From a virus: 37,056 bases of DNA. The notes beneath the pieces were generated by a model. The model made no database searches, was not told where the DNA came from, and saw only the letters and a list, made by a program, of their open reading frames with translations. Of the stretch, positions 1 to 37,056 are shown piece by piece; the first letter of the stretch is position 1; each line of letters starts with the position of its first letter. The translations under genes were made by a program, and so were the position numbers. The DNA lies in the IMG/VR virus record IMGVR_UViG_3300009168_000078, positions 1 through 37,056 of that record. One strand, written 5' to 3'.

Positions 1-386
1 TGTGGGATATTAGTACCATTAGTCGTGCTAGCATTAAAGGTTATCGTTCCACCACTAGAAGTTCCAATGCTTAGATTTATATTACCAAAGGTAGAGGTGG
101 CAAAGACAAAACTGGTTGTGGCCACACCATTGATTGATGTGGTGGTAAAAGAACCGGTGCTTGTGCCTGTTCCAGTAATGCCTGTAAGATTAGAACCATT
201 TCCATAATAGACAGTGCTAGAAGTGCCAAAGCTCCACCCGCTATCTTTTGGCACCACCCTGTCTCCTACTAGCTTGGTCGTTGGTAAAGTAGGTATGCTC
301 TGTCCGAAAGAATTAAAAATAATGCCACCAAAAACAAGTCCGATGGCAATAATGCTGGCTAAAATAAATTGTGAGTTATTTTTCAT
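1..386 (-). CDS. Signal-anchored Ser/Thr-rich surface protein, cut by the left edge
   Basis: The reading frame starts at ATG 386 and is still open at base 1, giving 128 visible residues. The first 25 residues are a short polar head (MKNNSQ) and a long hydrophobic stretch, which looks like a signal anchor. The rest is low-complexity Ser/Thr/Gly sequence with short TSTFG and GTSTG motifs, as in adhesin-like secreted proteins of Patescibacteria. Its ATG overlaps the stop of the upstream gene as ATGA, suggesting translational coupling. It is the last of four signal-anchored genes behind the coat gene. If the genome is circular, the frame would run towards the LamG protein at the other end but is one base out of phase. 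No enzymatic motif is visible. Confidence 0.75.
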   Translation of the reverse strand, partial: MKNNSQFILASIIAIGLVFGGIIFNSFGQSIPTLPTTKLVGDRVVPKDSGWSFGTSSTVYYGNGSNLTGITGTGTSTGSFTTTSINGVATTSFVFATSTFGNINLSIGTSSGGTITFNASTTNGTNIP

Positions 387-1147
387 TTTTGAAAGTATTT
401 TTTAAAGTTAATTGGTTCCGCAGTCGGTTTTTCTTCTTGTTGCTTTTCCGTTACTAGCTTAAAAATAATATCTTGTTTGAAGTCTTTATTAAGTAAATCC
501 TCTACCGCTTTCATTAGTCCGGACAATTTATCTTCCACATCGCTTAAATCAGTATCTTTTAGTTTGCTTACCTCGGTTTTTAGGCTATTGATAACGGAAA
601 TAACAGGTGATAAATCAGTTTTTTCTGGCTTGGGAATATCGGGAAATTTTGGAAACTCGGGTATTTCAAATAGTTCAACGATTCTTTTAACTCCGTCAAT
701 GGCTTTTAAGACTGGTTTCAAGTCGGTTTCTTTTTGTTTAGGGATTTCCGTTTTAGGCAATTTCCCCAATTCCTCTTGCACCACTTTTCTAATTCTTTCA
801 TAGCTAACATCCGCTCCGCCCCCTCCGCCTATTCCAAATTTATACCTCGTTTGAACCAAAAAGGCTTGCTCTACCCGTCCATAAAGTCCGCTTTCGGTAG
901 TGTAGCCAGCGTCCGTGAATACTTTGGTAGTGATGGTGATATATCTCCCGTTTCCAGTCGGGTCGTGCGGAGCTTCCACTGTTCCCCTAAAACGCTGGTC
1001 AGTCTTGTCGGTTAAATCAACAGTATCTAAAAGTTCATCGGTCTTTGCGTCCCGGACATAAGCCCTGACATAGTAAGTATTAGTATCGGCAGGGTCTTCA
1101 ATTTGCCTCGTTATTGGGATTGATTCTTTAGGTTCGATTTGAAACAT
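383..1147 (-). CDS. Putative tail/fibre-associated protein: beta-rich head plus repeated helical stalk
   Basis: A 254-residue protein of unknown function. Residues 1-105 look like a compact beta-sandwich. A five-glycine hinge at 107-111 is followed by a helical region. TDLxxV units at about 141, 177 and 199, each followed by a predicted amphipathic helix, suggest a repeated coiled-coil stalk. There is no signal peptide, unlike its neighbours. Beta head, Gly hinge and coiled coil fits a fibre or spike accessory protein, but this is inference from shape only. No Shine-Dalgarno precedes the ATG; the leader is ATTAAAAT. The stop overlaps the next start (ATGA). Confidence 0.6.
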   Translation of the reverse strand: MFQIEPKESIPITRQIEDPADTNTYYVRAYVRDAKTDELLDTVDLTDKTDQRFRGTVEAPHDPTGNGRYITITTKVFTDAGYTTESGLYGRVEQAFLVQTRYKFGIGGGGGADVSYERIRKVVQEELGKLPKTEIPKQKETDLKPVLKAIDGVKRIVELFEIPEFPKFPDIPKPEKTDLSPVISVINSLKTEVSKLKDTDLSDVEDKLSGLMKAVEDLLNKDFKQDIIFKLVTEKQQEEKPTAEPINFKKYFQK

Positions 1148-1150
1148 ATT

Positions 1151-1273
1151 TTAATCTTGTTTTCCGCATTTATTGCAAAAGCACTTTTTATCTTGATTAT
1201 AGCAATTGGTGAATTGTCCTCCGCACGGGCAAGCGTTAAATAACCATAACCAAATTAATTTTATCCAGTTCAT
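1151..1273 (-). CDS. 40-residue Cys-rich small protein
   Basis: A small frame of 40 codons whose ATG overlaps the stop of the upstream gene (ATGA at 1273-1270), which supports translation. The N-terminus (residues 5-12) is hydrophobic with three Trp. The C-terminal part has six Cys (15, 17, 24, 31, 33, 36), including CPC and CFCxxC pairs, and resembles a small zinc knuckle. It fills the gap between the 337-residue surface protein and the 254-residue protein. Function unknown. Confidence 0.5.
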   Translation of the reverse strand: MNWIKLIWLWLFNACPCGGQFTNCYNQDKKCFCNKCGKQD

Positions 1274-2283
1274 AGTCCGCAGTATTGGCGGGTAGTTGTC
1301 GTCATACCAGCGTTGCTTATCTTGAAATAGACATAAGCGTTATCGTCTTTGCTCCAGGCGGAAAGACAGCCAGCTTGTCCTGCTTGGCCTAAGGTAATTG
1401 TAGATGTAGCGTTAGCCGTTGTATCTATAAATTGAGCAGTGCTTGTGGGGGTTGAAGTCCCAAAACCTGTCTTGCCATTCGCTTTTACAACCAACATATA
1501 CTGCATTGCTAATAAAGAAGTTGTGTTCCTTAAAGTCAAAAGATTACCAGTTGTGCCACTTGAAGCACCTACTGAAGTTGTTAGATATATACCTTGAGCG
1601 GCCGTACCTGTAGCAGTTAAATCAATTGATAAGGCAGCGGCGTTGGCGTCAGCTCCAGTGCTTGTTCCAGTATGGGTTATTTTGAGTGTTCCGTGAGTTA
1701 ATTCTTGGCCAGTTAAACCCATAGCGGAAAAGTTAGGGTTAGAGCTAATAACATTTAGACCAGCCGAGCTTGAATCTGTTCCCGTGTAATTAAAAACTCC
1801 CGCGTGGCTATTGCCAGAAGCTGAAGCAGAAATACCCGCCCCGCCGGTAGAATTTACCGACAATCCGACACCAGTTCCGTCATTAGAAATAGCCTCACAG
1901 TTTTGGTCATAAGCAGAGTTATCACACCTAACGTTCAATAGAACACCATCCGCAGTGCTTCCAGTATTAGAATATAAAACCGCACCAGCTCCTGTATTGT
2001 TGGTATTGGTTAAATTAAACATACCGCCAGTTGAGTTAGACGCTGGGTAAGTAGAACCAGACGGGGCGGTTAGTTGTAACTTAGCTGTGCCTACTGTCGT
2101 GCCAATCTGCACTGCTCCCGCAAAGGTAGAAGTGGCGGTAGTTGAAGTAGATATTAAAGTATTAAACACTCCATTCGTTATTCCAGTAACCACATCAATC
2201 GGGTTATAAATCCTCGCTGTGATAGCCGAACCTACCACCAAGACCCCCGCTAAAATTGAAATGAGTAAGATTTTTTTATTCAT
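1270..2283 (-). CDS. Signal-anchored Ser/Thr/Gly-rich adhesin-like protein
   Basis: A 337-residue protein. Residues 1-25 (MNKK head, hydrophobic core, then ITAR) form a signal anchor. Residue 40 onwards is Ser/Thr/Asn/Gly rich with TSTTATSTF-type repeats. The C-terminal 60 residues contain GFGTSTPTS and a small cysteine-containing domain ending near CGL. This repeated TSTP/ATST style is common in Parcubacteria secreted proteins and in phage fibres with beta-helical shafts. The start follows an AT-rich leader (GTATTAAAAATCT) with no SD. Candidate roles are a receptor-binding fibre or a protein displayed on the infected host; a true export signal would favour the second. Confidence 0.65.
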   Translation of the reverse strand: MNKKILLISILAGVLVVGSAITARIYNPIDVVTGITNGVFNTLISTSTTATSTFAGAVQIGTTVGTAKLQLTAPSGSTYPASNSTGGMFNLTNTNNTGAGAVLYSNTGSTADGVLLNVRCDNSAYDQNCEAISNDGTGVGLSVNSTGGAGISASASGNSHAGVFNYTGTDSSSAGLNVISSNPNFSAMGLTGQELTHGTLKITHTGTSTGADANAAALSIDLTATGTAAQGIYLTTSVGASSGTTGNLLTLRNTTSLLAMQYMLVVKANGKTGFGTSTPTSTAQFIDTTANATSTITLGQAGQAGCLSAWSKDDNAYVYFKISNAGMTTTTRQYCGL

Positions 2284-2289
2284 AGATTT

Positions 2290-2685
2290 TTAATACTCGC
2301 TTACTGCGATTGTGCTGGTTGAAGAGGTGGCGATACAGCCAATAACCCCAGACCAGATAGTTCCAGTATCGGGGTTAGGTATTATCTCCAGCGTTCCTCC
2401 GTTAGCGTTAAGGCAAACACCCTTGCCCCAGACAGCCCCTGTGCTTGTGCCATAAGAGCAACACACATTATTGCTACCGGTGTTAACAAGACTGGCATAT
2501 TCTCTAGCTGGATTAGCAGATAATACTGAAGTGCTGGTTATAGCTACACTAATCGAAGTGTTAGTAGCCCCGCTCCATTTAATCGCTCCAAAATTATTAT
2601 TGACCTTTGGGAAAAAAACCGCGCCTAAACCCAGACCTAGGGCTAGGGCCAAAACTACTGCTATGACAATGCTTTTTTTATTCAT
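2290..2685 (-). CDS. Small signal-anchored protein with Cys-containing domain
   Basis: A 131-residue protein with an N-terminal anchor (MNKKS, then about 22 Ala/Leu/Gly/Val residues). The mature part has a CCSYG motif near residue 75 and further Cys at about 92 and 117. A compact beta domain of this kind often forms the tip or trimerisation unit of Ser/Thr-rich surface proteins. It lies only 6 bases upstream of the 337-residue gene, so the two are probably co-translated. No SD; leader TTAATCAATTAAAAAT. Function unknown. Confidence 0.6.
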   Translation of the reverse strand: MNKKSIVIAVVLALALGLGLGAVFFPKVNNNFGAIKWSGATNTSISVAITSTSVLSANPAREYASLVNTGSNNVCCSYGTSTGAVWGKGVCLNANGGTLEIIPNPDTGTIWSGVIGCIATSSTSTIAVSEY

Positions 2686-2741
2686 ATTTTTAATTGATTA
2701 AAACCTTTCCCTGCCTCTCATAAAAGAAGCAGAGGTAAGCC

Positions 2742-3293
2742 TTAATGTTTGACGGCGCAAATCTCGTAGCGTTGGGCTGGTAGGTTCACATTGGTTGTAC
2801 TGGAATTGCAAATGGTGATTCTAGCAATATCAGTAGATGATGAATAGGCTCTTAATATCATTCCGTAATTTAGAGATTCAATCCCGCTTGTAGTAGCCAC
2901 TGGGCTAATGCTGAAATTCCATCCGCCATTTAAGGAATAAGTCAAACCTGTCATTGAAGTAGTGCCAGATTGACAATTAGACCCAGCGAAAGCCGCCCAA
3001 TCAGTCGTGGTAGCAGTGCAGATAATTTCTGTAATATCCGTACCATCACCAACCGATAAAGAGGTAGAGAAATCACCGGTCGTGGGAGAAATTCCTCCCG
3101 TTCCCGAGATTATCTCCGTGCCGTCCACCGAAATACCATCAGGGAAATCTCTTTGTCCGACATTGACTATCCCGCCCATTATAGCGGACGATTGCTTAAC
3201 TAACCCAGAAGCAGTGGAATAGGCAACCAGCGCGCTTAATACCAAGACAGCTACACCTACTAAGGCAAAGATTGTTGAATTACCTTTGTTCAT
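2742..3293 (-). CDS. Signal-anchored surface protein with short C-terminal beta domain
   Basis: The ATG at 3293 (MNKGNST) is preferred over the upstream TTG at 3329, which lies inside a hairpin. The product is 183 residues: an N-terminal hydrophobic anchor at about 6-30, a Gly/Thr linker, and a C-terminal domain with several Cys and ending in the motif AQRYEICAVK. It is the first of the cassette of four anchored proteins directly behind the coat gene and is preceded by the 3313-3344 hairpin. No SD is seen. Probably a surface or virion-decoration protein; function unproven. Confidence 0.6.
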   Translation of the reverse strand: MNKGNSTIFALVGVAVLVLSALVAYSTASGLVKQSSAIMGGIVNVGQRDFPDGISVDGTEIISGTGGISPTTGDFSTSLSVGDGTDITEIICTATTTDWAAFAGSNCQSGTTSMTGLTYSLNGGWNFSISPVATTSGIESLNYGMILRAYSSSTDIARITICNSSTTNVNLPAQRYEICAVKH

Positions 3294-3312
3294 TTTATTA
3301 GAGAGATAATAT

Positions 3313-3344
3313 CCTGCTGGGCCTATCAAGATAAACCCAGCAGG
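3313..3344 (-). terminator. Hairpin between the coat gene and the surface cassette
   Basis: CCTGCTGGG at 3313-3321 pairs with CCCAGCAGG at 3336-3344, a 9-bp GC-rich stem with a 14-base loop. It lies 17 bases after the coat stop codon and 20 bases before the next ATG. There is no clear U-tract (ATATTATCTC follows), so it may be a weak terminator, an mRNA-stabilising 3' end of the coat message, or a processing site that sets coat protein excess. Confidence 0.55.
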
Positions 3345-3361
3345 TTAGTTATCTTGTAAGT

Positions 3362-4579
3362 TTAGCTGTCTGTTCGCACTAAAATCTTAACTAACTCGTC
3401 AAGACCCACATAGTAAGTCTTAACACCAGCTAAGAGCAAGGGCATTACATTAGTGCCTCTCTTGCCAGCAGACACAGTGGAAGCCATTTGCACATCAATC
3501 ACGCCAGTTTGACTGGACTTGTTCTGAACAGCCACATCGATCGCTTTGCGATGTCCGAATTGCAACACTTGATTTTGATACTTAGCATCCCAAGTATCAG
3601 CGGCTACAGAACCAGAAACAGTAATACTGGTAGCTCCCTTAATCCGAACCTCAAAGTAAGTGGTGCCGTCATAGGCCACCCAATTCTGCACAGTTCGTTT
3701 GTTGGCGGTAGATAGAGAATAATAATTGGTATCATCTCCAACTCCACCAGCGTTGATTAAAGCCACTAAGTTATCAATCGTTACAGCCATGCTGGTTGTT
3801 TGCAGAATACTTCCAGCGGCGGTTCCCATAACCGACTGAAAGGTAAAAGTGATACCCTCAATCGTAATGGTATCTTCATCGGTTGGGTTATCGGCTGGAG
3901 TCCATCGAGCCGCTACAGTGTGATTAGCGCTTAAGAATAAGTCAAAACCAGCATAACGCCCGATATTGCCATATTCCCCAGTCTTATCGCCCAAGTTACT
4001 CTCCTTGCCTTGAATAAACTGCCATAGCTTATTCTTGAATAACGGAGAAATAACAGCGTATCTATTCTCTTGGGGGATATTTAGAGCGTCTAACTGCTCG
4101 TTAGCTTCGCCAAAAATCTGATAGACATTTGATACCGATAAGGCAATGCCTTCGGCGGCCGTTCCGCCTAAATCAGAGCTATCAAGGTCAGAAGTGGCGT
4201 TATAGGCTTCGTATAGCACTTTAGCGTCTAACTTAGCCGCTAAACGCTCGCCCGCTTCCTCAGACCAAAGACGGACAGTATTGTATTTGTTTTGAATCTT
4301 ATCAATATCGTCCACATACATCAGCATTGAGTATTGCTGGTCAATGGTCAAGAGGTCTTGCGTATAGGTTAAGTCCTGCGCGGTTAACGCAGTACCTTTG
4401 GTGTAGTTTTCTGCAACTACATCGGAGCGGTATGGTCGATCTATAATGCGACCATCATCCGCTACTTTCGATTCTTCTCCGAAATTGCAGATACTTTTGA
4501 AAAGTTGAGTTTTATAAAACTTCTTTCCGGCGGCATCTGACCAATAAGTCGGAGAAGCGGCTGTTAATGAGTTTGCCAT
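3362..4579 (-). CDS. Major capsid protein (HK97-fold, with inserted domain)
   Basis: A 405-residue protein placed directly after a scaffold gene, as the coat gene is in podoviruses. Residues 45-95 (RPYRSD, then GTALTAQDLTYTQDLLTIDQ) resemble the N-arm/E-loop part of P22/T7-like coats. Residues 100-215 look like the long spine helix and P-domain. Residues about 226-335 form an apparent insertion with strands such as ITIEGITFTFQSV and a Gly/Thr-rich end. The HK97 core then resumes at LQFGHRKAIDVAV and ends with LLLAGVKTYYVGL. The insertion may be a surface domain comparable to the P22 I-domain. Leader AACTTAA, no SD. Confidence 0.85.
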   Translation of the reverse strand: MANSLTAASPTYWSDAAGKKFYKTQLFKSICNFGEESKVADDGRIIDRPYRSDVVAENYTKGTALTAQDLTYTQDLLTIDQQYSMLMYVDDIDKIQNKYNTVRLWSEEAGERLAAKLDAKVLYEAYNATSDLDSSDLGGTAAEGIALSVSNVYQIFGEANEQLDALNIPQENRYAVISPLFKNKLWQFIQGKESNLGDKTGEYGNIGRYAGFDLFLSANHTVAARWTPADNPTDEDTITIEGITFTFQSVMGTAAGSILQTTSMAVTIDNLVALINAGGVGDDTNYYSLSTANKRTVQNWVAYDGTTYFEVRIKGATSITVSGSVAADTWDAKYQNQVLQFGHRKAIDVAVQNKSSQTGVIDVQMASTVSAGKRGTNVMPLLLAGVKTYYVGLDELVKILVRTDS

Positions 4580-4585
4580 TTAAGT

Positions 4586-5512
4586 TCACAAACGAGACTG
4601 AGACTGTTTGTAAGTATTTACTTTTTCTCGCTGTTCAGAGGACATCTTGCGATATTCTTCATCAGTAACATTTTCATAATCAATGTTATCTGAATCTCTG
4701 CCAACTCCTCTTGTACCTTCTTCCGCTGTCTTTTTAGAAAGCGGGCTTATTTCCTTAGCCATTTCTGACTTCTTAAGAGTAAAAATTTCTTGCGGAGTTA
4801 AGGAAATATAGCGTTCGTCAAAGTAATACTCTTTGAGTTTTTTCTCAATAGCCCCTAAATCAGCTTCGGTGGCGTGCGGATATTCTTTTTTGATGGCCGG
4901 AATAATCTCGCCATTGAAAGAGGAGTGATACTCCAAATCCTCTTTTTCCAGCTGTTTTTCTTTCTCCAGCCGGTCAATACGGTTTAATTTATCCGTTATA
5001 TCAGACGGAAGCTCGCTTTTAGGCAAGGATTTAGCGCTAATAGCTACCAATTTCTTGGTGTAGTCTTTTAGCGTCATCTCGCCTTTCTCGTATCCATCTG
5101 CCAATTCTTCCATCTCCTTTTCAATATCCGTAGCCTCAACTGAAGCCGACTTTGTCCCTGTTTGTTTTAAGTTGTTAATTTCGCTTTCAAGTTGACCTAT
5201 TTTATTGAGGAGACCACTTTCCTTTTCCTTTTGAGACTTTTCTTCCCGTCTTTTTTCCATTTCGTACTGCCAAGGGGCTTTACGAGATTGGCGGTCGGGA
5301 TTTTCAGGCTCTTTGGATTCGGGTTCTTTTTCAGCCTCAGGAGTTTTTTCCTTTGGCTCAGGCTCTGGCGCTTTAGTCTCCTCTGGCTTAGGCTCTGGTT
5401 CTTTGGACTGATCGCCCTCAAAATCAAATCCTTTTGCTCTTAAATCGTCCATTGCCTGTTTTGTTTCAGCGTTTATTTCGGACTGCTGATTGTCCTGATT
5501 GTCATTAGACAT
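4586..5512 (-). CDS. Scaffolding protein
   Basis: A 308-residue, highly charged, largely helical protein immediately upstream of the coat gene (6-base gap). Residues 35-80 are a Pro/Glu/Lys-rich disordered stretch (KEPEPKPEE-type). Coiled-coil helices lie at about 90-120, 150-200 and 230-250. The C-terminus (after about 280) is short and basic, as needed for coat binding in known scaffolds. Identification rests on position, composition and length, not on a sequence motif. Its leader lies within a tandem duplication (5513-5569). Confidence 0.8.
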   Translation of the reverse strand: MSNDNQDNQQSEINAETKQAMDDLRAKGFDFEGDQSKEPEPKPEETKAPEPEPKEKTPEAEKEPESKEPENPDRQSRKAPWQYEMEKRREEKSQKEKESGLLNKIGQLESEINNLKQTGTKSASVEATDIEKEMEELADGYEKGEMTLKDYTKKLVAISAKSLPKSELPSDITDKLNRIDRLEKEKQLEKEDLEYHSSFNGEIIPAIKKEYPHATEADLGAIEKKLKEYYFDERYISLTPQEIFTLKKSEMAKEISPLSKKTAEEGTRGVGRDSDNIDYENVTDEEYRKMSSEQREKVNTYKQSQSRL

Positions 5513-5569
5513 AGGTTTTTAATGGGTTAAACTCTAACCTCTAAAGGTTTTTAAGGGAAAACTCTAACC
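5513..5569. repeat. Tandem imperfect direct repeat in the scaffold leader
   Basis: Two copies of AGGTTTTTAA-GGG-AAACTCTAACC occur at 5513-5539 and 5545-5569 (27 and 25 bases). Read on the minus strand, each copy ends in TTAAAAACCT, the AT-rich element that replaces an SD before this start codon. The duplication doubles the leader of the scaffold gene. Confidence 0.75.
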
Positions 5570-5579
5570 CGGTTAATTG

Positions 5580-5984
5580 TTAATAAGCTCTTATGGCTTC
5601 TTCCGCTCCCCAAGCCCCTGGTTGCTTGTTCCATCTTTTCTGTTCGGGGTCTTTCATATTCAATTTATTGGCTAAAACTACCGCTTCTCTCATTGGCAAA
5701 ACTCCGCTTATCCACTGTCGTCTTTTATTCACTATTCGCCATCTGTCGGGCCCTTTTAATTGCAAGGGCATAAACCCAGCGTGAATAACAGCAAAGTTTT
5801 TACGCTTCTCATCGTCGGCCTCCATATCCTCTACTTGTTCAGCGGTAGGGGTACTGGAAACTCCTTCAATCTTGGCCCCATCTGGTACTTTTAAGCCCTC
5901 AATTTCTTTTGGGGGTTCAATCGCAATTGGAGTAGGCACTTCGAATGTTTCCTCAACTTTTTTACTTTTCTTTGGTCTTGGCAT
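5580..5984 (-). CDS. Hypothetical head-region protein
   Basis: A 134-residue protein with a basic N-terminus (MPRPKKSKK), a Pro/Glu-rich linker to about residue 60, and a compact C-terminal half with Trp-rich motifs (DRWRIVNKRRQW, KQPGAWG). It lies between the portal-side genes and the scaffold, so a role in capsid assembly or decoration is likely. The family is not recognised. Unlike most structural genes here it has an SD-like GGAGAAG, about 12 bases before the ATG. Confidence 0.65.
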   Translation of the reverse strand: MPRPKKSKKVEETFEVPTPIAIEPPKEIEGLKVPDGAKIEGVSSTPTAEQVEDMEADDEKRKNFAVIHAGFMPLQLKGPDRWRIVNKRRQWISGVLPMREAVVLANKLNMKDPEQKRWNKQPGAWGAEEAIRAY

Positions 5985-6032
5985 AATTTTTCTTTACTTC
6001 TCCTATTTCCATTTTGCCGTTAGCAAAATAAA

Positions 6033-6419
6033 TTAGGAATTAGTTTTTACAAATTCTTCTTCCTCGTTAATAATTTTGTCCAAAGACTGCATTTCAGCCT
6101 CTGGGTCTTTGAAAAATCCGATAAACCATTGATACAGTCTTTTGCGGTCAATAATCCTATCGCGTTGTTTATCGCTTAATTCATCTGATGAAGCGGTTTT
6201 TAATACCTCGTCCATTCCATCTAAATCACCAGTCAACTTTTCTAAAATAATCTTAATTCCTTCGTGTCCCTTAAGGCTGTCCACCAGCATTGCCTGCTGG
6301 ACTTGGCGCTCCCATTGCAAGAGCTTGTCCTTGTCCTCCGGATAAAGCGGATCCTGAAATCGTTGGACTAACGCCTGAATTCTCTCCAATCGGTGCTGGT
6401 TGTTGTATTGTTCTGGCAT
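6033..6419 (-). CDS. Hypothetical protein overlapping the portal 3' end
   Basis: A 128-residue, helical, charged protein. The ATG at 6419 lies inside the portal gene, so its first 50 codons overlap the portal C-terminus in another frame by 149 bases. The overlapped part (QHRLERIQALVQRF, then LYPEDKDKLLQW) has ordinary protein composition, which favours the long start. An internal Met at residue 44 (6290) would nearly abolish the overlap and cannot be excluded. Position suggests a head-assembly accessory protein. Confidence 0.6.
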   Translation of the reverse strand: MPEQYNNQHRLERIQALVQRFQDPLYPEDKDKLLQWERQVQQAMLVDSLKGHEGIKIILEKLTGDLDGMDEVLKTASSDELSDKQRDRIIDRKRLYQWFIGFFKDPEAEMQSLDKIINEEEEFVKTNS

Positions 6420-8253
6420 AGTTTAATAATTGAGCGTTCATTAACTCGTTCTGTTCAACTATTGTTAAGTGTTGATAAGCGAAATCCACTAAAGAGGCAA
6501 AGGTAGCGTCATCAAGGCTGTCGCTTTCGTCAATGGCGTAATTCGCTATCTTTCTAACATAGGCGATATTGGCCCCTCGGTTTAGTTTTGGTTTTTTACC
6601 ATCAAGAATTTCCTCAATGGCCTTGGCGGCTTCTGACATTAAATCTTCGTTTATTTCCTCTTTGTTCATAGCGGATTTAATATCGTCTTCCTCGTATTCT
6701 CCATTACGCAAAATCTGTTCAGCCAGCCATTTATCACCAATTTGCAACCTTAAGGCAGGGTCTTTCTGCAACATAGAAATAGCAATCTCTCTCTTTTCTT
6801 GTTTTTTCTGGTCAATCTGGGCTTCAGCGTTCTGGCTGGAAACTTCAACATCTAAATCAGCCTCTACATCATCTCTGGTAATTTCCTCCTCTTGCGCCCC
6901 CCTCAATCCGATAAACTTAACCATAAATCCACGCGGTGGCATATGGTCTCTAAGATTATGCTTATACCTAATCGCAATCTGCTGGTGGGCTTGCGTGTAA
7001 AACTTATTTTCCATTCCGAACCTGTCCGCTACCTGTTGCTGGTTTCCCTCGTAAATCGCTACTCTTTCGTCTTTGGAGTTACCTTGAGCCCCTGGGGTTA
7101 CTCCCGATTTAGTCCCCATAAAGTTATCCAGCCATTGGATTAAGTTAATGGTAATCGTGGAAGTATCGGGAGTCTGCATTTTCTCATAAGCAGACGCCAT
7201 TGATTCACCGTCCTTCAATTTGACAGAAATAATTCCATTGGGGCGATATTCTAACTGGCTCGGGTCTATAATCTTTCTAGCGTCGTAAAGTATCTGGTCA
7301 AAATTGCGTTTCTGAATGTTATCAAGATTTTGGTTAAGCAAAATTTGCATTGCTTCCGCTACCGGTCTCACTCCGTCCACTGGGGCCCTACAAAGAAAAC
7401 TAACTGGGTTTCTTTCAGTGTGCCAAACGACATAAGGTGAAAGACCGCTAGAAAACATTTCTTTCAAAGGAACGCACTTAACAGCCAATGCCGACTTTTT
7501 ATCAAAAAGTAAATAATAATTTTCTCCTTCAAATCGAGTGATCAATTCAGTTAGATTATAAACTCCATCTCCTAAATAGCCATAATACTGCGGGTTTAAT
7601 CCCATTGCTATCATTCGGTTAGCCTTATTCTCCGCTTGGTCTTGCCAATCTTTTTTCTCTTTATCGTTAACTCCGCTAATAAGGCTAGAAACCTGTTCAG
7701 AATTGTAATCACTTTCTTTTACTCCTTGCTCTAGATCATACTTAGTCTTAAAAACATTAAGCTTGCCCTTAAAAGCGTGGGTTTCTAAATCCCTGCCTCC
7801 CATTGGTTCAAAGATTAAATCGTAATAATCAATCGCTTTTAGTGTTTGTTTATACTCTGGTTTGCTTTGCGGGATTAACTCCAAGGCCCCAAAACCGCTA
7901 AATATAGCTAATTTTTTAGCATCAAGGTCAGCCGAATTAAAATCTCCTCGTTCTGGGCCGGAGTCTTTCTCCCAACAAGCCGATACTTTTTTGGCTGATT
8001 TTAAGGTGCTTTCCCTGCCTTTCTTGAATTTAACCATTACCGTATCGTCAATCTTGCTCATTAGGGTTTCAACAAATCCCTCTAAGATAGGCACGGGTAT
8101 ATTAAACCTGCCTTTAAGCGCGGGCCGTGTCTTGCCAAAATAGACATTCTCGCTTTTCTTAATCTGGTCTAGCCTGGCTTGCCGATAAGATAAACAAGCG
8201 TCAACTTGTTTTTGAGCCTGCGTAACTATTTTTTGAATATCCCATTTAGGCAT
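6271..8253 (-). CDS. Portal protein
   Basis: A protein of 660 residues from ATG 8253 (MPKWDIQK), within the 600-720 range of podovirus portals. The start inside the hairpin at 8274 is rejected. The N-terminal third has the usual portal features: an early helix, PVPILEGFVETL, and an FEPMGGRDLETH segment near 150. The central part (VRPVAEAMQILLNQNLDN, NGIISVKL) resembles wing and stem regions of T7/P22-type portals. A long helical C-terminal barrel is followed by a Gly/Ser/Ala/Gln-rich tail after about 610. It lies between terminase and scaffold, the expected order. A terminator-like hairpin with a U-tract directly abuts the ATG. Confidence 0.88.
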   Translation of the reverse strand: MPKWDIQKIVTQAQKQVDACLSYRQARLDQIKKSENVYFGKTRPALKGRFNIPVPILEGFVETLMSKIDDTVMVKFKKGRESTLKSAKKVSACWEKDSGPERGDFNSADLDAKKLAIFSGFGALELIPQSKPEYKQTLKAIDYYDLIFEPMGGRDLETHAFKGKLNVFKTKYDLEQGVKESDYNSEQVSSLISGVNDKEKKDWQDQAENKANRMIAMGLNPQYYGYLGDGVYNLTELITRFEGENYYLLFDKKSALAVKCVPLKEMFSSGLSPYVVWHTERNPVSFLCRAPVDGVRPVAEAMQILLNQNLDNIQKRNFDQILYDARKIIDPSQLEYRPNGIISVKLKDGESMASAYEKMQTPDTSTITINLIQWLDNFMGTKSGVTPGAQGNSKDERVAIYEGNQQQVADRFGMENKFYTQAHQQIAIRYKHNLRDHMPPRGFMVKFIGLRGAQEEEITRDDVEADLDVEVSSQNAEAQIDQKKQEKREIAISMLQKDPALRLQIGDKWLAEQILRNGEYEEDDIKSAMNKEEINEDLMSEAAKAIEEILDGKKPKLNRGANIAYVRKIANYAIDESDSLDDATFASLVDFAYQHLTIVEQNELMNAQLLNYARTIQQPAPIGENSGVSPTISGSALSGGQGQALAMGAPSPAGNAGGQP

Positions 8254-8311
8254 AAAAAAAAGGCAGATAAGCAAAACAGCCGATTGTAATCAGCCACTTT
8301 GCTCATCTGCC
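8254..8311 (-). terminator. Rho-independent terminator abutting the portal start codon
   Basis: GGCAGAT-A-AGCAAA (8262-8275) pairs with TTTGCT-C-ATCTGCC (8298-8311): 13 pairs with one mismatch, and a smaller GATT/AATC stem in the loop. On the minus strand the stem is followed by T7, and the portal ATG begins immediately after. It should reduce read-through from the terminase genes and leaves no room for a promoter behind it, implying partial termination or antitermination. Confidence 0.7.
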
Positions 8312-8394
8312 GTGAATAGAGGACATAGTTCAGTCCTGTTCGTGGTTAAGATGAGAAAAGGTCGATAAAAATACTACCTAATTTTAACTGTATT

Positions 8395-8595
8395 CTATTT
8401 TTTTATTTTGTCAATAGCCGTTTTTTTCCACAGCTTCTCTTTATCTTTTTCAATTTCTCTTAATATCCCATTGCCGTCAAAATGCAGGATTACGCTTGTC
8501 CCTTTAATTGCCAAGGCTCCACTGGATAATAAAGCCATTATCTTTTCTTGATAAGTTATACACAACTTAATAAATTTTTCATCGTTAAAATTCAT
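8395..8595 (-). CDS. Small hypothetical protein (66 aa)
   Basis: The ATG at 8595 (MNFNDEK) overlaps the stop of the upstream gene as ATGA, so this start is preferred over one 24 codons further upstream. A helix-strand-helix pattern with VILHFDGNGILREIEKDKE in the second half and a Lys-rich end. It lies between terminase and portal; function unknown. Confidence 0.6.
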   Translation of the reverse strand: MNFNDEKFIKLCITYQEKIMALLSSGALAIKGTSVILHFDGNGILREIEKDKEKLWKKTAIDKIKK

Positions 8596-8888
8596 TTTAG
8601 GGTCATTAGATAATCTAATTCGTACTGCATATACTTCAATTTCAATTCCTCGCAAGCGTCTTGGCATTTCTGTTCGGTTATTTCCTCTGTCTCTTTAGCG
8701 TTTAACCCTTGTCTTACTAAAATACCGCAATAATATTCTGCTTCAGCTTCATACCCCGCCCTAATATCCAAAATTTCTTTTTCCTGCCAGCTAGGCAAAG
8801 GCGCGAATTGATAATAAATATCCTCAATCTGTTTTTGTAAGGCTTCAACTTTTTCTTTAATTGTTTGCTGTGGTTTTTTCTTTTTCAT
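8592..8888 (-). CDS. Small coiled-coil protein (98 aa)
   Basis: A charged helical protein with a Lys-rich start (MKKKKPQQ), a coiled coil over about 10-30 and a second helix over 60-95. Its ATG directly follows the terminase stop (TAAATG), and its own stop overlaps the next start, so the three genes are translationally linked. Function unknown; packaging or portal accessory is an inference from position. Confidence 0.6.
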   Translation of the reverse strand: MKKKKPQQTIKEKVEALQKQIEDIYYQFAPLPSWQEKEILDIRAGYEAEAEYYCGILVRQGLNAKETEEITEQKCQDACEELKLKYMQYELDYLMTLK

Positions 8889-10379
8889 TTACCAAGTCCC
8901 CAAATCAGGAATAGTATTAGGGCGATAAGGTTCTCCACCCTCGTATTCTGATTGAGGTTGATAACTCGGTTGCTTAAACGCATTTTTCTTTTGGTATTCT
9001 TCAATAATTTGATTTTGATAGGCTTCCGCGTCCAAAACATCATCATTAACGCCCTTGGGGAAACGGGCTTGCTCTTCCTCTAAATCGGCACACATTCCCT
9101 CTATGTGATAAACACTACCCGAACTATAACGAGGGATTAAACCTCGTATCCTAATCACCTTTTGAGTTTGTTGATGTTTCAATTCCACCACTTCAAAAAA
9201 CTCATTTCGTTTTCGCATTTCTTGGTCTAGGAATGGTTTGATTGCGTCCTTATATGCCCCCTGCTCTATCCCGAACCGTTCTGGCTTAACTTCGCTGTTG
9301 AGCTTAAACATAAATCGGATAAGCTCCATTGAGTTGAGTTTTAGCTTATAAGACGCAACATTCCACTTATTCTCTTGGTCAATGTAGTTTATTACCACCC
9401 CGATAAAATCTGATTTATCCCTTAAGGCCGACGCTGGGTCTATGGTTACAAACCTTCTGGTGTCAAGTTTCAAAACTTCCTCAAGGCTTCGGTATTTAAT
9501 CCATTCTTGCTTAAACTCCCGCGCTCCCTCATCAACTGGATTTTGTTGATAAAGTGAGCTCCATTCATAAGGACCCAAAGCATTTTTTCTATTCTGTAAA
9601 ATATCCAAGGAGAATTTCTCGGGCCAAAGAGGTTCGCCTTTTCTGCGATACTCCTCGTCTTGTTCAGCTATGGCTGGTAGTTTAATTACTTTCCATTCCT
9701 TAGCGTCATCGCTGTTCAAAATTCTGCCAACAATATCATCATCGTGCCAACGGGTCATTATGATGATGATAGCTCCGTTCCCCTCCTCTCTAGTGAGAAA
9801 AGTAGAGCGATACCATTTCCATTTGCTTTCTCTCACAATCTGACTGTCGGCTTCCTCTCGGTTCTTAAACGGATCATCCACAATGCCAATCTTAAATCCT
9901 TTTCCTGTTATTGGCCCTCCCACGCCAACAGCTGTGTAACCTCCACCCGATTCAGTCAACCATTTAGCTTTCGCTTGGCTGTCCTCTCTTAGTCTGGTTT
10001 GAAATAAAGCTTGATAATTCCTTGAGTTCATCAAGTCTTTAGTCATTAGTCCAAAATCGCTAGCTAAGTCTTGAGCATAAGAAACAACGATTATGGGATA
10101 CTCCGGACTCTTACCTAAAACAAAAGCTGGAAACTTGATTGTAGATAACTCTGATTTTCCGTGTCGCGGTGGCACCTCTAAAATAATCCGCGCCCTCTCG
10201 CCTTTCTTAATCTGCTCGTAAGCCAATTGTAATTCATTAGCAATTACTTCGTGATGCCAATTTACTTGATAACGGTTATCAGTAACAACCGCAAAATCAA
10301 TTAGCCTTTCTCTCCCCAGTTTTTGGGCTATCAGGTGTTTTTTTTCGCTCTCTGATAAGTTGTTCAAATTGATTGTCAT
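8889..10379 (-). CDS. terL: Terminase large subunit
   Basis: A 496-residue packaging motor that translocates and cuts phage DNA at the portal. The ATPase has Walker A PPRHGKSE at 70-77, Walker B IGIVDDP at 164-170 and a TRWHDDD coupling segment at 209-215. The RNase H-fold nuclease follows, with acidic residues at D314 (VTIDPA), E372 (GIEQ) and D447/D448 (NDDVLDAEAY). All expected catalytic residues are present and the length is normal. It overlaps the TerS gene by 83 bases and its stop touches the next start. Confidence 0.95.
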   Translation of the reverse strand: MTINLNNLSESEKKHLIAQKLGRERLIDFAVVTDNRYQVNWHHEVIANELQLAYEQIKKGERARIILEVPPRHGKSELSTIKFPAFVLGKSPEYPIIVVSYAQDLASDFGLMTKDLMNSRNYQALFQTRLREDSQAKAKWLTESGGGYTAVGVGGPITGKGFKIGIVDDPFKNREEADSQIVRESKWKWYRSTFLTREEGNGAIIIIMTRWHDDDIVGRILNSDDAKEWKVIKLPAIAEQDEEYRRKGEPLWPEKFSLDILQNRKNALGPYEWSSLYQQNPVDEGAREFKQEWIKYRSLEEVLKLDTRRFVTIDPASALRDKSDFIGVVINYIDQENKWNVASYKLKLNSMELIRFMFKLNSEVKPERFGIEQGAYKDAIKPFLDQEMRKRNEFFEVVELKHQQTQKVIRIRGLIPRYSSGSVYHIEGMCADLEEEQARFPKGVNDDVLDAEAYQNQIIEEYQKKNAFKQPSYQPQSEYEGGEPYRPNTIPDLGTW

Positions 10380-10698
10380 TTAATTCAAAACCAAAATTAT
10401 CCGTTAGCCCCCCGCTTAAAAGTTGTATCAGTTTGCTTGTGGTATCAAGCGCCGAATTGAGATGTTGGTATTGAGCAGACTTTCTTTTTAGTTTCATCTC
10501 CCTAAAAATTTCCTTTCTCTCCTCCTCTAATTGTTCAATAATAGGTTTTGCTTCCTCTGCAAAGCCATCGCTTTCTGTTAAATTTTTCGGATTTTTAGCA
10601 GTCTGTTTTGAATATCCAACATCTCTCATTGACTTTGATATGTTTCCACGGTTTTCAATGATTTTAACAACAACATTTTTTTGTTTCAAAGTTGACAT
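10297..10698 (-). CDS. terS: Terminase small subunit
   Basis: The likely start is ATG 10698 (MSTLKQKNVVV), giving 133 residues; an ATG at 10788 would add 30 less protein-like residues. Residues 9-45 contain a helix-turn-helix with SKSMRDVGYSKQTAKNPKNL, a pattern typical of TerS/homeodomain-like DNA-binding subunits that recognise the packaging site. A Glu/Lys-rich oligomerisation helix follows, and the C-terminal tail after about 105 would contact TerL. It directly precedes and overlaps terL. Confidence 0.8.
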   Translation of the reverse strand: MSTLKQKNVVVKIIENRGNISKSMRDVGYSKQTAKNPKNLTESDGFAEEAKPIIEQLEEERKEIFREMKLKRKSAQYQHLNSALDTTSKLIQLLSGGLTDNFGFELNDNQFEQLIRERKKTPDSPKTGERKAN

Positions 10699-10897
10699 AA
10701 TTAAATAACCAATTCGCAGATTTTGTAAATCCGCCATTTCTGCTTTCGCATAAAAATAGAGTTCAATGGGATAATGGTTTTCCCCCATCTTAACCAGCGC
10801 GCCAAAATTAAATTGATAGGATACCTCCCTTAGAGAATATCTATTTGGGCTACTTTTTTTGTTCTGCGTTTAACGAACATTTAGTCCGTCTTTATTC

Positions 10898-11212
10898 TTA
10901 AATAACCAACTTTTTATCTTTAATCTCTTGGATCATTGTCCGATAAATAGCAATATCCCTATCCATCGTCTCCATCCCCAATTTAGCATTGCCAGCTTGA
11001 GCCATCATTTTAGATCCCTCTTCTTTACCAGTAGACTTATCCACCTGAGCGCAAGACATTCGGTATAAAAACTCAAAATTAAGTCGGTCAATTATTCTAT
11101 GATTAAGTTCAAGATAGAGAAATAAAACCATTTCGTCAAGGCTCAACTCCTTGCCCTGTTCAGTAACTATCTGTTGAATTATTTCTTTTGATGTTTTTTT
11201 TGGTTGTTCCAT
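10898..11212 (-). CDS. Hypothetical helical protein (104 aa)
   Basis: Mostly alpha-helical, with a helical pair around 25-50 (EMVLFLYLELNHRIIDRL) and a Met-rich segment at 70-85. No recognised family. It is the first gene upstream of the terminase pair, separated from TerS by about 200 bases. Leader TTTTAATCT, no SD. Confidence 0.55.
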   Translation of the reverse strand: MEQPKKTSKEIIQQIVTEQGKELSLDEMVLFLYLELNHRIIDRLNFEFLYRMSCAQVDKSTGKEEGSKMMAQAGNAKLGMETMDRDIAIYRTMIQEIKDKKLVI

Positions 11213-11237
11213 AGATTAAAATTAAAATTTAATGATT

Positions 11238-11423
11238 TCACGCTAACTTATAATTCTTAGCCACTAGCTTTTGGAAACTAATTAAATCCATTCCCTCTCC
11301 CTGTTTAGTAATCCTTACCGCTTTCTCGCAGTAATTGTGGCAATCAAGGCAACGGCCATACTTATCTACCTTCTGAGCTTCCTCAAAGCATTTAACGCAA
11401 GTTTTTAATTGTTCGTTTTCCAT
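11238..11423 (-). CDS. Small zinc-ribbon-like protein (61 aa)
   Basis: Two Cys pairs, CVKC at 9-12 and CLDC at 25-28 with a further C32, form a plausible zinc-ribbon or treble-clef site. The C-terminal half is a short helix (LISFQKLVAKNYK). Such mini zinc proteins are common early phage genes with DNA- or RNA-polymerase-binding roles, but nothing specific can be assigned. Confidence 0.55.
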   Translation of the reverse strand: MENEQLKTCVKCFEEAQKVDKYGRCLDCHNYCEKAVRITKQGEGMDLISFQKLVAKNYKLA

Positions 11424-11486
11424 AAATTAAAAATATACTTAATTAACGCTAGACCGATTAAGATTTCAAGGATTGGGGACATAGGT

Positions 11487-11675
11487 TTATTTTATATCAA
11501 TGCCTAGTTTTTCCTTGGCATTGGTTATTACCCTACGCTTAAACTCATAACCATTGTTGATTTCACCAAGAGTCATTTCATCATCTTCAGGTAACACCGC
11601 CTCTATCGCCTCTTTTTGAATACTTTTTAATAACTCATCTGATATTTTATTTTTTTCTGTTATTATTTTTGTCAT
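11487..11675 (-). CDS. Small acidic hypothetical protein (62 aa)
   Basis: The ATG at 11675 (MTKIITEK) is preferred. The 5' end overlaps the 3' end of the HNH endonuclease gene by 29 bases. Sequence is Glu/Asp-rich in the middle (LPEDDEMTLGEI) with a helical C-terminus. Function unknown. Confidence 0.45.
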   Translation of the reverse strand: MTKIITEKNKISDELLKSIQKEAIEAVLPEDDEMTLGEINNGYEFKRRVITNAKEKLGIDIK

Positions 11676-12135
11676 ATTTTTTGTGGCACAAAGCACATAA
11701 TCTTAACCAATCGTTTATGTCCCTTAAATAATTTCCGCTTTTATTAGCCCAGTGTATTTTATGATTAACTAATTTACTTTTTCCGCAATGTTCGCAAGTA
11801 TCTGGCTTTCCTAAATGCTTATTAACCCAAGTATGTAATCCACCATATCCTACATCATCACCTCTCCAGCTATAATTTTTATCCTCTTTCTTTGCTTCGC
11901 TTATTCTTTGGCAAGTTATTTTTGATAACTTACTTCCTTTCTTAAAGGCAGATTTAGGAACTATGCCTTTTTTGGCTTCACTCATTTTATCTCTTGTTAT
12001 TAGAGAATTGATATAACCTAACCTTTCTTTCATTTTTAATCTGCTTAAACTAATTTGCGGACATTTTTTACCTTTGTTCCAGGGGACTCTTCCATTATTT
12101 AATTTATGTCCTTTTTGAAATAGATATTTTGCCAT
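11647..12135 (-). CDS. HNH homing endonuclease with NUMOD3 repeats
   Basis: A 162-residue free-standing homing endonuclease. Residues 15-75 carry NUMOD3-like DNA-contact units (WNKGKK, then KMSEAKKG, then FKKGSK). The C-terminal HNH zinc-finger nuclease has CEHCGK at about 113-118, NHKIHW at 124-129 and CALCHKK at 147-153. Such genes spread by cutting alleles lacking them. The surroundings fit a mobile insertion: it overlaps a small gene downstream and is preceded by two interleaved inverted repeats. Lys/Asn-rich composition differs from its neighbours. Confidence 0.85.
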   Translation of the reverse strand: MAKYLFQKGHKLNNGRVPWNKGKKCPQISLSRLKMKERLGYINSLITRDKMSEAKKGIVPKSAFKKGSKLSKITCQRISEAKKEDKNYSWRGDDVGYGGLHTWVNKHLGKPDTCEHCGKSKLVNHKIHWANKSGNYLRDINDWLRLCALCHKKYDKNNNRKK

Positions 12136-12144
12136 ATAATTAAA

Positions 12145-12196
12145 GCCCCCCTAAAGCGGTCAGCTGTCGGGGGGCATAAATTAAAAGCTGACCGCT
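12145..12196 (-). promoter_or_regulatory. Two interleaved inverted repeats upstream of the HNH gene
   Basis: Repeat one: AGCGGTCAGCT (12155-12165) with AGCTGACCGCT (12186-12196), 11 bp. Repeat two: GCCCCCC (12145-12151) with GGGGGGC (12169-12175), 7 bp. The arms alternate, so both stems cannot form as simple hairpins; they give either a strained pseudoknot or two alternative hairpins. The structure ends 9 bases before the HNH ATG. Its role is unknown; a start-codon switch, a terminator pair or a homing-site remnant are all possible. Confidence 0.6.
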
Positions 12197-12354
12197 ATTT
12201 ACTTAATTATATGTTATTTTTAAGGTCTGTCAACCACTCCACTCCTCGCTTGTTGTTTTTGGTTTGGTTTCATATGGCACTCGCATTCTATTTTATTACA
12301 TTTTGAACAACAATTACTTATCATATTTTTTATCTATTTTATAAATTTATACCC

Positions 12355-12457
12355 TTAACTCGGTGGGCAATATAGGAATAATCGGACTAAATAAATGGAA
12401 ATGCATTTACCACTACATATTGCTTGTTGTGGAGTTCGATTCCTACCACCGAGTTAA
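12355..12457 (+). other. Three-way-junction, tRNA-like element
   Basis: A 12-bp perfect outer stem joins 12355-12366 with 12446-12457. Inside it, GCAATAT (12367-12373) pairs with ATATTGC (12417-12423). A small GGA-GTTCGAT-TCC stem-loop (12431-12443) looks like a T-arm. The whole resembles the acceptor plus T-arm half of a tRNA or tmRNA, but no cloverleaf with a normal D-arm fits, so a working tRNA is doubtful. The flank 12197-12354 holds no gene I can support. Confidence 0.35.
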
Positions 12458-12536
12458 AAGTACAATTAGTCTAATATCCATATTCCAAAGAAATACGAAT
12501 ACCAAACCCAGCCGATTAACTTTTTTGTTCCATTTT

Positions 12537-12719
12537 TCATATAGTTATTATTATTTTTACTGGTAATACTATCAGGTATTTTGCATAACCATAAGCAAAA
12601 TTGTTTTTTGCTTTTTCGGCTTCTTGTGGAGTCTCAAAAATTGTTATTTTTTCTTTAAATAAATCTTGTGGAAAACCTGTTTTGAAAAGAATATACCCTT
12701 TGATTATTTTTTCTTCCAT
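12537..12719 (-). CDS. Small hypothetical protein (60 aa)
   Basis: The start is taken at ATG 12719 (MEEKIIKG), only 10 bases after the 3' end of the tRNA-like element at 12729-12798; longer readings would translate that element. The sequence alternates beta strand and helix (GYILFKTG, FETPQEAEKAKNNF, AKYLIVLPVKIIITI). Unknown family. Confidence 0.45.
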   Translation of the reverse strand: MEEKIIKGYILFKTGFPQDLFKEKITIFETPQEAEKAKNNFAYGYAKYLIVLPVKIIITI

Positions 12720-12728
12720 AATTTTATT

Positions 12729-12798
12729 GCCCGCAGGCAGGATTCGCACCTGACACTCTGGGCGTGCACGCCTTGTCCTACTCTTAGACGACTGCGGG
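12729..12798 (-). tRNA. tRNA-like element with an aberrant anticodon arm
   Basis: The acceptor stem is a perfect 7 bp (CCCGCAG with CTGCGGG). The D-arm is TCGTCT-AAGAGTA-GGACA, close to Glu/Gln tRNAs. The T-arm is CAGG-TGCGAAT-CCTG, with G for the usual T at position 55. The anticodon arm is the palindrome GGCGTGCACGCC, which leaves only a 4-6 base loop instead of 7, so no anticodon can be read with confidence. CCA is not encoded. It may be a decayed tRNA, a tRNA mimic, or a true tRNA with an indel. Confidence 0.4.
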
Positions 12799-12807
12799 TT
12801 AATTCTC

Positions 12808-12964
12808 AAGGGAGGGGGGAAATAATGGGCAAGTGTTTGAGCTTGCAGATGCTGTTAAAACTCAGTCGCTAAACTGTTCAGCACTTGGATAATTAACAAT
12901 AATTGTTCCTATTATTGAAACGGCTCACTGTCCGCCACCATCATTTCCCTATCCCCCTCCCTTG
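12808..12964. repeat. 12-bp inverted repeat bounding a structured gap
   Basis: CAAGGGAGGGGG at 12808-12819 is the exact inverse of 12953-12964, 133 bases away. The interior holds a CAATAAT/ATTATTG hairpin (12898-12918) and other short pairings, but no gene I can support. The right arm overlaps the 3' end of the 12949-13257 frame. Confidence 0.5.
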
Positions 12965-13257
12965 GGGATGACCCTAACCTCACTCGGTAATTCATTTCTT
13001 ATTCTATCGTCAATTCTCCAATTCGCTACTTTGCGATAAGTCAAAGATTTTTCTTCTTGGATATTTGACATTCTTTCTATAATCTCGGTTTGACTAGGAT
13101 TATGACGAATAAACTTCTTGAAATTAGGTACTTTATCCATATATTTAATTCTCCAGCCTTTCTGCCCTAACCTATGGACTGGAGGGGCTTGTGTAGTGAT
13201 AGCAATCACACTTGCATCTAGGGCCAAGCATATTTGATTATTTAATTTCCCCCCCAT
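12949..13257 (-). CDS. Hypothetical protein of uncertain reality (102 aa)
   Basis: From ATG 13257 the first 35 residues look unlike a normal protein. Residues 40-95 (FKKFIRHNPSQTEIIERM, YRKVANWRIDD) look plausible and helical. No SD and no recognised family. It lies between two intergenic inverted repeats. The real gene may be shorter. Confidence 0.35.
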   Translation of the reverse strand: MGGKLNNQICLALDASVIAITTQAPPVHRLGQKGWRIKYMDKVPNFKKFIRHNPSQTEIIERMSNIQEEKSLTYRKVANWRIDDRIRNELPSEVRVIPKGGG

Positions 13258-13366
13258 TACCAATTATCCCATTCGCCATTATATAACTCATATAAGCCGA
13301 TGATAGGCTAATAACAGAGATATAGACGGGTGATAACGAGCTTAGGGGGGGATTCCATTTTCCGTA

Positions 13367-13445
13367 GGCTTCTTTTGGGAAATATATCGGACACTTTGGA
13401 CAATTCCGATTGTCTTTTGTGTTCGGTTCTTTCCCAAAAGAAGCC
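13367..13445. repeat. 16-bp perfect inverted repeat with nested hairpin
   Basis: GGCTTCTTTTGGGAAA (13367-13382) is the exact inverse of 13430-13445. The 47-base interior contains GACAAT-TCCG-ATTGTC (13399-13414), a 6-bp stem with a tetraloop. There is no U-tract on either side, so a standard terminator is unlikely. It lies 15 bases past the NinB-like stop. It could be an mRNA 3'-end protector, an operator or a miniature mobile element; no flanking target duplication is seen. Confidence 0.6.
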
Positions 13446-13460
13446 GTTTTGTCCTATTGC

Positions 13461-13865
13461 CTAAATAAAATTTTTACTAAACTCCTGCGCAAAATAATCC
13501 TCGGGGCTTTGCAATTCTATCCCGAAATCAGCCACAAAAACCCTTATCTTTTCAATATAATCCCCAAACTCTATCGTTCCTAATTCTGTCGTTGAACGGA
13601 CAACAGGGAATTTACCAGAGTGGTCAACCAGAAATTTAGCCTTAAAGGTATTGTGCAATATCTCTGGGTCATTCCCCGTGTCCTCTGCTATAACATTCAT
13701 ACAGGCCCAGTAATAAGCGTTTTGGCTTTCTGTTCTTTTCTTTGATTTTCTCTTAATTGAAAACTGTACTTCTTTACCCTCCCATTTCTTGATATAGCTG
13801 TGAAACTCATCAATCTTGTTTATCCTTAAATTTCCATTTTCAATTTTACCGGAAAAGAAAATCAT
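13461..13865 (-). CDS. NinB-like recombination protein
   Basis: A 134-residue protein resembling the lambda NinB (Orf) family, single-strand-DNA-binding mediators that assist recombinases. Matching features are KRTESQNAYYWACMNVIAED at about 43-62 (family signature S/T-x-x-Q-N-xxYW), then STTELGTIEFGDYIEKI near 91-107 and GIELQSPEDYF near the end. Length matches NinB (about 140). It follows an OB-like protein and a RecB-type nuclease, together forming a recombination module. Confidence 0.7.
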   Translation of the reverse strand: MIFFSGKIENGNLRINKIDEFHSYIKKWEGKEVQFSIKRKSKKRTESQNAYYWACMNVIAEDTGNDPEILHNTFKAKFLVDHSGKFPVVRSTTELGTIEFGDYIEKIRVFVADFGIELQSPEDYFAQEFSKNFI

Positions 13866-13869
13866 AAAT

Positions 13870-14238
13870 CTATAATATCCCCTTTTCCTTATTCTCTAAA
13901 GAGGTAGTCTCAAGTTCGGCATTTATGCTTTCGGTTTTCACCTCATCGTCAACAAAAACCTTAAACTCTTTGAATTGTCTGCCAGTCTTTGGGTTTTTAA
14001 CTTTTCCAATATACTCAATTTTTACCTGTGAATTTAATGGAACATTAGTCATTCTGAAATCAATCACCGTGGACCCCCACACGGCTACCACTTCACTATT
14101 TGCTTGTCTAATTTCGTATAAACAAGAATTGTTGGGGCCGACATTGATACGCTTGTTTATATAAACTCCTTCAAGGACATTGTTTTGGTCAAAGTCCCAA
14201 GCGTTTGAAACGCTACCTTCTACTTCTCGATATGCCAT
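13870..14238 (-). CDS. Putative OB-like ssDNA-binding protein
   Basis: A 122-residue protein with alternating strands: VLEGVYINKRINVG, LYEIRQ, VVAVWGSTVIDFRM, VKIEYIGKVKNP and FKEFKVFVD. The pattern fits a small beta-barrel. An acidic tail follows residue 100 (Glu-rich), as SSB proteins often have. Its place between a RecB-type nuclease and NinB, with a 4-base gap to the latter, supports a role in DNA recombination or repair. Assignment is by fold pattern and context only. Confidence 0.5.
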   Translation of the reverse strand: MAYREVEGSVSNAWDFDQNNVLEGVYINKRINVGPNNSCLYEIRQANSEVVAVWGSTVIDFRMTNVPLNSQVKIEYIGKVKNPKTGRQFKEFKVFVDDEVKTESINAELETTSLENKEKGIL

Positions 14239-14297
14239 TTTTTTATCTTTCTTTGTCTCAATAGCTAACTATCAGTTGGCTGTTAATATAAAGAAAG

Positions 14298-14957
14298 TTA
14301 TTTTAAGCAATTATTTTTATGATAGGCGCAATATGTGACCCTCCAATCAGTAACCAAGGGCAATAACAAGGGATTTTTTGCTTCCCACGCTTTGTTTAAT
14401 AGACCAAATTCATCTCTAACCCTTTGCTCTATATTTTTGTCTGAAACCTTAAAAATAAACTCCTGCGTGTCCATATAATCCTTGGATAAATAAATCAACC
14501 TACCTTGCTTAATGCCCAGCCCATAAAGATAACTCCACAATTGCATTTGATGATTTTCTTTTGGCCCTTGTTTCTTAATAAAGGCAAAGCTATCTTTATT
14601 AGCCGACTTTAACTCTACTACCTCGCTGTCGCCATTAGTTAAAACAATATCAGCGTATCCTGTTGCTCCAAACTCCGGTATCTCAACCCTTTTTTCCGTT
14701 TCAATTTTAATGTCCTTACCCTCTAAACTCTTAGTCAGTATTTTTTGGATATAATCGTGTATCAAAGAGCCAATTTTCATCTGGGCCAAGTCCTTTGCTG
14801 TCATTTCATTGTCTCGTAATACTTTCAATCTTTGAAAATAGACACCCCTCAAACAAGAGCCAAGCGCAGAAATATGCCAGCTTGTTATCTCCCTTTCCTC
14901 TCTTTTACCGTCCTGTACTATCGCATTGTTAATCAAACTTGTTATTTTAATGTCCAT
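14298..14957 (-). CDS. RecB/Cas4-type PD-(D/E)XK exonuclease
   Basis: A 219-residue nuclease. Motifs in order: H67 (IGSLIHDYIQ), D103 (TGYADIV), E115-x-K117 (VVELKSA) and a Q-xxx-Y motif at about 139-144 (QLWSYLYGL), the complete RecB-family active site. C35 plus C210 and C217 recall the iron-sulfur Cys set of Cas4/AddB, though one Cys of the usual four is missing. It probably resects DNA ends for phage recombination with the OB-like and NinB-like partners. A strong hairpin ends 8 bases before the ATG. Confidence 0.85.
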   Translation of the reverse strand: MDIKITSLINNAIVQDGKREEREITSWHISALGSCLRGVYFQRLKVLRDNEMTAKDLAQMKIGSLIHDYIQKILTKSLEGKDIKIETEKRVEIPEFGATGYADIVLTNGDSEVVELKSANKDSFAFIKKQGPKENHQMQLWSYLYGLGIKQGRLIYLSKDYMDTQEFIFKVSDKNIEQRVRDEFGLLNKAWEAKNPLLLPLVTDWRVTYCAYHKNNCLK

Positions 14958-14964
14958 TGTTTAT

Positions 14965-15000
14965 CAGGGGGCAAACAATTATTTAATCATTTGCCCCCTG
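14965..15000 (-). terminator. Hairpin directly upstream of the RecB-type nuclease
   Basis: CAGGGGGCAAA (14965-14975) pairs with TTTGCCCCCTG (14990-15000): 11 bp perfect, 14-base AT-rich loop. It starts 10 bases after the upstream stop and ends 8 bases before the next ATG. No U-tract follows (ATAAACA), so it is more like an mRNA-stability or initiation-control element than a plain terminator. Confidence 0.6.
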
Positions 15001-15009
15001 TTTAATTAG

Positions 15010-15345
15010 CTAGTCATTATGTTCTAACTCCTCAGCTGACGGAGGTTGTAAATTAGCTTGTTCTAGTCTATCTAGGCTTTCCTCATAGGCTTTTAACAAA
15101 TTCTTTAAGGCCTCAATCTGCAAGCTTACACTGAAACAAGTGCTTTTAATTTCTTGCCAGTAATTATCTAGGTCTATTTTCAAGCCGATTAAGTTTTCAG
15201 CTTGATTTTCTTTGAAAGTATCATTTTGTTTTAAGCTCATTTTTTTTAATTGATAGAGGGACTGCTGGACTTCGTTGCCAAAAACCAGACAATCTCCCCT
15301 ATCAATGCAACTAAGTTTTTTTGGCCTTTTAGATTTGATTGGCAT
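15010..15345 (-). CDS. Hypothetical coiled-coil protein (111 aa)
   Basis: Basic N-terminus (PIKSKRPKK), Cys pair C13/C19, then a long predicted helix (LKIDLDNYWQEIKSTCF, then LQIEALKNLLKAYEESLDRL) and an acidic end. The ATG lies inside the 3' end of the upstream 55-codon gene. Family unknown. Confidence 0.55.
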   Translation of the reverse strand: MPIKSKRPKKLSCIDRGDCLVFGNEVQQSLYQLKKMSLKQNDTFKENQAENLIGLKIDLDNYWQEIKSTCFSVSLQIEALKNLLKAYEESLDRLEQANLQPPSAEELEHND

Positions 15346-15496
15346 AGTACCAATCCCATTTGTCTTGCTCGGCTTTTTCAGCGAACATTACATCGCTGAC
15401 CAAATCCGCTAAAAACTCATCACCATCTTCGGGGTCGTAACCATTTATTTGCTCTGGCTCAAACCCGACTAATTCACGAAACAATTCTCTAGTCAT
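15329..15496 (-). CDS. Small acidic protein (55 aa)
   Basis: A frame of 55 codons (MTRELFRELVGFEP start, TAA stop) filling the gap between two other genes and overlapping the next start by 17 bases. It is acidic with many aromatic residues near the end (KWDWYY). Normal composition and tight packing support it; function unknown. Confidence 0.5.
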   Translation of the reverse strand: MTRELFRELVGFEPEQINGYDPEDGDEFLADLVSDVMFAEKAEQDKWDWYYANQI

Positions 15497-15506
15497 AAAT
15501 TATTTT

Positions 15507-15710
15507 TTACTTTACTATATCTTCAACCTTTACTAATTTGCTTAATAACTCAATCAATTTGTCTAAATCAATCTGTTTCATTTCAACTTGATAGAAACCT
15601 TCTATTTTATATTCAGAACAATTTGGGTGCATAGTTACATTACAATAGTGCGGTTGACTAACCTTAACTTCCTTAATCAAGTATTTTTCTAACAATTCCT
15701 TTATGTCCAT
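15507..15710 (-). CDS. Small hypothetical protein (67 aa)
   Basis: Two helices flank a central strand region (KYLIKEVKVSQ, then IEGFYQVEMKQIDLDKLIELLSKL). C23 and C31 could pair. No family recognised. Leader TAATTT, no SD. Confidence 0.5.
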   Translation of the reverse strand: MDIKELLEKYLIKEVKVSQPHYCNVTMHPNCSEYKIEGFYQVEMKQIDLDKLIELLSKLVKVEDIVK

Positions 15711-15713
15711 AAA

Positions 15714-15875
15714 TTAAATTACTATACAAAGAGCAAACCACACTCCTACTAACAACGCACAACCTAGAGCGATAAATCCTAGCACCTTGCCTGTCATTAC
15801 TAACGCCTTTCTTATTTGTGCTGGGCGTTCTATGTGCTTGATGTAGGATTTATATAACGCTGAACGAGTAGTCAT
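15714..15875 (-). CDS. Small single-pass membrane protein (53 aa)
   Basis: A 53-codon frame from ATG 15875. Residues 1-28 are basic (TTRSALYKSYIKHIERP) and residues 30-53 are one strongly hydrophobic segment (VLGFIALGCALLVGVWFALC), so it is predicted N-in with a C-terminal membrane anchor. Early phage membrane peptides of this kind often act in host takeover or superinfection exclusion, but that is speculation. Confidence 0.5.
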   Translation of the reverse strand: MTTRSALYKSYIKHIERPAQIRKALVMTGKVLGFIALGCALLVGVWFALCIVI

Positions 15876-15928
15876 AGATTTATTTTTTACTCTTAACGAC
15901 CTTTCACTATTTATAGTTTAGCAAACTG

Positions 15929-16108
15929 TCAATCCTTGTCAATACTTCCAACTGTGGATAACTTTTCTCTTACCCTTAAAGCAACCCAGGCGTGAGATTT
16001 ACCGACAATCTTACCAATTTCTCTGGTAGTTAGACCCTGCTTATACATCAACACCGCTTTATCAGCCACCTCTTTTGTTTTTTTATCCTTGTAAATGTTT
16101 TTATTCAT
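15929..16108 (-). CDS. Small helix-turn-helix protein (59 aa)
   Basis: The start is ATG 16108 (MNKNIYK), immediately behind a sigma70-like promoter. Residues 14-50 form a helix-turn-helix (ADKAVLMYKQGLTTREIGKI, then VGKSHAWVALRVREKL) of the resolvase/sigma-region-4 type. It probably binds DNA as a small regulator. Its 3' end contains a consensus DnaA box. Confidence 0.6.
   Translation of the reverse strand: MNKNIYKDKKTKEVADKAVLMYKQGLTTREIGKIVGKSHAWVALRVREKLSTVGSIDKD
15953..15961 (-). promoter_or_regulatory. Consensus DnaA box
   Basis: TTATCCACA on the minus strand, within the larger shared motif AACTGTGGATAACT (plus-strand reading). It overlaps the 3' end of the small HTH gene. Confidence 0.45.
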
Positions 16109-16116
16109 ACAGCCGA

Positions 16117-16144
16117 ATGATAGCATATCGTATAGCCTTGTCAA
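16117..16144 (-). promoter_or_regulatory. Sigma70-like promoter, leftward
   Basis: On the minus strand TTGACA (16139-16144) and TATCAT (16117-16122) are separated by 16 bases. The predicted start lies only a few bases before the ATG at 16108, so the transcript would be almost leaderless. Upstream (16177-16240) are repeated TCGGACA and GTTCGGTT words that could be operators. Confidence 0.6.
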
Positions 16145-16220
16145 GTACTGTCCTATCCCACCCCTCGTAGCGCAGGACAATATCGGACAATTAGCATATC
16201 GGACAGCTTCTGTTCGGTTG

Positions 16221-16373
16221 TTAATTGTTCGGTTTGTCCAAGCGGAGAGGGGTGGGAGTTAAAGAGTTTTTTAATTCTTTTCTGAAATCTTCTTTTAGTT
16301 TTTCTCTTTTCTCAATATCCCAACAACCTAAAATATCTTTCAATTTATGTTTCAATTTTTTAATTTTGTCCAT
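16221..16373 (-). CDS. Small basic helical protein (50 aa)
   Basis: A 50-codon frame whose ATG at 16373 overlaps the helicase 3' end by 14 bases. Lys-rich amphipathic helices (MDKIKKLKHKLKDILG, EKREKLKEDFRKEL) and a Pro-rich end. Coupling to the helicase supports translation; function unknown. Confidence 0.45.
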   Translation of the reverse strand: MDKIKKLKHKLKDILGCWDIEKREKLKEDFRKELKNSLTPTPLRLDKPNN

Positions 16374-17256
16374 AAATAGATGTATAAGGAATTAACTGGC
16401 CATTAGAAAACTGAAAAATCATTCTTGTCATTTTTCCAGTTCGTCTGTTCTTAGCCAGATAAACTTTTGTATTGTTAGTCCAATCCGAACCATAAGGCTT
16501 GAAAGGTTCAACAAAATCGTCTTTCTCCCATTCATTTTTTTTCTTCCTAGGTTTATCAACAATAAACTTTTCCCTTTCCACTAAGAAAACAAAATCAGCC
16601 TCTTGACATACTAAGCTACTATCTCTCACGCTAGATAAGTCCATTTCTTCCCCTTGATATATTTTTTTAGTGTGGGCCACTAGAAATACTGTTACCCTTT
16701 GAGCCATTGCTATCTGTTTTAATCCCCTGACAATCGCCCCAATAACCAAGGAAGAATTATCTTTGTTGGATAGCGGGATTAAATAATGCAAATGGTCTAT
16801 AAAAACTACCTTACAGTCTCGATCTTTTTTAGCTTCTAAAATTTCAGTCTCTAAAAATTTTAACGTTCCGTCTATCAAAGCCACAGGAGCAAATATACCG
16901 TGTTCAGGTTCATATCCCATTTCAATAAATTTATCCTGTAGGTAATCTGGAGACATCTCGTAAGAAAACCAAAGACTATTTATATCATTTTTAGCTAAAC
17001 TCATTGTTAAAGTCTGACAAAAAGTAGTCTTACCTTGTCCGGTCTGACCCGATACCACTATCAATTCTCCCGCTCTTATCCCTCCAGCCATATCATTATC
17101 AAACTCTTCGATCCCAATGCTTATGGCCTTAGAAGTATCCTTGTACTTTTGGGCTACTAAATAAAGCCTATTGATTGTTTTACCTTCCGCTAAATCAATA
17201 TCAAGTAAAGTAAATTCACTATTATTTGGAAAAGTAACCATATATTTATTTACCAT
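16360..17256 (-). CDS. DnaB-like replicative helicase (RecA-fold domain only)
   Basis: A 298-residue ATPase. Walker A GQTGQGKTT at 70-78, a DnaB H1a-like LWFSYEMS at 95-102, Walker B FIDHLHYL at 152-159, the VFLVAHTKK segment at 190-198 and SSVRDSSLVCQEAD at 208-221 match the DnaB C-terminal helicase core. The DnaB N-terminal domain is missing (298 against about 450 residues), so it is either a minimal phage helicase or a loader-type ATPase. It overlaps the stop of the initiator gene and so forms an initiator-helicase pair like lambda O-P/DnaB. Met1 and Met6 are both possible starts. Confidence 0.8.
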   Translation of the reverse strand: MVNKYMVTFPNNSEFTLLDIDLAEGKTINRLYLVAQKYKDTSKAISIGIEEFDNDMAGGIRAGELIVVSGQTGQGKTTFCQTLTMSLAKNDINSLWFSYEMSPDYLQDKFIEMGYEPEHGIFAPVALIDGTLKFLETEILEAKKDRDCKVVFIDHLHYLIPLSNKDNSSLVIGAIVRGLKQIAMAQRVTVFLVAHTKKIYQGEEMDLSSVRDSSLVCQEADFVFLVEREKFIVDKPRKKKNEWEKDDFVEPFKPYGSDWTNNTKVYLAKNRRTGKMTRMIFQFSNGQLIPYTSIYGQN

Positions 17257-17986
17257 TAAGCAAGCTGTTAATCGTGCTTGCCGTTAAAAATACCTCTAAA
17301 GACCAGCCGACCTTTTGATAAAATTGGTCATTTTTAGAAAAGTATTTGTCTACTAAACCTTTCATTTTTTCTAAGCCAAACGATTTAAGAAAGGGTTTAA
17401 CTAACTTTTCGCATTTTCCCCAGTTAAAAATTGGCGCGTTATTTGAAATTTCCTCTAAGAAATTGACCTTAAAGTAATCAAACAATTCAGTTATTTCATT
17501 ATGGGTTGAGTTTTCTTTGACTTTTAAGGACGGAATGGGTGGCGAGGTTTCCGAGTCACTATTATTATCTTTATTATTATCTATTATTATTGTATCACCT
17601 TTCGTTATAGGTACTATAACCTTTCGTGATACCTCACTATAACCTTTCGTTATAGAGTGTAAAGTTTCTTTATACTCTGCTTTAGCCCTTATCAATACTA
17701 CGCTTTCAAACCATTTTGAGGTTGTTTTTAGATGTTTTGTGTCTGGTTCTTTTTCAATTATCTGTTTTTCAATAAGTTTTTTCATTACATCAAAAATAGT
17801 TTTTGATGTTGTCCCAAGCATTTTAGATATTGTTTCTTTAGAAGCATAACACCAACCCCCCATTTGATTTTTTGGATTATTGGAAAGATGATAAACACAA
17901 TCGGCAACACAATACTCCATTAAGGTTAGTTTTAACTTTTTTCTTATTTGATGAAGTATTAAAGTATAGGTTATTTGTTCCGTCAT
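17246..17986 (-). CDS. Replication initiator with internal origin-like repeats
   Basis: A 246-residue protein from ATG 17986 (MTEQITYT). Residues 8-100 form a winged helix-turn-helix (LTLMEYCVADCVYHL, then ASKETISKMLGTTSKTIFDV), the DnaD/O-like arrangement of phage initiators. Residues 110-130 (ITKGYSEVSRKV, then VPITKGD) are encoded by three palindromic repeats. A low-complexity Asn/Asp/Ser linker (134-152) precedes a helical C-terminal domain likely to contact the helicase encoded next. This is the lambda O plan: DNA-binding head, linker containing the origin, helicase-binding tail. A strong hairpin lies 12 bases before the ATG. Confidence 0.65.
   Translation of the reverse strand: MTEQITYTLILHQIRKKLKLTLMEYCVADCVYHLSNNPKNQMGGWCYASKETISKMLGTTSKTIFDVMKKLIEKQIIEKEPDTKHLKTTSKWFESVVLIRAKAEYKETLHSITKGYSEVSRKVIVPITKGDTIIIDNNKDNNSDSETSPPIPSLKVKENSTHNEITELFDYFKVNFLEEISNNAPIFNWGKCEKLVKPFLKSFGLEKMKGLVDKYFSKNDQFYQKVGWSLEVFLTASTINSLLNGK
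17592..17655. repeat. Three palindromic iterons inside the initiator gene (candidate origin)
   Basis: Copies centred on ACCTTTCGT start at 17597, 17619 and 17642, a spacing of 22 and 23 bases (two helical turns). The best copy, CTATAAC-CTTTC-GTTATAG (17637-17655), is a perfect 7-bp palindrome; the others have GTATCAC or GTGATAC arms. An AT-rich stretch (ATTATTATCTTTATTATTATC) lies just beside them at 17560-17593, like the unwinding element of an origin. Confidence 0.7.
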
Positions 17987-17997
17987 AGTTTTAACAA

Positions 17998-18070
17998 CCA
18001 AAAAGGCACTGACTATGGTCCGGCTCGTGAAAACCGTGTGGATTACTCCACATAATCAGTGCCTTTTTGG
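17998..18070. terminator. Long bidirectional hairpin upstream of the initiator gene
   Basis: CCAAAAAGGCACTGA (starting 17998/17999) pairs perfectly with TCAGTGCCTTTTTGG (18056-18070). The loop holds a second stem TGTGGA-TTAC-TCCACA. Both strands end the stem with T5, so it can terminate in either direction and separates the plus-strand regulator gene from the leftward initiator. It ends 12 bases before the initiator ATG, leaving no room for an independent promoter behind it. Confidence 0.65.
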
Positions 18071-18141
18071 CAATTAATAAAATTGATTTTTCACGATTAA
18101 CCATATACCAAAATTATAAATCTTTCCCATACCAAGTCAAC

Positions 18142-18150
18142 TGTGGATAA
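18142..18150 (-). promoter_or_regulatory. Consensus DnaA box
   Basis: TTATCCACA on the minus strand, within AACTGTGGATAACT. It lies 20 bases upstream of the -35 of the plus-strand regulator promoter. Confidence 0.45.
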
Positions 18151-18169
18151 CTCAACCGCAATTTTTCTG

Positions 18170-18199
18170 TTGACTTCGGAAGTCCGTATCGTTTATTAT
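18170..18199 (+). promoter_or_regulatory. Promoter with embedded palindromic operator
   Basis: TTGACT (18170-18175) and TATTAT (18194-18199) are 18 bases apart. The perfect palindrome GACTTC-G-GAAGTC (18172-18184) overlaps the -35, and a second copy of GACTTCGGAAGT lies inside the downstream gene at 18250-18261, with a third related site near 18359. This suggests autorepression by the HTH protein encoded here. Confidence 0.6.
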
Positions 18200-18215
18200 A
18201 CCGCAGGAGGAAAAT

Positions 18216-18572
18216 ATGGAGCAGTGGATAACAGTTAAAGAGGCCTCAAGACTTCGGAAGTGTACCGAAAGAAATATCCTCGACCAAATAAGCAAGGGAG
18301 CAATCCAAGCTAAGAAAGACGGCAGAAAATGGCAGGTGTTTATGGATACTACCGAAGCGACTTCCGAAGCATCTCCGCAGTTTGCCGAAGTTATTTCGGT
18401 ATTAAAAAATCAGCTTCAAGAGAAAGACAGTCAATTAAAAGAAAAAGACAAACAGATCGCGCTTTTGCAAGAGCAGACTGGACAACTTAATCAATTGCTC
18501 GCAATGGAAAAGAAACAAAACCTGCAACTAACGGAAAATAAAAAGCCTTGGTGGAAAAAAATAAAGCGCTAG
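18216..18572 (+). CDS. Excisionase/MerR-type HTH regulator with coiled coil
   Basis: A 118-residue protein, one of the few plus-strand genes, with a strong SD (GCAGGAGG, 7 bases before ATG). Residues 1-45 (WITVKEASRLRKCTERNILD, then GRKWQVF) match the winged-helix Xis/MerR-like domain. Residues 58-105 are a coiled coil (LKNQLQEKDSQLKEKDKQI) for dimerisation, and the tail is basic (KKPWWKKIKR). It probably represses its own promoter through GACTTCGGAAGTC sites and may control the early genes on either side. No integrase is present, so a recombination-directionality role is unlikely. Confidence 0.65.
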   Translation: MEQWITVKEASRLRKCTERNILDQISKGAIQAKKDGRKWQVFMDTTEATSEASPQFAEVISVLKNQLQEKDSQLKEKDKQIALLQEQTGQLNQLLAMEKKQNLQLTENKKPWWKKIKR

Positions 18573-18588
18573 CTTATGGCTAACGCTT
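18557..18588 (-). terminator. Terminator for the leftward sigma-like gene
   Basis: On the minus strand AAGCGTTAGC-CATAA-GCTAGCGCTT (18588 to 18564, one mismatch) is followed by TATTTTTTT. It lies 35 bases past the stop of the 18623-19132 gene and overlaps the stop of the convergent plus-strand gene, ending both transcripts. Confidence 0.65.
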
Positions 18589-18622
18589 AAAAAATTTGGC
18601 AGAGCAACCCGACTAACTCGCC

Positions 18623-19132
18623 CTATTCTTCAAAGATATTGATAAACTTTCGACGCACCTCACGCTTTCTTCTATAAAATTTCTTGAAACCAAGTTTCAA
18701 TTTTTGTTGAGCCTCTGGGGTATAAAATCCTTTGTTTGTTTCAAGGCAAACTAAGACTAACTCCATCTCATCTGTCGTTAAAGAAGCGTAGAATTGTTCT
18801 GCTGATACCTTATCCACAGTTAATATCTCCGGGGATTGGCTTTCATCCGAAAACTCTTTTTCAAACTCTTTGTCAAAATCCAAAGCGTGGACAACCTCAA
18901 CCTTTCGATTTCTGCCATTATCAACTGACACCCCTCTCTTTTTGGCGTCTTTGGCAGCCGTTACGGCGGCTTTCAAGATATAATAATCAGGAAAATCGGG
19001 GTTTTTTAACAAGATATGTCTAATTCCCAATACTGCGTCTTGATAGGCGTCATCATTTTTGAGAATCTTGCGTAAGCTAGTTGAAAGTAAATTGATTTTT
19101 TCCTCCCATAGTCGGTTAATGTCTATCGCCAT
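18623..19132 (-). CDS. Putative sigma-factor-like regulator
   Basis: A 169-residue protein with the strong SD AAAGGAGGTC before its ATG. Residues 5-70 resemble sigma70 region 2 (AYQDAVLGIRHILLKNP, then YYILKAAVTAAKDAKKRG, like the helix pair that binds the -10 element). A charged linker is followed by a C-terminal helical domain (TDEMELVLVCLE, then KKFYRRKREVRRKF) at the position of region 4. It could direct phage transcription. Similarity is by pattern only; a generic DNA-binding helical protein is the alternative. Confidence 0.4.
   Translation of the reverse strand: MAIDINRLWEEKINLLSTSLRKILKNDDAYQDAVLGIRHILLKNPDFPDYYILKAAVTAAKDAKKRGVSVDNGRNRKVEVVHALDFDKEFEKEFSDESQSPEILTVDKVSAEQFYASLTTDEMELVLVCLETNKGFYTPEAQQKLKLGFKKFYRRKREVRRKFINIFEE
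18810..18818 (+). promoter_or_regulatory. Consensus DnaA box inside the sigma-like gene
   Basis: TTATCCACA on the plus strand within coding sequence, followed by GTTAAT. One of four exact nine-base matches in the window. Confidence 0.35.
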
Positions 19133-19228
19133 AATTGACCTCCTTTGTTGATTTGTTAATAATCCTAAATCTACCCTACAACATCAAAAAAGAATGGTCA
19201 ATTATGGCAATTGTGTTTATTCTTAAAT

Positions 19229-19424
19229 AAAAAAAAGGCAATATCTCAATCGGGTTTTCTTAAACTGGATTGAGATATTGCCTTGCCAGCGTCTCGCTGG
19301 CAACTACTTGGTGCGCATAACTGCGATTATGTGGCATCTGCTATTTGCACTTAGCGAAGGAAAAATCGGATAGATTTATTCTATCCGATATTTTCCGTAG
19401 CGGAAATAATTGGTCGCTAAACTA
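19229..19424 (-). ncRNA. Candidate structured non-coding RNA ending in a terminator
   Basis: About 195 bases with few unpaired stretches. On the minus strand in order: TTAGCGA/TCGCTAA (19414-19420 with 19351-19357) enclosing a 16-bp stem with one bulge (19380-19396 with 19359-19374); CATAA/TTATG near 19326-19341; TTGCCAGCG-TCT-CGCTGGCAA (19283-19303); and a 17-bp stem (19235-19251 with 19268-19284) followed by T8. The last is a textbook terminator. The rest may be a phage small RNA or the 3' end of the ATPase transcript. Confidence 0.5.
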
Positions 19425-19545
19425 TGCCTTTGCGTTTCTTTTCCCAATAAATCCGATTGCGGTCTTTTTTAATTTTAGGCTCAAATAAAAATTTGCGTCT
19501 AGCAATCTTAGCGTTACGGATTTTAGCTGGAGATATTTTTCTCAT
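19417..19545 (-). CDS. Very basic small protein, uncertain (42 aa)
   Basis: ATG 19545 (MRKISPAKIRN) gives 42 residues with about 17 Lys/Arg, resembling a small nucleic-acid-binding protein. A GTG at 19647 would give 76 residues, but that extension overlaps strong RNA stems (19550-19716). No SD precedes either start. It could be real or an accident of a structured RNA. Confidence 0.3.
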   Translation of the reverse strand: MRKISPAKIRNAKIARRKFLFEPKIKKDRNRIYWEKKRKGIV

Positions 19546-19549
19546 AGTG

Positions 19550-19716
19550 TTAAAATGGCCAACTCGCCGTTTCCAATTTCTGCCTACCGCAGAGTCGCGT
19601 TGAGCTTTGAAATGGCATCGCCATTCTGATTTAGAATAACAAGGCACTCTCTCGTTATTCTCGCTTCACTCCATTTTGGTCTAGGGGAAGTTAGGAGGAC
19701 TTGCTGGCCATTTTAA
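19550..19716. repeat. 12-bp inverted repeat enclosing further hairpins
   Basis: TTAAAATGGCCA (19550-19561) is the exact inverse of 19705-19716. Inside are AGAATAAC/GTTATTCT (8 bp, about 19633-19661) and AATGGC-ATC-GCCATT (about 19611-19625). The element starts 3 bases after the ATPase stop and may be part of a long structured 3' region running to 19229. Confidence 0.5.
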
Positions 19717-19718
19717 TC

Positions 19719-21377
19719 TTACTTTTGTCGGAAAGATTTTTCAACCTCTTGGGTTTGTTCTTCAATCTTTTGTTTTTGGGCTTGTTCTTTTTTTTCTTGG
19801 GCTAAGTCTACAAAATACTTTTGGCGAAGTTTTATCATTTTGTCTACCTGTTCAGACGGCAAAGAGTATCGGCTATACACGCGTTGTTTAAATTCGTTAT
19901 AATCTTTCTCTCTAACAGAAAATTGTTTTACAAACGGAACCTTAATTTGTATAGCCCCGCTTTCTTTAATTTTAATTGTGCAATGCTGTTGGGGTTGTTT
20001 GCGTAGCATAGTAATAAACTCCTCTTTCTGATCGTCCTTACCCTTAAAAGAACGACTGGTTTCCTCGTGGAACTCCTCAAAGTTGGTTATAGGCACCGTA
20101 GACTTACTATACCCGCTATTATTGGTACTTCCTTTTACGCTAGTCATACCGCTATTAACCGCCAACCCTAGTACATCGTCAACATCTTCTGGGCTTACGC
20201 TAGAGCTATTACCCTCGCTCATTCCATCAAGCTCCGAAGAAGAGCTACTTTCGGTGTAGGTTTCCACCGTCTCATATCCTCTCACCGGTCTAAATTTAGT
20301 AGCAGTCTGCACATACTTCACAATATCACTGCGATAGTCAAAAACATCATCAACCAAAATTTCAGCATCAGCTCGGCCCGAACGAAAGCATACTCTTACT
20401 TGAGGTTGGGTTAGCACAGCGTCCAGAACATCCTCGGTTAGCTGTCCAAACCTTTGGTGGCTTAAAATAAACCTCACTTTGCATTTACGGAGTTCCGATA
20501 GGGCCTTGGAGATATCATCAGAAACAAAATACTGAAACTCGTCCAGATAAACATAGAATGGTTTGAGACTATACTCGGGAGTTTTCATTCTGGAATATCC
20601 CGCCTGTAAAAGTTTATCTATTATCACAATCCCAATCATCTGCTGTTCGGCCGTTGAAATACTGCCCCTAAGATTGCAAAGGATTATTTTCTGTTCTTCC
20701 ATCGCTTTTTTGAAATCAATAGTAGACTTTTGCTGTCCGAATGTCCTACGGCCAATCTCGCTAGTAACAAATTTGTCCGACCTACTTTCCAGTGGCGCGG
20801 CATAATTTGTCCTATCCCTTAAACTTGTCCTATCAAACCATTCCCAGCGTTTTTTAATCCTGTCATTAGGACAGCCCTCTAAAATTAAATTCCTAAAAGT
20901 AGGATCAAAAGGATTGATAAAATCCTCCAGTTCATAAAGTGTCAAACCAGCTTCAATCAATGGCAGTAGTGCTCCACGCTCGTATTTCTGTAATTGTGGC
21001 ATTGTGTTTGTTTTCTGTCCTCCGAATACTTTACCGATAGCGTCCATCACTGTATCAGCGTGAGAGCTGGATGTTTTAACTGCTAGGTCATACTCTAGCA
21101 AATTAAGTCCTACGGACACGCCTAGGTCATTCGGGTCAAACAAGATTGTCCTATTCTCTAGTCTCCTTAGGACACAGAATTTTAAGATTTCTTTGTATAA
21201 TGTCCCATGTGGGTCAATCAAACAAAGTCCCAAACCAGCGTCAATGTCTCGTCTTATCATCCATTCCAGCAGTTTGCTTTTTCCTGTGCCAGTTACTCCT
21301 AAGAGGTGCATATGCCTATCTCGGTCTGGCCCAGTCAAATTAACTTCTTTGTCCTCGGCAGTCTTACCGATAATCAT
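19719..21377 (-). CDS. VirD4/TraG/HerA-like DNA-transfer ATPase
   Basis: A 552-residue motor of the type IV coupling protein/HerA class. Walker A GVTGTGKSK at 27-35, LIDPHG at 53-58, Walker B VYLDE at 276-280 (followed by FQYF) and ILSHQRFGQL at 304-313 match family motifs. A Ser-rich linker lies at about 376-400, and a Gln/Glu/Lys coiled coil ends the protein. It lacks the N-terminal membrane helices of VirD4, so it is a soluble form. In plasmids such ATPases bring relaxase-bound DNA to a transfer machine. It lies just after a replication-relaxation protein, and its ATG overlaps the stop of the -1 frame extension. SD GGGGGG. Confidence 0.85.
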   Translation of the reverse strand: MIIGKTAEDKEVNLTGPDRDRHMHLLGVTGTGKSKLLEWMIRRDIDAGLGLCLIDPHGTLYKEILKFCVLRRLENRTILFDPNDLGVSVGLNLLEYDLAVKTSSSHADTVMDAIGKVFGGQKTNTMPQLQKYERGALLPLIEAGLTLYELEDFINPFDPTFRNLILEGCPNDRIKKRWEWFDRTSLRDRTNYAAPLESRSDKFVTSEIGRRTFGQQKSTIDFKKAMEEQKIILCNLRGSISTAEQQMIGIVIIDKLLQAGYSRMKTPEYSLKPFYVYLDEFQYFVSDDISKALSELRKCKVRFILSHQRFGQLTEDVLDAVLTQPQVRVCFRSGRADAEILVDDVFDYRSDIVKYVQTATKFRPVRGYETVETYTESSSSSELDGMSEGNSSSVSPEDVDDVLGLAVNSGMTSVKGSTNNSGYSKSTVPITNFEEFHEETSRSFKGKDDQKEEFITMLRKQPQQHCTIKIKESGAIQIKVPFVKQFSVREKDYNEFKQRVYSRYSLPSEQVDKMIKLRQKYFVDLAQEKKEQAQKQKIEEQTQEVEKSFRQK

Positions 21378-21651
21378 ATATCATTCCCCCCTAAAATTCC
21401 CTTTTCAACTAGCGTACGCTTAAAGTTCTCAATAATAATTTCCGCTAAGTCTGGGTCATCGGCGTGTTCTTTTTTTATTCGGTTGATTTCTTTGTTAATT
21501 CTATCGGATTGGCTAGCTATCTGTGAAATATCGTCGGTTGATTCGTCTTGAGTAAGTTTTGAGTACTTACTTTCTATCTCAAGAGTTTTTTCTTTGATTT
21601 TTAGCTTAGAAAGGGCTTCTAATTCCGCGGTTTCAATTAGGATTTTTTTTT
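21374..21651 (-). CDS. -1 frame extension of the 21637-22179 gene (no start codon of its own)
   Basis: After the A9 run at 21651-21643 the -1 frame is open for 89 codons, to a TGA that overlaps the ATPase start (ATGA). The translation is normal, charged, helical protein (KLKIKEKTLEIESKYSK, then IASQSDRINKEINRIKKE). It contains no ATG, GTG or TTG codon in frame, so it can be made only by a -1 slip at the A run, giving a 268-residue fusion. A missing A in the assembly would produce the same picture. Confidence 0.6.
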
Positions 21652-22179
21652 ATCCTGATCCATTTGGGCGTCATAAGTGTCTTTGGCTTTATCCATATTA
21701 TCATAACGATATTTAGCCATTCCAGCTCTAAAAGCGGCATCGTAGACCTCTTCCACTACTCCTAGTTTAACCACCATATCCTTAATGGCTTTAACTGTTC
21801 TTTCATTATCGGAATGGTTAATCCAACCAGAAATAGCGCGCCGAATAAAATTTTGGTCGTTTTTTTTATTCTGCAATACTTCCAAAATAGTTTCAGCTAA
21901 ATTTTGAGGTACATCTGGGAATTGCATAGACATTTCTGGCTTAGGTTCTTTTTCTGGTTCTTTTTTCATTGGCATTGTCTCCTTGGTTATCGGATTATTG
22001 ATTCTTTCTTGTTGTTTTATCCATTCTTCGGCCTTTTCTTTATCCTTTCCAAACATAGCTATAGCAAGAGTTCGATAAGGAGAAGTTAAAAGTATATTTT
22101 CTTCAGCCTTAACCTTTGTTTCTCTTTTCTCTTTTGCTATTTTTAAGGCTTCAATTAAGCTTTTAGATTTTATTTCCAT
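21637..22179 (-). CDS. Accessory protein of the relaxation/ATPase module (180 aa, frameshift site at its end)
   Basis: A helical, charged protein with an SD (GGAG) before ATG 22179. A Pro/Glu/Lys linker at about 68-88 separates an N-terminal helical part from a C-terminal domain (FIRRAISGWINHSDNERTVK, then VYDAAFRAGMAKYRYD). The gene ends in GAT-AAA-AAA-AAA-TCC-TAA, which contains the slippery heptamer A-AAA-AAA. It sits between the replication-relaxation protein and the ATPase, with a 3-base gap to the former, and may link them. Family unknown. Confidence 0.6.
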   Translation of the reverse strand: MEIKSKSLIEALKIAKEKRETKVKAEENILLTSPYRTLAIAMFGKDKEKAEEWIKQQERINNPITKETMPMKKEPEKEPKPEMSMQFPDVPQNLAETILEVLQNKKNDQNFIRRAISGWINHSDNERTVKAIKDMVVKLGVVEEVYDAAFRAGMAKYRYDNMDKAKDTYDAQMDQDKKKS

Positions 22180-22182
22180 TTT

Positions 22183-23031
22183 TTACTCCAACAGTGAGTG
22201 TCGTTTGTCTCCCACCGGCGTCCACCAAATCTCTTTTAGAATATGGTCTAAAAACTCTATTGCAGTAAACCAATACATCACAGACCCTAATTGCTTATCG
22301 TCTGCCTTGCTGGCTATTTCCCTAAGATTATCTATTTTTTTGTCATCTGAAATAGTCAAAACTCTAAATCCAGTAATGCCAAACTTAGCCAAACAGCCCT
22401 TATCGCGATACCATATCCAATAACCCCGATATTTACGATAGATGTTTATTTTAGATTTCCTAGAGTTTTCTGCCTCTAAAAAGAAGTGCATTTTTTCTTG
22501 AGTGGATTTATCCAAAAGGATAAAGTAACTATCAGGCGCGACTGGGTAAACTATCCTTTTGTCCTGTTCAGTTTCAAATACTCTATCATTGAGTTCGTTT
22601 CGGCTTTCATTCTTCCAATAAAATAACTCATATTGAGGATTTTCTTTTAATGCTACAGTTAAAGCTGTCCTAAATTTAGAAGTCATTAAAAAATGCTCTA
22701 AATGAAATTGTCTAAGTTCTCCATTTCTTTTTTTAATATCTAAAAGTCTCGCTCCCTCTGGACCTAATGAATAAACCATTTTATGACTTCCCTCTGGAGG
22801 CTCTACTAAGTACCTTTGTCCAAAGGGTCTGTCTAGGTACTTATATTTCCATAGCTTCCGTAGCCGTCTGTTCGCTACCTCTTGAGAACAGCCTAGAAGT
22901 TTGGATACGCAGTCGCTCTCTAAGTATCTAAACTCTGCTACCAGCCTGATTATCTCCTCGTCTCTCTTTTGCCTTTTTAGGCCCTCGTCATATTCAGCTA
23001 ATCTTTTAAGTTTTGGACATCTTTTTTTCAT
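22183..23031 (-). CDS. Replication-relaxation family protein
   Basis: A 282-residue protein matching the layout of the replication-relaxation family (PF13814), found on conjugative and mobilisable elements next to VirD4-like ATPases. Residues 22-70 form a winged helix (IIRLVAEFRYLESDCVSKLL, then RRLRKLWKYKYLDR). KMVYSLGPEGARLL at about 84-97 and a RQFHLEHFLMTS helix near 107-118 are family landmarks. The C-terminal half has a beta-rich VAPDSYFILLD segment and FFLEAENSRKSKI near 163-175, which could be a nuclease-like core. First gene of the leftward early operon. The biochemical role of the family is poorly defined. Confidence 0.75.
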   Translation of the reverse strand: MKKRCPKLKRLAEYDEGLKRQKRDEEIIRLVAEFRYLESDCVSKLLGCSQEVANRRLRKLWKYKYLDRPFGQRYLVEPPEGSHKMVYSLGPEGARLLDIKKRNGELRQFHLEHFLMTSKFRTALTVALKENPQYELFYWKNESRNELNDRVFETEQDKRIVYPVAPDSYFILLDKSTQEKMHFFLEAENSRKSKINIYRKYRGYWIWYRDKGCLAKFGITGFRVLTISDDKKIDNLREIASKADDKQLGSVMYWFTAIEFLDHILKEIWWTPVGDKRHSLLE

Positions 23032-23225
23032 ATTTTGCGTTCTCTTTTTCTGCCCCTACCTTATTTTTGCTTTTTTATTTCTAACCCTCTAATTTTGTTT
23101 TTTCCCTGACGATACTATCCAGCAGTCGCAGACTGTCTGTGGTAGTTTATTTATTTATACACTCTATATATCTATATTACGTTGGATTGTTGTTTAAGGC
23201 TTATTTAAGTGTTTATAAGGGTTTA

Positions 23226-23258
23226 ACTATACAAAAGTATACTTATGTAGTAAGTATA
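23226..23258 (-). promoter_or_regulatory. Overlapping palindromic operators in the divergent control region
   Basis: TATACTTA-TGTAG-TAAGTATA (23238-23258) is a perfect 8-bp palindrome. It overlaps TATAC-AAAA-GTATA (23228-23241). A leftward -10-like TATAGT (23226-23231, minus strand) falls in the cluster. They lie in the 448-base gap (23032-23479) between the leftward early operon and the rightward initiator gene, where a phage switch is expected. The short frames in this gap are not convincing genes. Confidence 0.5.
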
Positions 23259-23344
23259 GCCATAAAAACAGAATTATCAAGCTCAATGGAACGACTAAAG
23301 ATATTATATAAAAACCACACCGATAAAATCAATACATTTTTTCC

Positions 23345-23374
23345 TTGATTTTTTATCCCTATATTTTGTATAAT
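23345..23374 (+). promoter_or_regulatory. Sigma70-like promoter for the O-like initiator
   Basis: TTGATT (23345-23350) and a perfect TATAAT (23369-23374) are 18 bases apart. The predicted start near 23381 gives a 5' leader of about 100 bases that can fold over the SD. Confidence 0.65.
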
Positions 23375-23417
23375 TTTAATCAGACTGATTTGGCCGTCAG
23401 TCGTCTCAAAGTTTTGG

Positions 23418-23477
23418 GTGGCTAGGCAAACGCTCGTTTGCTCCCTATTAGCCACTCAATCCTCTTGTAGGGAGAGG
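23418..23477 (+). promoter_or_regulatory. Leader hairpin/pseudoknot able to mask the SD of the O-like gene
   Basis: GTGGCTA (23418-23424) pairs with TAGCCAC (23449-23455), enclosing GCAAAC/GTTTGC (23426-23431 with 23436-23441). CTCCCTA (23441-23447), inside that outer loop, is exactly complementary to TAGGGAG (23468-23474), which includes the SD of the gene at 23480. Spacing (1 base and 12 bases in the connecting loops) allows an H-type pseudoknot that would block initiation. Confidence 0.55.
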
Positions 23478-23479
23478 GA

Positions 23480-23965
23480 ATGAAAGATAATTATACTCAA
23501 GTACCAAACTGTTTTTTTAAGCTCTTGCCATACTTAACAGAGGCTGAGATAAAAATAACTCTGCATATTATCCGACAAACCAAAGGCTATGGAGATAAAG
23601 AAGAAGATAGAATAAGTTATTCCCAATTTCACGAGGCGACTGGCGTACACCGCGAAGGGATAGGTAATGCCATTATCAGCCTAAAAGCAAAACAGATTAT
23701 CAATGTAACAAAAGATTTCAAGTATTCAATCAATTGGGAAGTGGTTCGGTTAACGAACCAGCCAGATTTTGCGGAGCAGTTCGGTTACCAAACCAAAGGC
23801 AGTTCGGTTAGCGAACCAGAAACGGGTCGGAAAACGAACCGAAGAGGCTCAAAATTGGTTCGGTTACCGAACACACAAAAGAAAGATGGTCTAAAGAAAC
23901 AAAAAAAAGAAAAAAAGACGGTTAAAGACTGGATTGATGAATTTGATAAAACTCACCCAGAATAA
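23480..23965 (+). CDS. Lambda O-like replication initiator with internal iterons
   Basis: A 161-residue protein. Residues 4-75 match the phage replication protein O N-terminal domain: NYTQVPNCFFKLLPYLTEAE, then TLHIIRQTKGYGDKEEDRIS, then FHEATGVHREGIGNAI, a winged helix that binds origin repeats. Residues 88-132 are an unusual Asn/Thr/Arg/Pro linker encoded by five palindromic repeats. The C-terminus is Lys-rich and ends with KDWIDEFDKTHPE. At 161 residues it is about half of lambda O (near 300), so a large helicase-recruiting domain is missing. SD GGAGAGG; own promoter and terminator. Confidence 0.8.
   Translation: MKDNYTQVPNCFFKLLPYLTEAEIKITLHIIRQTKGYGDKEEDRISYSQFHEATGVHREGIGNAIISLKAKQIINVTKDFKYSINWEVVRLTNQPDFAEQFGYQTKGSSVSEPETGRKTNRRGSKLVRLPNTQKKDGLKKQKKEKKTVKDWIDEFDKTHPE
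23743..23872. repeat. Five palindromic iterons inside the O-like gene (candidate origin)
   Basis: The copies are GGTTCG-GTTAA-CGAACC (23743-23759), GTTCGGTTACCAAACC (23779-23794), GTTCGGTTAGCGAACC (23802-23817), GGTCGGAAAACGAACC (23825-23840) and GGTTCGGTTACCGAAC (23857-23872). Start-to-start spacing is 23-36 bases. An A-rich stretch (23873-23920) follows, comparable with the AT-rich unwinding region beside the lambda iterons. Confidence 0.75.
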
Positions 23966-23969
23966 AACA

Positions 23970-23992
23970 GAAAAGCCCCTTACGGGGCCTTT
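23970..23992. terminator. Bidirectional terminator between convergent operons
   Basis: GCCCC-TTAC-GGGGC (23975-23979 with 23984-23988) is followed by CTTTCC on the plus strand. On the minus strand it is followed by TTTTCTGTTTT, a better U-tract. It separates the O-like gene from the leftward lysis genes. Confidence 0.75.
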
Positions 23993-24061
23993 CCGAAAAT
24001 CCAAAAAAGGTTAGGTGGCTATAGCAAGCTATGTCCAAACTAATCTCTTTCTATTTTTATA

Positions 24062-24196
24062 CTATACCTCTCCTTCGTCTCCGTCAATATCCTCATCGTC
24101 CACATCACTCTCCGGCGCGTCTTCATCTTCGTTTTCGTCTTTATCGTCAATGTCGTCTTCTGGTTCTAAGGTAGCTGTTTCGTTATAAATAACCAT
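24062..24196 (-). CDS. Extremely acidic 44-residue protein
   Basis: From ATG 24196 to TAG, 23 of 44 residues are Asp or Glu, with one Lys and no Arg. After MVIYNETATLEP it is nearly continuous acidic sequence. It is the last gene of the lysis transcript, 18 bases after the holin-like gene. DNA-mimic inhibitors of host DNA-binding proteins have such composition, but so do simple disordered tails. No family assigned. Confidence 0.5.
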   Translation of the reverse strand: MVIYNETATLEPEDDIDDKDENEDEDAPESDVDDEDIDGDEGEV

Positions 24197-24214
24197 TATT
24201 TCTTGCTTTACTTT

Positions 24215-24436
24215 TTAAGACCTTTTTTTAGCTCCTAGGGCGTTAATATCGCCTTTTTTGTATCTTGCTATGGCTACTATAATCGCTGAAATTAAAGCTG
24301 TCAAGGTAGTGAATAACTGGGTAATTAAATCAACTGTATTCTGTAATTGTTCTTGTGAAAAATCTACCTTAAAAATCTGAAAAACCATAGCCAAGATTAC
24401 TAAGAGAGACCCAATATATTGTTTTGAAAATTCCAT
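24215..24436 (-). CDS. Holin-like membrane protein
   Basis: ATG 24436 (MEFSKQYIG) gives 73 residues with two hydrophobic segments, about 8-23 (IGSLLVILAMVFQIF) and 38-57 (TQLFTTLTALISAIIVAIA), and a basic C-terminus (ARYKKGD, AKKRS). Two membrane helices, small size and a charged tail match a class II-type holin. It follows the VRR-NUC and endolysin genes. It would permeabilise the membrane to release the endolysin, which has no signal peptide. Confidence 0.65.
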   Translation of the reverse strand: MEFSKQYIGSLLVILAMVFQIFKVDFSQEQLQNTVDLITQLFTTLTALISAIIVAIARYKKGDINALGAKKRS

Positions 24437-24446
24437 AATTATTTCT

Positions 24447-24758
24447 TTACTCAAAGACCTTTTGGGCGTCCTCTAAGGAACGCACCACTTGATAAACTCC
24501 GCCTAATTTTTCTATCTTTTTTTGGGTAATTTTTTGCTCATCAGATTGCTTTCCTTTCGGGGCTTTTATTTCCAAGCCAACGAACATTGTATTGATCAGA
24601 CAAACAATATCAGGACAACCCTTTTTCCCTGTTTTGAACCAGCCACCTCTTTCGGTTTTAATTGCTCCGCTTCCAGCCCGAAAACAATAACACTTTCCTT
24701 TATTTTCCATTAACTGCAAGTATTCAAGGATAGTTCTTTGAATTTCAATTTCTTTCAT
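24447..24758 (-). CDS. VRR-NUC domain nuclease
   Basis: A 103-residue single-domain nuclease. Conserved residues are RAGSGAIK at 27-34, GCPDI with D50, and the catalytic pair E63-x-K65 (GLEIKAPKGKQS, E-x-K type of the PD-(D/E)XK fold). Length is normal for phage VRR-NUC proteins, which are thought to act as structure-specific nucleases. Its ATG overlaps the endolysin stop (ATGA), an unusual place for it between endolysin and holin. Confidence 0.85.
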   Translation of the reverse strand: MKEIEIQRTILEYLQLMENKGKCYCFRAGSGAIKTERGGWFKTGKKGCPDIVCLINTMFVGLEIKAPKGKQSDEQKITQKKIEKLGGVYQVVRSLEDAQKVFE

Positions 24759-25162
24759 ATGCTACCCTTATAATTTTTATAATATCCAAAAGAATAACAA
24801 ATCCAATCCTTTAACTGTCCCGCTTTGTATCTTTGTATCATAATCCTAACAGATTTTTCTGGATTGTTAAGGGCTTCATCTTTGGTTAATAGTTTCATTC
24901 TATCAATATACCAATAACTATTTGCTTGGATTATACCATAATCCGAAGTGCCATTTTTGTTTTTACAAACAGCTTTATCGTCAAAACCACTTTCGCATTG
25001 AATAACCTTGCAGATTAAATCCGTCTGTTCTTGGTTGAGATTTTCTTCCTGGCAAATTCTCCGTACCATTGCTTCATTTCTTTTAAGTTTTAACTGTTTA
25101 TGCAAATAAACCAATTTTGTCAAAACTTCTTTTATTTTTACTAAAACTTCCATAATGCTCAT
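24755..25162 (-). CDS. Endolysin, lytic-transglycosylase/lysozyme fold
   Basis: A 135-residue protein. Catalytic Glu57 lies in KVIQCESGF (52-60), followed by NGTSDYGIIQANSYWY at 70-85, the classic SLT-type motif set. ALNNPEKSVRIMIQRY lies in the last third, and a Trp/Tyr-rich C-terminus follows (WICYSFGYYKNY). The N-terminal 30 residues form a basic amphipathic helix, not a clear signal peptide. It would cleave cell-wall glycan at lysis. Starts at 25162 or 25153 are possible. The region upstream carries hairpins and direct repeats that may regulate it. Confidence 0.85.
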   Translation of the reverse strand: MSIMEVLVKIKEVLTKLVYLHKQLKLKRNEAMVRRICQEENLNQEQTDLICKVIQCESGFDDKAVCKNKNGTSDYGIIQANSYWYIDRMKLLTKDEALNNPEKSVRIMIQRYKAGQLKDWICYSFGYYKNYKGSI

Positions 25163-25233
25163 AAATATATACTAACTTAAAATTTAGTTTAATTCTAAAG
25201 ACTGAATATGAACTAACTTTTGAGAATAGAGGA

Positions 25234-25328
25234 GAGCGGTACGGCATTGTTAGGGGTAATTATTTACCAAGATACCGCTCCCTCCATAGATAGGTATAAA
25301 ATAGGTCTAAAATAGGTCTAGTTATACC
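25234..25328 (-). promoter_or_regulatory. Repeat-rich control region upstream of the endolysin
   Basis: GAGCGGTA (25234-25241) pairs with TACCGCTC (25273-25280), with GGTAA/TTACC inside. Next to it TAAAATAGGTC is repeated exactly in tandem (25297-25307, 25308-25318). These copies are flanked by the inverted pair GGTATAA/TTATACC (25293-25299, 25322-25328). No gene lies in 25163-25338. The layout suggests a regulated start or stop point for the lysis transcript. Confidence 0.45.
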
Positions 25329-25338
25329 TTTTGGAAAA

Positions 25339-25476
25339 TCACCTTTGCGGTTTTTTAGATTTCTTTTTTTTAGCTATCTCTATCCTCTGGTCAATATCTT
25401 TAACCATTAGCATTTCTTGTAACTTGAAAATCCGCATTACTTTAGATTGATAATTGCATCTCTGCGTCCGATTCAT
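25339..25476 (-). CDS. Small basic protein (45 aa)
   Basis: ATG 25476 is preceded by the strong SD GGAGGAAG. It lies inside the 3' end of the ribbon-helix-helix gene in another frame (35-base overlap). The product is a basic helix (VMRIFKLQEMLMVKDIDQR, ending KKKKSKKPQR). Good SD and tight packing support it. Confidence 0.5.
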   Translation of the reverse strand: MNRTQRCNYQSKVMRIFKLQEMLMVKDIDQRIEIAKKKKSKKPQR

Positions 25477-25597
25477 TTTCTTCCTCCATTTGTTTAAGAC
25501 CAAGCTCAAGTATTAAGCGGGCCATATCAACGAAACTAACATTGTGTTTCTCCGCGAGGGCGAAAATCTTTCTAGTCATTTCAGGGGTTAATTTCAT
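25442..25597 (-). CDS. Ribbon-helix-helix-like regulator (51 aa)
   Basis: Residues 1-38 (MKLTPEMTRKIFALAEKHN, then SFVDMARLILELGLKQMEEE) fit the CopG/Arc-type ribbon-helix-helix pattern: a short strand followed by two helices. SD GAGGAG lies 7 bases before the ATG, which overlaps the upstream stop (ATGA). A likely small DNA-binding regulator. Confidence 0.55.
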   Translation of the reverse strand: MKLTPEMTRKIFALAEKHNVSFVDMARLILELGLKQMEEENESDAEMQLSI

Positions 25598-25803
25598 ATA
25601 TTCTCCTCAATTTGTAAAAGACTTTCAGGGTCTTTGGTTTTGAGACTTGTAACAAAACTGCGAACAAGTCTCCACTTTTCCACTTTTTTAGCATTGCAAA
25701 TAGGACATTGGCATATTCTAAGGTGAACATCTCCGCTGGTTCGTTCCGCTAAAACGATTGTAGAGCAATGGTCTTTTTCGCACCAACCGCTGATATCTGG
25801 CAT
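25594..25803 (-). CDS. Small zinc-binding protein (69 aa)
   Basis: ATG 25803 has the SD AAGGAG; an ATG three codons upstream (25812) lies within that SD region. Cys8, Cys13, Cys31, Cys33 and Cys36 (WCEKDHC, then CQCPIC) could bind zinc. The C-terminal part is helical and basic. Coupled with the genes on both sides. Function unknown. Confidence 0.55.
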   Translation of the reverse strand: MPDISGWCEKDHCSTIVLAERTSGDVHLRICQCPICNAKKVEKWRLVRSFVTSLKTKDPESLLQIEENI

Positions 25804-25808
25804 TATAA

Positions 25809-25907
25809 TCATCTCCTTACTCTATGAATTATCCCGCTAATCGCGCACATACCCATTAAAGAAAACGCTAGAAAAATCTTAAAGAAAAAAGCTAAAATAC
25901 TCCACAT
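25809..25907 (-). CDS. 32-residue membrane peptide
   Basis: ATG 25907 with the strong SD AAGGAGAATCACT. One hydrophobic segment (SILAFFFKIFLAFSLMGMCAI) and a basic end (HRVRR). The stop overlaps the next ATG. The SD and coupling argue that this very short gene is real. Confidence 0.5.
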   Translation of the reverse strand: MWSILAFFFKIFLAFSLMGMCAISGIIHRVRR

Positions 25908-26004
25908 AGTGATTCTCCTTATTGTGAAAGAGCCGTTAAATACAGTCCCCTAATTCTCCGATTTCGTAATCTATAGGTTCTAAAATTGATGTCATATTTT
26001 TAAG

Positions 26005-26034
26005 AAAAAGCCCCCTACGGTGTAAATAGGGGGC
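26005..26034 (-). terminator. Rho-independent terminator after the XhlA-like gene
   Basis: On the minus strand GCCCCCTA-TTTACACCG-TAGGGGGC (26034 to 26010) is followed by TTTTTCTT. It is a canonical terminator about 120 bases past the stop of the XhlA-like gene; the stretch between (26035-26154) holds no gene I can support. Confidence 0.85.
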
Positions 26035-26144
26035 GTCTTCGTTTGAAGCGTTTAATATATATCTTTATGCAATTTTTGTAACTATCCTATTTTTTTTACA
26101 CCTAATTCTAATTTTACTCTTAAATTAAAAAAGTACAAACGGAG

Positions 26145-26153
26145 TTATCCACA
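26145..26153 (+). promoter_or_regulatory. Consensus DnaA box
   Basis: TTATCCACA on the plus strand, as AGTTATCCACAGTTATTT. It lies just past the stop of the XhlA-like gene. Confidence 0.4.
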
Positions 26154-26154
26154 G

Positions 26155-26412
26155 TTATTTCAAAATTACGTAAGTCGCCAAAACTCCTAATGCTCCAGTC
26201 AAGATTGGCACTATCCAAGCGTAGAAATTTACTCTGCTTTTCATTTTTTCAAAGTCAATCTTGGTAGCATATTTATCGCTCGCGTCTGCTTTACAGAGCA
26301 TTTCTTTAGTGATGACGTCGACTTTAACGATTAGAGTGTCTAATTTTTCGTCTATATTTTCTATGTCTTTTTGCATAGTGGCGATTGTTGATTCCTCGTT
26401 CATAATTGACAT
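26155..26412 (-). CDS. XhlA-like membrane-anchored coiled-coil protein
   Basis: An 85-residue protein. Residues 8-50 form a coiled coil (MQKDIENIDEKLDTLIVKVD), and residues 62-85 are a C-terminal membrane helix (VNFYAWIVPILTGALGVLATYVI). This layout matches XhlA-type lysis accessory proteins of phages and prophages. Together with the endolysin and holin-like genes 1-2 kb downstream it may complete the lysis set. Starts at 26412 or 26403. Confidence 0.6.
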   Translation of the reverse strand: MSIMNEESTIATMQKDIENIDEKLDTLIVKVDVITKEMLCKADASDKYATKIDFEKMKSRVNFYAWIVPILTGALGVLATYVILK

Positions 26413-26440
26413 TTCATTGGTTAGTGTTAAGATAGGTTTA

Positions 26441-26656
26441 ATGAATAAAGCAGAATATCGACAATATCTCCGCTCAAGACATTGGAAAGATTTTGCTAAA
26501 AGGATAAGGCAGAAAAGGAAAAGGTGTGAGCGATGTGGTTCGCGCTGGTGGCTTCAAGTTCATCATTTAACCTATGCGCGCGTTGGCAGGGAATTGGATA
26601 GCGATGTTCAATTGCTTTGTCGGCGGTGTCATCAGGGGCTTTATAAAAAAGTATGA
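26441..26656 (+). CDS. Small HNH endonuclease
   Basis: ATG 26441 gives 71 residues, on the plus strand in an otherwise leftward region. CERCG at 29-33, VHHLTY at 40-45 and CRRCHQG at 60-66 form an HNH nuclease with a zinc knuckle. The basic N-terminus (RHWKDFAKRIRQKRKR) contacts DNA. It starts 28 bases from the divergent XhlA-like gene. Either a homing nuclease or a packaging-linked HNH; being far from terL favours a mobile intruder. Confidence 0.8.
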   Translation: MNKAEYRQYLRSRHWKDFAKRIRQKRKRCERCGSRWWLQVHHLTYARVGRELDSDVQLLCRRCHQGLYKKV

Positions 26657-26769
26657 AACAAAAACTAAATTATTGGTGGGAGCATCTTTTATTCGTATTG
26701 ATTGTTTTATTTCTTGTTGGTGATTTTATCTATGTTTTTTCTGCTTTTTTAATCTTTCTTCTTGGTTAA
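26653..26769 (+). CDS. 38-residue membrane peptide coupled to the HNH gene
   Basis: Its ATG overlaps the HNH stop (ATGA at 26653-26656). After MKQKLNYWWEH the rest is hydrophobic (LLFVLIVLFLVGDFIYVF and on), predicting one long or two short membrane helices. It overlaps the 3' end of the convergent 465-residue gene by 21 bases. Function unknown. Confidence 0.4.
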   Translation: MKQKLNYWWEHLLFVLIVLFLVGDFIYVFSAFLIFLLG

Positions 26770-28146
26770 TTCAGTAGTAATTCCCCTTAAAGAATTATAA
26801 AATAATACTTTTTGAGTTGGGGAAAGATTGTCAAAATAATTCAACATTTTTTGCGTTCCATTAGCCACAGAACTCAAAACAAGCGGGGATTCTAAGGTTT
26901 TTTTACCAATAACTGCTCCTACTCCAACAAGGGGTGAATGAACCGCATAGCCAACGCCCGTTCCTAGGCCACCAATCATAATGTCATATAATCCAATACC
27001 AGTCCCAGCAATCCCCTTGCCAGTTTCCCTTGCTATTGTCTTATCAATAGCATTTTTTGTTTGGATAAAAATAGCCTGTCGGGCGTTTAAGTTTTTAACC
27101 TCTGGAACAGCTTTTTCAATTTCTACTTTTAGACCTCGCGCTAACATCTTTTGAGCTTCTGTTTTGGCTGGAACCTCTAATAATCCTTTTCCATATGATT
27201 TTTGTATCAATCCATAGATATTTCTTTTTAATTCATTGGCTTCTTTTACAGAAATTTTTACCCCTTTATCTAACAGTCCATTAGCAATGCTAATAATAGC
27301 CTCAACCGATTTTTCTTCACCCGGTATCTGTTTATAAGCCGCGTGCATTTTTCTTAAACTCTCAATTACATTCCAGGTACTAACTTCTCCACCCTTACCT
27401 TCTAAGGCTTGCCCAATTTGCAATTCAATGTTTTGGATTTCTTTACCCGCCTTTTTAGAAATGGCTTTTTTACTAATACCAATCAATCCTTCTTTGGCTA
27501 TTTGTTTTTCTAACTCGGGGTTTTTAACGGCAACCATTGGAGTCCTTTTAAGAATAGACCCCCAAGCCGTTTCGGGTATTTTTTGGGCTATTTTTGCCAG
27601 AGGAGATAAAACTTTTCCCGCAATCGGAAAACCTCCTCCAGCAATAGTTGCGTTTCTTACTGAATCGGCATCTCCTCCAGTTTGCAACGCCGTTTTACCA
27701 CCCATTTCCGTTGCACCCTTAACAACATTTTTTATCAATCCTCCACCCTTAGGCATTATTGGGATAGCAAGTTCTCCTACTTGTTCCGCTCCAAACCCTA
27801 TTTTTTGGGCGATCCCTTGAGGAGTGCGATATTGTTCTGGAACTAATTGTTGAGCCACTGGAGTGTCACTAAATCCAAAAACTTTTTCCACCGATTTTGG
27901 CATTAAAGCTTTCAAGCCTTTTTCCGCTAAAGAAGAAATACCTACCGTTGTTGATACCGCCCCCTTTAATGCTCCCTTCGCAAGACTGGTTCCCAATTCA
28001 ACACTTTTTTGGAATGGAGTTTTTTTTATAGGTTGCTCTGGTGTTGGGGTTGTCGGGGGAACATAACCCCCCTCAAATTTAATAATCTGCTCATTGGACA
28101 GCCCCTTATCCCTTAAAGCCTTAAATTGTTCAAAGGTTAATGCCAT
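26749..28146 (-). CDS. Putative internal virion / DNA-ejection protein (465 aa)
   Basis: The N-terminus (FEQFKALRDKGLSNEQIIKF) is a small helical motif found on many phage virion proteins, followed by a Pro/Thr linker (PPTTPTPEQP). Residues 50-200 are Gly/Ala/Lys-rich amphipathic segments, and 370-430 contain further Gly-rich hydrophobic helices (GTGIGLYDIMIGGLGTGVGY). Such membrane-active helical proteins in podoviruses are packed in the head and ejected to form a DNA channel. It directly follows the other large helical virion protein (1-base gap). Assignment by composition and position. Confidence 0.55.
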   Translation of the reverse strand: MALTFEQFKALRDKGLSNEQIIKFEGGYVPPTTPTPEQPIKKTPFQKSVELGTSLAKGALKGAVSTTVGISSLAEKGLKALMPKSVEKVFGFSDTPVAQQLVPEQYRTPQGIAQKIGFGAEQVGELAIPIMPKGGGLIKNVVKGATEMGGKTALQTGGDADSVRNATIAGGGFPIAGKVLSPLAKIAQKIPETAWGSILKRTPMVAVKNPELEKQIAKEGLIGISKKAISKKAGKEIQNIELQIGQALEGKGGEVSTWNVIESLRKMHAAYKQIPGEEKSVEAIISIANGLLDKGVKISVKEANELKRNIYGLIQKSYGKGLLEVPAKTEAQKMLARGLKVEIEKAVPEVKNLNARQAIFIQTKNAIDKTIARETGKGIAGTGIGLYDIMIGGLGTGVGYAVHSPLVGVGAVIGKKTLESPLVLSSVANGTQKMLNYFDNLSPTQKVLFYNSLRGITTELTKKKD

Positions 28147-28147
28147 A

Positions 28148-29833
28148 TTATTTTGCTTGTTTCAAGTATTCTTGATAGGCTTCTTCATCTGTCATTGTTT
28201 GAGATGGACTGCTTTCTGGATTATCCATTGGATTATACTGGCTATCCGAAATCCCACCAGTCGCCAAATTTATTGAGTTATTTCTTATCTGTAAATTCTT
28301 TCTTACCAAGTCTATATTATCCTTGAAAGTCTGATAATCCCAATTTGAATTAAGCTGTTTGGCTGCCAATTTCAAACTCTCATCAGTTGATGAATTTCCA
28401 CCCTTATAAACAGTGGCTAATTCAGAAACCAAGTCAGATACTTGATTGTCTAATTTAGTAAAGGCGCTCTTTACTTCTTGCCCAAAAACTCCTTGCATTG
28501 CCGCTTTCTTTTGGACAGTGGCAAAAGCGGTTATGCCAGCTCTGGACATTGCGTCCTCCGCTCCCTTATTTAAGTCAGTCATTAAATCAAGAGAGTCAGC
28601 CGTAAAGTTTATAGCTTGTCTTAATCTAGTTTGTTGCGCTCCATTTAGAGTAGCCAATAATTTACCCGTGGCCGTAAAGTCTTGGTTGGCTTTCGTATAA
28701 TCAAAACCTTGTCTTTCAAGTTCCGCTCTCACAGCGGCGGTTTTACCATAAAGTCCAGACACTACCGGTGGTTGATTTCCGTTTATAATAGCTTGCGCAA
28801 TCATTCCCACATCATCAGTCCCACCTGTCCCTCCTCCGATACTACCTCCGCTTGTCGCTTTTGGTGCAACTCCCACGCTTCCAAGCTTATTAAGTTTAGC
28901 CTCTCCATTGCCAAGCTGTTTAGCGTCATACCAATAGATATTGCCAAAATCATCTGCTGGCAATACTTTAACATCCGTCCCCTCGGGAATACCTAAATCA
29001 CCAGCGGAAAAGGTTTGAGTGGACACCTTGCCTGTGGCCTTATCAAAGTTAATAGCCACCAGATTTCCATTATCCCAATGGTATTGAGGCTCGGTATATT
29101 GATCTTTGGGTAAATTGGCTTGATAGGCAAATTTAAGATAATCCACGCTTTTACCTGTTTGCTGTTGGATTTCCTCTAAAAGTCCGGGCGTACCTTCAAT
29201 CTGGCTCCAATCATTCCCAGCCTTAGCTAAGGTAGTAAAATCGCTATAAGCTTTATCTTGCTCTCCTTCAATTAAATCAACGCCTTTCTGTAAAAGCCCT
29301 AGTCTTTCTTGTTGTCTTTGAGTGGCTCTGTCCTCTATATTCTGAATTGCTATATCCTGCTCGGAGCGCAAAGCGTCCTTTTCCGCCTGTCCTGCGTCTT
29401 TAATAGCCGAAACCGCCTGAGCGGTCTTTTGTTGTACCCCAACTCGACGCGAACTGGCAAAATCACTGCCGGCCAGACCTGCTCGGAAGTTAACGCCCGT
29501 GGCCTGCGCTTCCGCTTGCCTGCCCGCGGCCTCTTCTGCCATCGTTCTTTGATCTGTCCTTTGCTGGATTTCAGCCAATCGGGCCGAAAAAAGATTGTTG
29601 ATATTTTCTCTATCCGTGTTTGAAGTATCGGGAGCGTTAAGCTGGTTAGTTATTTCTCCAGCCAATTTTTGTTTTAATTGAGCCAAGGGGTCAACAGAGC
29701 GGGCTTCCCTTTTTTGTCCATACAAAGGCAATTTGCTAAGGTCACCAATAGATGACATTACATTAGGGTCTGTGGTTACATTCCCTTGATCGTCGACTAT
29801 TTGGGTTGAATTGGGTTTGCGAAAATAAGCCAT
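28148..29833 (-). CDS. Putative internal virion / tail protein (561 aa)
   Basis: The N-terminal third is a long, Gln/Ala/Arg-rich coiled coil (about 45-200, for example RLAEIQQRTDQRTMAEEA). A beta region with WDNGNLVAINFDK lies near 250, a Gly/Ser hinge near 335 (SGGSIGGGTGG), and the C-terminal part is helical to the end. No enzyme motif. Position between a fibre-like gene and the ejection-type protein suggests an inner-core or tail component, comparable in size and style with podovirus internal proteins. Confidence 0.55.
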   Translation of the reverse strand: MAYFRKPNSTQIVDDQGNVTTDPNVMSSIGDLSKLPLYGQKREARSVDPLAQLKQKLAGEITNQLNAPDTSNTDRENINNLFSARLAEIQQRTDQRTMAEEAAGRQAEAQATGVNFRAGLAGSDFASSRRVGVQQKTAQAVSAIKDAGQAEKDALRSEQDIAIQNIEDRATQRQQERLGLLQKGVDLIEGEQDKAYSDFTTLAKAGNDWSQIEGTPGLLEEIQQQTGKSVDYLKFAYQANLPKDQYTEPQYHWDNGNLVAINFDKATGKVSTQTFSAGDLGIPEGTDVKVLPADDFGNIYWYDAKQLGNGEAKLNKLGSVGVAPKATSGGSIGGGTGGTDDVGMIAQAIINGNQPPVVSGLYGKTAAVRAELERQGFDYTKANQDFTATGKLLATLNGAQQTRLRQAINFTADSLDLMTDLNKGAEDAMSRAGITAFATVQKKAAMQGVFGQEVKSAFTKLDNQVSDLVSELATVYKGGNSSTDESLKLAAKQLNSNWDYQTFKDNIDLVRKNLQIRNNSINLATGGISDSQYNPMDNPESSPSQTMTDEEAYQEYLKQAK

Positions 29834-29843
29834 AAATTAAAAT

Positions 29844-31073
29844 TTAATATAAAGGCATCCAACAGGTTACTTTATTGTCCCCTGTTGAGGTTACTCTCCA
29901 GTAATCCCCTTTTTTAACAGGCATAGTAATCCCAGTATATCCAGGAGTAGGGGTGCTAGCCATCATTCTTACTAATACTGGAGTTGAAGTGGCTGACATA
30001 TAACCAAATATATCCACACGAGCACTGCTGTTTTCACTATCAGTCGCTAAAACAAAGCCACTCGTTGTAGCTTGATAAGAATTACCAGAAACATAATCGC
30101 AACCGATACCCTGAATCCCATCAGCGTCTTGAGCGTCAACATAGGCTTTTCTTGTTGCTTGATTATCTGTAGTCGGGTCAGACGCTGGCAAATTAGGGAT
30201 ACTGCTAAAAGTAGAACTAGCAATCGTGGTAGTGGCAATCGTACTTGTACCATTTACAGTCAAGGCAGTAATTGTAGAGCTAGACAAAGTAGTCGCCCCA
30301 CTAAAAGCCCAATTAGCCGTTAAATCCAAAAATCCTTGTGAGAGCTTGCCTGTGGCGTTGGTATAGGGGATAGTAGTAGTAGAGGCCGTGGTAGAGCTAA
30401 ACAATTGATTGTGGGGCATCAGGTAAGCTCCTGTGGCACCCAAAACAGTGGAGCTGGCTAATTCCTCTCTGGTAGAAAGCTCGCCAATGCCTTTGGTGGT
30501 GGTGCTAACATTCGGGGCCCCAGCGTAAGCCAAACCATTAACATAGGCTATATTGGGGATTTGATAGCCTTGTGTCATTGTAGAGGTGCTGGAAGTAGCA
30601 TAAGACAAAACATTCGGTATGGTCTCGTCTCCGTTAAGAATACGCCCGTGGATTGCAATCTGCGGATAATCGGTAATCTTAACCGAAGCTCCTCTGCGGT
30701 GTTCTTTTTTTAAGGCTGTTACTTCTTTATCTCCGTCAATCGGGTCAATGCCTCTTAACATAGAGCTAACATCAGTAGAGCTAGCAGTACCGCAAACAAA
30801 CTCCTCGCTAGCTGTACCCTCGTCAACAGTGAAGCACATATAACCCGATAAAGCATTGCCCGCCTTATCAGTGCCAGAAACTAGCGTCATTGAGGTAGCC
30901 GATGAAGTTATTTTGGTCGCTAAAGAAGTTTCAAATAAGGCTACTACTTGGGGTATGGTCGCTCCAAACCTTTGGTCGCTCACCATTCCCGCCATTCCCG
31001 AAAGAAGCGTGGTAAGAGATACTACAATGGCGGTTATTTTTGCGACTATAGCTGTTAAAATTGTTTCTGTCAT
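29844..31073 (-). CDS. Tail-fibre-like protein with Ser/Thr-rich shaft
   Basis: A 409-residue protein. Residues 1-30 are hydrophobic (ILTAIVAKITAIVVSLTTLL). Residues 50-150 look like a virion-attachment domain with SSATSMTLVSGTDKAG, then GYMCFTVDEGTASEEFVCG and LKKEHRRGASVKITDYPQ. Residues 155-310 are a Ser/Thr-rich repetitive shaft (SSTTASTTT, STIATTTIASSTF). The C-terminal 100 residues are a beta-rich tip with two Cys. This is typical of receptor-binding fibres. It sits next to the nozzle gene. No SD. Confidence 0.65.
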   Translation of the reverse strand: MTETILTAIVAKITAIVVSLTTLLSGMAGMVSDQRFGATIPQVVALFETSLATKITSSATSMTLVSGTDKAGNALSGYMCFTVDEGTASEEFVCGTASSTDVSSMLRGIDPIDGDKEVTALKKEHRRGASVKITDYPQIAIHGRILNGDETIPNVLSYATSSTSTMTQGYQIPNIAYVNGLAYAGAPNVSTTTKGIGELSTREELASSTVLGATGAYLMPHNQLFSSTTASTTTIPYTNATGKLSQGFLDLTANWAFSGATTLSSSTITALTVNGTSTIATTTIASSTFSSIPNLPASDPTTDNQATRKAYVDAQDADGIQGIGCDYVSGNSYQATTSGFVLATDSENSSARVDIFGYMSATSTPVLVRMMASTPTPGYTGITMPVKKGDYWRVTSTGDNKVTCWMPLY

Positions 31074-31082
31074 ATATTTTTT

Positions 31083-32954
31083 TTAATTAACGATATATTT
31101 ACCGGCAGTCTTTCTGCCTTTTTTTCTTAAATCTTTTAAGCCATATCGGGAAACAGACGCATAGCCTATACCCGTGGCTTGAAATTTAATTTGAAAAGTT
31201 TCTCCCTTGTCAGCCGTAATCCTAAACTCTCGTTGGTAATGATTGGCGATTTCCCCTGTGCCTCCCCCACCGACTTCTTTCTTACCAATAGTAGTCGCTC
31301 CAATGTAGACATTGCTACCCATATCAACATACGCTCCGTCTCCGTCAATCGTTCCTATTTCTACAAAATTACTTTTATCGGTAGAAAGATAAATTTTTAA
31401 GGTTTGCGTTGGTTGTATCTCCCCCTCAATAATAAACCTACGAGGTTTTTTTAATCCATCATAGCCAAGTATTGTTTCGTTCAGGACAATATAATTGTTA
31501 ATCTCGCTGTCATCATCGTCCCAACCGGAGAAACACTCGTAGACATTATTGGTGGTACTATCTCCTAATTCAATTGCTCCATTATAAATCTCAATCACGC
31601 TGGCTTGATAATCAGTTGGAACGCTCCAACAACCATAGCGTCTGTCGTAAATAAACATTCTATCATTTTCTGTAGAGGCAACCCTACGACAAGCCAATAA
31701 GATATAATCCCCCCACTCTTTCATCACGGCTTTATCAAAAGCATAGTCTGATAAGTCTAATCCGTCAGAGATTGAACGAGGGATCACCTCAGTTGAATAA
31801 GCGGATAAAGTCAATAATCTAACTTTAGGGTCGTTATCATCGCTAGTGTCTAAATAATAAATACCATCTCCCGTTTCAACCATTGCCCTCCAATTAGAGA
31901 TGCCTACTTTAGTCCGAAAGGGTAAATTAGCGGCGTCCGTATCATCGGCTGAAATAGTCAATTTCCAAGTCTTTTTCTCGTGGAAACAGTACATATCGCT
32001 ATTGTATTCGGATATGTTCTGTAAATCCCCTCCGCCATCATCTTGGCGTAAAATAAAGCTTTCAGTTGCTCCTCTCGGGCTGGAAGGCGGGGTAAAATCG
32101 CAAATACCTCCATTTCTCGGGTCTTCCCAATAATAAGTGCTAGTAACCGCTCCACCAGCCACGCTGTTAAAAGTAATGCTATAAGCTCCTGTGGCATAGT
32201 TTATCGTCCCAGTACCTCCAGCAGAACCTGTCAAAGTCCCGTCTTGATTATCGTTAAAGGTTTCCGTCCCATCGGTGAAAGTTACATTAAAACAGCTTCT
32301 CGTGGCCCCAGACCCCTTAAAAGCTAGTGTGCCAGTATAAGTTAGACTTCCTAGGGATCCAATAGCCTCTGTCGTTACCAGCGTAAAATCACTATAAAGG
32401 TCTTTGTCTAAATGGCTACCATAAAGTCCAGTTTTATCAATCGCTCCTGTGCTTCCTTTCCTATCCCAAAGAAACATTCTGCTATTCTTAATCCTCATCT
32501 TTCCCTTAAAAGTAGTAGAGGACATATCAATCAAACTCCCTGGGTTTGCTAGCATTATTTTGTAAATAGAGCTATTAGGGCTGGTCAAATAAATCGCGTA
32601 CCCTGCTAAAGAAGTATAAGGATCAAGGCAAATTTCCTCTCCATTAGCCAATAAAGGCAAGCTATCGCTTCCGTTCTCAATCCAGTCCTCGGTGGTATCG
32701 TCGTAATACTCAATTTTTCTGGCCCTAGTCCTAAAGAGCAAATCCACGCCGTCTATCTTTCTACCTGCCCTCAATCCTGTAATCTGTCCAATTCCTGCGT
32801 CAGTCCCTAAAAGTTTCATTCCGCGTCTTAATTCCAGTTTATCCGGAGTTATTAGCCAATTCAAACCGTCCACCACTGTCCCCTCTTTCAGTTTATCAGC
32901 GTCAATAGCGTTCACTAATCCTAAAAATTTATTGATAGTATAATCGTTAAGCAT
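31083..32954 (-). CDS. Tail nozzle / hub-like protein (623 aa)
   Basis: Long beta-rich protein starting NKFLGLVNAIDADKLKEG, then VVDGLNWLI and LELRRGMKLLG, an opening shared by T7 gp12/P22 gp10-type nozzle and stabilisation proteins. Repeated blade-like segments (for example DGIYYLDTSDDNDPKV, RMFIYDRRYGCWSVPTDYQ) suggest a beta-propeller. The C-terminus is basic (RKKGRKTAGKYI). It follows the connector gene, the order in podoviruses. A remnant of an HNH gene lies between them and overlaps its start. Confidence 0.7.
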   Translation of the reverse strand: MLNDYTINKFLGLVNAIDADKLKEGTVVDGLNWLITPDKLELRRGMKLLGTDAGIGQITGLRAGRKIDGVDLLFRTRARKIEYYDDTTEDWIENGSDSLPLLANGEEICLDPYTSLAGYAIYLTSPNSSIYKIMLANPGSLIDMSSTTFKGKMRIKNSRMFLWDRKGSTGAIDKTGLYGSHLDKDLYSDFTLVTTEAIGSLGSLTYTGTLAFKGSGATRSCFNVTFTDGTETFNDNQDGTLTGSAGGTGTINYATGAYSITFNSVAGGAVTSTYYWEDPRNGGICDFTPPSSPRGATESFILRQDDGGGDLQNISEYNSDMYCFHEKKTWKLTISADDTDAANLPFRTKVGISNWRAMVETGDGIYYLDTSDDNDPKVRLLTLSAYSTEVIPRSISDGLDLSDYAFDKAVMKEWGDYILLACRRVASTENDRMFIYDRRYGCWSVPTDYQASVIEIYNGAIELGDSTTNNVYECFSGWDDDDSEINNYIVLNETILGYDGLKKPRRFIIEGEIQPTQTLKIYLSTDKSNFVEIGTIDGDGAYVDMGSNVYIGATTIGKKEVGGGGTGEIANHYQREFRITADKGETFQIKFQATGIGYASVSRYGLKDLRKKGRKTAGKYIVN

Positions 32955-33087
32955 AGCTAAATTTTATTGTTTTAGTGTGTTTCAATCTGTTACAAGGCAT
33001 ACATAAAGGTTGTATATTCTCTATATTATCTGAACCTCCCTTAAAAAATTGTTTGTTTTTTCCCCTTAAAAGACATAATAAATAATA
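32947..33087 (-). pseudogene. Remnant of an HNH endonuclease gene
   Basis: Directly after the connector stop, the same frame continues for 46 codons with no start at its beginning. It reads CLLRGKNKQFFKGGSDN, then IENIQPLCMPCNRLKHTK. The GGSDNIENIQPLC-x-x-CN block is the C-terminal half of an HNH domain. The first half (CxxC and the catalytic His pair) is missing. It looks like the decayed end of a homing endonuclease that once sat between connector and nozzle genes. Confidence 0.65.
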
Positions 33088-33783
33088 TTATCCCATTAGG
33101 CCGAGGGGGGTCTCAAAACTCCCGCCGTCTACTGGCAAACCATCGCTGTCATAGGCCTCCGTCCCTCCGTATTGGTTATTCATTTCTTTTAAGCGCATAT
33201 TGGTGTCCCACATCATCATTGCTTCCCATAATATCTTAGCGTCTGCTCGGTGTTGCACGGCCTGTAAAGCATTGGTTTGGTCATAATCAACCCCTGCCTT
33301 GTGCATTTCGGCTATTATAAAACCCAAGATAGCGTGAAATCTGCTTGGAAAGGCCCAAGAAGTAGCTTCGGCGATATCCGCGCTGGTCTTTCGGTAAATC
33401 AAATGAATGGTGGTTGATTTTGATTTATTACCAGTCAAGGCAAATTGATTTCTACCCAAATCAATGTAATATCTCATCATTGCGTCTTTATAGGCGTATC
33501 GGTCAATAAAAGAGCAAGGTCGGTATTCAAGCTGGTTATTATTGCTATCCACTGTAAAAACCTTAATTGCATTGCCAAAATCAGTGGGCAATGTTTTCAT
33601 TGTTAAGAAAGTATCGCCAGGACTTGATGTCTGCGAAACATCGTCTGTTTCAAGAATTTTCCAATTCCTTTCTTCCTCTATTCTTACCCGCGCCACATTA
33701 GCTAAGACATAAAACAAATTATCATCAATAGTATCTCCGTCTAATAAACTTTCCGTAAAAATTTTAAGTTCTGATCCTGTCAT
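33088..33783 (-). CDS. Head-to-tail connector (adaptor) protein
   Basis: A 231-residue, largely helical protein. The opening (TGSELKIFTESLLDGDTIDD, then YVLANVARVRIEEERNWKIL) and the middle (LIYRKTSADI, then FPSRFHAILGFIIAEMHKA) resemble podovirus adaptor proteins that dock under the portal (P22 gp4/T7 gp11 type). The C-terminus is Gly-rich and flexible. It immediately precedes the nozzle gene and overlaps the protease gene by 20 bases. Confidence 0.6.
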   Translation of the reverse strand: MTGSELKIFTESLLDGDTIDDNLFYVLANVARVRIEEERNWKILETDDVSQTSSPGDTFLTMKTLPTDFGNAIKVFTVDSNNNQLEYRPCSFIDRYAYKDAMMRYYIDLGRNQFALTGNKSKSTTIHLIYRKTSADIAEATSWAFPSRFHAILGFIIAEMHKAGVDYDQTNALQAVQHRADAKILWEAMMMWDTNMRLKEMNNQYGGTEAYDSDGLPVDGGSFETPLGLMG

Positions 33784-34651
33784 AATTGTTTAATTTTAAT
33801 AATTCATTAAGAGCGATTGAAATTTTAGTTAATATATTTTTTATTTTCTCCATAATCTTAATCCGTAGGCTCCAAGCTAATTTTTTGGCTTCTTCTGGTG
33901 AAAGGTCAACGAAAGCAAATCCGCCAAAAATAAACATTTTATCCACTAAATCTCGATGGAAATAATAAAGACCCTTATCGCCTACATCATCCCCATAAGA
34001 ATTTTGCACCACTAAATATAAAGCATTGTTAATCGTTTTCCAGCCAATCACAGCTAGAGAATGCCCTTCAGTGGGAGTTCCTTTTTTATTGATTATTCCA
34101 CCCTCAGAATAAGTCCACTCATTGCACCATAATACCCCCGTTAGAATAGCCGTTTTATTAAGATACAAAGCCATTCTAAACCCCTCAAATCCATTATCTA
34201 CGCTCCAATAAGTCTTTTTTTCGTGATATTGAGCGGGTAAGTCTAATTCGCTGTCCCAATTGGCCCAATTAGCCAAAAAGTCTCTGTTTTTATCGTCTAA
34301 ATGATAAGGTGAAAGGCCTTCAGGTAAAGACCCAAATTTAACTGCCGACTTGCAAGCCATTCTCAAGTCCGCCCCCCAAGTTTCCCAGTTTCCTTCTAAT
34401 TGTTTAATTTTAGCGAATTGCCACAATGGATCTAGCTCTATCTCCTCTTGGATTTCAGAGACAGCCGTTAAAGCAAAAGCAGTGCAAAAATCAGTATCCC
34501 CTTGGTTTTTAATTTTAATAGGATTTCTCACTATAAAATTATCGGGAAATAATGAAGTGTTGATCGCTCCAAATAGTTTCCTAAACTGAAAATCGCGATT
34601 GTCCGGTGGAGTAGGAAGTAATCCTCCCCTAAATTGTTCTTGATTTTCCAT
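33764..34651 (-). CDS. Papain-like (C1 family) cysteine protease
   Basis: A 295-residue protease. Gln50 and Cys56 lie in KNQGDTDFCTAFALTA (oxyanion and nucleophile), His197 in EGHSLAVIGW, and Asn217 in VQNSYGDDVGDKG: a complete papain triad in the correct order. The opening (LLPTPPDNRDFQF) resembles bacterial C1A proteases that lack a long pro-region. The C-terminal 35 residues are an extra basic helix (LRIKIMEKIKNILTKI). It lies between tail genes, so it may process virion or surface proteins, or be carried in the virion to attack host surface proteins. Confidence 0.85.
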   Translation of the reverse strand: MENQEQFRGGLLPTPPDNRDFQFRKLFGAINTSLFPDNFIVRNPIKIKNQGDTDFCTAFALTAVSEIQEEIELDPLWQFAKIKQLEGNWETWGADLRMACKSAVKFGSLPEGLSPYHLDDKNRDFLANWANWDSELDLPAQYHEKKTYWSVDNGFEGFRMALYLNKTAILTGVLWCNEWTYSEGGIINKKGTPTEGHSLAVIGWKTINNALYLVVQNSYGDDVGDKGLYYFHRDLVDKMFIFGGFAFVDLSPEEAKKLAWSLRIKIMEKIKNILTKISIALNELLKLNNYDRIRT

Positions 34652-34652
34652 A

Positions 34653-34979
34653 TTATTTTACTATTTCCGCTAACTGCGCATTGGGTAAAACTATATCAGG
34701 CAAATCTCCTTTAACAGCCTTAATCTTATCGGCTATCCTATTGTATTCTCCGATAGCCGAATTCATTGCGTCTTGAGCAACCTTTAAGTCATAGACTAAA
34801 TTAGAAACAAACTCTTGCTCCTTATATTCTTGTTTGATAACCCAAATAGCAGAGTGGACTGGCTCCATTATTGGCTCTCCAGTATCGGGGTCTATCTTTT
34901 CCGTGGGGATTATTTCTGTTTTGCCGTAGTCTGCTATTTCGGCATAATTTCTATTTTCTAATTGAATGAATTTTGACAT
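34653..34979 (-). CDS. Hypothetical protein (108 aa)
   Basis: A beta-rich start (FIQLENRNYAEIADYG), a motif PDTGEPIMEPVHSAIWVIKQ, and a C-terminal coiled coil (SNLVYDLKVAQDAMNSA). It is placed 1 base upstream of the protease gene. It could be a fibre chaperone or a protease partner. Family not recognised. Confidence 0.5.
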   Translation of the reverse strand: MSKFIQLENRNYAEIADYGKTEIIPTEKIDPDTGEPIMEPVHSAIWVIKQEYKEQEFVSNLVYDLKVAQDAMNSAIGEYNRIADKIKAVKGDLPDIVLPNAQLAEIVK

Positions 34980-35002
34980 ATATTTGTTTTTCTTTACTTT
35001 AT

Positions 35003-37056
35003 TTAAGGAAGTCCGTTAAGGCCTCTCTGATAATCCTGTAAGACTTGCTCGGCTGTCCTTACATAATTCCAAATCTTTACTTCGTCTATTAGTCCCTTAG
35101 CTATGCTTGTAAAATCAGAACCTATAGCTACCTTTGAAGTTAAATTTTCCATAGCCACATAAGTTCCACTGTCTAAGGTGGTATCGTCTATTCTGTTTCC
35201 ATTAAGATATATTTTAATACCAGTTGAAGTTCCAGAACCATCATAACTCATTGAAAAATTAACCCATTGATTTTCATAGGAAGTTAAGGCTGTGTTATAA
35301 TATCTACTAATATAACCATTAACACTATTGTCGTATAAAAAAGCATAAACTTTTCCCGCGGAATTAACATTAAAATACCATTCTAATTTTCCAGTGTCAT
35401 ATTTATTTACCATTTGAAAACCATTACCAACAATAGCCGAGGTGCTATCCATATAAACCCAATTAGAAATACTAAAAGGTTTATCTACTATCCCATTTCC
35501 AAAACTAAAATCGTCATTATCGTCTGCTAAAGCATATTGGGTGGTTCCATTAAGACTTATTGCTTGGCCAAATTTACCATTAGTAAAAGTAGGAGAATTA
35601 TATAATGTTAAATCTCTCCTTTTACCTGAATAATCAGAACCTGTTCCGTCTAGTTTCCAATACCCCAACAAGCCCGTGCTCATTTTTATCTTCCCCAAAT
35701 ATCCGTCTTTGGTAGAGTTATACATCTGCCCCACCTCCCCTGCCGTCAACGCCCGATTGTATATGCGGACATCGTCGATGAGGCCGTTGAAAAATAAATC
35801 TCTTGTCGGTTTATTTCTCGCCCCAATAATTAAATTTGTAGCATTATAGGATAAGTCATTTGTAGGTTGGGTAAATGTTGATATCAAATTTCCATTTAAA
35901 TAAAATTTAACTTTTGGTGTGCCATCGTTATATCTTACTGCAGCAATATGTTTCCATCCACCAGCTACTAAAACATTTGCAGAGGATGGATAACCTCCAC
36001 CAGGAGTATAAATTCTTGAACCACTTATAAATAATCCTAATAATGGATCGCTGTCTGCACTATTACTTTTGGATACTATATATTGCTCATTTGTTACACC
36101 ATTGCTGTCTTTAATCCAAGCAGAAATAGTTGCTGTTGTTGAAAAATTAACGCTCGCCCCGTTCCCTGCATCCACATAATCATTCACCCCATCAAAACTC
36201 AACCCCTTGCCCAGCTTGCCCGCCACTGATTTTTCAGTGCTTCCGTCCCCAGTTGACAAAGTCCCAGTATTCCCATAGCCCGAGCTATCGGACAAAGTGC
36301 TTCCGTGAATAGCCGTTGCCTCATCAAACTTCCACCACCCCACAGGATTATTAGTGGTAGTAGTCGCATTCTCCTGATTAACCATTTTAATCTTGGGCTG
36401 AGTTGTCCACGCCAACACATTAGATAAAGTTAAATTATTCACTTTGCCATACAAAGTAGTGCCACTCCCCTCGTCCAAACGCCAGTAGTCCGTAAGCGTG
36501 CCAGCATTAGCCGTATAATCAAACGGATGCTGGGCCTGATACAACACTTGGCTATCACTCCAGTGGTCGCCTGCGGCGTAATACAGCTTCACATCACGAA
36601 TTTGTCCGTCAAATTTACTTGCTAAATCCGAATAAGCCCCTAATGTTAAAACTTGATTGTTTGTTAAATCTCCAACTGATGTTATAGTTCCCATTCTTGT
36701 ATTTGTGTTGTCAGCACCATCTAAAAAAACTTTACAATTCGCCGCCGTGTCTCTGTCAATAATCGCAGAAACATAATGCCATTTATTATCAGCAATATTT
36801 GAACTTCCTCTTAGCGAATAAGCATTGGCACTGGCATCAGTAAGAGCAAAATAAATATTTCCTGCGGAAGTCACAAAACGCCATCTTATAGTTGCACCAG
36901 TATTACTTTTTGCTAATATCGCATTAACACTCCCCGCATCCACATCCACCTTCACCCACGCACTCACACTAATATCCTGCGTAGTAATATCGTGCACCCC
37001 ATTATTCCCCGCCTGCCCATAATAAAGCCCATCCAAATCCAAATCGTGCCCCAGAA
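35003..37056 (-). CDS. Multi-LamG (jelly-roll) surface protein, 5' end beyond the window
   Basis: At least 684 residues, still open at the right edge. Three concanavalin/LamG-like domains are visible, each with the pattern ISAW-x-K, W-HxxA-x-x-D, FYLNG and G-IDDV-IYN. Numbered from the TTG at 37042 they span about 1-165, 225-440 and 455-679. Domain 3 carries NWVYMDS and IKIYLNGNRID. Such domains bind glycans or proteins on cell surfaces; in a phage they suit host attachment. The visible start (LGHDLDLDGLYYG) is already inside the first domain. It is the first gene of the tail block. Ser/Thr/Gly-rich linkers separate the domains. Confidence 0.8.
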   Translation of the reverse strand, partial: LGHDLDLDGLYYGQAGNNGVHDITTQDISVSAWVKVDVDAGSVNAILAKSNTGATIRWRFVTSAGNIYFALTDASANAYSLRGSSNIADNKWHYVSAIIDRDTAANCKVFLDGADNTNTRMGTITSVGDLTNNQVLTLGAYSDLASKFDGQIRDVKLYYAAGDHWSDSQVLYQAQHPFDYTANAGTLTDYWRLDEGSGTTLYGKVNNLTLSNVLAWTTQPKIKMVNQENATTTTNNPVGWWKFDEATAIHGSTLSDSSGYGNTGTLSTGDGSTEKSVAGKLGKGLSFDGVNDYVDAGNGASVNFSTTATISAWIKDSNGVTNEQYIVSKSNSADSDPLLGLFISGSRIYTPGGGYPSSANVLVAGGWKHIAAVRYNDGTPKVKFYLNGNLISTFTQPTNDLSYNATNLIIGARNKPTRDLFFNGLIDDVRIYNRALTAGEVGQMYNSTKDGYLGKIKMSTGLLGYWKLDGTGSDYSGKRRDLTLYNSPTFTNGKFGQAISLNGTTQYALADDNDDFSFGNGIVDKPFSISNWVYMDSTSAIVGNGFQMVNKYDTGKLEWYFNVNSAGKVYAFLYDNSVNGYISRYYNTALTSYENQWVNFSMSYDGSGTSTGIKIYLNGNRIDDTTLDSGTYVAMENLTSKVAIGSDFTSIAKGLIDEVKIWNYVRTAEQVLQDYQRGLNGLP

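Follow-up and report, generated by a model that had tools for sequence, protein, structure and literature searches.

A short O-like gene with an internal iteron array suggests a second, lambda-type replicon in a tailed phage genome

The O-like gene and its leader

We analyzed a 37,056-bp stretch of viral DNA (IMG/VR record IMGVR_UViG_3300009168_000078, positions 1 to 37,056), referred to below as the window, with a focus on one open reading frame (ORF) and the repeats that it contains (Table 1). The ORF is intact, carries a Shine-Dalgarno-like sequence and is the only recognized plus-strand gene in its neighborhood, where it forms a stand-alone unit. Its product matches the Pfam family Phage_rep_O (E = 1.8e-9; 38.4 bits against a curated cut-off of 28.7) over the N-terminal half, and the best PHROG match is phrog_678, 'replication initiation O-like' (9.7e-14). 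The score against NCBIfam TIGR01610 lies below that family's cut-off (32.2 of 45.5).

We modeled the protein with AF2 from a five-sequence input, the single-sequence model being unusable. Residues 10–100 were predicted as helices and strands in a winged-helix-like arrangement (pLDDT of about 74–90 by block and 65 at residues 91–100), followed by a predicted disordered segment at residues 104–141 (pLDDT <50), which is encoded by the iterons, and a short predicted helix at residues 148–158. The protein is shorter than most O proteins: the ORF stops about 30 residues after the fifth iteron and encodes no counterpart of the C-terminal domain that binds the helicase loader in lambda O, an absence overlooked in an earlier note on this DNA. 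We detected no remnant of that domain 3' of the stop codon and no loader or helicase gene behind the O-like gene on its strand. Because the loader-binding domain is missing, we do not classify the protein as a full lambda O and liken it instead to the origin-binding half of lambda O. Such a protein may need the other, DnaD-like module of the phage or act as an inhibitor.

Upstream of the gene lies a promoter-like site, in a region where sites of this kind occur near chance level (13 found versus 11.1 expected). The transcript leader is predicted to be strongly structured: none of 200 shuffled sequences was as stable as the fold of positions 23370–23500 (z = −3.24), and translation control by this leader is possible. 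No Rfam family matched it at the gathering score. A CCCUA bulge in the leader is complementary to the Shine-Dalgarno region. On the opposite strand, a terminator-like hairpin would halt minus-strand transcripts short of the O-like gene. Copy control by an antisense RNA was considered and rejected, there being no suitably placed minus-strand promoter-like site. No DnaA-box match was found inside the O-like unit, and GC skew gave no origin signal.

Table 1 Coordinates of features at and around the O-like gene (positions in the window)
Feature	Position	Strand	Basis or remark
DnaB-like helicase, 298 aa, C-terminal domain only	16360–17256	−	Pfam DnaB_C 2e-22; phrog_19
DnaD-like initiator / helicase loader	17246–18001	−	phrog_186 DnaD-like loader 3e-9; phrog_678 1.1e-6
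Internal array, three copies of TATAACGAAAGGTTATA	17593–17654	−	Plus-strand starts 17593, 17615, 17638
TraD/HerA-like ATPase, coupling-protein-like	19719–21377	−	DUF87 1.2e-6; TrwB_AAD_bind 8.6e-5
Replic_Relax protein, MobC relaxase family	22183–23031	−	Pfam PF13814 7.2e-16, above cut-off; divergent from O-like gene
Promoter-like site TTGATT-18-TATAAT (10 of 12)	23345–23374	+	Consensus match only
Structured 5' leader (predicted)	23414–23477	+	Strong hairpin about 23414–23459; second hairpin pairs Shine-Dalgarno region
Short O-like initiator gene, 161 aa	23480–23965	+	Predicted winged-helix N domain, iteron-encoded disordered linker, short C-terminal helix
Iteron 1 GGTTCGGTTAACGAACC	23743–23759	+	
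Iteron 2 AGTTCGGTTACCAAACC	23778–23794	+	
Iteron 3 AGTTCGGTTAGCGAACC	23801–23817	+	
Iteron 4 (degenerate) GGGTCGGAAAACGAACC	23824–23840	+	
Iteron 5 GGTTCGGTTACCGAACA	23857–23873	+	
A-rich stretch, candidate unwinding element, 3' of iterons	23874–23950	+	77 nt; 73% A+T, 56% A
Terminator-like hairpin with T-run	23968–23995	−	Consensus match only

Five iterons within the O-like coding sequence

Within the ORF, on its coding strand, we found five near-palindromes of 17 bp each with the form GGTTCG-N5-CGAACC (23743–23873). Start to start, they are spaced by 35, 23, 23 and 33 bp, and relative to GGTTCGGTTANCGAACC they carry 0, 2, 1, 3 and 1 mismatches, respectively. The earlier note had described five palindromes followed by an A-rich stretch in a gene with a Phage_rep_O domain. 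The domain, the copy number and the A-rich composition all stand, with the corrections that the palindrome has two 6-bp arms around 5 bp, that the second and fourth copies are degenerate and that the array ends at 23873. The position of the A-rich stretch matches that of the 38-bp AT-rich region of lambda (PMC3349717).

A chance origin of the array is ruled out by shuffled sequence, in which 0.18 strand-matches to the iteron are expected against 10 observed, and by 30 simulated windows, none of which contained an array. The earlier note had also asked whether repetition at the amino-acid level could explain the repeats. The five iterons occupy reading frames 2, 1, 0, 2 and 2 of the ORF, thus all three frames, and 200 synonymous-codon shuffles of the gene produced at most two copies and never five. 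Amino-acid repetition as their cause is therefore ruled out, and the iterons represent a DNA-level signal. The rest of the window contains no copies of the 17-bp site.

Arrays and the same site in other O-like genes

We applied one test to all genes, in which a palindrome with two 6-bp arms around 5 bp is located and nearby copies are then counted. As a control, lambda O yielded four copies of TCCCTCAAAACGAGGGA with spacings of 20, 24 and 23 bp, which are its annotated iterons. Seven further O-like genes, from Providencia, Arsenophonus, Paraburkholderia phage IPK, Alcaligenes phage Piluca, Acinetobacter and the viral contigs L002 and L009, contained 4–5 copies each, located directly behind the N domain as in the window gene. 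Arrays in the genes from Deinococcus (Dgob) and L113 were not clearly above their own synonymous shuffles (12/200 and 15/200, respectively), and the test detected no array in L112 and CBP1.

Across 1.43 Mb of fetched loci, some of them overlapping, the scan returned 14 arrays, 12 of which lie within O-like or DnaD-like genes; the loci were partly fetched for carrying such genes, so this result speaks to specificity and not to frequency. The remaining two are a single intergenic array present in two records of a terminase relative (L076:8098–8165 and L075:3137–3204), where three GGCTATAAGTTATAGGC palindromes stand outside any initiator gene.

In scans for a two-copy pattern, the 17-bp site of the window recurred in the O-like genes of L002 and L009, which are otherwise unrelated viral contigs. 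The gene in L002, a high-GC contig, encodes a short O of 189–195 aa (L002:9458–10045). The O of L009 is longer, at about 293 aa (L027:8036–9055 on the full contig, L027), and is followed by a gene for a 199-aa protein that looks P-like and has no Pfam match. Seven genome contigs also matched the pattern; in none of them did the repeats fall in an O-like ORF, and the seven genomes yielded no Phage_rep_O match.

We aligned the N domains of 12 array-bearing proteins and found that Arg-Glu opens the predicted recognition helix only in the three proteins with a GTTCGG site. In Piluca, where one base of the site is changed (GTTCAG), the Arg is kept and Ala replaces Glu. This coincidence of helix and site would arise by chance once in 220, a value that ignores relatedness and the by-eye choice of positions. 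Such co-variation suggests that each O-like protein binds its own array.

A second initiator-type gene with an array of its own

The window contains another initiator-type gene, DnaD-like and adjoining the gene for a DnaB-like helicase (Table 1). Three copies of TATAACGAAAGGTTATA lie inside it, 22–23 bp apart and in reading frames 2, 1 and 2, and none of 200 synonymous shuffles of the gene attained three copies. Scanning the whole window for 6-5-6 arrays returned exactly two, one in the O-like and one in the DnaD-like gene. As anatomy, the proposal that this phage carries two initiator-type genes, each with its own internal array of a 17-bp palindrome of unrelated sequence, is therefore borne out.

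Following a suggestion in the earlier note, we searched relatives for the two modules. Homologues of the DnaD-like gene lie beside or near the helicase gene in two 50-kb phages (G043 and G044) and have the C-terminal part of the protein in common with the window, so the DnaD–DnaB pair is present in these helicase relatives; an O-like gene was not detectable in either. No array was found in the DnaD-like genes of G043 and G044. L117 and L118 also have DnaD genes without an array, so the array at 17.6 kb is not conserved within the DnaD module.

Neighboring genes, relatives and assembly

Two minus-strand genes beside the O-like unit encode a relaxase-type and a coupling-type protein. The relaxase family, PF13814, is given as a MobC family of mobilizable elements, where it is found with VirD4 (PMC5357655). 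Matches of the ATPase to TraD models (about 1e-5) fall well short of the model cut-offs. Together, the MobC-type relaxase and TraD-like neighbors hint at a plasmid-like link. One terminase relative (G007) carries the same ATPase and Replic_Relax pair (L123:2863–5109 and 5206–6093), so the pair may belong to the phage group and not to the O-like module. Elsewhere in the window, a small excisionase-like HTH gene is located at 18216–18572 (plus strand), with no integrase or partition gene recognized, and a papain-family protease (Peptidase_C1, Pfam 2.8e-7) with relatives in G007 and G043 is encoded in the late/tail region (33764–34651, minus strand).

Among 32 records with a related terminase (TerL), many of which are fragments, no Phage_rep_O match exceeded the curated cut-off, and one record had a weak match (E = 5e-4). 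Searches of viral contigs for close relatives returned none for the O-like protein, the Replic_Relax protein or the ATPase; nor did we find any for Replic_Relax in plasmids or phages, or for the DnaD-like protein in phages. The 32 records include a near-identical relative, contig G003 (L127), which is 99.98% identical to window positions 1–19315 and ends before the O-like region. This contig continues over a gap of 1,135 bp into the right end of the window, with 94.9% identity over 936 bp; the fall in identity lies in a large virion protein gene (35003–37042). If the window and G003 represent one kind of genome, its length would be about 38.2 kb and it would be circular or permuted. An assembly chimera is made less likely by G003, which covers positions 1–19315 and joins both ends, although the stretch 19.3–36.1 kb, and with it the O-like region, is present in one assembly only.

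The earlier note had raised the acquisition of one of the two modules from another element. For the O-like module this is likely, since the gene stands alone on its strand as a self-contained transcription unit and the relatives, many of them fragmentary records, have no clear Phage_rep_O gene. Judged by these features, the module looks like an addition to the genome.

Discussion

The findings suggest that this phage can begin DNA copying at two places. We consider it probable that the O-like locus is a second, stand-alone replicon of the lambda type, with the origin located inside the gene for its initiator. The O-like protein would bind the five 17-bp palindromes in its own coding sequence, probably with one dimer per site, and the bound complex would open the adjacent A-rich stretch, where replication would start. 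The protein lacks the C-terminal domain of lambda O, so the helicase must come by another route: the short C-terminal helix, the DnaD-like and DnaB-like pair of the phage, or the host could deliver it. The main replication module would consist of the DnaB-like helicase and the DnaD-like gene, inside which lies the three-copy array. The O-like replicon was probably acquired and would most plausibly serve a different stage or host state, for example plasmid-like persistence, which is made plausible by the adjoining relaxase-type and coupling-type genes. The two initiators may be divided between plasmid and lytic roles, as the earlier note had proposed, but no partition gene or integrase was recognized. 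Counting against a second replicon are the missing C-terminal domain, the lack of a loader or helicase gene behind the O-like gene, the lack of a DnaA-box match in its unit, the DnaD genes elsewhere that have no array, and the compared O-like genes in which the array is doubtful or undetected.

A more extensive reading, which we regard as rather unlikely, is that of a tailed phage that, besides a lytic replicon of its own, carries a plasmid-like cassette (a minimal O-type replicon, a MobC-type relaxase and a coupling-type ATPase). Such a phage could persist, and perhaps be mobilized, as a plasmid, and its loader-less O would borrow the other loader and the helicase of the phage.

The missing loader-binding domain can also be accommodated by a single replicon split between two loci, in which the O-like protein is the origin binder, the DnaD-like protein is its helicase loader and the 17.6-kb array is regulatory. 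The conserved C-terminal part of the DnaD-like protein, shared with G043 and G044, and its proximity to the helicase gene fit this arrangement. However, those same two phages have no detectable O-like gene, the DnaD-like gene has a mixed-frame array of its own, and about 5.5 kb separates the two genes, which lie on opposite strands. We therefore consider a split replicon unlikely.

A protein consisting of an N domain only could instead serve exclusion or incompatibility, with the loader-less O fragment and its iterons acting as a dominant-negative decoy against phages with GTTCGG iterons. The use of the same 17-bp site by O genes of other phages is consistent with this, as is the block to lambda replication by ectopic copies of the lambda origin (PMC4488673; PMC3349717). 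Against it, the phage's own five iterons would be affected too, no competitor in a shared host is known, and the locus includes an A-rich stretch, though plasmid-borne inhibition of lambda works without one (PMC3349717). We consider a decoy unlikely as well.

We find it improbable that the protein is an autoregulated DNA-binding regulator whose repeats are operators and not an origin. In Foldseek, the model was closest to winged-helix transcription regulators of the MarR, Crp/FNR and CodY types, with no match below E = 0.001, and regulated expression is suggested by the structured leader together with the divergent promoter-like sites. However, the 17-bp sites lie 260–395 bp into the gene, with none elsewhere in the window, and the sequence families matched are replication O proteins, not regulators. 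Least probable is a non-functional, acquired relic of another phage's replication gene: the shortness of the protein and the lack of a clear Phage_rep_O gene in relatives would fit, but the ORF is intact with a Shine-Dalgarno-like sequence, a promoter-like site and a leader, and the O of L002, which has these iterons too, is of comparably small size.

If the O-like locus is a second replicon, two lambda-type origins with different initiator genes and site specificities would provide a compact model of replication split between life stages. An O protein without a loader domain would be a model for whether such a protein starts or blocks replication, and the two recognition-helix residues linked to iteron sequence are a first step toward predicting origin specificity from the sequences of O proteins.

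Comparison with known systems

The same iteron, in four copies, accompanies the O-like protein of L002 (IMGVR_UViG_3300036760_000968), which is 35% identical to the window protein over residues 1–149. L002 differs in being a high-GC phage whose O gene is in line with an operon leading to the terminase, and no second array was found in the 13.9 kb scanned. Mobilizable elements with a PF13814 MobC-type relaxase and a VirD4-type coupling protein are similar in having relaxase-type and coupling-type genes beside a replicon, whereas the candidate pair described here is located on a tailed-phage genome.

With gene O and ori-lambda of phage lambda, the locus shares a Phage_rep_O-type N domain, followed by palindromic iterons in the coding sequence and then by an A-rich stretch. 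In lambda, iterons of 17–18 bp, 20–24 bp apart, lie directly behind the N domain (PMC3349717, PMC5043065). The window differs from lambda in the sequence of the site, in having five iterons instead of four and in two spacings of 33–35 bp. Moreover, its protein has 161 aa instead of 299 and no C-terminal domain, and its gene is not followed by a gene P and stands alone on the opposite strand.

Two replicons in one phage are also found in P1, which has the oriR plasmid replicon and the RepL/oriL lytic replicon. RepA and RepL of P1 belong to other protein families. In the window, by comparison, both genes are of the O/DnaD type with lambda-like 6-5-6 arrays, and any division of labor between them is putative. 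For P1, a location of the lytic replicon within the gene for its initiator has been proposed (PMC9948254). Origins of the lambda type within gene O are already known, as are phages with two replicons such as P1, and a search of open-licence papers returned no case of the two-initiator combination. What is new, to our knowledge, is that one small genome combines two initiators of the O/DnaD type whose 6-5-6 arrays differ, and that one of the pair is a stand-alone O without the C-terminal domain.
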